A stretch of DNA of 51,103 nucleotides, taken from assembly GCA_016208165.1 (NCBI GenBank), contig JACQYL010000072.1, positions 1-51,103 of the forward strand, in the 5' to 3' direction. Below are positions 1 to 51,103 of this stretch, one piece after another. Made by a program: the position numbers and the translations under genes. The first letter of the stretch is position 1. Every line of letters starts with the position of its first letter. The notes under the pieces are model-generated. The model did not search any database, was not told where the DNA came from, and saw only the letters and a list, made by a program, of their open reading frames with translations. Source of the stretch: Deltaproteobacteria bacterium (lineage in GTDB: Bacteria; Desulfobacterota; Desulfarculia; JACQYL01).

Positions 1-1
1 G

Positions 2-3000
2 CCTTTCCATGTCGATCCCGAATATCCGTCTCCTCATCTCTCCGTGGTCGTGCCTCTCTTTTCCGGAAAAGACCGTCGGACGGCCGTTGGAGCCCTCGTC
101 CTGGTCTGTGAAGCCGCCCAGTTTCTCTACCCCCTCATCCAATCCTGGCCCACGCCCAGCGACACGGCGGAAACCCTCCTGGTTCAAAAAGACGGCGACG
201 ACGTGCTCTTTCTGAATGAATTGCGCCATCAGAAAGATACGGCGCTTAAGCTCCGGATTCCCGTCAGCCGGGCCGATCTTCCTGCCGCCATGGCGGCTGG
301 AGGTAGAGAGGGAATCGTGGAAGGCAAGGACTATCGTGGGGTGGAGGTTGTGGCGGCCATCCTGCGTGTACCGGATTCTCCCTGGTTCATGGTGGCCAAG
401 GTGGATTCGACCGAAGCTTTTGCCGAATGGCGATTTCGCTCGATCATGATCCTGGTATTTATGCTGAGTGTCATAGGCCTTGTTGTTGCGTTCGGGCTCG
501 TTATTCGGCAACGTAATCTCAAGGCCCACTACCGCGAACTCTACCGCTCCGAGACGGCCCTGAGCCAGGCCATGGAACGGCACAGCATCACCTTGCAGGC
601 CATCGGAGACGCCGTGATGGCCACGGATTCGAAAGGCCGGGTGGACCTTATGAACCCGGTGGCCGAAACCCTCACCGGATGGAAGCAGGAAGAGGCTCGA
701 GACAGAAGCATAAACGAAGTCTTCCGGATTATCAATGAAGGGACGCGGAGCATCGTAGAGGATCCGGTAGCGCGGGTGCTCAGAGAGGGAATCGTGGTGG
801 GCCTCGCCAACCACACCCTGCTCATTGCCAGAGACGGGCGTGAGATCCCGATTGCCGACAGCGGGGCCCCTATCCGCGACAATAACAACGAAATCATCGG
901 CGTTGTCCTGGTGTTCAGGGACCAAACCGCGGAACGGACACACCAAAAAGAGATCATTGAAAGTGAAAGAAAATACCGCCTGTTGTCCGACAACACCTTG
1001 GACGTGATCTGGACCATGAACCTCGATCTCGAGTTCACCTATGTCAATCCGGCCATATTCAGCCTTATGGGCTTTACCCAGGAGGAGTGGATCGGAAGCC
1101 GGCTCCCGGAACATTGTGACGAGGAAAACTTCGCAAGAATGACCTGGATCATTGCGAATGAAACAGCCAACGGGGCGCGGAGTACCGGCGTCATTTTCGA
1201 AGCCGTGATGTTCAGGAAGAATGGCCAACCGTTGCCGGTGGAAATCCACGGCAAAGTTATTTATGACGATGGAGGACAGCCCGTCGGTCTTCAGGGTGTC
1301 ACGCGAGATATCTCCGAACGTAAACAGGCCGAAGAGGCCCTGCAATATCAGGATCGTCTGTTGCGGGAGATGGGCGGCATCGCAAAGATCGGCGGATGGG
1401 AGTTCCATCCCGCCACGGGCAAAGGAACGTGGACGGAGGAAGTGGCCCGGATTCATGACCTCGACCCGAGCGATGAAACCAGCCTGAAACGCAGTCTGAA
1501 CTTTTATCTGGAAGAGTCTCGCGCAAAAATCGAGAAGGCCGTGCAAGACGCCATTGAACTCGGTAAGCCTTATGACCTGGAATTGGAACTGATCACCGCC
1601 AAAGGCGCTCGCAAATGGGTACGAACCATTGGTCAGCCGAAAACGGAAAACGGGAAGGTTGTCCAGGTGAGGGGTTCTTTCCAGGATATTACCGAGCACA
1701 AACTCGCCGAACTCCGCATCGAGCACCTGAACCGGGTGTTGCGCTCGATCCGCGACATGAATCAGTTGATCGTGCGTGAACGGGACCCGGGGACACTGAT
1801 CCTCGATGGGTGCAGACTACTGGTTCACAATCGCGGATATGCTTCGGCCCTGGTCATTCTCACCGACGAAGACGATCGGCCCTCCTCCTGGGCCGGCGCG
1901 GGCATGGACGATATCTCCGAGTCGCTGAACGCCTTTCTGGCGAGTGGCGGGCTGCCGTCCTGTTGCGATCCGGGCCGGACCGATCGGGAGGCTGTGTTGA
2001 TCGAAGACAAAGCGGATGTTTGCGATAAATGCCCGATCGCACAAAATTGCACCAAGATGCACACCATGTGCGTACGACTGATCCATGGAGATGTGGCTTA
2101 CGGCTATCTTATTGCCGCGCTGAGTCATGACCTGACTATTGATGATGACGAACGGGGCCTCTTCACCGAATTGGGTGGAGACCTGGCCTACGCTCTCAGC
2201 TTCCTCCGGATGGATAAGGCCCGAAAAGAGTCCGAGCGTAAACGGGAATCACTGGGAAAACAGCTGCTCCAAGCGCAGAAGATGGAATCCATAGGCCGAT
2301 TGGCCGGAGGAGTGGCGCACGACTACAACAACATGCTCAGCGTCATTCTCGGTTATTCGGAGCTGGCGCTGGATAAGGCGGCCCCGGGTAGTCCCTTGCG
2401 GAACGACCTCAGGGAGATCATAAAGGCCACAAACCGGTCCATGGACATCACCCGGCAGTTGCTGGCCTTTGCCCGCCGGCAGACCATAGCACCCAAGGTG
2501 CTCGACCTGAACGATACTCTGGAAAGCATGCTCAAAATGCTCCGGAGGCTCATCGGCGAGGAGATCGATCTTGCCTGGCTGCCCGATGCGGATCTTTGGC
2601 CGGTAAAGATCGATCCCACGCAGGTCGATCAGATCCTGGCGAATCTCTGCGTCAACGCCCGCGACGCCATAGGCGGCGTAGGGAAGGTCACCATAGAGAC
2701 GGAGAATGTGAGCTTCGACGAGGCGTATTGCGCCGATCACGCCGGATTTGTCCCAGGTAACTATGTATTGATCGGCGTGAGCGATGACGGCTGCGGCATG
2801 GACCCGGAAACCCTGGACAAGGTCTTCGAACCTTTCTTTACGACCAAGAGCACGGGTCTTGGCACCGGCCTGGGTTTGGCCACGGTATACGGTATCGTCA
2901 GACAGAACAACGGCTTTATCAACATCTACAGCGAACCGGAAAAAGGCACTACGGTCAAAATCTATCTTCCCCGACATACGGGCGCAGCAGTCCAGGCGCT

Positions 3001-3409
3001 GAGCGAAAGCGTTACAGAAATCCCATCGAGCCGCGGAGAGACGGTATTGCTGGTCGAGGACGAGGTTTCTATTTTGGAGATCGGCAAAAGGATGCTAGAG
3101 GGACTTGGTTATGCCGTATTGACCGCGGGCGCCCCCGGAGAAGCCATGCACCTGGCCGAGGAACATGCGGGCGAAATCAACCTGCTGATAACGGATGTGG
3201 TAATGCCTGAATTGAACGGACGCGAATTGGCCAATGAACTGAGATCCTTCTACCCTGATCTCAAAATCCTGTTCATGTCCGGCTACACGGCCAACGTCAT
3301 CGCCCATCGGGGAGTATTGGAAGAAGGCGTTTGTTTCATGCCCAAGCCTTTTTCAAGAAAGGATCTGGCGCTTAAGGTCAGAGAGGCGCTGGATACCGCC
3401 AAGACCTGA
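2..3409 (+). CDS. Hybrid sensor histidine kinase, three PAS + GAF + HisKA + HATPase + REC (5' partial)
   Basis: The frame is already open at base 2, so the N-terminus lies outside the window. In order: the tail of an extracytoplasmic sensor region, a transmembrane helix (about 444-503), three PAS domains (about 570-940, 965-1330, 1345-1700), a GAF-like domain (1720-2230) with a CDKCPIAQNC cysteine cluster that could hold a metal or act as a redox switch, a HisKA domain with the phospho-acceptor His in GGVAHDYNN (codon at 2318), a HATPase with GCGMD and GTGLGLA boxes, and a C-terminal receiver with its Asp in TDVVMPE (codon near 3193) and a PKPF lysine. It is therefore a membrane hybrid kinase that would pass phosphate through its own receiver to an unknown partner. 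No output domain is present. The domain reading is secure; the stimulus is unknown. Confidence 0.93.
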   Translation, partial: PFHVDPEYPSPHLSVVVPLFSGKDRRTAVGALVLVCEAAQFLYPLIQSWPTPSDTAETLLVQKDGDDVLFLNELRHQKDTALKLRIPVSRADLPAAMAAGGREGIVEGKDYRGVEVVAAILRVPDSPWFMVAKVDSTEAFAEWRFRSIMILVFMLSVIGLVVAFGLVIRQRNLKAHYRELYRSETALSQAMERHSITLQAIGDAVMATDSKGRVDLMNPVAETLTGWKQEEARDRSINEVFRIINEGTRSIVEDPVARVLREGIVVGLANHTLLIARDGREIPIADSGAPIRDNNNEIIGVVLVFRDQTAERTHQKEIIESERKYRLLSDNTLDVIWTMNLDLEFTYVNPAIFSLMGFTQEEWIGSRLPEHCDEENFARMTWIIANETANGARSTGVIFEAVMFRKNGQPLPVEIHGKVIYDDGGQPVGLQGVTRDISERKQAEEALQYQDRLLREMGGIAKIGGWEFHPATGKGTWTEEVARIHDLDPSDETSLKRSLNFYLEESRAKIEKAVQDAIELGKPYDLELELITAKGARKWVRTIGQPKTENGKVVQVRGSFQDITEHKLAELRIEHLNRVLRSIRDMNQLIVRERDPGTLILDGCRLLVHNRGYASALVILTDEDDRPSSWAGAGMDDISESLNAFLASGGLPSCCDPGRTDREAVLIEDKADVCDKCPIAQNCTKMHTMCVRLIHGDVAYGYLIAALSHDLTIDDDERGLFTELGGDLAYALSFLRMDKARKESERKRESLGKQLLQAQKMESIGRLAGGVAHDYNNMLSVILGYSELALDKAAPGSPLRNDLREIIKATNRSMDITRQLLAFARRQTIAPKVLDLNDTLESMLKMLRRLIGEEIDLAWLPDADLWPVKIDPTQVDQILANLCVNARDAIGGVGKVTIETENVSFDEAYCADHAGFVPGNYVLIGVSDDGCGMDPETLDKVFEPFFTTKSTGLGTGLGLATVYGIVRQNNGFINIYSEPEKGTTVKIYLPRHTGAAVQALSESVTEIPSSRGETVLLVEDEVSILEIGKRMLEGLGYAVLTAGAPGEAMHLAEEHAGEINLLITDVVMPELNGRELANELRSFYPDLKILFMSGYTANVIAHRGVLEEGVCFMPKPFSRKDLALKVREALDTAKT

Positions 3410-3490
3410 TCGGCGACTCTACACGCTCGCCCCCGGTGGAGCCGGCGGGAGGAAAGGCGCCGGCCTCCGACTCCCGCCATTTTGAACGGG

Positions 3491-3663
3491 CTATGGTCTG
3501 GTACCCGCCTTTTCGGTTGTGCCGCTCACTTTCTCCTTGATCTCCTTCTGAAGCTCTTTCAGGACCATGTGCATCTCCTGCAGCGTCATCGCCGGTTTGT
3601 TGCTTTCCACTGCGTCTTTGGCGCCTCACCGGCCAACAGTTCCATAATCACGATCATCGCCAT
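3491..3663 (-). pseudogene. Possible small frameshifted ORF
   Basis: In the gap after the hybrid kinase, the minus strand has two protein-like pieces in different frames. The first starts MAMIVIMELLAGE (from 3663). The second reads AKDAVESNKPAMTLQEMHM and then a Lys/Glu-rich helix, ending at the stop at 3491. Joined by one frameshift near 3615 they give a helical product of about 57 residues. No family was recognised and there is no clear ribosome binding site. It may be a decayed gene or chance. The rest of 3410-3823 holds only the palindrome at 3696. Confidence 0.22.
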
Positions 3664-3695
3664 CACAAATTCCGCGCTCGTTCCTTGTTTCCGGG

Positions 3696-3730
3696 AAGAA
3701 GACAGGGAGGTATAACCTCCCTGTCTTCTT
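3696..3730. terminator. Perfect 16-bp inverted repeat, likely bidirectional terminator
   Basis: The arms AAGAAGACAGGGAGGT and ACCTCCCTGTCTTCTT pair perfectly around a 3-nt ATA loop. It lies about 95 bp past the stop of the VPLPA-CTERM gene (minus) and about 290 bp past the stop of the kinase (plus). The pyrimidine-rich 3' arm ends TCTTCTTT on the plus strand but has no long T run after it, so termination is inferred from position and stem strength. Confidence 0.55.
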
Positions 3731-3823
3731 TCGAATCGCGTTGCCCCGCGCCGACCCGACGGCGGACTGACTTCGCCGCAGCGGTCAAACCGGGCAATCG
3801 CCTTTGTTCATTCAGGCTTCGTC

Positions 3824-4447
3824 CTAGGCCCTATGAATCCTGCGTCTGCCCATTCCAATCAGCCCAACCAGTCCGGAGCCCAGCAGCCAGATCGCGCCCG
3901 GAATCGGAACGGGGGCGCCCACATCGGGGGTGCCCACATCGGCCCCGTTCGCACCGGCGAACTGATAAAAGGTAAATTGATCGTCGGTGAACCCGTCAAA
4001 CTGGTCGCCGATCTGTGAAAGCACTGAAAAATCAGCCAGTCCGTCAAAGAACTGAACCGGTGCGACAATGTCGAACGTAAGGGACGCCAGCAGGTAAGCG
4101 CCGGCGGCGGCAAACGTCACGTCCGTGGCCGGGTTGAAAGAAAAGAAGATGTGATTGAGCGAACCCGCGGGAGGACCCGCTGTTACGTCTCCCGCCACCA
4201 CATTCGACGCCGTCCATCCGCCAAGTTCGGTGGTATCGTACACCATGCCGATATCCCAGGAAATAAATGTGAAACTCTCAGCGCCTTCGACATTGAAAAA
4301 CACGTCAAAGGTGATCGAGGTTGCGCCCGCCGCCACGGCATCGAACGAGCCGGTGGGCGAAACCGATAAGAAGGCCGCGTCGGCCCTGGGGAGAAAAACC
4401 GACATACTCAAGAAGAAAAGGACCGCTAGAATTCGTACCACTTTCAT
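3824..4447 (-). CDS. VPLPA-CTERM sorting-domain protein with cohesin-like body
   Basis: A 207-residue exported protein. The start at 4447 is fixed by GGAGGA seven bases upstream. A signal peptide (MKVVRILAVLFFLSMSVFLP, cleavage after RADA) leads a beta-rich domain (about 25-160), and the C-terminus is a classic exosortase signal: VPIPGAIWLLGSGLVGLIG followed by GRRRIHRA. Such signals belong to the VPLPA variant of PEP-CTERM and mark proteins for exosortase cleavage at the cell envelope. The body has the outline of a cohesin/carbohydrate-module beta-sandwich: a repeat of hydrophobic strands, a YDTTEL motif like the cohesin YDPxxL, and a late LASLTFDI strand like LATLTF. It lies 116 bp downstream of the dockerin-bearing oxidase on the same strand. 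The cohesin reading is an inference from pattern; the sorting signal is clear. No exosortase gene is in the window. Confidence 0.82.
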   Translation of the reverse strand: MKVVRILAVLFFLSMSVFLPRADAAFLSVSPTGSFDAVAAGATSITFDVFFNVEGAESFTFISWDIGMVYDTTELGGWTASNVVAGDVTAGPPAGSLNHIFFSFNPATDVTFAAAGAYLLASLTFDIVAPVQFFDGLADFSVLSQIGDQFDGFTDDQFTFYQFAGANGADVGTPDVGAPVPIPGAIWLLGSGLVGLIGMGRRRIHRA

Positions 4448-4477
4448 TGTATTTTCCTCCAGTTGTTGGGTCTTGCC

Positions 4478-4522
4478 CCTTACCCGGCCCGTCCCACCTT
4501 GTGAGCGACGGGCCGGGTAAGG
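4478..4522. terminator. 16-bp perfect stem-loop between oxidase and VPLPA-CTERM gene
   Basis: The arms CCTTACCCGGCCCGTC and GACGGGCCGGGTAAGG pair perfectly across a 13-nt loop. The element sits 42 bp after the multicopper oxidase stop and 31 bp before the next start, in the direction of transcription. There is no T run, so it may act as an mRNA stabiliser or partial attenuator setting the ratio of the two products rather than a full terminator. Confidence 0.5.
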
Positions 4523-4563
4523 ATGAATCATTTACGAACAAACGTCCGCGTGTTTCGTGTAAT

Positions 4564-7500
4564 TTATGGACATGTCGTACCGTAATACTGCCTGAAGAGG
4601 ACTAAATCCGCCTGGTTGACCAAGCCGTCTCCATTGATGTCGCCGGTCGGGCCGGTTGTGCCGTAGTTCTGCCTGAAGATGGCAAAGTCCACCTGGTTGA
4701 TCCTGCCGTCGTTGTTGAAGTCGGCGAGCAGCGCGCACACCGGGATGACCCCGGAGAACGACTCCATCGTCAACACCGGGAAAGCATAACTGCCGGGAGC
4801 AATCTCGTTGAAGTTCGGATTGCTGTAATCCCAGGTGTCCCCAACCTGGTTTTGGGCTACCACCCTGTAGTTGTAAGGAACCGCATTCATCAAGCCGGCG
4901 TCCGCGAACATGGTCGTATCCTCGGGAACCGTTCCGACATCAACCCATGTGGCGCCTCCGTCGTCACTTCTCTGGACGATAAAGGACGTTTCGTTGGAAG
5001 AGTTATCCACCCAGCTCAAAGCCGCCGAGCTACCCTGGATTGCAGCGCCCAAACCTGAAGGAGCATTCACCGGCAGGGCCACGGCTTGCGGCCGCATCAT
5101 ATCCATCTCTTCATGGCTCAGGATATGACAGTGCCAGACATATTCCCAACCGAAATTCACTACATGGTTGATAATGTCGATCGGCTCGCCGTCCGGAGCG
5201 AAACCAAGGATCGGCAACCCGGCTGTTTCAGCCGCGGTGCTGTTCACCAGGTACGCGCCTATCGGCATCATCGGACTCATCGGGCGAACGCTGTTGGGAA
5301 GATCGAACGGTACGACCGGCATTATTGGTCTTACGGCCACAATCGTATCTTCCAATGGACTGACCCTGACCGTGTCTTTCCAACCCACCTCGTTCGGATC
5401 CGGTAGTCTGACACCGTTATCCCAACCGACCCTGTTGATCAGCTGCACATCATACAAGTGCCAGTGCATCGGGTGCGTGTCCACTCCATTGTGGGTGATC
5501 TTCCAGATCTGAGTACCGTCATCGGCGGAAGCGATCGGTTGGACTTGAAGTTCGCCGGCTCCATCCACCGGAAACTTGAGGCCTGCTAGGACTTCAGTCG
5601 GCGGAGCCGAGTACGGATACAGAATCATATTCTGCAGTCCGGCCTGGGCATTGGGGACCTCGAGACCCAAGTTCCCCTGCATTCTACCGTACTCTTTTTC
5701 AAAGGCTTCACCCATTTCATCCTGAATCATTTTGTTCTGGAAACCGATGGAAAGAGGGGTTCCAAGCAGAGTTTGGAAGGTCAGGGAGAAATCGAAAATG
5801 TTGGCCCATGTATACGGGAACGCCGTTCCATACGCCGAATTATACGCCTGCTGCCCGATGATGATCGGCTTCTGGGCGCTCTCGAACACTCCGGAGTTAT
5901 CGGCCTGATGAGCGAATGCCGCTTCCAGAGCAGGCAGGCCAAACGCCGGCGCCGCACCCGTGTTCGCTACCTTAACCTGCATGACGGTGCGGGTGTTCGG
6001 CCCATATCCCGCGGGAATCGTAGGAACACCGCCTGTGTCGGTCAGGTCGGGCGATCCTGTGTAATAGTCGTATCGCGGGTCACGCGCCGGGAAGGCTGCC
6101 GGAGCATCGTTATACAGGATCAGCGTCTGACCGGCAAAAGCGGAGAAGTCTACAATCACGTCCGCTCTCTCCGCAGGCCCGAGGAGAAGCGAGTGCAGAT
6201 CGACGTTGCCTGCATTGAAAAGCGTCGGGTCATTAACCCAAGTAGTAGGATGAGCAGGAATAACGACCGGAGCGGGTAAGAACCCTCCCTCGGTGCCGAT
6301 TTGAATCCAGTCGGGACCTTCAGTGCCGGCCACCGGCGTCGGAAAAACGGTAGGATCGGTCAATGCTGCCGTCACCTCGAGAGGGTTCAAATTCACTTCC
6401 GTACACGCAACCCCGCTGGCTTCCGCAATAGGCGCAGGATTGGTGTTTTCATCGCATAATACTCCGATAGCGTCGACGGCCTTGTACCAGGAGAGGTTGA
6501 AGAATCTGTCGTTAGCCGCGCTCAGGATGCGGAAGCGATAGGCTTTCGGCTCGACTTCCAAAACCGGATACGCGGTGCCGTTAACCAGGGGCGTGTCGTT
6601 AAACGCTTCCATTCCGGCCGAATTAAAGGGCGTCCCCGGCATGATGAGCGGTTCAAGGGGAGAAGTGCCGTAGTACGGGTTCGGAATCGGTCCATGGTCA
6701 ATAGCATTCGTCGGCGGCCAGAACCAGGAACCATACATCCAGCGGCCATACGCGTTGAAACCGGACAGATCACCGGGATTCTGCGCCGGCACATACACGT
6801 GAGGGAACCACAAGTTACCTTTCGCGCCCCATCTTGCGCTGTCCCACGTTTCATCCTGCATGGCTATCTGCCAAGGATCCGGCACAAAGGTCTTGTCCTG
6901 AAAAACCAGGGGGATCTCATCGGCGGGAATCAGTCCTCCGGTCAAAAGTAACTGCTCGACCGCGTCTCTGATCAGATAGCCCGCAGCCTCCCCCACATAG
7001 ACGTTCAGACGGGTAATTCCCCACGCATGATCGTGATAGAACAACAATCTCGCGCTTTGCTGGTTGGTGTAATAATAGGTCTGCGTACCATCCGTCGGGT
7101 TGTTATCATCGCCCATATCCGGAACGGGTTGTACGCTGACGCCTTGAGGAAAATTCGTAGGCTCGCCGGCGGGCGTAATCCACTGATGCGGCGTCCCATC
7201 GCTGATCCACGGAGTTATGCCCCCATGCAGATGCAATGTAGCCCTGTTCTCCGGAAAACAATCGGGCATGATCATATCCTTGTCCGTGCACATCGGATTT
7301 TGCCAATCCGCTTCCGGCATCGGAACGGGAACTCCGTCAGGACCCATCATAAACATATTGGGGCTCATACCCGCGCCCATGAATGTGGCGTCCGTTGGGA
7401 CAAACAGATTTCCTCCCATTCCGGTCGGCAACAAATTGTAAAACTTGATCCGCACCGGCCTGTCCTTCTGGGCTACGATGGTCGTTCCCAAATAATGGGG

Positions 7501-8076
7501 ATCGTCGTACCCGAGCTTTCCGCCGGGAAGAGGAACGTGCTTGCTCGTCGAAGCATTAAAAGGCGTCTCGAGCTGCACGTAGCCTCTCAGCTTGGTCGCA
7601 GGCAAATCGGAGTGCAATTGCTCCATGAACTCTACGACCGCGATCTCATAATAATCGGAACCGGGATAGGTCGTGTCGTCAGGAACGGGCACGGAAATAT
7701 ATTGACCTAAATTATTCATCCCGGCGGATGTAAGCCCCGGAAGCCCGTCCACAAATTTACGGATTCCGACGGAAAACTGCGTGCCGTCGCCGAGAATGTC
7801 CACTCCTTGCAACGGGCTGTTCATATAGTTGGGATGGGTAAAGTAACGTGGAGCATCTCCCGGCTGAGCAACCGCCAAGAACATATTCCCCCCTAAACCC
7901 GCCGCTTCAAGCTTCGCCGCCGCGCGATCGGCGGCCGCTTGCCTGTCGGCATGAGTCGGTCGCTTCGATATCCCAAACGCATGTGAATTTTGCGTCCAGG
8001 CCAGACCGACTACCAATGAAAGCATACATAGCGTCGACCCCAAGCTCATACACTTCAAAAACTTGAGCTTACTCAT
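4564..8076 (-). CDS. Secreted multicopper oxidase with FN3 and C-terminal dockerin
   Basis: A protein of 1170 residues with a signal peptide (about 1-33, ending NSHA) and all four copper motifs: HLHGG (about 284), HDHAWG (about 349), HPMHWH (about 869) and HCHILSHEEMDMM (about 985). These supply the type 1 and trinuclear type 2/3 ligands, with Met as the axial type 1 candidate. A fibronectin III-like domain follows (about 1010-1105), then two dockerin repeats, DFNNDGRINQVDF and DINGDGLVNQADL, each a calcium-binding loop-helix. Substrate could be a metal ion, phenol or bilirubin-like compound; sequence does not decide. Multicopper oxidases need O2, which is odd for an anaerobe. The ATG at 8076 was chosen over the GTG three bases upstream because it overlaps the stop of a small upstream ORF (TGATG) and is better spaced from GGGGAAG. 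Confidence 0.9.
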   Translation of the reverse strand: MSKLKFLKCMSLGSTLCMLSLVVGLAWTQNSHAFGISKRPTHADRQAAADRAAAKLEAAGLGGNMFLAVAQPGDAPRYFTHPNYMNSPLQGVDILGDGTQFSVGIRKFVDGLPGLTSAGMNNLGQYISVPVPDDTTYPGSDYYEIAVVEFMEQLHSDLPATKLRGYVQLETPFNASTSKHVPLPGGKLGYDDPHYLGTTIVAQKDRPVRIKFYNLLPTGMGGNLFVPTDATFMGAGMSPNMFMMGPDGVPVPMPEADWQNPMCTDKDMIMPDCFPENRATLHLHGGITPWISDGTPHQWITPAGEPTNFPQGVSVQPVPDMGDDNNPTDGTQTYYYTNQQSARLLFYHDHAWGITRLNVYVGEAAGYLIRDAVEQLLLTGGLIPADEIPLVFQDKTFVPDPWQIAMQDETWDSARWGAKGNLWFPHVYVPAQNPGDLSGFNAYGRWMYGSWFWPPTNAIDHGPIPNPYYGTSPLEPLIMPGTPFNSAGMEAFNDTPLVNGTAYPVLEVEPKAYRFRILSAANDRFFNLSWYKAVDAIGVLCDENTNPAPIAEASGVACTEVNLNPLEVTAALTDPTVFPTPVAGTEGPDWIQIGTEGGFLPAPVVIPAHPTTWVNDPTLFNAGNVDLHSLLLGPAERADVIVDFSAFAGQTLILYNDAPAAFPARDPRYDYYTGSPDLTDTGGVPTIPAGYGPNTRTVMQVKVANTGAAPAFGLPALEAAFAHQADNSGVFESAQKPIIIGQQAYNSAYGTAFPYTWANIFDFSLTFQTLLGTPLSIGFQNKMIQDEMGEAFEKEYGRMQGNLGLEVPNAQAGLQNMILYPYSAPPTEVLAGLKFPVDGAGELQVQPIASADDGTQIWKITHNGVDTHPMHWHLYDVQLINRVGWDNGVRLPDPNEVGWKDTVRVSPLEDTIVAVRPIMPVVPFDLPNSVRPMSPMMPIGAYLVNSTAAETAGLPILGFAPDGEPIDIINHVVNFGWEYVWHCHILSHEEMDMMRPQAVALPVNAPSGLGAAIQGSSAALSWVDNSSNETSFIVQRSDDGGATWVDVGTVPEDTTMFADAGLMNAVPYNYRVVAQNQVGDTWDYSNPNFNEIAPGSYAFPVLTMESFSGVIPVCALLADFNNDGRINQVDFAIFRQNYGTTGPTGDINGDGLVNQADLVLFRQYYGTTCP

Positions 8077-8135
8077 CACACTTCCCCTTTAAATAGACTT
8101 GGTCCTGTTTTTTTTCCTGTTAACGATGAGTCCAT
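8076..8135 (-). CDS. 19-residue leader ORF coupled to the multicopper oxidase
   Basis: Encodes MDSSLTGKKTGPSLFKGEV. Its ATG overlaps the stop of the 9-residue ORF upstream (TGATG), and its own stop overlaps the ATG of the oxidase (TGATG), so ribosomes could be handed on twice by termination-reinitiation. The message contains a run of eight A, a possible slippage site. No homolog was recognised. Whether it is translated is inferred from the two perfect one-base overlaps. Confidence 0.45.
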   Translation of the reverse strand: MDSSLTGKKTGPSLFKGEV

Positions 8136-8164
8136 CACCAATACCTGACCGGTTTCTTCTTCAT
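8135..8164 (-). CDS. 9-residue leader peptide (MKKKPVRYW) with strong ribosome binding site
   Basis: AAAGGAGG stands three bases before an ATG that opens a 9-codon ORF ending in Tyr-Trp-stop. The best ribosome binding site of this region therefore serves this peptide and not the oxidase. Its TGA overlaps the ATG of the next mini-ORF. A short basic leader before an exported copper enzyme suggests translational control, but no alternative stem-loops were confirmed by eye. Confidence 0.45.
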   Translation of the reverse strand: MKKKPVRYW

Positions 8165-8201
8165 TGCCTCCTTTCTTTTGGATTGAGTCAATTTTCTATC
8201 C

Positions 8202-8490
8202 TTGAAATCGCTTGAACAAACGCCACTCAGGCAGAAAAACCAGTCACACGGATACAAGGGTTACCCGATTTCCGGAACACAGACCCTGGCTTGCTCGCGC
8301 CACGTCGGAGTTCCAACCTCTGCCTGTGTGTTACGCATCAACGGAACCAGGCAGAAAACAGGTTCATCGGATGTCTTCTTCGCAAACCTCGATCGCCCGT
8401 TTTTTCGTGTGGATAACATGTTGTAATACTAACTTCTTACCCGTTCTGACGACTATAAGGCCGATACTGTATTTCCACCTACAAGCAACC
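8202..8490. repeat. Diverged direct repeat, copy 1
   Basis: Copy 1 starts TTGAAATCGCTTGAACAAAC and ends with TTCCACCTACAAGCAACC. It aligns with 8521-8888 along its length, best at both ends (for example GTAATACTAACTTC at 8423 and 8821). No intact ORF covers it, and it borders the leader region of the oxidase gene. Confidence 0.75.
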
Positions 8491-8520
8491 CTTGCATGAG
8501 ATTCAGGCGGTCTTCCTCCC

Positions 8521-8888
8521 TCGAAATCGCTCGACCAAACAGCTCTCGCACCAAAGAACCGGTGACACAGATGCAGGGGTAACCCGACTTCCAGAACACG
8601 GACCAGGGCTCGCTTGCATTCCGTCACGGAATTCGAACCGCCACCCCTCCGTTATGCACCAGCGAAACCAAGTAGAATTTAGCTCAACCGCATACCTGTT
8701 TCGCAAAGCTCGATCCTCAAATTCGATACGATTGTGCTCCGGCGAACACCCCAACCAACCTCAAGTCAACTTTATGCCCCTCATCAGAAGCTCACTTCTT
8801 CAAGTTGGCAGCTCTTTTTTGTAATACTAACTTCATACCCGTTTGGACGACTATAAGGTCTGTACTGTATTTCCATCTACAAGCAGCC
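8521..8888. repeat. Diverged direct repeat, copy 2
   Basis: Copy 2 starts TCGAAATCGCTCGACCAAAC and ends TTCCATCTACAAGCAGCC. The offset to copy 1 grows from 319 bp at the left end to 398 bp at the right end, so copy 2 has about 79 bp of extra sequence (or copy 1 a deletion) in the middle. Nothing identifies it as an insertion sequence or an RNA gene. Confidence 0.75.
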
Positions 8889-9543
8889 AAATCCTCCAAA
8901 AACGTGTGGACATCTCGCCTTTTCGATGTCAGCATATGCCTAGGCGGTTCGCTGACGTGGGCGGAAGAAGCTTTTGCGGGTACAACGGAACACGGGGCTT
9001 GGGGCCTTTGAACAGGACCATTGAAAGTGGTTTCCGATGTATTTCAAGGCATTACAAGGCACATGCACTCGTGGGTGGGGTCGTCCGGGTCTCCGGAGGG
9101 AGGCGGACATTCGGACACAGGCCTGAATGAGATCCAATGTCTATGGTCGACACTGTCAAGGCGAGAATGTGGATAGAAGTATACAGCAAGATGAGGACGA
9201 ACCTCAGCGGGCCTATGAGTATCATATCGATAATACCTTTATTCAGTGATTCAATGTCGTTGGAAAGTAATTTAATGATCGGAACATCTGACTTTTCCGA
9301 TCGATTTCCTGCTATTACTTCGGCTCGAATAACGTCGATTATGGATTTCATCATTTAAATACGAGGAAATTGATCGAACATTAAGCCGTTTGGAGGGTCT
9401 CCCAAGCCCGAAAAAAATCTTTACAATTCCGGCTCATGGGATATAGGCTGTATATGGGGAAATGGACACGACACTCCATTTCGCTTCAATAGTCTCATCC
9501 TGCTGATTTTACTCTCAATAATTTAATAAGGGCTCGAAAAGGC
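8889..9543. other. Gene-poor stretch upstream of the 9544 kinase
   Basis: I see no convincing gene here. The minus strand at 9052-9354 can be read as a 100-codon frame with a hydrophobic segment that faintly recalls an ABC exporter membrane domain (LLSNDIESLNKG, GPLRFVLILLY), but it lacks a ribosome binding site and any ATPase. It is best treated as a remnant or chance. Base composition is more AT-rich than the flanking genes from about 9130 on. Confidence 0.4.
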
Positions 9544-12483
9544 ATGAATGCCGGTGACTTAACGGATCCCGGGAATTCTCGGATGAATAATGAATCGCTT
9601 CAGGATTCCTCCCGGCGGATCGGCGCGATCCTTGACAGCATGACCGAAGGTCTTGTGGGCATTGACTTCGATTGGCGGTGTACCTATGCCAACGAAGCGG
9701 CCGCTCGGTTCTTGGGAAAAACAAAAACGGATCTTATAGGACAAAAAGGCTTCGAGCTGTTCCCGGAAGCCAGAGGGACGGTCTTCGAGACCAACTTGCG
9801 CAAAGCCCTGGAAGAACGTGAGTCCGTATCGTTCGAAGCGTTTTACGAACCTTTGAAGTCCTGGTACGAGTGTCGCTGCAGTCCCTCTCCCGAAGGCATC
9901 AGCGTCCTCTTTTCCGACACAACCGAAAAAAGGCGTCGAGACAAGGAGCATGAAGATCTCCTGAGTGACCTGAACCGCAAAGCAGCCGAATTGGAAGCCG
10001 TGATCGATACCATGTCCCAAGGGCTCAAGATCTGCGATATGGCGGGGAATATCTTGACAATGAACCGGGCTGCGCTCGATCTGCACGGATTCAAGACCGT
10101 CCCGGACGCCCGCCGACCTGTATCGGAATATTCGGATCTTTTTGAACTGAAGCGTCTCGACGGTGAGCCGATACCAGCGGAGGAGTGGCCGTTAAAAAGG
10201 GTCATGCGGGGGGATTCCTTTTCAGGACTGGAACTGAGGCGGTACAGGAAAGACACGGGGATGGAGCAGGTGTGCGAGTTTTCCGGGGCTCCCGTTCGGG
10301 ACGCAACCGGACGGCCTGTATTGGCCGTCGTCATGCTCCAGGATATATCCGAGCGCAAGCGGGAAGAGCAGCGGATCCGCCGGTACAACAACGTGTTGCA
10401 GGGGATCAACCGGATCTGTCAGAAAGTGATCCGGGCGGAATCGGAAGAGGCCTTTGGGGAAACCTGTCTGGAGATTGCTCTGGAGATCACCGGCGGCGAA
10501 ATCGGCTTCATTGCTGAAATCGGGAACGACGGTCTTCTTCATTACGTTGCCGTCAGCCAATCGGGATGGAGCCAGTGTGCGATGATCGAGCAGACCGGCC
10601 CTGAAGGTCCGTCATGCGCTTTCCCCCTACGCGGCCTCCACGGCCGGGTTGTTCAGGATGGAAAAAGCCTGGTCGTCAATGATCCGCGGGCGCACCCCGA
10701 CAGCATCGCGTTGCCCGAAGGCCACCCGCCGCTCAGTTCGTTCCTTGGCGTTCCCCTTATCGAGGACGGAGAAACCACGGGCATCATTGCCGTGGCAAAC
10801 CGTAAGACAGGCTTCCGCGCAGACCAGCAGGAGGACCTCGAAGCGCTTGCGCCCGCGGTGGTGCAGGGCCTGCGGCGGATAAGGTCGGAAAGGGAGCGGG
10901 CCCTCACCGAGGAGTCGCTGCGGTCGAGTGAGAGCAGATACCGTGAACTGGTCCAAAACGCCAGAAGCGCCATCATCCGCTTTGAAAGAAACGGTACGAT
11001 CTCGTTTTTCAATGAGTATGCACAGGAGCTGTTCGGCTACAGCGAACAGGAGATACTCGGCAAACACGTGGGCATTCTGCTGCCCGAAATCGAATCCTCC
11101 GGAACCGATCGGTCCGGTCTGGTCCGGGAAGTGGTCAGCCGGCCAGAGCGTTACATGAGCAACATTAACGAGAACGTATGCCGGGACGGACGCCGGCTCT
11201 GGATGACGTGGACGAACCACGCGATATACGACGAGACCGGCCGATTGGCGGAAATTCTGGCTGTTGGAAGCGATATTACCAAGCTGATCCAGGCGGAGGA
11301 GGACCTGCGGAGATCCCGGGATGAGCTCGAACGGCGGGTTAAAGAGCGGACGGCTGAACTCCGGGAACGGGCCGAACAGCTCACCAGGCTGTCATCTCAG
11401 TTGACCCTGGCGGAGCAGCGCGAGCGACGCCGTCTGTCCGTAATCATTCACGACCACGTCCAGCAGTTGCTCGTAGGGGCCAAGATCAGTTTGGAGGTCC
11501 TGGCGGATGAATTGGGAGAGGAACACCAGGAGAGCGTCGGACAGATCTATAACTTGCTGCTCGAGTGTCTGAAGACTACGCGCTCCCTGAGCATACAAAT
11601 GGCGCCCCACGTTTTGTACGAGCGAGGGCTGGCTCCGGGATTGTCATGGCTGGCCCGAACAATCCAGGAGACCTTTCGAATCGACATCGAGGCGGATATC
11701 GGATCGGGGGACATCGTTGAAGCGGAAGACCTTAAAGTGCTTCTTTTCGAGTCGGCTCGCGAACTGCTGCTCAATGTGATTAACCATGCCCGCACTTCGT
11801 CGGCCCGACTCGAAATGTCACGCGATAAGGACGGCAACCTGCGGATCGCCGTCAGCGACCAGGGCGTGGGGTTTGACGCGGAGAAACTGGCAAAGGAATT
11901 GGGCCGGGAGGATCGTTTCGGACTGTTCAGCATTCGGGAGAGGCTGGAGCTTATCGGCGGCCGCCTCGAAATAGAGAGTTCACCCGGAAAGGGCGCGGTC
12001 TTCGGCCTGGTTGTCCCGATCGAAAAGATAACAGCCGCCGGCAAGGGTTTTGAAGCGCGCAAGGCGTCTCATAAAGGGGCCGTTACGGCTCTTACTCCGG
12101 CGGAGAAGAGAATCCGCGTCTTGCTGGTGGACGATCACACGGTGATGCGCCATGGCATCCTCTCTTTGCTGGAAAGGTATTCCGATATAGAGGTGGTGGG
12201 GGAGGCCGGAGATGGTTTGGAAGCCGTTCAGATGGCCCGAAACCTACAGCCCGAAGTGATTCTCATGGACATCAGCATGCCTAAAATGAATGGCCTGCAA
12301 GCGACCAAGTTGATCCATTCGGAATCGCCCCACATCCGAATCATAGGGTTGTCCATGTACGACGGGAGTGAAACGGAGAAAGGCATGCTCGTGTCCGGGG
12401 CCGCGGCCTGCATACCCAAGAGCGCTCACTCGGCTGCGCTCTTGACGGCGATTCGCCAACGGAATCCGGAAATGATACATTAA
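9544..12483 (+). CDS. Hybrid histidine kinase: PAS-PAS-GAF-PAS-HisKA_3-HATPase-REC
   Basis: A 979-residue soluble protein. It has PAS domains at about 22-130, 148-275 and 465-590, a GAF domain at 285-455 (FLGVPLIEDGETTGIIAVAN), then a coiled coil and a HisKA_3 dimerisation domain of the NarX/DegS type (EQRERRRLSVIIHDHVQQ, phospho-acceptor His near 636). A HATPase follows (about 745-830), then a receiver domain (857-970) with Asp 909 in ILMDISMP. The receiver resembles NarL/FixJ regulators (VDDHTVMRHG, IRIIGLSMYD) but stops without the LuxR-type helix-turn-helix, so a separate effector must exist. No transmembrane helix is seen, implying a cytoplasmic signal such as redox or a small ligand bound by PAS/GAF. 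An alternative ATG lies at 9583; neither start has a strong ribosome binding site. Confidence 0.93.
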   Translation: MNAGDLTDPGNSRMNNESLQDSSRRIGAILDSMTEGLVGIDFDWRCTYANEAAARFLGKTKTDLIGQKGFELFPEARGTVFETNLRKALEERESVSFEAFYEPLKSWYECRCSPSPEGISVLFSDTTEKRRRDKEHEDLLSDLNRKAAELEAVIDTMSQGLKICDMAGNILTMNRAALDLHGFKTVPDARRPVSEYSDLFELKRLDGEPIPAEEWPLKRVMRGDSFSGLELRRYRKDTGMEQVCEFSGAPVRDATGRPVLAVVMLQDISERKREEQRIRRYNNVLQGINRICQKVIRAESEEAFGETCLEIALEITGGEIGFIAEIGNDGLLHYVAVSQSGWSQCAMIEQTGPEGPSCAFPLRGLHGRVVQDGKSLVVNDPRAHPDSIALPEGHPPLSSFLGVPLIEDGETTGIIAVANRKTGFRADQQEDLEALAPAVVQGLRRIRSERERALTEESLRSSESRYRELVQNARSAIIRFERNGTISFFNEYAQELFGYSEQEILGKHVGILLPEIESSGTDRSGLVREVVSRPERYMSNINENVCRDGRRLWMTWTNHAIYDETGRLAEILAVGSDITKLIQAEEDLRRSRDELERRVKERTAELRERAEQLTRLSSQLTLAEQRERRRLSVIIHDHVQQLLVGAKISLEVLADELGEEHQESVGQIYNLLLECLKTTRSLSIQMAPHVLYERGLAPGLSWLARTIQETFRIDIEADIGSGDIVEAEDLKVLLFESARELLLNVINHARTSSARLEMSRDKDGNLRIAVSDQGVGFDAEKLAKELGREDRFGLFSIRERLELIGGRLEIESSPGKGAVFGLVVPIEKITAAGKGFEARKASHKGAVTALTPAEKRIRVLLVDDHTVMRHGILSLLERYSDIEVVGEAGDGLEAVQMARNLQPEVILMDISMPKMNGLQATKLIHSESPHIRIIGLSMYDGSETEKGMLVSGAAACIPKSAHSAALLTAIRQRNPEMIH

Positions 12484-12501
12484 GGATGAACTGAAGAAGA
12501 A

Positions 12502-12531
12502 GCGGAAACCTCCGACTCGGCCGGCTTCCGC
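12502..12531. terminator. Hairpin between convergent genes
   Basis: GCGGAAACC pairs with GGCTTCCGC (one mismatch) around a 12-nt loop, in the 83-bp gap between the convergent kinase and PfpI genes. Position suggests a bidirectional terminator; there is no T run. Confidence 0.35.
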
Positions 12532-12566
12532 CCCATGTTCCCCACCACGCCTGATCCCGCAAGGGG

Positions 12567-13076
12567 TTACCCAAGCTTCTCGAGAGCCGCCGAAATAAAA
12601 GCCGGCAAGTCCCCCGGATCGCGACTGGACACCAGGTTGTCGTCCACCACGACCTCGTCGTTGACAAACTCGGCCCCGGCGTTCTTGATATCCTGAATGA
12701 TGGATTTGTAGCCGGTCAGCTTTCGCCCTCGCAGCACGTCCGCGGTGATCAGCAGCTGGGCCGCGTGGCAGATGGCAAAGACCGGCTTGCCGCTCTTGAC
12801 GAAATCGTCGGCAAACCGTACGGCGTTTTCGTCCACCCGCAACTTGTCCGGCGAATAGCCTCCGGGAATCAGTAAGGCGTCAAAATCGTCGACGCCGACG
12901 TCTTTGACCTTCCGATCGATGGTCACCGGGGTGTTATCCTTTTTTCCGTGAACGGTGGCCCCGGCTTTCAGGCCCACGTGAACGAGTTGATGCCCGGCCT
13001 TTTTAAATGCCTTGGCCGGTTCGGCGTACTCCGAATCTTCAAACAGATCCGTGATGATCACGGCAACTTTGCTCAT
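12567..13076 (-). CDS. DJ-1/PfpI family protein (YhbO-like protease/deglycase type)
   Basis: A 169-residue cytoplasmic protein, the usual length for PfpI/YhbO proteins. The nucleophile is Cys103 in AICHAAQLL with the adjacent His104, and a conserved acidic residue near position 12-14 (LFEDSEY) would complete the site. The PGGYSPDKLR loop is typical. Family members act as intracellular proteases, glyoxalase III enzymes or protein/nucleotide deglycases and are linked to stress survival; which one applies here cannot be read from sequence. The ATG at 13076 has GGAGGA 8 bases upstream and gives the family start MSKVAVIITD; the frame extends further upstream only through unrelated sequence. It is monocistronic and convergent with the preceding kinase. 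Confidence 0.92.
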   Translation of the reverse strand: MSKVAVIITDLFEDSEYAEPAKAFKKAGHQLVHVGLKAGATVHGKKDNTPVTIDRKVKDVGVDDFDALLIPGGYSPDKLRVDENAVRFADDFVKSGKPVFAICHAAQLLITADVLRGRKLTGYKSIIQDIKNAGAEFVNDEVVVDDNLVSSRDPGDLPAFISAALEKLG

Positions 13077-13661
13077 AATTGTATCCTCCTTGTTGTGTCC
13101 TCCTTCTATCCGTATCGGGGGGAATACTTTGCTCCTGCCCGTGGATAAACCGGCACGTACAGCGTACATCGGCGCGTGCAAAAAGACTAATCCGTCTTTC
13201 ACCATAAAGAAATAGGTGGAATCCCTTATAAAGCGATAAGCGCTACCGTATTATCTACCGCAGCGGGTATTCGGAATGCTCCATAAACGTCGTGAAACGG
13301 CGGGAATCGGAAGCAAGAAAGATCAAGAACGGTTGTCCTGGTTGGCTTTCGCTTTTTCCGGCGAACATGAACTGCTCGGCCTATTTCGCGGAGTAACACC
13401 TCTTCGAAGCCTCGCCCACCCAGGCTAGAACATGGTTGATGAGGTTCCCTGAGAGGGTTTCTCGGACGGAATCTTACACATTGGACGAGGTGACCTGGAT
13501 GTTGTCACTCTCGATTAGAAAAGGAACACGAGGTAAGGCATTGACAAAATCCGGCTGCCAGGCTTGACTCGATTCCTCGAATGCCGAACAATTCTGTTCG
13601 GATCAACCCGGCTGAATCGGTCATCCGGAGAGGGCCGAATACACACAATGGGGGTGGCGCC
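13077..13661. other. Non-coding interval between divergent pfpI and acyl-CoA dehydrogenase genes
   Basis: About 580 bp that must hold both promoters. A TTGACA at 13540 is the only good -35 match for the dehydrogenase, but no matching -10 stands at proper spacing. Short frames in 13380-13520 are not convincing. Confidence 0.35.
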
Positions 13662-14807
13662 GTGGATTTTCAGATATCCGAAGAGCAGGAACTTCTGAGG
13701 CAGACCATTCGGAAGATCGCAAAAAAGAAGTTTGAACCAAGGGCGGCTGAAATCGATGAACAGGAAGCATTCCCCTGGGATAACAAAACCATTTTAGCTC
13801 AAAACGGCTTATTGGGGATTAATTGTCCCAGGGAGTACGGCGGCTCCGGGGAATCGATTCTTACCTTGGCGCTCGTTATCGAGGAGATTGCCCGCGTATG
13901 CGCGTCCACCGCCCATATCGTCGCCGCGCACTCGCTCGTGGTGGACGCCTTCGTGTTGAAGGGCGCCCACGAGCAGAAGACGAGGTGGCTCAGACCCCTG
14001 GGAGAAGGTTCACGGATCGGGGCCTTTGCAATGACCGAGCCGAATGCGGGCTCCGACATCATCAGCATGAAGACGAAAGCCACAAGGACGGACGACGGGT
14101 ACGTGATCGACGGATCCAAGAGGTTCATCACCCACGGGCATTCCGCCGGCATCATCGTCCTGGTGGCCTATTCCGACCGCACCCTCAAACACGAAGGCCT
14201 GAGCCTCTTTGTCATCCCCGGCGACGCCGCCGGACTGATTCGCGGCAAGAAGGAAAGGAAGATGGGCCTTCGGGGTTCCGACACGGCGGATTTGTCCTTC
14301 GAGTCCTGCTTCGTGCCCAAGGAAAATATCCTCGGGCAGCCGGGCGAGGGATTCAAGACGGTGATGGCCCTGCTGAACGCCTCTCGCCTGGGCATAGCGG
14401 CGGAGGCGGTGGGAATCGCCCAGGGTGCCATGGACCAGGCGGTGAACTACACTCGCGACAGAATCCAGTTCGGAAAACGTCTCGTGGAATTCCAGGGCCT
14501 GCAATGGGTGTTGGCGGACATGGCGCTCAAAGTGGAGCTGGCAAGGACCCTGTTGTATCGCGCCTGCGCGGCCATCGACAAGGACAGGAATGCAGGGGAA
14601 ATCCCCAAGCTGTCCGCCATGACCAAGTGGTTCGCGTCGGACACCGCCATGGAAATCACCACCAGCGCGGTCCAGCTATTCGGCGGGTACGGCTATGTGA
14701 GGGACTACCCCGTCGAGCGGATGATGCGGGATGCCAAAATCACTCAGCTTTTCGAGGGCACAAACGAAATCCTCCGGAATGTGGTCAGCAGACAGTTGCT
14801 TCGCTAA
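13662..14807 (+). CDS. Acyl-CoA dehydrogenase
   Basis: A 381-residue FAD enzyme that oxidises an acyl-CoA to the 2,3-enoyl-CoA and passes electrons to ETF. Family signatures are present in order: AFAMTEPNAGSD, a GSKRFITHG strand, RIQFGKRLVEFQGLQW, QLFGGYGYVRDYPVER and the catalytic glutamate in TQLFEGTNEI. The GTG at 13662 is preferred because it gives the usual start (VDFQISEEQELLRQ) and the family's normal length, with a G-rich GGGGGTGG just upstream. An ATG at 13581 in the same frame would add 27 atypical residues. Facing the benzoyl-CoA reductase operon tail to tail, it may work on an alicyclic or dicarboxylic acyl-CoA of the same pathway (for example glutaryl-, pimeloyl- or cyclohexanecarboxyl-CoA), but the substrate is not determined by the motifs seen. 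Confidence 0.93.
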   Translation: MDFQISEEQELLRQTIRKIAKKKFEPRAAEIDEQEAFPWDNKTILAQNGLLGINCPREYGGSGESILTLALVIEEIARVCASTAHIVAAHSLVVDAFVLKGAHEQKTRWLRPLGEGSRIGAFAMTEPNAGSDIISMKTKATRTDDGYVIDGSKRFITHGHSAGIIVLVAYSDRTLKHEGLSLFVIPGDAAGLIRGKKERKMGLRGSDTADLSFESCFVPKENILGQPGEGFKTVMALLNASRLGIAAEAVGIAQGAMDQAVNYTRDRIQFGKRLVEFQGLQWVLADMALKVELARTLLYRACAAIDKDRNAGEIPKLSAMTKWFASDTAMEITTSAVQLFGGYGYVRDYPVERMMRDAKITQLFEGTNEILRNVVSRQLLR

Positions 14808-14840
14808 CTCTCCATTCAGCAGCGGCCCTTTTCATCTCAT

Positions 14841-14868
14841 GACAGCCCGTTGAAAAAGCCGGGTTGTC
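14841..14868 (+). terminator. Stem-loop after acyl-CoA dehydrogenase
   Basis: GACAGCCCG pairs with CGGGTTGTC (one G-U) around the loop TTGAAAAAGC, 34 bp after the stop. The loop resembles the terminal sequence of the adjacent repeat element, so it may also be part of that repeat family. Confidence 0.4.
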
Positions 14869-14870
14869 AC

Positions 14871-15004
14871 AGGCCGTTGAAAAACGATGAGATGCAAGGC
14901 GCGCAAATCCCGAGGAATGAAGGCGTACATAGAGTACGTCGCAGTGACGAGGGATGAAGCGTCACGCCGTTGGCGTGACCGCAGATCGCGTTTTTCAACA
15001 GCCT
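14871..15004. repeat. 134-bp repeat with terminal inverted repeats (MITE/REP-like)
   Basis: The ends AGGCCGTTGAAAAACG and CGTTTTTCAACAGCCT are inverted repeats with one mismatch. An inner hairpin, GTCACGCC-GTT-GGCGTGAC (14961-14979), lies near the right end. No ORF is inside. Elements of this look (GTTGAAAAACG...CGTTTTTCAAC) are, from memory, dispersed in several Desulfobacterota genomes. Its right end overlaps the last codons of bamI. Confidence 0.7.
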
Positions 15005-15624
15005 GATGAAGGGAACTGAAGCAACTCCGCGCTTGACGGGGCGGGACTCGCCAGCGCTTTAGTCAAAGCGTAGGCCGCTTGTACTGCCGATGTAGGACAA
15101 AGGGGGAAACATTCCTTGCAGCCCCAGCACTCCTTAGCGGCTATTTCAGGGATGAAACATATCTCTCGCCTGGTTCCTCTATCGACAAATCCGACAGCGT
15201 TCTTCTTCTTCACTTCGGCGCAATATCTCACACACAGGCCGCAATGTACGCAAAATGAGGCCTCTTTGCCGAAACGGTCTTTGTCTGCTCCATATTCTTT
15301 AGCCAAATCAAGCAACTCCAAGGAATCCGGAGCATGCGCCAGCAATAACTCCACTATCATTTTGCGAATTCTATCTATCTTTTCAGATCTGGTTCTTACC
15401 ACCAAGTCTCGTTCCACCGGGTAAACGCAAGCAGCAACGAGTTTTGGCCGGCCGCGAACTTCCACTTCCACCGAGCAAATTCGGCAAGCTCCGTAAGGGT
15501 CTAATTTCTCGTGGTGGCAAAGAGTCGGAATAACAATCCCTGCATTTTGAGCTGCCTCTAAAATGGTCATCCCTTCCCTCGCCTCAACTTCTCTTCCGTC
15601 AATCCGCAAAAGCATTTCACTCAT
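14995..15624 (-). CDS. bamI: BamI-like NuoG/HoxU-type iron-sulfur subunit of class II benzoyl-CoA reductase
   Basis: A 209-residue protein with a plant-type [2Fe-2S] domain (CHHEKLDPYGACRIC ... C near 1-75), a His/Cys [4Fe-4S] region (SFCVHCGLCVRYC) and a last cluster motif (CWGCKECFPLC). It matches the N-terminal electron-wire part of NuoG, as does BamI of Geobacter. It would carry electrons between the NADH-oxidising BamH flavin and the rest of the Bam complex. The start overlaps the bamH stop by four bases (ATGA), so the two are translationally coupled. The stop codon and last residues (SSGC-stop) lie in the terminal inverted repeat of the 14871-15004 element. The C-terminus after the last cluster (Ala/Ser/Pro-rich) may therefore have been altered by that insertion. 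Confidence 0.88.
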   Translation of the reverse strand: MSEMLLRIDGREVEAREGMTILEAAQNAGIVIPTLCHHEKLDPYGACRICSVEVEVRGRPKLVAACVYPVERDLVVRTRSEKIDRIRKMIVELLLAHAPDSLELLDLAKEYGADKDRFGKEASFCVHCGLCVRYCAEVKKKNAVGFVDRGTRREICFIPEIAAKECWGCKECFPLCPTSAVQAAYALTKALASPAPSSAELLQFPSSGC

Positions 15625-17549
15625 TTCTGTTTACTCTCTCTGACTATAGTTCTGGCTTCTTCAGGGATAGGAGACGGAACAGGCTCACCGGAACTTTTCT
15701 CTACCGCGCCAAAACGAGGGGGGCAAACTTCAAAGCAGGTTCCGCACTTCGTGCATTTCTCCTGGTCAATTACGTGAATCTGGTTTTTGGCGCCTACTAC
15801 CGCCTCCGCAGGGCATTTTCGAAGACAAATCATGCAGGCCTTACACTTATCCGGGTCAATATGGTACGCGATCAGCTCCTTGCAGGAAAGAGCCGGGCAC
15901 CTTCTCTCCTTGATGTGCGCCTCATATTCTTCTCTGAAGTAGCGCAACGTGCTTAGAAACGGGTTGGGCGCACTCCTGCCCAAAGCACAAAGCGAAGCTT
16001 CGCCGGCTACTTCGGACAGTTCCTCCAACAGCTCGATGTCACCCTCTTTTCCCTTTCCTTTGGTGATGTTGGTGAGAATCTTAAGCATCTGCCTCATGCC
16101 TTCGCGGCATGGGGCGCATTTGCCGCACGATTCATCGGTAAGGAAGTCGAGGAAATACCTGGCGACGTCGACCATACAGGTATCTTCATCCATTATAATC
16201 ATCCCACCTGACCCCATCATCGAACCGGCCTTGGTGAGTTCATCAAAACCAACTTCCAAATCCAACAGTTCCTCGGGGATACATCCTCCGGACGGTCCCC
16301 CGGTCTGCACTGCTTTGAACCGCTTGCCACCAGGGATTCCACCGCCTATTTTGTAGATGATGTCTCTCAGGGTCATGCCCATGGGCACTTCCACAAGGCC
16401 GGTGTTGGTTATCTTACCGACCAAGGAGAATATCTTCGTGCCCTTGCTTCTTTCAGTTCCGAATTGAGCAAACCAGTCAGCGCCATTGTTGATAATAAGT
16501 GGCACATTCGCCCACGTCTCGACGTTGTTCAAAACGCTGGGTCTATCCCAAACGCCCTTGACCGCGGTGTGGATATATTTCGGTCGGGGCTCTCCGGCCC
16601 TGCCTTCCAGCGCCGTCATCAGGGCGCTCGATTCGCCGCAGACGAAAGCGCCGGCTCCTTGGTGCACTTTAACAGTGAAATCAAAGCCGGAGCCAAGGAT
16701 GTTTTTCCCAAGAAAACCATACTCCTCAGCCTTCTTGATAGCGATGGTCACATTTTCTACCGCCAGAGGGTATTCCTGTCGAACGTAGATATAGCCCTCG
16801 TGGGAACCTATGGCATAGGCTACGATGGTCAATCCCTCGAGCACTGAGTGAGGATTCCCCTCGAGAAGACTCCTGTCCATATAAGCTCCAGGGTCCCCCT
16901 CGTCTGCGTTGACGATCACATATTTGATTTCGCCCGGGGCATTGAGAGATTCTTCCCATTTTCTCCCTGCGGGAAAGCCTCCTCCTCCTCTCCCTCTCAA
17001 GTTCGATTTCTTGACTTCCTCCAATACCTGCTCGGCCGTCATCCGGGAAAGAACCTTGGCTAACGCGGAATAGCCACCGAGCGCCAGATAGTCGTCCATG
17101 CTTTTGGGATCAATATGACCGTTGGAACCGAAAACCAGCCGCTTTTGGTTCTTGTAGAAGGGGATTTCAGATTCACGAATTATTTTTTCATTGGTACTAG
17201 GGTCGGTATAGAGTAAACGCTCTATAACCTCCTTCTCTTTTACCGTCCGGGAGACGATTTCATGAACATCCTTGGGCTCTATTTGGAAATAACATATTTC
17301 CTCAGGGTGAATAACTATAATAGGCCCCCTCTCACAAAAACCGTGGCAACCCGTCTTCCTGATGTCTACCTCGGCGCTTAGGCCTTGTTTCTCGATCTCC
17401 TCTTCAAGGCTCGCAGCGACTTCTTTACTGCCGGAAGCATGACAAGCAGATCCGGAACAGAGAGTGATGCAAGGCTTATTGGGGTCTCTTTTCGACAGGA
17501 TGCTTTTCCTGAATTCCTCCAATTCAGCGGGCGAATGTATCCGCGACAT
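15621..17549 (-). CDS. bamH: BamH-like NuoF-type NADH-oxidising subunit
   Basis: A 642-residue fusion. The N-terminal thioredoxin-like [2Fe-2S] domain (CSGSACHASGS ... CHGFC) is followed by the NuoF core with the NADH/FMN loop GRGGGGFPAGRKW, NADEGDPGAYMDR and the N3-cluster motif ESCGKCAPCREG. Two C-terminal 4Fe-4S ferredoxin motifs follow (CKACMICLRKCP, CTKCGTCFEVCP). The same architecture occurs in HndC and HoxF-type and electron-bifurcating hydrogenases and in BamH. It would exchange electrons with NAD(H) for the Bam complex. It follows bamG after 8 bp and overlaps bamI. Assignment rests on domain order and on the operon context. Confidence 0.92.
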   Translation of the reverse strand: MSRIHSPAELEEFRKSILSKRDPNKPCITLCSGSACHASGSKEVAASLEEEIEKQGLSAEVDIRKTGCHGFCERGPIIVIHPEEICYFQIEPKDVHEIVSRTVKEKEVIERLLYTDPSTNEKIIRESEIPFYKNQKRLVFGSNGHIDPKSMDDYLALGGYSALAKVLSRMTAEQVLEEVKKSNLRGRGGGGFPAGRKWEESLNAPGEIKYVIVNADEGDPGAYMDRSLLEGNPHSVLEGLTIVAYAIGSHEGYIYVRQEYPLAVENVTIAIKKAEEYGFLGKNILGSGFDFTVKVHQGAGAFVCGESSALMTALEGRAGEPRPKYIHTAVKGVWDRPSVLNNVETWANVPLIINNGADWFAQFGTERSKGTKIFSLVGKITNTGLVEVPMGMTLRDIIYKIGGGIPGGKRFKAVQTGGPSGGCIPEELLDLEVGFDELTKAGSMMGSGGMIIMDEDTCMVDVARYFLDFLTDESCGKCAPCREGMRQMLKILTNITKGKGKEGDIELLEELSEVAGEASLCALGRSAPNPFLSTLRYFREEYEAHIKERRCPALSCKELIAYHIDPDKCKACMICLRKCPAEAVVGAKNQIHVIDQEKCTKCGTCFEVCPPRFGAVEKSSGEPVPSPIPEEARTIVRESKQK

Positions 17550-17557
17550 AATCTTCC

Positions 17558-18010
17558 CTAATCATAGTTTTTCAGCACGTCTGCTGTTTTGGCCGGCGCC
17601 ATCTTGCCGTGAGGCTTCCCATCGATTTCCATCACCGGTCCTAAAGCACAGCAGCCGAGGCAGTTAACCGTCTCCAGACTGAACTTCAAATCCAAGTCCG
17701 TTTCGCCGGGTTTAATTCCAGTCAGGTCCCGCACCGTGTCTAGGACGCGCGACGCACCCCGAACATGACAGGCGGTGCCCATACAAATGTGAATTTGATG
17801 TCGTCCTTTTGGAACCAAACTAAAAGCTTTATAAAAGGTAGCTATATGCTGAATCCGGGTCAAAGGAACCTGCAATCTTTCGCTAACCCTTTCCAATACT
17901 TCCTTAGGAAGCCAGTTATTTTCGCTCTGAATCTCCAGCAATATTTGAATGAGTGAACTAGCTTCACAGTTATGTTTTTCAATAATCTGATCGATTCTCT
18001 CTTTGTCCAT
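17558..18010 (-). CDS. bamG: BamG-like NuoE-type [2Fe-2S] subunit
   Basis: A 150-residue NuoE/HoxE family protein with an N-terminal helical bundle (IIEKHNCEASSLIQILLEIQ) and a thioredoxin-like [2Fe-2S] domain. The four cysteine ligands are in CMGTAC and CLGCC. In complex I and related enzymes this subunit sits beside NuoF and stores one electron in cluster N1a. It lies 52 bp after bamF and 8 bp before bamH on the same strand, matching the bamF-G-H-I order of Geobacter metallireducens as I recall it. Confidence 0.92.
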   Translation of the reverse strand: MDKERIDQIIEKHNCEASSLIQILLEIQSENNWLPKEVLERVSERLQVPLTRIQHIATFYKAFSLVPKGRHQIHICMGTACHVRGASRVLDTVRDLTGIKPGETDLDLKFSLETVNCLGCCALGPVMEIDGKPHGKMAPAKTADVLKNYD

Positions 18011-18062
18011 AGCCGATGTCCTAATCTTCTTCTTTCGCTAATCCACTACAAAGTCTTTCACC

Positions 18063-18836
18063 TCAGGCGAGAGTAAAACACTTCCGGCTTTCATCGTATC
18101 GGACCAATCCTTGCCTTGACGAACTGTTAATGTGTCTTGATACTTCAGACGGGTTTAGGCCCGACATCTCAGATATTTCTCTGGTTGAAAGGGGTCTTTC
18201 TCTCAAGAGCGCCAGTATTTGACCCAATGCCAATCGATCACCAATTAATTCATCAAATAACCTGTTTACCTCGTCACTGGTGAAGAATGTATTATACGCT
18301 TGTTCCGATTTAACCGGTACTCTCAGTCGCTCCCTTTCCACCAGCTTAACGTAGGGGATTAATCTGTTAACGGATTCAAATTTGAGCCTTAATCCATGTT
18401 CGTCAATTCCTTCGCTCTTGCCAAGAGGTCCTAACTCCCTCAGCTTCACCTTCATGGAGAAGTCATTCATGACTTCGGCGAAACGGCTTCCTTGAGAAGC
18501 AGATATCCATTCAAGCCTTAACCTCTCGGAGTTCACCCCTATGTGTTCCAGTAATTTCTTACATAGATACATATTGCTTAACGCGGCGTAATTTCCTTCA
18601 GTGATATAGTGGCATTCGCCGGGCCAACAACCGCCGATAAACACCCCGTCATTTCCATTTGAGAAAGCTCGGATGATGAACGACAGGTCGACTCTGCCCG
18701 TGCACATGAGGCGAACAATTCTAATCTCAGGCGAATATTGTAGTCTGGAAACTCCAGCCAAGTCCGCGGCGGAGTATCCTCACCAATTGCATAAGAAGCC
18801 TAATATTTTTGGTTTAAAATCGAATCCTGTACCCAT
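18063..18836 (-). CDS. bamF: BamF: selenocysteine-containing MvhD/HdrF-like subunit with C-terminal winged helix
   Basis: A conventional reading would start at GTG/ATG codons near 18761 and lose the N-terminus. Read through the in-frame TGA at 18780-18782, the gene starts at an ATG at 18836 (GGGAG upstream) and gives 257 residues. The N-terminus then matches the MvhD family: PKILGFLCNWUGYSAADLAG, where Sec19 replaces the second Cys of the usual CNWC. Further ligands are Cys45 (MCTGRVD), Cys70 and Cys75 (GGCWPGEC). MvhD-type proteins bind a [2Fe-2S] cluster and pass electrons to HdrA-like flavoproteins, here BamE. A SECIS-like hairpin follows the TGA directly. From about 165 on there is a winged helix-turn-helix-like tail (STREISEMSGLNPSEVSRHI). 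BamF of Geobacter and benzoate-grown Desulfococcus are reported to involve selenocysteine, which agrees. The sel genes are not in the window. Confidence 0.9.
18747..18782 (-). promoter_or_regulatory. Bacterial SECIS-like hairpin with UGA Sec codon of bamF
   Basis: Directly after the UGA, GGATACTCC pairs with GGAGTTTCC (8 of 9 positions). The stem continues as GCC/GGC above a single bulged U, capped by an 8-nt loop (GCGGACUU). A hairpin starting just 3' of the UGA, with a bulged U under a G-containing loop, is the layout of bacterial SelB-recognised SECIS elements. Folding was done by eye. Confidence 0.7.
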
Positions 18837-18906
18837 TCTTATCTCGCTCCCGGGTCGGTAATCCCTGCGTTGTTCATTGGCGGACTTCTACGAGTCCTCA
18901 ATCATC

Positions 18907-18964
18907 GCGTCAATTCGGCAAACGATCTGTCTACGCCGCGTCAATCTGGCAAATGATCTCTTCA
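18907..18964. repeat. 31-bp imperfect tandem duplication at the bamE 3' end
   Basis: GCGTCAATTCGGCAAACGAT (from 18907) recurs as GCGTCAATCTGGCAAATGAT (from 18938). The second copy encodes the last residues of BamE (ICQIDAA); the first lies just past its stop in the bamE-bamF gap. A 31-bp period shifts frame, so the duplication may have moved the bamE stop. Confidence 0.6.
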
Positions 18965-21900
18965 TCCGTATAGTGCTTCAGAAAAATGGCCCCTGTTGGA
19001 CACTTCGCGTTACAGAGGCCATCTCCCTTGCAAAGAACCGGATTAACCCAGGCCCTTCTGCCTTGTGGCGTGTCACGAAACTCTATGGCGCCGTAAGTGC
19101 AAGCTGTAATACATGCCCCGCAGGATACACAATCGTTCTCTTTAACCGCGCAAACAGCGCCGGAGGCTGTGACTGAATCCCGCGATAGAAGTGTTATGGC
19201 CCGGCCTGCCGCTCCATACGCCTGGCTGATCGTCTCAGACATGTGCTTAGGATAGTGGGCGGTTCCACACAGAAAAACACCTTCCGCGGCAAAGTCAACG
19301 GGTCTCAACTTTACATGGGCTTCCTGAAAGAAACCGTCCGGGCTCAAGGATACCTTGAATAATCGGGATATCTCCTGAGTTCCCGCCGAGGGGATTATGG
19401 CGGCGGCCAACGCGACCGCGTCGGCATCTATGGCAAGTTGCTCATTCAGAATAGGATCAGTCACGGTAACCCTTAAACTACGTTGCCCGCCCTCCTCGAC
19501 AGCTTCAACGTGAGGTTTATCATGCGGCTCGTAGCGGATGAACTTCACATCCTTATTGGATGCTTCCCGGTAGTAGTCTTCTCGAAACCCATAGGTTCTC
19601 ATATCCCGAAAAAGAATGTAGATATCCATCCGGGGATTGATCTCTTTCAGTTTCAGAGCATTCTTTATAGACTGGCTGCAGCATATCCGGGCGCAGTAAT
19701 TCCGGTCTTCTTGTCTGCAACCTACACATTGGATCATCGCCAGCGTCTGGGAGTTAATCAGCCTTTCTTCTCCCTTGGCGATGCGTTCCTCCAATTCCAG
19801 GTTGGTCAACACCCTGTCATCTTCACCATAGAGATATTCAGTGGGTTTGTATTCCGCAGCACCGGTGGCGAGGATGGCTGCTCCGTGGCGTATTTCATGG
19901 ACCCTTCCCTGGGCCTTCACCTTGGTTATGAAATTTCCGACATAGCCGGAAACCTCGGTGATGGCGGCGCCCGTTAACACATGGACCAAGGGATGCCGAT
20001 ATACCTTGCGCACCATATCACTCAAATAGGCTTGAACATCCAGTCCTTCCAGGGTGTAATGAATTCTTCGGGCCATTCCCCCCAGGTCTGAATCCTTTTC
20101 CACGAGGTACACCTCGAAGCCCTGGTTGGCCATACTCAACGCACTGGTCATGCCGGCCGGGCCCCCTCCGACCACCAGCCCCGTCTTGTTGACCGGCAGA
20201 TCGAATTCCTGCAAGGGCTCCAAAAGGGTCGTTCGGGCTACCGACATCCGGACGATATCCTTTGCCTTTTGGGTGGCGTCTTCCTTTTCTCGAGAGTGGA
20301 CCCAGGAACAATGTTCCCTAATATTCGCCATGTCGAAGAAATATTGATTAATTCCCCCTTCCCGGAGCGTGTCCCGGAATAACGGTTCATGAGTCCTGGG
20401 GGTGCAGGCGGCGACAACCACTCGGTTGAGTCCTTTTTCCCGGATCGTTTTCGATATTTGCTCGGCAGCATCGGTAGAACATGCAAACAGGCTTTCCTCG
20501 GCGTGAACCACGTTGTCCAAGGTTAATGCATATTCAACCACGGAAGGAACATCGACCACTCTTCCGATATTAGCTCCGCAATGGCACACAAAGACTCCCA
20601 CCCGGGTCTCTTCTTCCGACACATCCCTCTCCGGCGGATATACCCTTTCTCTGGCCAGCTTCCCACGCCGGTAATCGAGCAGTTGACCACACAGAGCGTC
20701 AGCCCCACTGGCGGTCACAACGGATTCGGGGATATCCACGGGACCCTGGAAAGCTCCGCTCACAAAAATGCCCGGTCGAGAGGTCTCGATCGGATTCACG
20801 GGATTGGTTTTGCAGAACCCATAAGAGTTGAGCTCGATGCCGAACGTATTCGCCAGGCCTTTCACATCGGCAGGTGGGTTGAGGCCAACGGATAATACCA
20901 CCAGGTCGAATTCCTCCTCCTTTACACCCTCGTCGGAAGTCGCGTATCTTATCGTTATGTTCTTGGTTTCAGGGATTTCTCTTCCTATGGATACGTAGCT
21001 TCTGATAAATCGAACCCCTGGAAGATTCTCCGCTCTTTGGTAGAATCGTTCGAAATCCTTACCATACGATCGAATATCGTTATGGAATATGGCCGCTTCG
21101 ATCTCGGCGTCATGGTCCTTGGCCAAGATCACCTGCTTCTGGGTGTACGAGCAGCATACGGCTGAACAATAGGTGTTACCGCCCGGAATAACCTGCCTGG
21201 AACCGACACAGTGAATCCACGCTATCTTATGTGGGTGTTTCCCGTCGGACGGACGCCTGATCTCACCTTCGTACGGCCCGGTGGCGCATAACAGCCGTTC
21301 AAAGTCCAGACTGGTTACCACGTTCTCCATTCTTCCGTAGCCATAGTCGCCCCTCAACTTAGGGTCAAATATCTCATAACCCGGAGACAAAACGATCGCC
21401 CCCACATTTACTTCTAGCTTTTCCGCCTCTTGATGAAGATCTATGGCGTCATTCTTACAGACTCCTTCGCAAATCGTACACTTCTTGTCTTGAATGTACA
21501 GGCAGGTCTTGGGGTCTATATAAGTGATAAGCGGTACCGCTTGAGAAAAGTATATATGGATGGCTTTATTCGACGATAAGTCTTGATTGAACGGATCAGG
21601 CACTTTCACAGGGCAATACTCTACACAGGTAGTACAGCCTGTGCACCTGTCCTCTATAATGTATCTGGGTTTCTTGGTCAGAGTTACCTTGAAGTCTCCT
21701 GCTTTCCCTTCTACACTGTCTACTTCGGTATAGGTCAGAATCTCGATATTGGGGTGCCTTGCACATTCGATGAACTTGGGAGATTCAATGCACATGGAAC
21801 AGTCGTTGGTGGGAAAGGTCTTATCAAGCTGGGCCATCTTTCCGCCAATGGCAGGTGACTTCTCAACCAAATAAACCTTATAACCTGAAGTGGCAAGATC

Positions 21901-22014
21901 AAGAGAAGCCTGGATACCGCTGATCCCTCCACCCACAACCATTACGTCGCCGAAATCGGTGTCCGTGGGAATTTTTAAGTACGTTCCTTCAACGGGTTCT
22001 TTTTCCAATCTCAT
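18931..22014 (-). CDS. bamE: BamE-like double HdrA flavoprotein
   Basis: A 1027-residue protein built of two HdrA-like units. The first has a GGGISGIQASLDLA FAD-binding loop, the HdrA cysteine motif NDCSMC and ferredoxin motifs (CTGCTTCVEYCP, CTICEGVC). The second begins near 490 with VFVCHCGANIGRVVDV, has a second FAD loop (VVGGGPAGMTSALSMA), CVGCRQEDRNYCARICC, and ends in two 4Fe-4S motifs (CVSCGACITACTYGA, CKGDGLCNAKCPTGA). HdrA subunits bind the FAD at which electrons bifurcate in heterodisulfide reductase complexes; BamE is thought to play this part for class II benzoyl-CoA reductase. Start at 22014 with AAGGAC upstream, 27 bp after bamD. The large size agrees with the roughly 110-kDa Geobacter protein. 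Confidence 0.92.
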   Translation of the reverse strand: MRLEKEPVEGTYLKIPTDTDFGDVMVVGGGISGIQASLDLATSGYKVYLVEKSPAIGGKMAQLDKTFPTNDCSMCIESPKFIECARHPNIEILTYTEVDSVEGKAGDFKVTLTKKPRYIIEDRCTGCTTCVEYCPVKVPDPFNQDLSSNKAIHIYFSQAVPLITYIDPKTCLYIQDKKCTICEGVCKNDAIDLHQEAEKLEVNVGAIVLSPGYEIFDPKLRGDYGYGRMENVVTSLDFERLLCATGPYEGEIRRPSDGKHPHKIAWIHCVGSRQVIPGGNTYCSAVCCSYTQKQVILAKDHDAEIEAAIFHNDIRSYGKDFERFYQRAENLPGVRFIRSYVSIGREIPETKNITIRYATSDEGVKEEEFDLVVLSVGLNPPADVKGLANTFGIELNSYGFCKTNPVNPIETSRPGIFVSGAFQGPVDIPESVVTASGADALCGQLLDYRRGKLARERVYPPERDVSEEETRVGVFVCHCGANIGRVVDVPSVVEYALTLDNVVHAEESLFACSTDAAEQISKTIREKGLNRVVVAACTPRTHEPLFRDTLREGGINQYFFDMANIREHCSWVHSREKEDATQKAKDIVRMSVARTTLLEPLQEFDLPVNKTGLVVGGGPAGMTSALSMANQGFEVYLVEKDSDLGGMARRIHYTLEGLDVQAYLSDMVRKVYRHPLVHVLTGAAITEVSGYVGNFITKVKAQGRVHEIRHGAAILATGAAEYKPTEYLYGEDDRVLTNLELEERIAKGEERLINSQTLAMIQCVGCRQEDRNYCARICCSQSIKNALKLKEINPRMDIYILFRDMRTYGFREDYYREASNKDVKFIRYEPHDKPHVEAVEEGGQRSLRVTVTDPILNEQLAIDADAVALAAAIIPSAGTQEISRLFKVSLSPDGFFQEAHVKLRPVDFAAEGVFLCGTAHYPKHMSETISQAYGAAGRAITLLSRDSVTASGAVCAVKENDCVSCGACITACTYGAIEFRDTPQGRRAWVNPVLCKGDGLCNAKCPTGAIFLKHYTDEEIICQIDAA

Positions 22015-22041
22015 ATGTCCTTATCGGGTTTCTACGATCCC

Positions 22042-23217
22042 TTAAATCACTTCCTGGATAATCTCTGTAATGTCCTTAATCTCTGGGACCTTACTACCCT
22101 CGATCTCTATGTCTTTACTATCCTGCAGGTTTAACCTGCTATCTTCGAAATTGGTGATGCAATACGGGCAGGAAGTAACCAATATCTCAGCCCCGACCCC
22201 CATAGCTTGTTCGAGTCTGAGGTCGGAGAATCGTTCACCCTTCGGAGTTTCCATCCAAATCCGGCCTCCGCCCCCTCCGCAACATAGGCTGTCCTTCAGC
22301 GAATCGGGCATCTCATTCAGCTCTAAACCGGGTATCTTCCTCAGGACCTCTCGGGGCTCGTCAAATATGCCATTATGCCGACCAAGGTAACACGGGTCAT
22401 GATACGTCACCTTCTTCGCATACTCCTTCCTGATCTCGAGCCTTCCCTCGTTTATAAGATCGAAAATATATTGGGAGATATGAACCACCTCGAAGTTCAC
22501 CCTGAATTCGGGATACTCGTTCTTGAAGGTATGGTAACAATGAGGGGAAGAGACCAGGATTTTCTTCACCCCGCTATCGATGAACGTCTTGATGTTTTCC
22601 CTGGCTAAGCGTTTGAACAGCTCCTCGTCGCCCGTCTTTCGGATGCTTTCTCCACAGCAATTTTCCTTGGAGCCCAGTATCCCGAAATCGACCCCTGCCC
22701 GTTTGAGGATCTGGGCCGTGGCTCTGGCCACCTTTTTCAATCTCGGGTCATAGCTGAGATAGCAGCCGGGGAAATATAGAATCTCCATCCCCTCGGCGAA
22801 CGTGTTTACGGACAGACCTTCCGCCCACTTCGCCCTGTTTTTTCGCTCCTCGTTCAAGGGGTTGCCTTCGCCGATAAGGCTTGCGCTCACGGTGCGGATC
22901 GGGCGGACAGAAGCAGGAAAGACCCCATATTCCGTGGCAATCCTGCGCAAAGACATCCCCGATTCGATCTGTTTTACGTCCCTGGGGCACCGCTGAGGGC
23001 AGATTCCGCAGGTAGTGCACCGCCAGATGTCTTCACTTTCTATCTCAGTCAAACCGAACGTCGCCTGACGGACAATCTTGCGCATGCTGAAGGTTCGAAC
23101 CCTGTTCCAAGGACAAACCGTATCACACAGTCCGCATTGATAGCATCGTTTGAAGGCATCTCCGCCCTTCGCCTTGATGACGTCCACAATCTCTTTGAAG
23201 TCGGCTACAGTCTCCAC
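22042..23217 (-). CDS. bamD: BamD-like HdrB/HdrD-type (CCG-domain) iron-sulfur protein
   Basis: A 391-residue HdrD/GlpC-type protein. Two 4Fe-4S motifs near the N-terminus (CYQCGLCDTVCP, CTTCGICPQRCP) are followed by two CCG domains: one with a FPGCYLSYD lead and NCCGES, the other with DPCYLGR and LCCGGGGGRIW. CCG cysteines bind the non-cubane clusters of heterodisulfide reductase, so this subunit may host the catalytic or electron-transfer cluster that meets a low- or high-potential partner of the Bam complex. It sits between bamC (35-bp gap) and bamE (27-bp gap). Confidence 0.92.
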   Translation of the reverse strand: METVADFKEIVDVIKAKGGDAFKRCYQCGLCDTVCPWNRVRTFSMRKIVRQATFGLTEIESEDIWRCTTCGICPQRCPRDVKQIESGMSLRRIATEYGVFPASVRPIRTVSASLIGEGNPLNEERKNRAKWAEGLSVNTFAEGMEILYFPGCYLSYDPRLKKVARATAQILKRAGVDFGILGSKENCCGESIRKTGDEELFKRLARENIKTFIDSGVKKILVSSPHCYHTFKNEYPEFRVNFEVVHISQYIFDLINEGRLEIRKEYAKKVTYHDPCYLGRHNGIFDEPREVLRKIPGLELNEMPDSLKDSLCCGGGGGRIWMETPKGERFSDLRLEQAMGVGAEILVTSCPYCITNFEDSRLNLQDSKDIEIEGSKVPEIKDITEIIQEVI

Positions 23218-23252
23218 GGTGTTTATCGATCCTGTTCTTTCGCCTGAATGTT

Positions 23253-23801
23253 TTAGCCCTTCTTTGACATGGCCATTCGAGCAACGGCATCCATTACCTG
23301 CTTGAAGCCATATTTGTTGGCCAATGATTCCAATCCGATCTCCATCTCCTCCTGCGTTTCTTCTTCTTCGACTTCCTCTTCCCTTTCTTCATAAATCAAG
23401 GCATCGTTTAAGCACCATTGGACACACATCGGCCTTTCCAGCGCCGGATCGCTTTCACACATATCGCACTTTAGAGGAAGTCCGGAATCGGGTTCCTTAA
23501 AAAGGTCCCTGGATGGGCAGGAGGCTCTGCAAAAGGCGCATTCGTCGTATTCCTTTCCGTCAATGGTGTATTTGTCCCTGCCGGTACATTCGGCTTTAGT
23601 ATACTCGCCTGCATATACAGGGACATATACGTCTCTCAGTGGCTCATGAATCACGCGGATGCGAGACCTGGCCGGATTGTTGCTCCCATATTTGGGCGCA
23701 GCGTGAAAGGAGGAGCAGATAACCTCACAGGCACGGCACCCGTTGCATTTATCCAGATCCACTTTTATGGTTTTAACAATTTTCTTTTTCTTCTCACCCA
23801 T
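23253..23801 (-). CDS. bamC: BamC-like ferredoxin subunit of benzoyl-CoA reductase
   Basis: A 182-residue ferredoxin-type protein. Cysteine motifs CNGCRACEVICSSFH, CAFCRASCPS and CDMCESDP...CVQWC account for about three [4Fe-4S] clusters. In the Geobacter BamBC structure the small subunit wires electrons to the tungsten subunit; this protein is of matching size and position, 21 bp after bamB. An acidic stretch (EEREEEVEEEETQEE) precedes a short helical C-terminus. The layout of HycB/DMSO-reductase B-like ferredoxins is similar, but the operon context favours BamC. Confidence 0.93.
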   Translation of the reverse strand: MGEKKKKIVKTIKVDLDKCNGCRACEVICSSFHAAPKYGSNNPARSRIRVIHEPLRDVYVPVYAGEYTKAECTGRDKYTIDGKEYDECAFCRASCPSRDLFKEPDSGLPLKCDMCESDPALERPMCVQWCLNDALIYEEREEEVEEEETQEEMEIGLESLANKYGFKQVMDAVARMAMSKKG

Positions 23802-23822
23802 GACGGTTGCTACCTCTTCCCT

Positions 23823-25829
23823 TTATTTTTGCACTGTTTCCGACGAAGTCTCTTTGGAGAGTGCGACCTCGTTGTCTTTCAAGATGCCTCGCTGCAGCAA
23901 ATCTTCGGCAACGTCATCCATAGACAATTCATGCAAAGACTCCTTGGTGGGAATGCCCTGATGATTCCATCCCTTAAATCCGTAGTACTCATCCAAGAGC
24001 TTAGCTTCCAACTCGGGAAAACGTTTCTTCCAGTGATCCTCTGGAGGACGTTCGTCTCTTCTTCTTAAACCTCTTCTAACATTAACGGCTCTGATTAAGG
24101 TACGGTTCCTCTTGGCAACTTTTGATAGTCCGTCTTCATCCATATCGATTCCCGTTGCAGATGATACAAACGATGGATAATTGTGTATGTGATATGGAGG
24201 TTTCAGGGGAAACGATGACAAGCCGGCGCACATCCCTAGAGTGTCATCGATGTAGTGCATCTTCTCTTGCCAATCGACAATTTCACATGTCGCTTCAATC
24301 GTGGGATAGTATGGAATGGAGTTTTCTCCGCGAGGATCCCAATCCAAGAAATATTGTTTGAACTTCTCATTGGGAGCCTGGAACCAATCTTTTACAAACT
24401 CTTCTCTATCCTCTCTATTGGGAAAAGGCGCCTGGGGAAACTGCCCTTCAATTTGGGTAATGTTGATCTTCTCGCCGGTGCAATACATGAGGAAGTAAAT
24501 GGGGTTCAGCATGCCCAGCTTGAGAGGAAGTTGCTCGTGTTTCTTGATGTTGTTATGGGCATATGCTTCCGCACCCTTACCGATCTGTTTGGCCGCCCAG
24601 TGGGTGCCATTGGCCAGAACATCTCCGATCCCTTCCCGACGAACAATTCTGTCAAGTAACCATAAAAACCTACCCTGGTTATCGGACGGCATCCCCTGCA
24701 GGTCCTGGTCCGTCAAAATGCCGGCTTCATATAACTCGAGGGCGAAGGCCATCGTTTGCGGGGTTGAAAACGCGTCCACCCCATAATCGGTGGCACGCTG
24801 AGCGATCTTAAAACCAAACTCCAGGTCCGTCATGGACGCCATGGTATAAGTGAGCTTCGAGTAGCATTTCATCATGTACGTTGGATGTCCCGGGACATTT
24901 ATGGTCGCCCCGCACTTCATCGGACAGTTATAGCAGCTGATGAAGCGCTCCCGAACGTTGTCGAGGCTCTCCGTCCACTTCTTTTTGACTTCCTCGTTCC
25001 AGTAGTCTTTTAGTCGGTGGCGCGCATTTCCCCAGGCGAAATTGTTGGCATGCCACTCCTCGTCATGGATGGCCATCTCTTGCGGTGATCCGAGCCCGGC
25101 CAAAATGGCCGGCACTCCCTTGATTGGATTGTTTGCTCGGAACTGTATGTACTTCAGCACTTCATTGCAAAGCTCGATGAATTCAGCCGGTCGGGCAATA
25201 TTGATGTCCTTTGTTCCACGAACAGCGATTGCCTTTAACCCTTTGTCCCCCATAACGGCGCCCATTCCTCCCCGGCTGGCGCTGGACCGGCCCTGCTCGA
25301 CGGAGGCGAAATAGACCCTGTTTTCACCGGCCAACCCGATAGCGGACACCTGGGCCTTAGGCTCCTTTAACTCCTGCCGAATCAGTTTTGCGGTTTCCAC
25401 AGCGCCCTTACCGTGCAAATGAGCGGCGTCACGTATTTCCACTTTGTCGTTGTTGATCCACAAATAGACCAGGCTGGGGGACTTGCCGCGAACGATCACT
25501 TTGTCATAACCGGCATACTTCAATTCCGGCGCCCAGAATCCCCCCATCATGGAATAGGCCATTAACTGAGTCTGGGGAGAAATGGTGGAAAGGATGGTGC
25601 GATTACAGCCGACGGCAGGTGTTCCGCACAGAAGACCGGTGCCGAATATGAGTAGATTTTCAGAAGAAAAGGGTTCAACTTCAGGGGGAACCCTATCCCA
25701 CAATATCTTGGCGTTGGTGCCCAGACCCCCCAGAAGCAGCTCGGTCAATCTCGGGTCAGTGGGCGCCCTCTCAATGTTTCCTCGGGATAGATCAATTTCC
25801 AGATTAAACCCTGTCTCTGCGTATCTCAT
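23823..25829 (-). CDS. bamB: BamB: tungsten-containing catalytic subunit of class II benzoyl-CoA reductase
   Basis: A 668-residue aldehyde:ferredoxin oxidoreductase family protein. It carries a bis-pterin tungsten site and a proximal [4Fe-4S] cluster (Cys299, Cys302, Cys306). Counting from the ATG at 25829, the residues recalled as the active site of Geobacter BamB fall at the same numbers: Glu251, His255, His260 and the W ligand Cys322 (MMKCYSK). That match separates it from ordinary aldehyde oxidoreductases and supports reductive dearomatisation of benzoyl-CoA to cyclohexa-1,5-diene-1-carboxyl-CoA. It is the first gene of the eight-gene minus-strand operon, with AAAGGG 9 bases before the start. 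An aryl-CoA other than benzoyl-CoA (for example a chloro-, hydroxy- or naphthoyl derivative) cannot be excluded. Confidence 0.93.
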   Translation of the reverse strand: MRYAETGFNLEIDLSRGNIERAPTDPRLTELLLGGLGTNAKILWDRVPPEVEPFSSENLLIFGTGLLCGTPAVGCNRTILSTISPQTQLMAYSMMGGFWAPELKYAGYDKVIVRGKSPSLVYLWINNDKVEIRDAAHLHGKGAVETAKLIRQELKEPKAQVSAIGLAGENRVYFASVEQGRSSASRGGMGAVMGDKGLKAIAVRGTKDINIARPAEFIELCNEVLKYIQFRANNPIKGVPAILAGLGSPQEMAIHDEEWHANNFAWGNARHRLKDYWNEEVKKKWTESLDNVRERFISCYNCPMKCGATINVPGHPTYMMKCYSKLTYTMASMTDLEFGFKIAQRATDYGVDAFSTPQTMAFALELYEAGILTDQDLQGMPSDNQGRFLWLLDRIVRREGIGDVLANGTHWAAKQIGKGAEAYAHNNIKKHEQLPLKLGMLNPIYFLMYCTGEKINITQIEGQFPQAPFPNREDREEFVKDWFQAPNEKFKQYFLDWDPRGENSIPYYPTIEATCEIVDWQEKMHYIDDTLGMCAGLSSFPLKPPYHIHNYPSFVSSATGIDMDEDGLSKVAKRNRTLIRAVNVRRGLRRRDERPPEDHWKKRFPELEAKLLDEYYGFKGWNHQGIPTKESLHELSMDDVAEDLLQRGILKDNEVALSKETSSETVQK

Positions 25830-26122
25830 GTTCTTACCCTTTACACTCGATTTGCTATATGGTCGTCCTCGCCGCCTTGAATGCCGGAAAAAGGATATGG
25901 CTGATCATCCGCCTCACACCCGGCCGTGACACTTCGGCGCAAAGCGGGCGTCCCCGTCCCTCGAGAATCTGCTCGAAATCGATGGACTCCCTATCCTATC
26001 GTCATTCCAGTAAAATGCAGGAAACGGCTTAAGGATCAAAAGGCATTGCGGATCCTAGTCGCAACAGCCGACGATCCATGAAGGATGTGCAATAGAGTCG
26101 GAAGCCATTGGCTGCGCCGTTC

Positions 26123-26314
26123 CTAATCCAATCGAATGATTTTGACATGCCGGCCCACCCAGTCTTTGGGCAGATATATCCGGCCGCTGACGCCGCATGA
26201 CCTGACTTCCTTCTCCACCATCTCCATGCCATACGCCTCCAGCTTGACCTTTCCGCGTGTTTTGCCGGCGGAAGGGCGCTTGGATTTGCTGACCGTTCTA
26301 CTGTCGTCCGGCAT
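26123..26314 (-). CDS. Small DUF2080-like (transposon-encoded type) protein
   Basis: A 63-residue basic protein ending in GRIYLPKDWVGRHVKIIRLD. This matches, from memory, the short DUF2080 family known chiefly from archaea as putative transposon-encoded proteins (a strand followed by SGRxYLPKxWxGKxVKVI). The fold may be AbrB/SpoVT-like and DNA-binding, perhaps autoregulatory. The N-terminal 17 residues are Ser/Lys-rich and unstructured. It has its own sigma-70-like promoter. No transposase is adjacent; the gene sits alone upstream of the bam operon on the same strand, with a gap of about 290 bp in which no gene is seen. Confidence 0.65.
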   Translation of the reverse strand: MPDDSRTVSKSKRPSAGKTRGKVKLEAYGMEMVEKEVRSCGVSGRIYLPKDWVGRHVKIIRLD

Positions 26315-26379
26315 TTCTTCTCACACCTGGGACACCAAGAATTAGTAAATGAAAACAACAGCTTTTGATAATTAGTTAC

Positions 26380-26408
26380 AAAGTAGCCATAATATAACTA
26401 TTTGTCAA
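26380..26408 (-). promoter_or_regulatory. Sigma-70-like promoter of the DUF2080-like gene
   Basis: On the minus strand, TTGACA (26403-26408) and TACTTT (26380-26385) are separated by 17 bp in an AT-rich stretch about 65 bp upstream of the start. The -35 is perfect; the -10 is moderate, and TATATT within the spacer is an alternative. Confidence 0.5.
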
Positions 26409-26716
26409 GGAAAATCCGGAAAAGGCGCCACAGCCGCCTGAATTGCCGAAGGCCGCGTGGATCAACGAGCCGTCGAGCAGTGGTGAGAGAGTCTAATTTC
26501 TGGAAACCGGTGTCTCATTCCCATTGACACATTCCGCTGGATAAGCCTTAAGCATATCGCTTTAATGACGATATATAGGAAACGCCCTGTCTCGTCCGAA
26601 CGAGACGACCCACGCGCGACGAAAAGGCAAAAGCTCGGGGTGATGTACGCGCACGGCGGCTGATTTCGGACGGCCGATCAACCTATCGATGGCCCAGATG
26701 CGGGAAAGGTACAATA
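26409..26716. other. Non-coding interval
   Basis: No gene or clear motif recognised apart from the ribosome binding site GGGAAAGG just before 26717. It must hold the promoter of the plus-strand decayed genes. Confidence 0.3.
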
Positions 26717-27195
26717 ATGGGACCCACTTTGACCCGGCGGCTGCATACGCTCTGTGATCCGGGCGCCCTGGAAGAACATCCCGGGGAAATGAGTCTGGCC
26801 TACTTCACAGGTTCAGCCGACATAGGAGGCCGCCGCGTGATGGTGATTGCCGCCGATCCCGACCCCCTGCCCGAACATGCCGATTTGTCGTTATCGTTGT
26901 CCCGCTATATCGAAGCCCTGATACAGGCCGAATCGTCGGCCTGCCCCGTTGTCTTTCTTCATGACGCCCCGGAGCTCTATACCTCCGGCCGGACCGCATT
27001 TCAGGGTTCTCAAATCGAGCTGATGATGGGCAAGAAAGGCGTCGGGAGGCAATACTATGGAATTGGCCGGCTTTGCGGGCGGGTCCCTTTAGTCTGCTGG
27101 ATCGCGGCTTCCTGACCGGGATTATCGAGCCGAAGCAGGTCAGGGGAACCATCGTCGGCTTTTTGAAAAGCAAGGAGAGCAAGAATGGATTTTGA
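26717..27195 (+). pseudogene. Acyl-CoA carboxyltransferase remnant with internal deletion
   Basis: A good start (AAAGG, 7 bases upstream) opens a frame that runs 132 codons and resembles the N-terminal part of a biotin-dependent carboxyltransferase/crotonase-fold subunit: AYFTGSADIGGRRVMVIAAD, then VVFLHDAPELY and GVGRQYYGIGRLCGRVPLV. It then runs into a stop at 27113. In the next frame, LLDRGFLTGIIEPKQVRGTI looks like the C-terminus of the same family (GFIDxVIEPxxTR). The catalytic middle of a roughly 500-residue enzyme is missing, so it is non-functional. The family call is by pattern; the loss of the middle and the frame change are visible. Confidence 0.55.
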
Positions 27196-27831
27196 GATCA
27201 GAGAGTTGAGTCGACCCGACGAATTGGAAGACGTCATCAAGTTGCAGGCCGTCGTTGGAGGCTTGCCGCCCAAGGACACCATGTCCCCGATCACGTTGCG
27301 CGTCCTGACGTCGGATCGTCCCCGCACCGGTTGGGTATCGGGCGCATACCTGAATTGTATCGGCAAAGCGGCATCCGGAGGGTTTACTTTACCTTCGAGC
27401 CGTTGGAATCCCGCAACGCCCATCTTTATCTGAACAAGTTGGGCGGACGCTGCGTTCAATACAAGACGGATTACTATCACCTGGATTCGGGGCTCCACCG
27501 CGGCATGCCCCAGGATCGTTTTCTCCTCGAAATGGATATTGAAGATGCACGGACTCGGGACCGGGAATCGGCATCCTTGCGCGATGCCTTGGACCGCTTT
27601 CCAACGGCCTCCCGGGAGTGCATGCCCGAAGCCGACGCCTTGCTGGTGGAAATCGTCGGCGACGTGCGCCGTGTGCAGGCGGAAGATCAGGACCAGGCCC
27701 TGGCCTGGCGAATGAACACTCGGCCCATATTTCTAGAATACATAAATAACAGAGGCATGGTCGCCGACCAATTATTCTCGGACACCTTGGACGGAAAACG
27801 ACGTAGCTTTTACCTGTTACGCAAACCTTGA
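27185..27831 (+). pseudogene. GNAT-like acetyltransferase (COG3375 type) remnant with internal deletion and frameshift
   Basis: AAGGAG precedes an ATG whose product starts MDFEIRELSRPDELEDVIKL, typical of COG3375 GNAT-fold proteins. After about 45 codons the homology jumps to another frame: GIRRVYFTFEPLESRNAHLY (about 27370-27430), then the family C-terminus to the stop at 27831. The acetyl-CoA-binding core that should sit between (about 50-60 residues) is absent. The C-terminal half alone could be translated from an ATG at 27331, but it would lack the cofactor site. It overlaps the end of the carboxyltransferase remnant by 11 bp. Confidence 0.65.
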
Positions 27832-27845
27832 TTCTCGAGGACGCC

Positions 27846-28086
27846 ATGGAAATCAGGAACATTCTGAGCTCCCACACCCTCCACGCCCTGACACATGATT
27901 CGCAACTCGCGGTTGGAAGCCGCGGAGCTTTGGCAGGCATTGGCCAAAAGAGGGTTTCTCACCGCAAACCTGAACCGCGTCAGCGGACTGCAAGGCAGAA
28001 ATTTCCTTCGTATGACCATCTGTTCCGAAAAAGACAACGATCTATTTGTCGATAGTTGCAGGCAAATAGAGCAAGAAATGAGGTAA
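27846..28086 (+). pseudogene. PLP aminotransferase (HisC/CobD-like) C-terminal remnant
   Basis: The start region (CGAGGA, ATG at 27846, MEIRNILSSHTLHALTHD) is joined in another frame to a C-terminal piece: AELWQALAKRGFLTANLN, then NFLRMTICSEKDNDLFVDSC. The latter resembles the end of class I/II aminotransferases such as histidinol-phosphate aminotransferase or threonine-phosphate decarboxylase (GFIRVTVGxxEENDRF). The PLP-binding lysine region is missing. It is the third gene in a row with both ends kept and the middle lost. The family call is moderate. Confidence 0.45.
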
Positions 28087-28447
28087 TCCATTTCGGATGT
28101 ACTGATTACGTGGGTTTTTGTGTTCAGAACCCCCTCTTCATCATCAGAAGGATTTTTGCAGGCCTCTGATTTGCTCAAGGATGTTTAGAAATCTCCCAAA
28201 TACGACGGATTTCGTACCACCGGCTCGATCGTTGCCGTCAGCGTGTTTGATCAGTACACGTTGCAACCTGATGCAAAATAGTATGCCACAAAGCCCTCCA
28301 TGTATGGTACTCTTTCTACGCAGTTGACTCCTGAAGGTGTGCGTCTGAGGAGAGCGACTTTCACAGGCTCCATGTCGGTTTTTTGGGGTCGAATAACCTG
28401 TCCGATGCTCATCGCATGATGCCGGCTCGACACCAACGGAAGAAAGT
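28087..28447. other. Non-coding interval before the FIST sensor
   Basis: About 360 bp with no gene seen. The last bases (GGAAGAAAGT) form the ribosome binding site of the sensor at 28448. Confidence 0.3.
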
Positions 28448-31064
28448 ATGAAACAGATTGAGGTGGGATACGGCGCGGCGGAGGGAAAGGATTCTTTCTC
28501 CGTCGGTGCGGAGGCCGCCCTCAAAGCAGCCGAAGGGATCACCTCGCACCCCCTATCCGCGGTGCTCGTTTTTGCGTCGGTTCGTTACCATCTGCCTGAA
28601 TTGCTTGGGGGAATCCATCATATCATGGGCCATGTCCCCGTATTTGGAGCCACCACCGCCGGCGAAATCTGTAACGGGTCTTTACACGGGAGCGTGGTTG
28701 TAACCGCCTTGGCTTCAGCGAATCTTCGAGTGCGACTGGGGCTCGGGAAACATGTTTCCGCCGGATGGCGAAAGGCGGTGGAACAGGCCATCGGCTCGAC
28801 CGAGATCCGACCCTATTTCTCAGGCAACGACAGCGAAATTTGGGCGGAAATGACGCGCAAGGGCAAGTCGATTTTCGGCATACTCTTTTCACCCGGAAAC
28901 ACCCGCCATGCCGATTCCCGCAGTTTCGAAACGCTGGAAGAGCTCAAGCGACTGTCGGCCGGCCGGATTCCTTTTTTCGGCGGCAGTGCGGCCGACGATT
29001 GGAACATGGAAGCCAATTTTGTCCTGCATAACATCGAGGCGCATGCGGACAGCCTGCTGGTAGCGGTTTTCGAAACCAGCCTCCGGTTCGGCATGTCGAT
29101 GGGCCACGGCTTTTCGCCTTCGGACAAACGGGCGGTGGCAACGAAAGTCAAGGGCCATACGATTTTGGAATTGGACGGCTGCCGCGCGGCTGACCTGTAC
29201 GCGAAAATGCTGGAAAGCGATGTTGACGGCTTGAGAGACAAGCACCTGACTCTGACGTCCTCCCGGCCTGTCGGAATGCCGGACATGCTGGATCAATATC
29301 ACATCAATGTGGCCAGCTTTTTCACTCCCGAAGGGGGCGTGCGTTTCAGCCAGCCGGTGCCTGAAAACAGCACTATTACGATCATGGAGGCGCGGCCCGA
29401 GCAGTTGATCGAAGCGGCGCGGGAGACAGTGCGAAATGCCCTCCTGCGCGGGCAGATTCAGCGACCGGCCGTGGCCCTTGTTTTCTCGTGCGCCTTGCGC
29501 AGACATATTCTGAGAGAAAGATCGTCTGAAGAAATTTCAGCCATCCGGTCCTTACTCCCAGAAATTCCCATCCTCGGTTTTTATTCATTTGGAGAACAAG
29601 GGGTCAACGATGCCGGCGTGAGTGGTCATGGAAACGAAAAGATTACGGCTCTTGTCCTGGGAGATGAGCTTTCGACGGGCGCAGAAGTGGCCCTCGAGAA
29701 CCAGCGGTTATTGAGACTTCAGCGGGAGGCTGAAAAAAAGCTTCGGTTCCAGGCCAATATCCTTGACGCCGTCCAGGACACAGTGTTGATCATTTCGAGC
29801 GAGATGAAAACGTTGTGGGGCAATCCGGTTGCCAAGGACCTCTTCGGGGACCGGCCTGAAATGTTCACCGACCCGTGTTATCGGTTTTATAAACAAAGGG
29901 ACGTGATCTGTGAGGAATGTCCCGTTATCAAGACCATGACGGACGGTCGCAGTCATCAAGCGATCATGAAATCGATCGACAAGGATGGGAACGTCATCTG
30001 GCGGTTGAACCGCGCCTATCCCTATTTTGACGAACAGGGACGGATCGCCGGCGCCATTGAGATCGTATCCGACTATTCCGATCAAAAGAGGTTGGAGGAC
30101 GCTCTCAAGGAGAGCGAGCTCAACCTCAAACAGGCTCAGGCCGTGGCCGGCGTGGGGAGCTGGCATCTCGACATTATGCACGATGTCCTGACCGGTAGTG
30201 ACGAGGCCTACCGGATATTCGGCATCCCTAACCGCACCCCTCTAAACATAGAAACCGTTCTGGAGCGGGTGCATCCGGACGATCGAACCCTGGTGGAATC
30301 CGCATGGAATGCGGCGTTAAAGGGGGCTGTCTTCGATATCGAACACCGCATCATCTCGAGGCAGGAAGAACTCTGGGTTCATGAAAAAGCCCGCATCGTC
30401 TTTGACGGCCGAGGGACTGCAATAGAAGCGATAGGAACGGTCCACAATATTACCAAGCGCAAGCAAACCGAAGAGTCGCTGCGCGAAAGGGAGGAAAAAT
30501 TCAGATTCATCAGCGAAAACATAGCGGATATTGTCTGGACCCTCGATTTGAATTTGAATACGACATACGTAAGTCCCTCTGTCGAAGCCATCCTCGGATT
30601 CACGCCGGAAGAAAGGGTAAGACAATCGTTGGAGGAGATGATTACGCCGGAATCCATTCAACGGATTCTGGCACGATTTCAGGAAGAGCTATTGCGCGAA
30701 AATGAAGATGCCGTCCCACAAGGATGGGTCTGTTATATGGATGGAAAACATCGCGAAGCCGATAAGGGATTCATCCGGATCTCTCGTAGGGATATTGGGC
30801 GTTTCGCGTGACCTCACCGAGCGCAAGCGCGCGGAAGAGGAAAAAGAAAAACTCATTAATGAATTAAGAGAGGCCTTGGCCAAAGTCAGAACGTTGAGCG
30901 GTCTTTTACCCATTTGTTCCGTATGCAAGAAGATCAGAGACGACAAAGGATACTGGAACAAGATCGAGTCGTATATTAAGGACCATTCCGAGGCGGACTT
31001 TACCCACAGTATTTGCCCGGAATGCGCTAAGAAACTATATCCCGGTTTCGGTGTATCCGGCTGA
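28448..31064 (+). pseudogene. FIST-PAS sensor protein, interrupted by a frameshift
   Basis: The first frame (28448-30811) encodes FIST_N and FIST_C domains (about 30-390; FIFGILFSPGNTRHAD-like core, PFFGGSAADDW, LGFYSFGEQG) and then PAS domains at about 435-545, 555-680 and the start of a third (690 on). The third PAS breaks near 30700-30710. Its remainder is in another frame from 30702 (HKDGSVIWMENIAKPIRD, GVSRDLTERKRAEEE), followed by a coiled coil and a four-cysteine tail (ICSVCKKIRDDKGYW, then SICPECAKKLYP). Joined, it is about 870 residues. FIST domains are thought to sense small ligands such as amino acids. No kinase or GGDEF domain follows, so output may go through the Cys4 tail. It could be a true mutation or a sequencing error. 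Confidence 0.8.
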
Positions 31065-31214
31065 AAAAGACTCCCGGACGTCCGCTCGAACACGCCTTCC
31101 TCGGCGCCCTTTCGACCTTCGAGGTTCCCCGACTTTCCTATGGATCGCGTAAAAGCACGCAACGCCGATGCAGAAGCCCGAAACCTACCTCCCGGCAGGA
31201 AGTCGCCGCGGCGG

Positions 31215-31583
31215 CTAGTTACTCCAGATATAACCGCCCAGGCTGGTGAACTTCAGAGAGCCCTTCGCGCAGTGGCCGTTTGTGTCGACGCCGACGATCG
31301 TGGTTACCGGATCGCCCGTAACGGATACCTGATATGTTCCCCGGTAGCCTGTTGAAGTCAGCTCGTCTTCGCCGCCGGCATAGGTATCCTTCACGGTGAA
31401 GTAGGCCTCCTGGGAGGTAACATAGTTGTGAACGGCGGATTCGATTTTCGCACAGTACGCCAGCGAGCGATAGTTGAGGTATCTCGGAACCGCAAGGGAA
31501 GCCAGGATTCCGACGATGGCGACCACGAACATAAGTTCCACTACCGTGAAGCCATCTTTGCACCGTTCTTGAGCTGTGTTCAT
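31215..31583 (-). CDS. Type IV pilin-like protein (prepilin)
   Basis: A 122-residue prepilin. The ATG at 31583 has GGAGGG nine bases upstream and leaves an 11-residue leader cut at KDG|FTVVEL, with Glu at +5. The hydrophobic N-terminal helix (LMFVVAIVGILASLAVPRYL) is that of PilA/PilE-type pilins. A short globular part follows with cysteines in YCAKIE and GHCAKG that could form a disulfide, and a C-terminal GSLKFTSLGGYIW typical of minor or short deltaproteobacterial pilins. The gene is alone and is preceded by a GEMM-type riboswitch, so expression probably depends on a cyclic dinucleotide. It could be the major pilin, a minor pilin or a type II secretion pseudopilin. Confidence 0.9.
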   Translation of the reverse strand: MNTAQERCKDGFTVVELMFVVAIVGILASLAVPRYLNYRSLAYCAKIESAVHNYVTSQEAYFTVKDTYAGGEDELTSTGYRGTYQVSVTGDPVTTIVGVDTNGHCAKGSLKFTSLGGYIWSN

Positions 31584-31660
31584 CACCGTTTTCCCTCCGT
31601 GTCGGCCGCGCTCGGAATCGCTATTCTCGATGCCGACGATGGAAATCTCCGAGAGTCCAA

Positions 31661-31699
31661 AGAAAAAAAGCCGGGTGACCTTATTCAGGCAACCCGGCT
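31661..31699 (-). terminator. Intrinsic terminator overlapping the riboswitch
   Basis: AGCCGGGT pairs with ACCCGGCT around a 15-nt loop, followed by seven T on the minus strand (TTTTTTTCTTT). The 5' arm belongs to the 3' side of the GEMM aptamer, so aptamer and terminator are mutually exclusive. Ligand binding should then allow read-through into the pilin gene (an ON switch). Confidence 0.88.
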
Positions 31700-31757
31700 G
31701 TCTGTTCAAGACCCGTGGCTTTCCGTCCCCACCTCCCGGCGGGTTTGGCGTTCTTAC
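31688..31757 (-). ncRNA. GEMM-I (cyclic di-GMP-I / cGAMP) riboswitch aptamer
   Basis: The minus-strand leader carries the GEMM-I core in order: AACGCCAAACC, a GNRA-capped hairpin (CGCC-GGGA-GGTG), GGGACGGAAAGCCACGGG, a second stem (GTCT...AGAC) and CAGCCGGGTTGCC. These are the conserved blocks of RF01051. Specificity for c-di-GMP or 3',3'-cGAMP depends on one position (G20 of Vc2); by eye it seems to be G, which favours c-di-GMP, but that alignment is not firm. Confidence 0.88.
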
Positions 31758-31781
31758 TGAACAACTGTAAATATGGTTACA

Positions 31782-31810
31782 AGAATATATGATTACTTGC
31801 TACCTGTCAA
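31782..31810 (-). promoter_or_regulatory. Sigma-70-like promoter of the riboswitch-pilin transcript
   Basis: On the minus strand, TTGACA (31805-31810) is 17 bp from TATTCT (31782-31787). Transcription would begin near 31775, just before the aptamer, giving a leader of about 190 nt. Confidence 0.65.
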
Positions 31811-32433
31811 GCACCCAAAAAACCTTTTTCGCTCTTCCGTGGCTGGAAAGTCTGTTGCTTCCGTTGCAACATGTTCGCCCTTAGGAATTCGATCCAGAGA
31901 GGCGAGCAGAAACAATAGCTTCAAAGCTCCATATCGTCATGATCGGATTTAAGGAATGCTTCCGGGCCCTTACCCGTCCCGTCACCGCACTGGTTGTAAA
32001 ACGCATTTGAACTGGGATAGCTCCCACCCTTTCAGCCGGTTCTTTTGAAACCAGATCGTTTCCGAACTCATCACCGGATTTCATTTTAGTTTTCCCGCTG
32101 CCGCGGCGTCAAGAACGGAGGCGACAGAACGGAGGCGAGCCGTTATGCATCCGGTTTGATCGATACCCAAAGCGCCAGGATCTGCGAGCGATCCTACCCG
32201 CGTTTCCCATCGAAGGCCGAGGCCCCTTGGCGTATCTGCTTCAGGCGGAAGGAATTCCTTCGCCACCCTTGACAGGGGCCGTCATGCACCCTAGTGTTGA
32301 ACTAATACATCTCTTTTCTTAAACATCGATCCGGCTTTAATCGAGTGTAGCTTGTCCATGGGATCCAACGTTTTCCCGTGGGGGATGGTCATGTGGAATC
32401 GACGTCTTACTGATCTGTACAGGGGGGAGTGAA
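31811..32433. other. Non-coding interval between pilin promoter and rubrerythrin
   Basis: No gene recognised in about 620 bp. A 14-bp tandem repeat (AGAACGGAGGCGA twice) lies near 32113-32140. A TTGACA near 32269 is a possible -35 for the rubrerythrin gene, with only a weak -10 17 bp on. GGGGGGAG just before 32434 is the ribosome binding site. Confidence 0.35.
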
Positions 32434-33009
32434 ATGCCCACACTCAAAGGAAGTCAGACTGAGAAGAATGTGCTCACATCGTTTGCCGGCGAGTCACAGG
32501 CTCGCAACCGCTACACGTACTTCGCCGGCCAGGCCCGTAAGGAAGGATACGATCAGATTTCCTTTATATTCGAAGAAACGGCAAACCAGGAGAAAGAACA
32601 TGCCAAGCGCTTCTTCAAGCAGTTGCAGGGTGGAGAAGTTCAGGTTCAATGGAATTTTCCTGCGGGAGTACTTGGAGCGACCGGCGAAAATCTCAAAGAA
32701 GCGGCGGCCGGAGAGCAATTCGAGTGGACCGAGCTGTACCCCGGTTATGCCAAAGTCGCCCGGCAAGAGGGATTCGAAACGATCGCCAAACTCTACGAAT
32801 TTGTTTCCGTTGCGGAAAAGCAGCACGAAAAGAGGTATCTCGGTCTGCTGGCCAACATGACGAACGGAGCCGTGTTCAAGAAACCCCAAAAGGTTGTCTG
32901 GCGCTGCCGGAACTGCGGATACTTGCACGAAGGATTGGAAGCACCCGCCATGTGCCCGGCCTGCGAGCATCCTCAAGCGTATTATGAGCTGTTGGGCGAA
33001 AACTGGTGA
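32434..33009 (+). CDS. rbr: Rubrerythrin
   Basis: A 191-residue peroxide reductase with an N-terminal four-helix diiron domain (ESQARNRYTYF, EETANQEKEHAKRF, then EFVSVAEKQHEKRY supplying Glu and His ligands) and a C-terminal rubredoxin-type FeS4 site (CRNCGY, CPACEH). It reduces H2O2 to water with electrons from rubredoxin. First gene of a same-strand series of stress genes; the start has a strong GGGGGGAG. Confidence 0.96.
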   Translation: MPTLKGSQTEKNVLTSFAGESQARNRYTYFAGQARKEGYDQISFIFEETANQEKEHAKRFFKQLQGGEVQVQWNFPAGVLGATGENLKEAAAGEQFEWTELYPGYAKVARQEGFETIAKLYEFVSVAEKQHEKRYLGLLANMTNGAVFKKPQKVVWRCRNCGYLHEGLEAPAMCPACEHPQAYYELLGENW

Positions 33010-33151
33010 GACCTGGTATCAGGCGGTAGGAATAAAACGAAAAACCGGAGCTACCGGAATGATCCGAGCCGGGCGGCGATAAGAGCGATCGTTTGAAGCG
33101 CGGCCATGGCAAGAGCACGGACCATGACGGGACATGACAGGAGGGTATAAG

Positions 33152-33667
33152 ATGGAAGAAAGAACGGGCATTGTAACGATTCGTGGAAATCCTGTAACCC
33201 TGGTCGGCAAAGAAATTCGTGTGGGGGATCCGGCTCCGGATTTCGAGGTCATCGGCAACGATCTCAAGCCCGTGAAGTTCTCCACGTATCGAGGGAAAGT
33301 AGTCATCATCAGCTCTGTTCCTTCCTTGGACACTCCGGTGTGTGACATGGAGACCCGCAGGTTCAATCAGGAAGCCCCCAAACTCGGCCCGGACGTCGTC
33401 ATTCTGACCGTTAGCGTGGACTTGCCCTTTGCCCAGAAACGGTGGTGTGGAGCCGCCGGGGTGGAGAACGTGACTACACTGTCCGACCACCGGGAGGCTG
33501 CGTTCGGCAAGACCTATGGAGTGCTGATGAAGGAGCCGAGGCTGCTGGCGAGAAGCATTTTTGTCGTTGATCGGGCGGGCGTAGTCCGCTATGTCCAATT
33601 GGTCAAAGAGACCAGCCAGGAGCCGGATTACGAAGCCGTGCTAAATGCCGTCAGAAAGATCGCATAA
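33152..33667 (+). CDS. tpx: Thiol peroxidase (Tpx, atypical 2-Cys peroxiredoxin)
   Basis: A 171-residue Tpx-type peroxiredoxin. The peroxidatic cysteine is Cys64 in SLDTPVCDMETRRFN, the resolving one Cys99 in RWCGAAG, at the spacing seen in E. coli Tpx. It reduces H2O2 and alkyl hydroperoxides, normally with thioredoxin. The ATG at 33152 is chosen because AGGAGGG stands 6 bases before it; an upstream in-frame ATG at 33134 has no such site. It is 142 bp after rubrerythrin and likely expressed under the same stress conditions. Confidence 0.95.
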   Translation: MEERTGIVTIRGNPVTLVGKEIRVGDPAPDFEVIGNDLKPVKFSTYRGKVVIISSVPSLDTPVCDMETRRFNQEAPKLGPDVVILTVSVDLPFAQKRWCGAAGVENVTTLSDHREAAFGKTYGVLMKEPRLLARSIFVVDRAGVVRYVQLVKETSQEPDYEAVLNAVRKIA

Positions 33668-33841
33668 ACACGATTTCAAACCCGAAGCGTTCAACGCATC
33701 TTGAATACGCCATTGAATTAGGCGGATTTCGTGGCTATGTATCTATCTCAAGCTCATGTCTGCTGTCGGTTCAACCCGTGCGAATTTTGGAAGATGCAAC
33801 CAACCATGTTCAGTGACGCAATACCAGCGAGGAGGTAAGAA

Positions 33842-34222
33842 ATGCCTGAGAAACTGGCCATCTACAAATGCGAAGTCTGTGGTAACATTGTTGAAGTAGT
33901 TCATGCCGGCGATGGTGAACTCGTGTGCTGTGGCCAACCCATGAAGTTATTCAAGGCGAACACTGTGGATGCGGCCAAAGAGAAACATGTTCCGGTAATC
34001 GAACAAGTGAAAGACGGCGTCAAGGTTAAGGTAGGCAGCGTTGCACATCCGATGGAGGAGAAGCACTACATCGAGTGGATCGAGGTGGTGGACGGCAAGA
34101 ACAACGCGTATCGACACTTCCTCGAGCCTGGAACAGCTCCGGAGGCTACCTTCTGCATAAATCCCGCAGGGGTGACCGCGCGCGAATACTGCAATCTCCA
34201 CGGATTGTGGAAGGCGGAATGA
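33842..34222 (+). CDS. dfx: Desulfoferrodoxin (superoxide reductase, class I)
   Basis: A 126-residue two-iron superoxide reductase. The N-terminal desulforedoxin centre has Cys10, Cys13, Cys29 and Cys30. The catalytic centre has Glu47 and His49 (EKHVPV), the histidines of HPMEEKHY, and the Cys-His pair of EYCNLHGLW. Numbering agrees with the known Desulfovibrio-type enzymes. It reduces superoxide to H2O2 in the cytoplasm with rubredoxin as donor, feeding the peroxidases upstream. The stop overlaps the ATG of a ferritin stub (ATGA). Confidence 0.97.
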
Positions 34223-34329
34223 ACATGCTCAGCGAGGGAGTACGGGAAGCGCTGAACGGGCAGATCGGATGGGAACTCCATTCAGCCTACCCGGCCGGAG
34301 GGAAACGCCGCATCAAACCGGCCGTTTGA
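34219..34329 (+). pseudogene. Ferritin N-terminal stub, coupled to dfx
   Basis: The frame starts ATGAACATGCTC over the dfx stop and gives MLSEGVREALNGQIGWELHS, the first helix of bacterial ferritin (MLSxxxxxALNxQIxxELxxAY). It then loses similarity (PAGGKRRIK) and stops after 36 residues. The rest of ferritin, including most iron ligands, is absent downstream. It is probably a deletion remnant of a dfx-ftn operon, too short for most gene callers. Confidence 0.65.
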
Positions 34330-34398
34330 CGTTCGAGCCGTTCTGCGCTGCACCCTCGGAAAGCCGTTCGTTTACGGCTGACCCGCTTGATTGTAATA

Positions 34399-34436
34399 CT
34401 TCCCCTGGTTCCCGCTACGACGGAAACCAGGGGAAG
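34399..34436 (+). terminator. Stem-loop after dfx and ferritin stub
   Basis: CTTCCCCTGGTT and AACCAGGGGAAG pair perfectly (12 bp) around a 14-nt loop, in the 290-bp gap before the rubredoxin-like gene. No T run follows. Apart from this hairpin I see nothing in 34330-34620. Confidence 0.5.
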
Positions 34437-34620
34437 CGTTGTCCGGTAAAGATCTGCTTCCTGCTTTTGCCAGCGCTTTGTAAAGGGTGTGGTGTCTCCT
34501 TTTATTAGAGCAGGAAAAGCATTCGTGCAGGTCGCGGCTTGGGAGGCTGCTCGTCTTGCACAGGTTACCGTGAGCTCGAAGCCCCCGTCAGCGCCTTAGA
34601 TGCTCGCCCAGGAGATTGCC

Positions 34621-34830
34621 ATGGCCAAGCCTGAAGAAATGTATCAATGCCAAACGGTGAATTGCGGGTTCATCTACGATCCGGATAAGGGGGTCAGGAA
34701 GAAGAAGATCCCGAAAGGGGTCCGGTTCGAGGACCTTCCGGAGGACGATATCTGTCCGATCTGTGGAGCCGGCAAGAAGAGTTTCCGTCCTCTTGCCGGA
34801 CCGGGCTCCACCAAAGAGGAAAAGAGATAA
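34621..34830 (+). CDS. Rubredoxin variant with CX4C first knuckle
   Basis: A 69-residue rubredoxin. The second knuckle is normal (CPICGAGKKSF), but the first reads CQTVNCGFIYDPDKG, with four residues between the cysteines instead of two. A CX4C rubredoxin (Rd-2) is known from Desulfovibrio desulfuricans ATCC 27774, as I recall. Between the knuckles it has a longer basic stretch (VRKKKIPKGVRF). The start at 34621 follows AGGAGA closely; an in-frame ATG 21 bases upstream has no such site. It precedes the octaheme cytochrome gene by 23 bp, so the two are probably co-transcribed, though one is cytoplasmic and the other periplasmic. Confidence 0.85.
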   Translation: MAKPEEMYQCQTVNCGFIYDPDKGVRKKKIPKGVRFEDLPEDDICPICGAGKKSFRPLAGPGSTKEEKR

Positions 34831-34853
34831 GCTGCAAAGGAAGGATGAGCTTC

Positions 34854-36404
34854 ATGAGGAACCTGTCGATCGCCTTTGCCTTGTTATTTCTTTTCGCTGG
34901 GCGCGGTCTTGGCGCGGACAAAGAGATCAGCGCCGCCAGCGCAGATTGCTTGTCCTGCCATGCCACTTCCACCCCCGGAATCGTTTCGGATTGGAAACGA
35001 AGCAGGCACGCCCTTCTCGCCCCCTCGGAGGCTGTGCGGAAGCCGAATATGGAGAAACGTATGTCCGCCGATACGGTGCCGGAAAGCGTTTACGGAGTTG
35101 TCATCGGTTGCGCCGAGTGTCACACCGCGAACTCTAAGCAGCACCAGGACAGCTATCGCCACAACGGTTACGTCATACACACGGTGGTAACGCCAAAGGA
35201 TTGCGCCATTTGCCATCCCGTGGAAGAAGAACAGTACGGGCAGAACATCATGTCCCACGCCTATGGAAACCTGATGAACAATACCGTCTTCCACGAACTG
35301 TCCCAAGACATTAACTCCGTGGTATCCTATGATGGCGCCGGGACGAAGACGATCTCCCCGGACGCCGAAACTCAAGACGACTCGTGTTTGGTTTGCCACG
35401 GAACAGTGGTAAAAATGACTGGATTGAAGACCTTGGACACGGTTCAAGGAGAAATGGACCTCCCCGTGTTGTCCGGTTGGCCCAACGTAGGTGTGGGAAG
35501 AATCAACCCGGACGGCAGCATCGGTGCGTGTACTCCCTGCCATTCGAGGCATCAGTTTTCCATAGAGCTGGCGCGGAAACCCTACGCCTGTCAGAAGTGT
35601 CATGAAGGTCCCGATGTGCCGGTTTACAAGGTCTATTCCGTGAGCAGGCACGGGAACATCTTTGATGCCCTTAACAAGGACTGGGATTTCCGGTCCGTGC
35701 CCTGGGTGCTCGGCAAAGACTTTGCTTCGCCCACCTGCGCCGTCTGCCATGTCAGTCTCACCGTGAGCGAAGAGGGCGAAGTGTTAGGCGAACGTACACA
35801 TAGGATGACCGATCGAAAGGCATGGCGCTTGTTCGGTCTCATCTACGCGCACCCCGAGCCCAAATCCCCGGATACTACGGTGATACGCAATATGGCGGGC
35901 CTGCCTTTGCCGACCGAATTCACCGGAGAGCCGGCCTCCGGGTACCTGATCGACGCAGCCGAACAACAAAAACGACGGGAAACCATGCAAAGGGTCTGCC
36001 TCGGTTGCCACAGCGCGGGTTGGGTTGCGGGCCATTACAAACGACTCGATCATGCCATCGAGACCAGCAACGAGCTGACCAAAACCGCAACCAAGATCAT
36101 GATCAAAGCCTGGGACACCGGAGTGGCCAAGGGAATGGCGCAGAACGATTCCATGTTCAACGAGGGGATCGAGAAAGACTGGTCGTCGCAATGGCTTTTT
36201 TACGCCAATTCGGTCCGTTTCGCTTCCGCCATGATGGGCGCCGATTACGGTGTTTTTGAAAACGGCCGATGGTTCATGACCAAGAACATTCAGCGATTGG
36301 TGGACTGGCTGGACGTGAAATCGAACTCCCGAAGCCCTTCTCCCGGATCCGGGAAAGCACGCCTCGGGGCGCCTAGCCATAAAGAGGAGACAGTAAGTGA
36401 CTGA
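34854..36404 (+). CDS. Octaheme cytochrome c, hydroxylamine oxidoreductase (HAO)-like
   Basis: A periplasmic multiheme protein of about 516 residues with a signal peptide (RNLSIAFALLFLFAGRGLGA) and eight CXXCH motifs: CLSCH, CAECH, CAICH, CLVCH, CTPCH, CQKCH, CAVCH and CLGCH. Spacing and the C-terminal helices (WLFYANSVRFASAMMGADYG) match the HAO/octaheme nitrite-reductase family. The family oxidises hydroxylamine or hydrazine when the active heme is cross-linked to Tyr, or reduces nitrite, NO or hydroxylamine when it is not; the presence of that Tyr was not established. Setting in a stress cluster suggests nitrosative detoxification. Starts at 34845 and 34854 are both possible; the latter has the better-spaced AAGGA. 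Its stop overlaps the start of the next small gene. Confidence 0.88.
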   Translation: MRNLSIAFALLFLFAGRGLGADKEISAASADCLSCHATSTPGIVSDWKRSRHALLAPSEAVRKPNMEKRMSADTVPESVYGVVIGCAECHTANSKQHQDSYRHNGYVIHTVVTPKDCAICHPVEEEQYGQNIMSHAYGNLMNNTVFHELSQDINSVVSYDGAGTKTISPDAETQDDSCLVCHGTVVKMTGLKTLDTVQGEMDLPVLSGWPNVGVGRINPDGSIGACTPCHSRHQFSIELARKPYACQKCHEGPDVPVYKVYSVSRHGNIFDALNKDWDFRSVPWVLGKDFASPTCAVCHVSLTVSEEGEVLGERTHRMTDRKAWRLFGLIYAHPEPKSPDTTVIRNMAGLPLPTEFTGEPASGYLIDAAEQQKRRETMQRVCLGCHSAGWVAGHYKRLDHAIETSNELTKTATKIMIKAWDTGVAKGMAQNDSMFNEGIEKDWSSQWLFYANSVRFASAMMGADYGVFENGRWFMTKNIQRLVDWLDVKSNSRSPSPGSGKARLGAPSHKEETVSD

Positions 36405-36567
36405 GACTACCTGGAAATGTACGAAATGCGGGTATACTCTGAACGCTGCCGAGCCCCCGAAGCAGTGCCCGAGCTGCGATGAAAAATGCGAGTTCGTCGA
36501 TGTAACCTGCTATATTCCCGAATGTGGGGATACGGGTTCGGATCCCAGGCTGGGAAATCCCTCCTGA
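36397..36567 (+). CDS. Small rubredoxin-like Cys-rich protein
   Basis: A 56-residue protein from a GTG at 36397 with AGAGGAGA upstream. The GTG overlaps the end of the octaheme cytochrome gene by eight bases. It has a rubredoxin-like knuckle pair (WKCTKCGYTL, PPKQCPSCDEKCEF) followed by two more cysteines (DVTCYIPECG), so seven Cys in all. The first four may bind Fe or Zn as in the rubredoxin domain of rubrerythrin. Coupling to the cytochrome gene suggests a linked role in electron transfer. No named family is claimed. Confidence 0.75.
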   Translation: MTETTWKCTKCGYTLNAAEPPKQCPSCDEKCEFVDVTCYIPECGDTGSDPRLGNPS

Positions 36568-36810
36568 TTGGATGGATCCGAAAAGAATCAACGAGTTGGT
36601 CCCAGGCATACCTGAAAATAGGATACGCTAGGGACGGCGGCCTTTTGACCACCTGTTTCAATCGGCGCCAGGCCGCGAGTCTGAGTTGAAACCAAACGGA
36701 AGGCATGCGGTTCAGGGACGGAAGCGGAAACGAGAGACTTCCCCTCTTTCCGAAGCTGTAGTCCCTGGCGTGGAACAAGTCGGGATCGATAAACGAACAA
36801 GGAGGGATTC

Positions 36811-36996
36811 GTGTCCAAGAGAAAATATCGAGTTCGAGCAGAGTGTCCTGCCTGCGCGTGCGGCGACATCTCGTTCTTAGGGCCGGAAAAGCTTCGAGAG
36901 AAGTTCATCGGAAAAGAGGAAGAAATCGACATTGTTTGTCCCATGTGCGGGGAAAAGCATAAAGGGAAAATAGAAGAGGTGCCGAACGAATCCTGA
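36811..36996 (+). CDS. Small zinc-ribbon-like protein
   Basis: A 61-residue basic protein from a GTG at 36811 with AGGAGGG six bases upstream. It has two knuckles, CPACACGD and CPMCGEKHKG, separated by about 30 residues of charged helix, which suggest a zinc ribbon. Function unknown. It stands between the rubredoxin-like gene and another Cys-rich gene on the same strand. The 240-bp gap before it (36568-36810) holds nothing recognisable. Confidence 0.65.
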   Translation: MSKRKYRVRAECPACACGDISFLGPEKLREKFIGKEEEIDIVCPMCGEKHKGKIEEVPNES

Positions 36997-37115
36997 AAGG
37001 AATCTGTTTCGAATATGGCTCAGGATTATGGACGCCAGGTCGCCAAAAAGATGGAAGCGTGACGGGTCACCGGACCGTTCCCGCGAATCAACTTTTCACT
37101 AGAGGAGGATTTATC

Positions 37116-37319
37116 ATGACAACACCGCAACATTGTCCGGGATTCGAGCGAGTCAAACATCTGCAATCTTTTGTCTGTAATTGTCCGAACTGCGGCAGGG
37201 AAGCGGAAATCTTTTCAGACGAGTTTGATAAGAAGCACATATGCAGAGGCTGTGGCGCCCCGATCGATTTCACCAAGTGCACGCTGAATGCGGAGGGCGG
37301 GATGTCAAGCGCCCGATAG
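37116..37319 (+). CDS. Small Cys-rich (zinc-ribbon-like) protein
   Basis: A 67-residue protein from an ATG at 37116 with AGAGGAGG 7-8 bases upstream. Knuckles [17 protein letters not shown] and [13 protein letters not shown] give a likely zinc ribbon. I recall similar short proteins beside rubredoxin genes in other Desulfobacterota, but no function is known. It is 23 bp before the rubredoxin gene, so the two are probably one transcript. Confidence 0.75.
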
Positions 37320-37342
37320 AATCTAGAGAGGAGTCGACGTCT

Positions 37343-37501
37343 ATGGATCGATATGTTTGTCAGGTTTGCGGCTATGTCTATGACCCGGAGGCCGGTGATC
37401 CCGATAACGGGGTTCCCAAAGGGACCAAGTTCAAAGACCTTCCGGATGATTGGACATGTCCTGTTTGCGGAGCCAGTAAAGATCAGTTCGAAAAAGAGTA
37501 G
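37343..37501 (+). CDS. rd: Rubredoxin
   Basis: A 52-residue canonical rubredoxin ([35 protein letters not shown]) with a single FeS4 centre. Cytoplasmic one-electron carrier, the usual donor to rubrerythrin, desulfoferrodoxin and flavodiiron proteins, all of which are encoded nearby. It is the last gene of the 32.4-37.5 kb series. GAGAGGAG precedes the ATG at 37343. Confidence 0.97.
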
Positions 37502-37813
37502 AAGCTCTTTTTAGGTACGATCTGCATTCATAGTGCCGTCCGGGAGAGAACCCACGGGTGTGCTTCAAGGCATCCGAGAGAATGGTTGCTCCCGGACGCA
37601 CGTCAAATGCGTTTTCAGAGCCCGTATCTCGCCAAAGATCCGCCCGCAGAAGTAATGACTTCCGCCCTTAAGATCCGATCCTTCTTCTTTTCTGCGGTCA
37701 ATGATGAGCCGTTTTAGTTGCGCCCGATTGGGACGGCCGAGGTTTTAATCCACAGAGTATCCGGTGTGCTGGGATTCGCCATTGCTTCCGGCGCCACCGC
37801 AAAAGGGGTCGAT
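37502..37813. other. Non-coding interval
   Basis: About 310 bp without a recognised gene. An in-frame GTG/ATG extension of the next gene back to 37718 is possible but not supported by similarity. AAAAGGGG before 37814 is the ribosome binding site. Confidence 0.3.
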
Positions 37814-39901
37814 ATGAGTGAAAGCAAGCTTGGGGGTGGAGGGTTTAGGAATCATTTGGCGGGCGAAAAAAGCCCTTATCTGCTCCAGCATGCGGATAAT
37901 CCGGTGGATTGGTATCCGTGGAATGAAGAAGCCTTCAGCAAGGCGAAACTGGAAGACAAGCCAATTTTTCTTTCCATCGGATACGCTACCTGCCACTGGT
38001 GCCATGTGATGGCTCACGAATCCTTCGAGGACGAGGAGGCGGCTCGAGTTCTCAACGGATCCTTTGTGTCGATCAAAGTGGACAGGGAAGAAAGACCGGA
38101 CATCGATCAGATCTACATGTCCGTTTGTCAGGCCTTGACCAAGAGCGGCGGATGGCCCCTCACCATCATCATGACTCCGGACGCCAAACCTTTTTTTGCC
38201 GGAACCTACTTCCCCAAGAAAGGGCGCATGGGCATGCCCGGCTTGATGGACATACTGGGCCAGATCTCCGATCTGTGGAAAAACGATCGAGAGCGTATCT
38301 TCCGGCTTGGCAACGAGATTACCCGCGCGCTTCAGTCCTCTTCCGAACGCTCTTCACCCCCGCGCACGCTCGATGTCAATACGCTTCAAAAAGCATATAG
38401 TTATCTGTCCCGCAATTTCGATCCTAAATACGGCGGCTTTGGTTCGGCGCCTAAATTCCCTTCTCCTCATCAGCTGACGTTTCTGATCCGATGGCACACT
38501 CGACGCAATGACCCTGTTGCCGGAAAAATGGTGATCGAGACCCTTGACGCGATGAGGAACGGGGGCATCTTCGACCAGATCGGCTTCGGGTTTCACAGAT
38601 ACTCGGTGGACGAACGATGGCTGGTCCCCCACTTCGAAAAAATGCTGTACGATCAGGCCCTGTTGCTCATGGCCTATGTGGAAGCGTATCAGGCTTTTGG
38701 CGAAGAGCGGTTTGCAAGAACGGCCCGCGAAATTTGCACGTATGTTCTGCGCGACATGACGGCTCCGGAAGGAGGCTTCTACTCGGCGGAAGACGCGGAC
38801 AGCGAGGGCAAGGAGGGTCTGTTTTACGTCTGGAAGCCTGAAGAGCTCATCCGACTCCTTGGAAAAGAAGCAGGCGACCTGTTCTGCGATTTCTATAATA
38901 TCCAGGCTGGAGGCAATTTCGAGGAGGGATACAGCATTCCCCACGTTACTCACGGCGCGGACGTCTTGGCCAGGCGTATGAACATGGAACGCTCCCAACT
39001 CGTGAACGCACTTGATGCATCCAGGGCGCGTCTGTTCGAAGTTCGAGAAAAGCGGGTCCATCCGCTCAAGGACGACAAGATCATCGCCTCTTGGAATGGC
39101 ATGATGATCGCTTCAATGGCCAAGGCGTACCAGGCTCTGAGAGAACCCGCATACATATCGGCGGCCGCCAATGCCGCGGATTTTATTCTTAATAGGCTTC
39201 GCTCATCCGACGGTGCTCTGATCAGACGATTCAGGGAGGGCGAGGCGGCGCACGCCGGGTTCGCGGACGATTACGCTTTCCTGATATGGGGACTGATCGA
39301 GCTTTACGAGGCCACGTTTGAGGTCCGATTTCTCAAACACGCGGTCGCCCTGAACGATCGCATGTTGGACTTGTTCTGGGACGATTCGGGAAAGGGATTC
39401 TTCTTCACGGGAAAAGAAAATGAGAAGTTGATCGCCCGGACTAAGGAACTATACGATGGCGCCGTGCCTTCGTGCAACTCGGTGGGCGTGCTCAATCTAA
39501 TGCGACTCGGACGAATGACCGGCAGGGTGGATCTGGAACAGAAGGCGGACGAAGCGATCAAGGCCTTTTCTTCCGAACTGGCGGAAGCGCCCATGGCGCA
39601 CACACAGTTTATGAACGCACTGGACTTTATGATCGGACCGAGCCGGGAAATCGTCATAGCCGGGGATCCGGTCTCGGAAATGACGATGCGCATGATCGAG
39701 AAGATTCATGCCCGCTTTCTTCCGAACAAGGTCCTGCTCCTCCGGGAGGGAGGGAAACATGGCGACGAGCTGATCGATTTGTCGCCGTTTGTCGAGCCTC
39801 TGCGTCCGATCGAGGGCCGTCCTACGGCCTACGTCTGCGAACAATATGCGTGCAAGACTCCCGTTATGGACGTGGATTCCCTGGAAAACGTGCTTGGATA
39901 A
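37814..39901 (+). CDS. Thioredoxin-domain (DUF255, YyaL/SSP411-type) protein
   Basis: A 695-residue protein with the DUF255 hallmark at the N-terminus: [32 protein letters not shown] and [13 protein letters not shown]. This is a thioredoxin-like fold with a CHWC active site. The remainder is an (alpha/alpha)6-barrel like that of N-acyl-glucosamine epimerases ([31 protein letters not shown]). The family is widespread, but its reaction is unknown; a redox or carbohydrate-isomerase role has been suggested. The ATG at 37814 has AAGGGG six bases upstream and fits the family start. Confidence 0.92.
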
Positions 39902-40170
39902 GGAATGGTGCAAAGAGGAAGTTTCCGGGCCGGCCGGTGTATGTCTGCCTCTTTATTCCCGAAAATCCGTGGTTAAATAAAGCATACGGAGATAAACAAG
40001 CTGGAGCGTCCTTCAGGCGACAAGTGCGGACGGTGGGGTGGGTCGATTCCCTTGTTGTGCGGGCAGGATTGCCGTGATACGTAGAGGGAAGAACGAGATC
40101 TCATTGAAAGCGAGAAGAGAATGCGTGTGATCGTTATATTGCGTCCCTGCAAGTTCGAAAGGAGAGTCAA

Positions 40171-40680
40171 ATGTCATCAAAGGAGAACCTGATCAAGATT
40201 TTCGAGTACGCGCTCAATCAGGAGAAAACAGGGATGAGTTTCTTCCGGACCTCCATCGATCGCATGGGGATTGGGTCGGCTATTGATGCATTCAGGAAGC
40301 TGATAAAGGAAGAACAGCGTCACATTGACTTCATCAGCCGGATACTCGAAAACCTGAAAGAAAAGGACGAGGTCGAAATTCCCGATATGAAGGAAGTGGC
40401 TATCAAGGAAACCGACTTCTTTGACGATCGCTCTGAATCGGAGTTTCTTGAGCAATGTATCGAGGGCTCCATGGTCCCCGACGTTACCGTATTTAATACG
40501 GCATGGTTGATAGAGAAGGACCTCAGTGAGTTCTATGAAAAAATGGCGTCTCAGACGGCGGGCAAAGCGAAGCAAGCCCTTGAAATGTTGTCCCGATGGG
40601 AAAAAAGCCACGAGATTTTTTTCAGAAAGTATCGGGACAAATTAAGCGACATGTACTCTCGAATGCCGTGGGGCGGATGA
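40171..40680 (+). CDS. Ferritin-like (rubrerythrin-type) diiron protein
   Basis: A 169-residue four-helix-bundle protein without a rubredoxin domain. Likely diiron ligands are in NQEKTGMSFF, KEEQRHIDFI, EKDLSEFYEKM and WEKSHEIFF. Family members store iron or reduce peroxide. It has a clear AAAGGAGAG before the ATG. It is one of two such proteins (with 41156-41650) flanking a copper-chaperone gene, in the wider oxygen-defence region. Confidence 0.83.
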   Translation: MSSKENLIKIFEYALNQEKTGMSFFRTSIDRMGIGSAIDAFRKLIKEEQRHIDFISRILENLKEKDEVEIPDMKEVAIKETDFFDDRSESEFLEQCIEGSMVPDVTVFNTAWLIEKDLSEFYEKMASQTAGKAKQALEMLSRWEKSHEIFFRKYRDKLSDMYSRMPWGG

Positions 40681-40860
40681 CGAGCGGGATTTGGACGAAT
40701 CGGCCGGGTCCGATTCGCTGTATGTGGAGGTTGGAAAACAGAGGAACCTGAACGCTTCAATCAGGATGTTTCGGGCTTTAAAGCCCGGTAATCGATGTTC
40801 CGATGTTGGGGTGAGCCGTCGGAATACGAACGACCAGTTCGAGTCATAAGGAGATATACC

Positions 40861-41058
40861 ATGAAAACGATTGAGATCAAGGGAATGTCATGTAAACACT
40901 GTGTGGCTGCGGTTACAAAAGCCCTGAATGAAATTAAGGGACTGAGTGATGTTTCGGTGAACCTCGAGAAGGGGGAAGCCAGCTTCGAGAAAGCGGCGTC
41001 CGTTGACGACTCCGCCATCAAGGCGGCGGTTAAAAGAGCCGGCTACGAAGTGGTTTGA
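40861..41058 (+). CDS. Heavy-metal-associated (CopZ-like) copper chaperone
   Basis: A 65-residue ferredoxin-fold HMA protein with the metal motif GMSCKHCVAAV and the usual C-terminal AGYEVV. It would bind Cu(I) and hand it to a Cu-ATPase, or sequester it. AAGGAGATATACC precedes the ATG. No CopA ATPase is in the window. The only copper enzyme here, the multicopper oxidase, is 33 kb away. Confidence 0.92.
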   Translation: MKTIEIKGMSCKHCVAAVTKALNEIKGLSDVSVNLEKGEASFEKAASVDDSAIKAAVKRAGYEVV

Positions 41059-41155
41059 GTCCGGCGTAGGCAAACCTCCGGATCCATGTGAGCCCGGAAG
41101 AGGAATGCGACCAACGTTAGAGTTATGATCTGCCTGAGAGAGGAGGAGGATGCCG

Positions 41156-41650
41156 ATGATCTATGCCTTCAACGCGAATGAGATCCTTCAGATGGCCATT
41201 GACGTCGAGGAAAACGGCCTCGTGTTTTACGAGCTAGCACAGGAAAAAGTGGAGGAGCCGGAAGTCAAGGACATATTCCGATTTCTGGCCGGAGAAGAAA
41301 GGGCGCACAAGAAACAGTTCGAGTCTCTCAAGGCTGCCCTGCCTGAATCGGCCAAAGCCGAAACGGTGTGGGATCCGAATGACCAAATGGTGCAATATCT
41401 TCAGATGATGGCCGATTTGCACGTATTCGGGAAGGCGGGCGTATCTGAAAAATACCTCGAACACGTGAAGAGCACCGAGGACGCCTTGAATATGGCCATC
41501 CAGTTCGAGAAGGATTCCATCATCTTCTTTCTTTCCCTGGAAGAAGCCGTCGAGGATCGTCAGGCGCGCCTGAAGGTAATGGACCTGATCAACGAGGAGC
41601 GCCAACACATCAAGAAGTTGGCGCTGAAACTCAGGCAGTTGAGACGATAG
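41156..41650 (+). CDS. Ferritin-like (rubrerythrin-type) diiron protein
   Basis: A 164-residue protein starting MIYAFNANEILQMAIDVEEN, typical of rubrerythrin-related ferritin-like proteins. Ligand candidates are in VEENGLVFYE, GEERAHKKQF, FEKDSIIFFL and NEERQHIKKL. No rubredoxin domain. The ATG at 41156 is preferred over 41150 because the ribosome binding site GGAGGAGG would abut the latter. Role in peroxide or iron handling inferred. Confidence 0.85.
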   Translation: MIYAFNANEILQMAIDVEENGLVFYELAQEKVEEPEVKDIFRFLAGEERAHKKQFESLKAALPESAKAETVWDPNDQMVQYLQMMADLHVFGKAGVSEKYLEHVKSTEDALNMAIQFEKDSIIFFLSLEEAVEDRQARLKVMDLINEERQHIKKLALKLRQLRR

Positions 41651-41686
41651 TTTTCGGCTTTGGAAACGGGTATCGTTCGTTCGATA

Positions 41687-41713
41687 GAGGGAAACGGTTA
41701 CCACGTTTTCCTC
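41687..41713 (+). terminator. Stem-loop after ferritin-like gene
   Basis: GAGGGAAACG pairs with CGTTTTCCTC (one G-U) around a 7-nt loop, 36 bp after the stop. There is no T run after it. Confidence 0.4.
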
Positions 41714-41895
41714 TGGTTCCTTCCCGAAACCTTTTTCAGCATTGCCCGGCGCCCGAGATCGTGCGGCTGAAGTTTTGAAACGGCTTGGACTTTCCTTGCA
41801 CCCCTGATATGGTTAAGGTGGATCTCGACGGGTCCAGTTCGTGTTGGAACGCAACAGCTCATGGCTGATTGTTCGTCTTGGAGGAAGAGCCGGAT

Positions 41896-42981
41896 ATGAG
41901 TGCACAAAATAATCGGGAAATGGAGCCGGAAAGGTCGATCCTCATAGAAGAAGCGGTCGAGAATACAAACGAAGCGTTTGTCACGATCGACGAAGATCAT
42001 CGAGTGCTCTTTTTCAATCGGGCTGCGGAAAAGCTGTTCGGTTACAGCCGGGATGAAGTGGTGGGCCGGGATTTGAACCTGATCCTCTCGTCCGACTGCT
42101 CGGTGCGACATCGCCGCGCAGTAACGCGTTACCTCGAAAGTAAGCAGGCTGTTCGAATCGGACACGCGAGCGAGCTCATGGTTTCTCGAAAGAACGGCGA
42201 GCAGTTCCCGGCTTCCATTTCATTTTCCGTTTCGGAAATCCATGGTAAATCGTATTTTACGGCCATCCTGCAAGATCTCACTGAACGAAAAGCACTTCAA
42301 GAGCAGCTTCTGAAAAACGAACGACTCGCTGCTTTGGGCCAGGTCGTGGCCGAGATTACGCACGAGATCAAGAATCCCCTCATTTCCATCGGAGGATTCG
42401 CGCAACAGCTGGCTCGAAAAGCAACCGACGACGCCAGCGCAAAAAAATTGGAGATCATTTGTCGCGAGACTTCTCGCCTGGAAAAATTGCTGGCCGAGTT
42501 GAGGGAATTATACCATCCGGGCGCACAGGATTTTCGCCCGGTGGATATCCGGCAATTGCTGGCCGATGTCATTCATCTCAGCAACCCCGGCTGCTCCGAG
42601 AAGCGCGTTACCATCGAATATGAAACGGGCGAGGAGCCCGTACTGGTTCAAGGCGACAAGGACAAACTCACCCAGGTCTTCTTAAACCTGATACAAAACT
42701 CCTCCGAAGCAATGACGCACGGAGGGAAGATAACCGTCCAATCCCGGTCAACGGACGACTCCGTGGTTATCACCGTGTCGGATGAAGGGCCGGGCGTTTC
42801 GGAGGAGCTTCTCGACAAGCTTTTCTCTCCTTTTGTAACAACGAAGAAACACGGCAGCGGGCTTGGATTGGCGATTTCGAAGAGGATCGTGGAAGACCAC
42901 CATGGAAAGATCCTGGCCAAGAGCGCGGAAGGCAAGGGAACCCAAATGATCATCACCTTGCCCCTCCTCGATCGAAAATAG
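41896..42981 (+). CDS. PAS-domain sensor histidine kinase
   Basis: A 361-residue soluble kinase with one PAS domain (about 20-135: FVTIDEDHRVLFFNRAAEKL), a HisKA domain with His156 in AEITHEIKNPLISIGGF, and a HATPase with VSDEGPGV and HGSGLGLAISKR boxes. No transmembrane helix or receiver. Kinases of this NtrB/AtoS-like build often pair with sigma-54 activators, but none is adjacent; it is followed 74 bp later by the flavodiiron protein gene. A redox or oxygen signal through PAS would fit the neighbourhood but is not shown by heme- or FAD-specific motifs. The ATG at 41896 has GGAGGA about ten bases upstream; a TTG at 41869 is possible. Confidence 0.9.
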   Translation: MSAQNNREMEPERSILIEEAVENTNEAFVTIDEDHRVLFFNRAAEKLFGYSRDEVVGRDLNLILSSDCSVRHRRAVTRYLESKQAVRIGHASELMVSRKNGEQFPASISFSVSEIHGKSYFTAILQDLTERKALQEQLLKNERLAALGQVVAEITHEIKNPLISIGGFAQQLARKATDDASAKKLEIICRETSRLEKLLAELRELYHPGAQDFRPVDIRQLLADVIHLSNPGCSEKRVTIEYETGEEPVLVQGDKDKLTQVFLNLIQNSSEAMTHGGKITVQSRSTDDSVVITVSDEGPGVSEELLDKLFSPFVTTKKHGSGLGLAISKRIVEDHHGKILAKSAEGKGTQMIITLPLLDRK

Positions 42982-43055
42982 CCGGCAAACAGTGATGTCA
43001 ACGAGTCCGAAGACGATTGATGGCATGATAAAGCCAAGGGAAGGGAGGCGGAACC

Positions 43056-44252
43056 ATGAGACCTTTCAAGATCGCTGAGAACATATACTGGGTTGGAGCG
43101 ATTGATTGGAATGTGAGGGACTTCCATGGGTACTCGACGTATCAAGGTACGACCTACAACGCGTATCTCGTCATGGATGAAAAGGTCACGTTGATCGATG
43201 TCGTTAAGAAGCCGTTCGTGCGGGATATGCTGGACCGCGTTCGTCAGATTGTGGATCCGAAAAAGATCGACATTCTCATCAGCAATCACACGGAACCGGA
43301 CCATACGGGGGCCATGCCCCACGTACTGGACGCCATCGGCGCTGACAAGCCTTTGTACTGCTCCAAAATGGGTCACAAGAATTTGCAGCTCCACTTTCAC
43401 AAGGACTGGAACTTCCAACCGGTCGAAACCGGCGGGACCTTGAAGATCGGAAAGCGCACCCTGACGTTTCTGGAAACTCGAATGCTGCATTGGCCCGACA
43501 GTATGTTCACTTATGTGAATGAAGATAAGCTTCTGTTTTCGAGTGACGCTTTCGGGCAGCACTACGCCGGTCCGGAAAGATTTGACGATGAAGTCGGCGA
43601 TGCCATCATGCCGCACGCTTTGAAATATTTTGCCAACATCCTGACCCCTTACGCTCCTCTGATTTTGAAGCTCGTGGAAAAGGTCACGGACCTGGGACTC
43701 GAACTGAACACGATATGTCCCGATCACGGAGTCATCTGGAGGCAGGACCCCGAAAAGATTATTAACAAGTATGTCGAGTGGAGTCTGCAGAAGCCAAAGA
43801 AAAAGGCGGTGGTGGTATTCGACAGCATGTGGGAAAGCACGCGCATGATGGCCGAAGCCATAGTGGAAGGGCTTGTGGAAAAAGGCATCAAGACAGTGCC
43901 CATGAGGCTGCGCGCCTGTCACCGAAGCGACATCATTACCGAGATTCACGAAGCAGGCGCGGTCATCGTTGGTTCTCCGACGCTCAACAACGGACTTTTC
44001 CCCACGGTGGCCGACTTTCTCGCCTATATGAAGGGCCTGCGTCCTCAGAATAAAATCGGAGCCGCCTTCGGCTCGTATGGATGGAGCGGGGAGGCCGTCA
44101 AACTGATCGAGGCGGAACTCGATGCCGCGAAAATGAAACTGGTGGAACCCGGTCTGAATATTCATTTTGTCCCCGGTTCGGAAGGACTCGAGTCCTGCTT
44201 TGAATTCGGGGCGAAAATCGGCAAGGCCCTGCTGGCTCGGATCTCCGATTGA
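43056..44252 (+). CDS. fprA: Flavodiiron protein (rubredoxin:oxygen oxidoreductase, FprA type)
   Basis: A 398-residue A-type flavoprotein. The N-terminal metallo-beta-lactamase-like domain carries the diiron ligands in NHTEPDHTG, HWPDSMFTY, SSDAFGQH and CPDHG. The C-terminal flavodoxin domain (VVFDSMWESTRMMAEAI, IVGSPTLNNG) binds FMN. It reduces O2 to water and/or NO to N2O with electrons from rubredoxin, and both reactions fit the surrounding stress genes. No C-terminal rubredoxin or flavin-reductase domain is fused, so the separate rubredoxin at 37343 is the likely donor. Confidence 0.96.
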   Translation: MRPFKIAENIYWVGAIDWNVRDFHGYSTYQGTTYNAYLVMDEKVTLIDVVKKPFVRDMLDRVRQIVDPKKIDILISNHTEPDHTGAMPHVLDAIGADKPLYCSKMGHKNLQLHFHKDWNFQPVETGGTLKIGKRTLTFLETRMLHWPDSMFTYVNEDKLLFSSDAFGQHYAGPERFDDEVGDAIMPHALKYFANILTPYAPLILKLVEKVTDLGLELNTICPDHGVIWRQDPEKIINKYVEWSLQKPKKKAVVVFDSMWESTRMMAEAIVEGLVEKGIKTVPMRLRACHRSDIITEIHEAGAVIVGSPTLNNGLFPTVADFLAYMKGLRPQNKIGAAFGSYGWSGEAVKLIEAELDAAKMKLVEPGLNIHFVPGSEGLESCFEFGAKIGKALLARISD

Positions 44253-44472
44253 ATCTGAAGCCGGCCGAAATCGCTGTTCCGATCGGGATTCGAAGGAAAG
44301 CCGATGAGCGATCCGATGGACGGAATATTCCGATGCCCTGCCGGCGGAACGCCATTCGAGATGAAAGCAACATCGGAAAAAATCGCCTGACGGGGAGAAG
44401 TACCCGGTACTGACAGGTAATGCGACGCATCATTGAATCTAACGTCCCATGCCGCAACGGAGATTCCTCGTA

Positions 44473-45054
44473 ATGAAAGTGGTTGGTATTTACGGAAGTC
44501 CTCGAAAGAATGGAAACAGCGACGTCCTTTTGGATAAAGCGCTCGAAGGGGCTCAATCCCTGGGTGCTGAAGTATCCAAACTGTTTGCCAGAAAACTGAA
44601 CATAGGGGGTTGCCTCGAGTGCGGTGGATGCGATGAAACCGGCGCCTGTGTGATTCGGGACGACATGGACCGCGTCTACGCCGAGCTTTTGACCGCGGAC
44701 GCCGTGATCATGGCTGCGCCTGTTTTCTTTTACGGTGTTCCCGCTCAGCTCAAGGCCCTCATCGATCGCTGCCAGGCCATGTGGTCCAAACGCAGGATCG
44801 AGAAATCGCCCGAGCAGAGAAAAACCTACGACAGAGGGCGGGGCTATTTGATCGGGGTGGGGGCCAGCAGAGGAAAACAGCTGTTCGACGGTATGGAACT
44901 CACGGCCAAGTACTTTTATGACGCTCTGGACATGAGTTACGAGGGCAGTTTGTTGATGAGAGGACTGGACGCCAAAGAAGATGCGGTCCAGAAGCCGAAA
45001 ATGTTGGCCGAAGCCTTCGAATTCGGCAGGCAGGTAGTCCAGGCCGCGAAATAA
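44473..45054 (+). CDS. Flavodoxin-fold NAD(P)H FMN reductase / iron-sulfur flavoprotein-like
   Basis: A 193-residue protein with the FMN-binding GSPRKNGNSDVLL loop and a cysteine cluster GGCLECGGCDETGAC in the place where iron-sulfur flavoproteins (Isf) bind a [4Fe-4S] cluster. The APVFFYGVPAQLKALIDR strand is typical of the NADPH-dependent FMN reductase family. It would be a cytoplasmic reductase for O2, H2O2, quinones or other flavoproteins; substrate not known. The ATG at 44473 starts the family motif MKVVGIYGSPR; an in-frame ATG at 44449 adds eight untypical residues. Confidence 0.88.
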   Translation: MKVVGIYGSPRKNGNSDVLLDKALEGAQSLGAEVSKLFARKLNIGGCLECGGCDETGACVIRDDMDRVYAELLTADAVIMAAPVFFYGVPAQLKALIDRCQAMWSKRRIEKSPEQRKTYDRGRGYLIGVGASRGKQLFDGMELTAKYFYDALDMSYEGSLLMRGLDAKEDAVQKPKMLAEAFEFGRQVVQAAK

Positions 45055-45192
45055 GGGGACTTGGAAGCGGTCCGTATCGAGGCCTGCCCAAGAGCGGCGA
45101 CCGGTATTTCAAAGAGAACGCCTTTCACCTCGAATCCTTCGACGTGACGTCAGTGAACCGCGGTCCAGCTCAGGCTTCGGCGGGAGAAATGA

Positions 45193-45894
45193 GTGGAAGC
45201 CCCTGAAAGGACAGGCCGGGCTCTGAGGAAACGAGTAGCCGGGCTGCTGAGCGCCGGCGATGTCGACTCGATCCTGTGTCAACTGATCGAGCTGCCCGCC
45301 CGAAAGATCATCAATCCGCTGATTTTAGCGCTCTACTCCGGAGACGAAGAAACACGTTGGCGCGCCGTGCTCAGCGTCGGCGCCGTGGTCGCACATCTGG
45401 CCCAAGAAGACATGGAATCCGCCCGGGTCATCATGCGCCGCTTCATGTGGAGCTTGAACGATGAGTCCGGCGGCATCGGCTGGGGGGCGCCCGAGGCCAT
45501 GGGCGAGATCATGGCTCGCCACGAAGGACTGGCTCGAGAGTTCGCGCCGATCCTCATCTCTTACCTGAGAGAAGACGGCAATTTCCTGGAACTCGAGGCA
45601 CTGCAGCGAGGGGCCGTCTGGGCTGTTGCACGGGCGGGTCAAGTGCGGCCCGACCTGTTCCGCGCGGCCGGCCCCCACCTCCTACCCTACCTGGAATCAA
45701 CCGATCCAGCGGTGCGCGGGCTAGCCGCATGGTCGTTAGGCGTGTTGGGTTTCCGCGGCGCCCGAAACAAGCTCGAGGCCCTGCTTGCAGACCATGCCGA
45801 AATCATCATTGCTCCCGAACATCGGCCCATTGCCACGCGAGTCAGCCGATTGGCGAGGGAGGCGCTGAACGCGCTTTCGGAACAGCCCGCGTGA
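45193..45894 (+). CDS. HEAT-repeat-like protein (DVU0298 type)
   Basis: A 233-residue all-helical protein with GTG start and GGGAGA upstream. HEAT-like helical pairs are visible (EETRWRAVLSVGAVVAHLA, ALQRGAVWAVARAG, AVRGLAAWSLGVLG). It contains the segment GGIGWGAPEAMGEIMARH, a conserved mark of a family found in sulfate reducers and named after Desulfovibrio DVU0298 (recalled). Function unknown; such repeats usually mediate protein-protein contacts. Confidence 0.75.
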   Translation: MEAPERTGRALRKRVAGLLSAGDVDSILCQLIELPARKIINPLILALYSGDEETRWRAVLSVGAVVAHLAQEDMESARVIMRRFMWSLNDESGGIGWGAPEAMGEIMARHEGLAREFAPILISYLREDGNFLELEALQRGAVWAVARAGQVRPDLFRAAGPHLLPYLESTDPAVRGLAAWSLGVLGFRGARNKLEALLADHAEIIIAPEHRPIATRVSRLAREALNALSEQPA

Positions 45895-46031
45895 ACCGGC
45901 CTGTTCGAACCGCGACCAACCCGCTTAACCCGGGGCCGCGCGAGCAAAACGGTCATTCAGGAGGCACAAAGCAGGGACGTATTGCAATACGCCCCACGGT
46001 GTCCGCCTTTCAAAACGAGCCGAGGTTCCGG

Positions 46032-46958
46032 CTAGGCCTGGAAAAGCTCCGTACTCAAATACCGCTCCCCGGTGCTGGGCAATACTGTGACCAGCCGTTT
46101 CCCCTTGTTTTCGGGCCGTCGGGCCAATTCCAGAGCAGCGGCGACGGCCGCCCCGGAAGATATGCCGCACAGAAGTCCTTCGATTTTGGCCAGGTCCCTG
46201 GCCGTTTCGAAAGCCTGATCGTTCGAGACGGTAACCACCTCGTCTAGAATGCTTGTGTTCAGCACCTTGGGTACAAAGCCCGCGCCAATACCCTGTATTT
46301 TGTGGGGACCGGGCTGACCGCCGGAAAGCACCGGCGAATGGATGGGCTCAACCGCCACGGCCTTGAAGCCCGGCTTCCGGGCCTTAATCACCTCGGCAAC
46401 ACCCGTGATGGTGCCCCCGGTGCCGACGCCGCCCACGAATAGATCCACCTCCCCGCCGGTATCCTGCCATATTTCTTCCGCCGTCGTTTTTCGATGGATT
46501 TCAGGATTGGCCGGGTTTTCAAACTGATTGGGCATATAGGCATTACTCTCGTTCGCCAAGACCTCCCGGGCCTTGGCGATGGCGCCTTTCATGCCTTCGG
46601 CTCCGGGCGTCAGAATCAGGTCCGCTCCGAGATGTCCCAGCAGTTTTCGCCGCTCCAGACTCATGGTTTCGGGCATCGTTAGAACCAGGCGCAGCCCCTT
46701 GACCGCGCATACGAATGCCCGCGCAATACCGGTATTGCCGCTGGTGGGTTCAACGATGAGTGTATCTTCCCCGATCTTGCCCTGGGCGATCCCTGCTTCG
46801 ATCATGGCCACTCCGATACGGTCTTTCACGCTGCCCAATGGATTTGAATACTCGAGCTTGGCCAGAATCGTCACGTCCATGCCGCGTGTAATGGTATTGA
46901 GCCGTACCAAAGGAGTACGACCGACCGCTTTGCATACGTCCGAGTAGATGCTTTTCAT
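46032..46958 (-). CDS. cysK: Cysteine synthase A (O-acetylserine sulfhydrylase)
   Basis: A 308-residue PLP enzyme. Lys45 in NPLGSVKDR forms the Schiff base, TSGNTGIA binds the substrate carboxylate, and [10 protein letters not shown] binds the PLP phosphate. It makes cysteine from O-acetylserine and sulfide in the cytoplasm. It starts three bases after the cysE stop, with GGAGA upstream, so the two genes form a cysE-cysK operon covering both steps from serine. Converging with the HEAT-like gene. Confidence 0.96.
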
Positions 46959-46961
46959 GCT

Positions 46962-47978
46962 TTATTCTCCAGACGGTCCGGCCTGCGATTCCGCCGTGGC
47001 CGACCCTTTGTAGATCAGTTCCGGAGGTCTCAATATGACTTTGGTGTCGGGGGGAATGCTTTCCGTTATCCAGACGTTTCCGCCGACGACACTCCGGGCT
47101 CCGATCACGGTATCTCCCCCCAAAATAGTGGCTCCGGAATAGATGATCACGTCATCCTCGATGGTGGGATGCCGTTTCCGATTCCGATACAAGGCGCCCG
47201 CTCCTTTGGGGAGCGACAGAGCCCCCAAGGTCACTCCCTGGTAAATACGAACGCGATCGCCGATCATGGTAGTCTCTCCGATGACCACCCCGGTCCCGTG
47301 GTCGATAAAAAAACTCTCTCCGATTTGAGCGCCGGGATGAATGTCAATCCCGGTAAGGCTGTGTGCGTATTCCGTCATGATGCGCGGCAACAGGGGAACG
47401 CCGTGTTCGAGCAGAGCATGGGCCATGCGATAAACGGATATGGCGAACATGCCCGGATAGCTGTAAATAATCTCGTCGTACCTTTGAGTTGCCGGATCCC
47501 CCTCGTAGGCGGCCTGCACGTCTTTTGCCAGCAGCCTTCGTATGTCAGGGAGCCGCCTCAGAAAATCCAACGCCGACTCCCGGCCTCTGTTCGAGCAGTA
47601 CGTGCAGGGCTGCTCATACCTGAGGCAATCGTGTCGGATGGCCAGAATGATCTGTTCCGACAGCCGCTCGAAAAGCGTGGTCACTTCCTGACCCAGATAA
47701 TACTCGAGGTTCACGGGATCGATTCTCGTCGACGTGAAATAACCTGGGTACAGAATGCGTTGGACCAGATGAAGGATCTCGATGACGGATTGCCGGGAAG
47801 GGATCGGCTCGGGCCCTACGTGATCGAAACAGACCCCGCTGTTGCAGGATCCCACGATTTCGTGGACGATTTCAGGTATGGCGCCGCGGTATTCATCCGC
47901 GACTGCTTCACGGACCTTGCATTCCCCCGCTTTTTCTTCTCCAGGAGCTTCCGGTTCATATCTTTTTTCTTCGAACAT
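46962..47978 (-). CDS. cysE: Serine O-acetyltransferase (EpsC/CysE type)
   Basis: A 338-residue enzyme with a long N-terminal helical domain and a C-terminal left-handed beta-helix of hexapeptide repeats (IDIHPGAQIGESFFIDHGTG, VIGETTMIGDRVRIYQGVTL). The catalytic His lies in DHGTGVVIGE. It makes O-acetylserine from serine and acetyl-CoA, feeding cysK three bases downstream. The N-terminal domain is longer than that of E. coli CysE and resembles the EpsC subgroup. It contains a CTYCSNRGRE segment of unknown meaning. Confidence 0.94.
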   Translation of the reverse strand: MFEEKRYEPEAPGEEKAGECKVREAVADEYRGAIPEIVHEIVGSCNSGVCFDHVGPEPIPSRQSVIEILHLVQRILYPGYFTSTRIDPVNLEYYLGQEVTTLFERLSEQIILAIRHDCLRYEQPCTYCSNRGRESALDFLRRLPDIRRLLAKDVQAAYEGDPATQRYDEIIYSYPGMFAISVYRMAHALLEHGVPLLPRIMTEYAHSLTGIDIHPGAQIGESFFIDHGTGVVIGETTMIGDRVRIYQGVTLGALSLPKGAGALYRNRKRHPTIEDDVIIYSGATILGGDTVIGARSVVGGNVWITESIPPDTKVILRPPELIYKGSATAESQAGPSGE

Positions 47979-48075
47979 GGGACATCCTTGATGTTTACAA
48001 TCGCTTCATGACGGGAAAACAGCTCATCCACACTCGGGACAAACCGGTCGCGCATGCTACGAACGCTATTATGTA

Positions 48076-48104
48076 TCATTGTAAGCGCAAATATAACCAC
48101 ACAC
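48076..48104 (-). promoter_or_regulatory. Candidate cysE-cysK promoter
   Basis: On the minus strand, TTGTGT (48099-48104) is 17 bp from TACAAT (48076-48081, five of six matches to TATAAT), about 100 bp upstream of cysE and downstream of the preceding operon's terminator. The -35 is weak. Confidence 0.4.
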
Positions 48105-48131
48105 AAGCCATACTCTGCGCACGCTCAAGAA

Positions 48132-48165
48132 AAGGCCTCGGTCCCCTTTCGGGAAACGAGGCCTT
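48132..48165 (-). terminator. Intrinsic terminator of the nrfH-octaheme operon
   Basis: AAGGCCTCG pairs perfectly with CGAGGCCTT, with a further CCC/GGG pairing inside, followed by TTCTT on the minus strand. It lies 74 bp after the octaheme cytochrome stop. Confidence 0.75.
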
Positions 48166-48239
48166 CTACTAGGACGAGCGGGTGGGAAGGACTATACCGA
48201 TACTATTCCTTTACGGGAAGCGTCTCCGGCGGGCGTTGG

Positions 48240-49445
48240 CTATTGCCCGTGGCGTTGGGGAAATCTTTGGCTACATTCCACTTCGAGTTCCTCGTCGAAG
48301 AATTTCGTCTTGTCCAAAAGGCCCTTCACATATAACTGGTCCAACAAGGCCTTCGCGGGCTTGAAATAGACTTCATTGTATTCCTCCACAACCTTGTCCA
48401 GCTTGGAGAAATGACCGTCCACCCAAGTCTTTCCGTGGCATTGCATGCACACCTCTTTCATCTTATCCCGCTCTTTTTGCCAATCCGTGTTCGCCGGAAA
48501 GGGTTTGAAATCCGAGGGGCGTATGGTCAACGGCGCCTGAATCTCCCAGGCAAGCCGTTCCGTTACGTCATGCGAAGTGAGCACGGTTCCCGAGCCGGAC
48601 ATGTGACAGGCGGCGCAGGTGGGACCCCTGAAATCCACACCGGCCGTCCACGTTCCCGGCGCCGAATTCCAGTTGTAGTCGTCCCCATGAGCCGTATAGA
48701 TGTCACCGTGTTTGGACTCCATGTAGATTTCAATCTGCGGATGATCCGGGCCGAGATGGCACTGGCCGCAAGCTTCCGGCTTTCTGGCTTCCATGACCGA
48801 AAACCGGTGCCGCGTGTGACAACTGGTGCAACTGCCCCGGCTGCCGTCAAAATTGATCCGGCCCACGCCCACATTGGGCCACGTATCCAAATCCATCTTG
48901 CCGTCTTTCATCTTCAAGATCGTGCCGTGACAGTGAAAACAGCCCGAAGCCCGTTCGAAATCGCTGTTCATGCCGTTCATGAGCCACGGGTCGATCTGCC
49001 AGATCACTTCCTGTGTATTCGCATGCTTGCTGCGTTGGTACTGGGCGGCCTCGTCCGGATGACAGCGCGAGCAGTCCTTGGGCGTCACCACGGCGGCCAC
49101 GGGAACCTTATATTCCCGCGTTCCGAAAGCCGTATCCGATCTTTCATACTGCTTATAATGCTCCTTGCTGACGTCGGGATCGAACTCCTCCGCCTTGTGG
49201 CAGTCAAAACAGGTAATGTTCGCGGCTGCATGCCGGCTTTGAGCCCAGTCCGTAAACAGACCGGGATGCTCCTTTTTGTGACACCCGATGCAGGCAACCG
49301 CCTCTTTGGGCATGCTGCGCTCGATCCTGAACTCTTTCATTTTGGGTTGGTTTGCAGCCGTTTCCGCGCGAGCATCGAAGGCGGCCGGCATCCAAAAGAT
49401 TCCCAACATCGCCAACAAAATCCCGAATCCCAACAGCTTTCTCAT
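48240..49445 (-). CDS. Octaheme cytochrome c, HAO-like, with probably shifted C-terminus
   Basis: A 401-residue periplasmic protein with a signal peptide (LLGFGILLAMLGIFWMPAAF) and eight heme motifs: CIGCH, CFDCH, CSRCH, CFHCH, CTSCH, CGQCH, CAACH and CMQCH. Order and spacing match the HAO-like family and the paralogue at 34854 (both have WPNVGVGRIN before heme 5). Encoded 49 bp after an NrfH-like gene, it forms the hao-nrfH type module that in some Epsilonproteobacteria reduces nitrite or hydroxylamine. The C-terminus is odd: after KFFDEELEVE it ends in CSQRFPQRHGQ. The next frame reads WNVAKDFPNATGNSQ and on to a stop at 48203, so one base may be missing or added. The helices after heme 8 seen in the paralogue are largely absent. 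Start at 49445 with GGGAGG upstream. Confidence 0.85.
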   Translation of the reverse strand: MRKLLGFGILLAMLGIFWMPAAFDARAETAANQPKMKEFRIERSMPKEAVACIGCHKKEHPGLFTDWAQSRHAAANITCFDCHKAEEFDPDVSKEHYKQYERSDTAFGTREYKVPVAAVVTPKDCSRCHPDEAAQYQRSKHANTQEVIWQIDPWLMNGMNSDFERASGCFHCHGTILKMKDGKMDLDTWPNVGVGRINFDGSRGSCTSCHTRHRFSVMEARKPEACGQCHLGPDHPQIEIYMESKHGDIYTAHGDDYNWNSAPGTWTAGVDFRGPTCAACHMSGSGTVLTSHDVTERLAWEIQAPLTIRPSDFKPFPANTDWQKERDKMKEVCMQCHGKTWVDGHFSKLDKVVEEYNEVYFKPAKALLDQLYVKGLLDKTKFFDEELEVECSQRFPQRHGQ

Positions 49446-49494
49446 CCCGAGCCTCCCTGTAGTGATACATCCAATATGGTTTACAGCCGAGGAC

Positions 49495-50046
49495 TCAGAG
49501 TCCCAGGCCTCGGTATTCCATTTGATATTGCTTGTAATTGTAGTACGCGCGGGGGGTATGAACCAGGTTCCTGTGGCAGTTGAAGCAGCTTTTTTCTTCG
49601 CCGGGCTTGGCATAGACCACCGTCCTGTGGGCCAGCATCGCCCCCCGTTTGTTGGGTATGTACAGGAGATTCTGGTGACATTTCATGCACTGGTCGTTTT
49701 TTACGGTCGCGTAAGCGATCTTCCTGTTTTTCTCTCTGTCATAGGTATCTTCCGTAAAATGCACAAAGATGTCTTTTATGCCGTGCATGGTCTTGGCATA
49801 AAAAAACTGGTACGTGTCTTCCGGCGCCGGCAGGTGACAGTCCATGCATACCGCCACGAAACCCTGACCATTGTTCGCGTGAGTCGATGTCTTCCAGGCG
49901 TTGTATGCAGGCTGGATCTCGTGGCACAAGGTGCAAAACTGAGGAGAGGACGTGCGGACCAGGGTGTAGTAGGAGAGACTGAACAAAGGAAAGGCTAATA
50001 TGATGCCGATACAGATGAAAAGGATCGTCTTCATGTAAGGTTTCAT
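49495..50046 (-). CDS. NrfH/NapC-type tetraheme quinol dehydrogenase
   Basis: A 183-residue membrane-anchored cytochrome with one N-terminal helix (ILFICIGIILAFPLFSLSYY) and four heme motifs: CTLCH, CMDCH, CMKCH and CFNCH. NrfH/NapC proteins take electrons from menaquinol and feed a periplasmic reductase, here the octaheme cytochrome downstream. The ATG at 50046 has GGGGGG upstream; an in-frame start 39 bases earlier would add non-membrane residues. First gene of a two-gene operon. Confidence 0.92.
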   Translation of the reverse strand: MKPYMKTILFICIGIILAFPLFSLSYYTLVRTSSPQFCTLCHEIQPAYNAWKTSTHANNGQGFVAVCMDCHLPAPEDTYQFFYAKTMHGIKDIFVHFTEDTYDREKNRKIAYATVKNDQCMKCHQNLLYIPNKRGAMLAHRTVVYAKPGEEKSCFNCHRNLVHTPRAYYNYKQYQMEYRGLGL

Positions 50047-50102
50047 GCGCCCCCCTTGGACAAATTCGGGTGGAACTCGCCACACATTGAATATACACTA
50101 AC

Positions 50103-50468
50103 TTGCATCATAACCTCGGGAACCGTAAAATAATAGTAAATCAGCGTAAAGAATCTGTAAATGTTTTTTCCGCAACCGGTAACAAGCCCGTGCCGGTAAA
50201 GCTTGTCAACAACGATTCCTACGCGGAAGTGTCGGTCCGGGATCACGGCCCGGGAATCGCGCCCGAGTTCAGAGAGGTCATTTTCGAGAAATACTGGCAG
50301 GCTCCTTCACACAAGGGCGGTGCTTTGGGGAAGAAAGGGACCTTCGGCGTCGGACTGGCTGCTTGTAAAGGCCTGGTGGAGGCGCACGGTGGGAAGATCT
50401 GGGTCGAGAGCACCGGCGAGGCCGGATGCCGTTTCTGTTTCACGCTTCCCAAAGGAGGCCCTTCATGA
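50103..50468 (+). pseudogene. 5'-truncated sensor histidine kinase (HATPase fragment)
   Basis: A 121-codon frame that begins at a TTG within the nrfH upstream region. It contains only the end of a histidine-kinase ATPase domain: VRDHGPGIAPEFREVIFEKY, GTFGVGLAACKGLVEAHGGK and a final FCFTLPKGG. Sensor, dimerisation helix with the phospho-His, and most of the N box are absent. The stop overlaps the start of the response regulator (ATGA), the mark of an original kinase-regulator pair. It is read as a remnant after deletion of the 5' part. Confidence 0.75.
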
Positions 50469-50926
50469 GTCCCACCAAAGTCCTTGTGGTGGACGACGAC
50501 CTGGACATCCTGCAGATCACAAAGGACAACCTTGAACTGGACGGTTTCGCGGTCTCCGTTGCCTCTACCGGCAAGGATGCCTTGTCGGCCGTCAAACGGA
50601 ACGGACCCGATCTGGTGATCCTGGATATTATGTTGCCCGATCTGGACGGCGTTCAGATCTGTCGCATCATCCAAAAACAATCCCAGGCGCCCATCGTCAT
50701 GCTGACGGCGAAGGACACGGTCTCGGACAAGGTCCTCTGCCTCGAAAGCGGCGCGGACGATTATGTGGTCAAACCATTTGACTACCTGGAGCCGGCCGCC
50801 CGGATCAATGCCTGCTTGCGCCGGGGAAAGGGTCCTCCACCTCCCGAGCACGTCTTGGAGGCCGGGAGTCTTCGTATCGACCCGAACGCCCGTAGAGTGG
50901 ATTTCAGACAGGACTTTCAGAGTTAG
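50465..50926 (+). pseudogene. OmpR-type response regulator truncated in its DNA-binding domain
   Basis: A 153-residue product. The receiver is complete (VVDDDLDILQ, Asp in VILDIMLPD, MLTAKDTVSDK, Lys in VVKPFDYLE). After the linker the winged-helix domain has only begun (GSLRIDPNARRVDF) when it ends in RQDFQS and a stop. A full OmpR-family protein would continue for about 80 residues. The break coincides with the edge of a probable insertion sequence. The receiver might still be phosphorylated but could not bind DNA. Confidence 0.8.
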
Positions 50927-50967
50927 TGAAGAAAACAGTTCTCAATTAGTTGGAATTACGTGATAAA

Positions 50968-51103
50968 TCAGCTTTGTAGTTGTAGAACCGAACCGTCTTT
51001 TATTGTATATCCAAGGGCGGTCAATACCTTGGTCTGGATCTCGTTGGGTTCCTCGATTTGAACGATGGGGAGGGCGGCGCCCTTGTACCAGCTCAAGGCG
51101 GAG
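50968..51103 (-). mobile_element. 3' end of a probable transposase gene (partial, runs off the window)
   Basis: The minus strand is open from the window edge to a TGA at 50968-50970 and ends with VLTALGYTIKDGSVLQLQS. This pattern (long polar C-terminus ending KxLxALGxxxxDG) resembles IS1634/IS4-type transposase ends. Its left border with the truncated response regulator near 50910-50930 would be the insertion-sequence end. Terminal inverted repeats and target duplication cannot be checked because the other end is outside. Confidence 0.45.

Follow-up and report, generated by a model that had tools for sequence, protein, structure and literature searches.

The bam cluster and its bamF gene

The window, by which we mean the whole analysed stretch of 51,103 nucleotides, carries a complete bamBCDEFGHI cluster on its minus strand (14995–25829), with the genes assigned by domain content and gene order (Table 1). 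Located between bamE (end 18931) and bamG (start 18010), bamF occupies the slot expected of BamF. Read from the ATG at 18836, codon 19 of bamF is an in-frame TGA in the context LCNWUGYSAADLAG, and from there the frame is open to the gene's own stop, also a TGA, at 18063–18065. A sequence-only reading of this DNA had described the codon in the same terms and had proposed that bamF is a selenoprotein gene. An in-frame TGA was also looked for in the bamE of the window, and none was found. Near the cluster are two large PAS sensor kinases that carry receiver domains, along with a FIST–PAS protein (44–3409, 9544–12483 and 28448–30811).

Table 1. Genes and features of the bam cluster, with hairpin nucleotides numbered from the U of the UGA (nt 1)
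Feature	Position	Strand	Description
bamB	23823..25829	-	tungsten aldehyde ferredoxin oxidoreductase family subunit
bamC	23253..23801	-	Fe-S subunit
bamD	22042..23217	-	HdrBC-like subunit
bamE	18931..22014	-	HdrA-like flavoprotein subunit
bamF	18063..18836	-	very probable selenoprotein ORF, 257 residues, TGA codon 19 read as Sec
FlpD/MvhD [2Fe-2S] domain of BamF	18444..18806	-	residues 11–131
In-frame TGA	18780..18782	-	codon 19, very probably Sec, CxxU motif
Lowest-energy hairpin of free RNA	18747..18779	-	nt 4–36; SECIS candidate of the sequence-only reading, probably not the functional one
Extended form of conserved hairpin	18731..18767	-	nt 16–52; -10.8 to -11.1 kcal/mol
Conserved SECIS hairpin core (candidate)	18745..18757	-	CUGG-AGUUU-CCAG; apical loop AGUUU, 26 nt from UGA
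ArsR-like HTH (winged-helix) domain, BamF C-terminal	18099..18221	-	residues 206–246
bamG	17558..18010	-	NuoE-like subunit
bamH	15621..17549	-	NuoF-like subunit
bamI	14995..15624	-	2Fe-2S/4Fe-4S subunit, resembles NuoG N-terminal part

The match of BamF to the Pfam FlpD family (PF02662) spans the TGA (E = 2.9e-48, 163.4 bits versus a curated score of 22.3), which bears out the earlier claim that the frame past the TGA is continuous with the BamF core. The MvhD of 5odc has a Cys (CNWC) where bamF has the TGA, as had also been claimed for MvhD relatives. A BamF model built from 30 aligned BamF/MvhD rows has a mean pLDDT of 89.3 and matches the solved MvhD/ElpC chains 8rvu_F, 5odh_D, 5odc_D and 7bkb_F, with TM scores of 0.91–0.96 on the target. 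The ArsR-like winged-helix domain that ends BamF is odd for an enzyme subunit.

Conservation and probable decoding of the in-frame TGA

Scanning 84,980 species genomes yielded 80 related loci, 74 of which have a BamE-like neighbor. The motif was read in 77 loci, comprising 72 of bamF type and five archaeal MvhD genes; the scan pattern was written with Cys at the motif and therefore did not favor TGA genes. Identity to the BamF of the window reaches 74%. When the relatives are aligned with BamF and MvhD, a check suggested by the sequence-only reading, the column of 18780–18782 holds TGA for 67 of 72 bamF-type loci, Cys (TGT/TGC) for five and no other codon. Judged from the alignment, the recurrence of TGA in this column is more than chance. 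Two of the 67 TGA loci (L100 and L101) contain many further stops and look frameshifted. Positions C16, U19, C45, C70 and C75 are invariant in the BamF rows, with either Cys or Sec at position 19.

According to the labels of the records themselves, many of which are metagenome bins, the hosts belong to the Thermodesulfobacteriota, Myxococcota, Latescibacterota, Eiseniibacteriota, Chloroflexota, Gemmatimonadota and Planctomycetota. The bamF TGA is identical in Geobacter argillaceus and Desulfosarcina cetonica (L046 and L076). The 63 genomes of the window's own class gave 12 strong matches, spread over 10 genomes that include the window's, and 10 of the 12 have one TGA. The standard code does close the frame at codon 19, as a true stop in a pseudogene or a sequencing error would require, leaving bamF inactivated or truncated. 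We regard this as exceedingly improbable given that relatives in many phyla share the TGA, that the rest of the gene is intact, with no other stop in nearly all of them, and that the operon is intact and the decoding machinery present. Sequencing error in particular is virtually excluded because the same TGA is found in relatives of so many phyla.

Without recoding, the longest bamF ORF would begin at TTG 18761 and encode 232 amino acids; the 25 residues lost, which include Cys16 and residue 19, agree with the loss of 25 or more that had been predicted; the same reading had counted two putative cluster ligands in that loss. Gene callers will truncate bamF. The existence of this TTG-initiated frame allows for translation to restart past the TGA and yield a shorter BamF lacking the CxxU motif. 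Such a restart is very improbable, however, since the lost part opens the FlpD fold and holds Cys16 and residue 19, which are never anything but Cys or Sec. In addition, the codon at 18761 is CTG in 51 of the 57 Sec relatives that have Leu there, and TTG 18761 is for that reason, as far as the comparison goes, no conserved start.

The sequence-only reading had made its case depend on SelB and tRNA-Sec, and both are present in the window's assembly (5.69 Mb, completeness 95.5%, searched family by family), together with SelA and SelD. The tRNA-Sec has the anticodon UCA, and all 14 bamF genomes sampled for SelB have it. The frame would look equally open if a changed genetic code or a suppressor tRNA inserted some other amino acid at UGA, as it would under any recoding. 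This explanation is scarcely credible, however, because TGA terminates bamF, bamH and bamI, the only UCA-anticodon tRNA among the loci scanned is tRNA-Sec, homologues substitute only Cys, and a SECIS-like element is conserved. The TGA conservation and the decoding machinery thus support the proposal that bamF is a selenoprotein gene, and on these comparisons it very probably encodes one.

Four further FlpD paralogues in the same assembly each have a single in-frame TGA inside the domain, and a single TGA is also in frame in an HdrA-like gene. Two FlpD paralogues of this genome (L012:1070–1438 on contig C7 and L016:1266–1634 on contig C5) have Cys in CNWC and a TGA at a later conserved Cys, in the contexts SGU-HPGDCH and SGU-RLGTCH, which marks a second Sec position within the FlpD family. 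In an HdrA–MvhD fusion on contig C29 (L018), an in-frame TGA falls within the HdrA part, in the context CPIUILAPK, and apparently corresponds to the CxxU Sec site known from HdrA.

A conserved hairpin downstream of the UGA

The RNA downstream of the UGA can form two competing hairpins. The sequence-only reading had pointed to one with a bulged U that starts immediately behind the UGA. This hairpin does exist as the lowest-energy fold (nt 4–36, -17.2 kcal/mol, z = -3.1) and in free RNA it outcompetes the conserved hairpin in stability. As a SECIS element, however, it fails on spacing and is poorly conserved. Its loop starts 13 nt past the UGA, below the 16–37 nt UGA-to-loop distance of the published bacterial SECIS model (PMC13188914), which also specifies an upper stem of 4–16 bp and an MFE of -7.5 kcal/mol or lower. 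In 29 distinct relatives 79.0% of cells pair versus 79.7% in shuffles, and several of its pairs persist in a third to a half of the 66 Sec genes, with 5–35 and 10–30 at 33%. A ribosome positioned at the UGA would moreover be expected to mask much of the 5′ arm. We therefore consider it unlikely that this hairpin directs Sec insertion, and the site named earlier is probably the wrong one, although the conserved core overlaps its downstream half.

The conserved core, CUGG-AGUUU-CCAG, pairs C26–G38, U27–A37, G28–C36 and G29–C35 around the loop. Of the 66 Sec genes, 63 keep its four-bp stem and two more pair in a shifted register; the loop G31–U32 is present in all 66. No other four-bp stem with a 3–9 nt loop within 60 nt of the UGA is kept as well. 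The core agrees with the model of PMC13188914 in loop size, position of the G, stem length and spacing. The short hairpin, at -6.9 kcal/mol, is weaker than the energy limit, whereas the extended form reaches it at -11.1 kcal/mol and becomes the lowest-energy fold once the first 10–15 nt past the UGA are covered, as they would be by an assumed ribosome footprint.

Synonymous sites are directly seen to be constrained in this hairpin. The codons that form it, 27–30 of bamF, are the four lowest in synonymous diversity among 204 tested, and their usage is nearly uniform (GCT in 41 of 44, GGA in 62 of 65, GTT in 62 of 65 and TCC in 57 of 57), whereas the same amino acids take many codons elsewhere. 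After thinning to 43 rows of less than 80% identity, the five-codon window 26–30 is still the minimum of the gene (0.111 versus a mean of 0.503). The stem is lost in four of the first five Cys genes found, and the fifth is able to pair in a shifted register. Compensatory base changes were sought in the conserved hairpin and none was found; the scope for such changes is narrowed by the conserved amino acids as well. A consensus fold of 29 rows retained only two pairs, with covariation absent, and support for the hairpin therefore comes from synonymous conservation, the published model and the fact that most Cys genes have lost the stem. An Rfam search of 18600–18900 did not match a SECIS and gave four hits, all far below their gathering scores. 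The analysis gives the entire BamF family a defined SECIS hairpin that can be put to the test.

BamF in the benzoyl-CoA reductase complex and its Cys-type counterparts

Huwiler et al. (2019) reportedly found selenocysteine in the purified G. metallireducens complex. The Sec codon in bamF is correct as proposed, but as a trait of this enzyme family, common to nearly all relatives, it was in essence known before. Publications bear out the statement that a role of selenium in class II benzoyl-CoA metabolism was established. PMC13119186, citing Wischgoll 2005 and Peters 2004, gives selenite and molybdenum as essential in benzoyl-CoA metabolism; FrhD is listed as a selenoprotein for Geobacter metallireducens (PMC1794560); and the PF02662 subunit is listed as a selenoprotein with the motif CxxU (PMC13188914). 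Gmet_2083 is annotated as 'hydrogenase, delta subunit; HTH' (PMC1924859). The bam cluster of Desulfococcus multivorans is also reported to encode a selenoprotein, but it is called BamE (PMC5109826), whereas the TGA of the window lies in bamF.

BamF shares its domain, Sec position and [2Fe-2S] electron-connector fold with the selenoproteins FrhD, MvhD and VhuD (PF02662, CxxU). Unlike these proteins, which are encoded in hydrogenase clusters, BamF is encoded in a bam cluster and has an extra C-terminal part of ~120 residues that ends in the winged-helix domain. The BamF of G. metallireducens and other obligate anaerobes matches that of the window in operon order and in being an HTH-bearing MvhD-like subunit, and in comparison with the class II BamF of other obligate anaerobes we found no qualitative difference.

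With TGA conservation, decoding machinery, synonymous-site constraint on the hairpin, operon and predicted fold observed directly, we are nearly certain of the following reading. BamF is predicted to be an MvhD-like electron-transfer subunit belonging to the class II (ATP-independent, BamB–I) benzoyl-CoA reductase complex, in which UGA 19 would be decoded as Sec by SelB and Sec-tRNA-Sec recruited through the hairpin at 18745–18757. The Sec would take the place of the second Cys in the CxxC of the [2Fe-2S] domain. In MvhD this domain hands electrons to the flavin of HdrA, whose counterpart here would be BamE. Because BamE is an HdrA-like neighbor, BamF most likely joins the NADH-handling BamGHI module to BamE (compare PMC6019823). 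A role of Sec in coordinating the cluster or in redox chemistry, like the direction of electron flow, is something that we infer. Ring reduction in the organism of the window probably needs selenium besides tungsten.

Nine BamF genes have Cys in place of Sec, all in the motif CNWCCY (L033, L034, L036, L078, L084, L109, L117, L124 and L125), and these offer a naturally occurring comparison by which the contribution of Sec could be judged. Absence of SelB was rejected as the cause of the Cys genes, since SelB is present in five of five Cys-type genomes tested. The first five Cys genes found fall on one side of a branch, and all nine do not form one clade; the AU test speaks against a single origin of the nine (rejected at p = 0.00016), a result that is tentative given the long branches. 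Sec- and Cys-type BamF occur together in five genomes (G001, G003, G005, G054 and G057), where nearly all of the genes adjoin BamE-like genes; the Sec-type copy in G005 is apparently frameshifted. In the window's own genome a second BamF was not found at the threshold used, and only the Sec form is present. One tentative and rather doubtful idea is that selenium-dependent (Sec) and selenium-independent (CNWCCY) versions of class II-like clusters coexist in some genomes, much as methanogens have paired Sec and Cys hydrogenases, which could allow ring reduction to be switched according to selenium supply or substrate. The Cys-type genes may instead serve other substrates.

A shorter BamF type (L089–L098, L142, L143 and L147) aligns only to about residue 197. 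In those of its loci that were checked, a separate bamG is absent and a BamH-like match lies close behind the gene.
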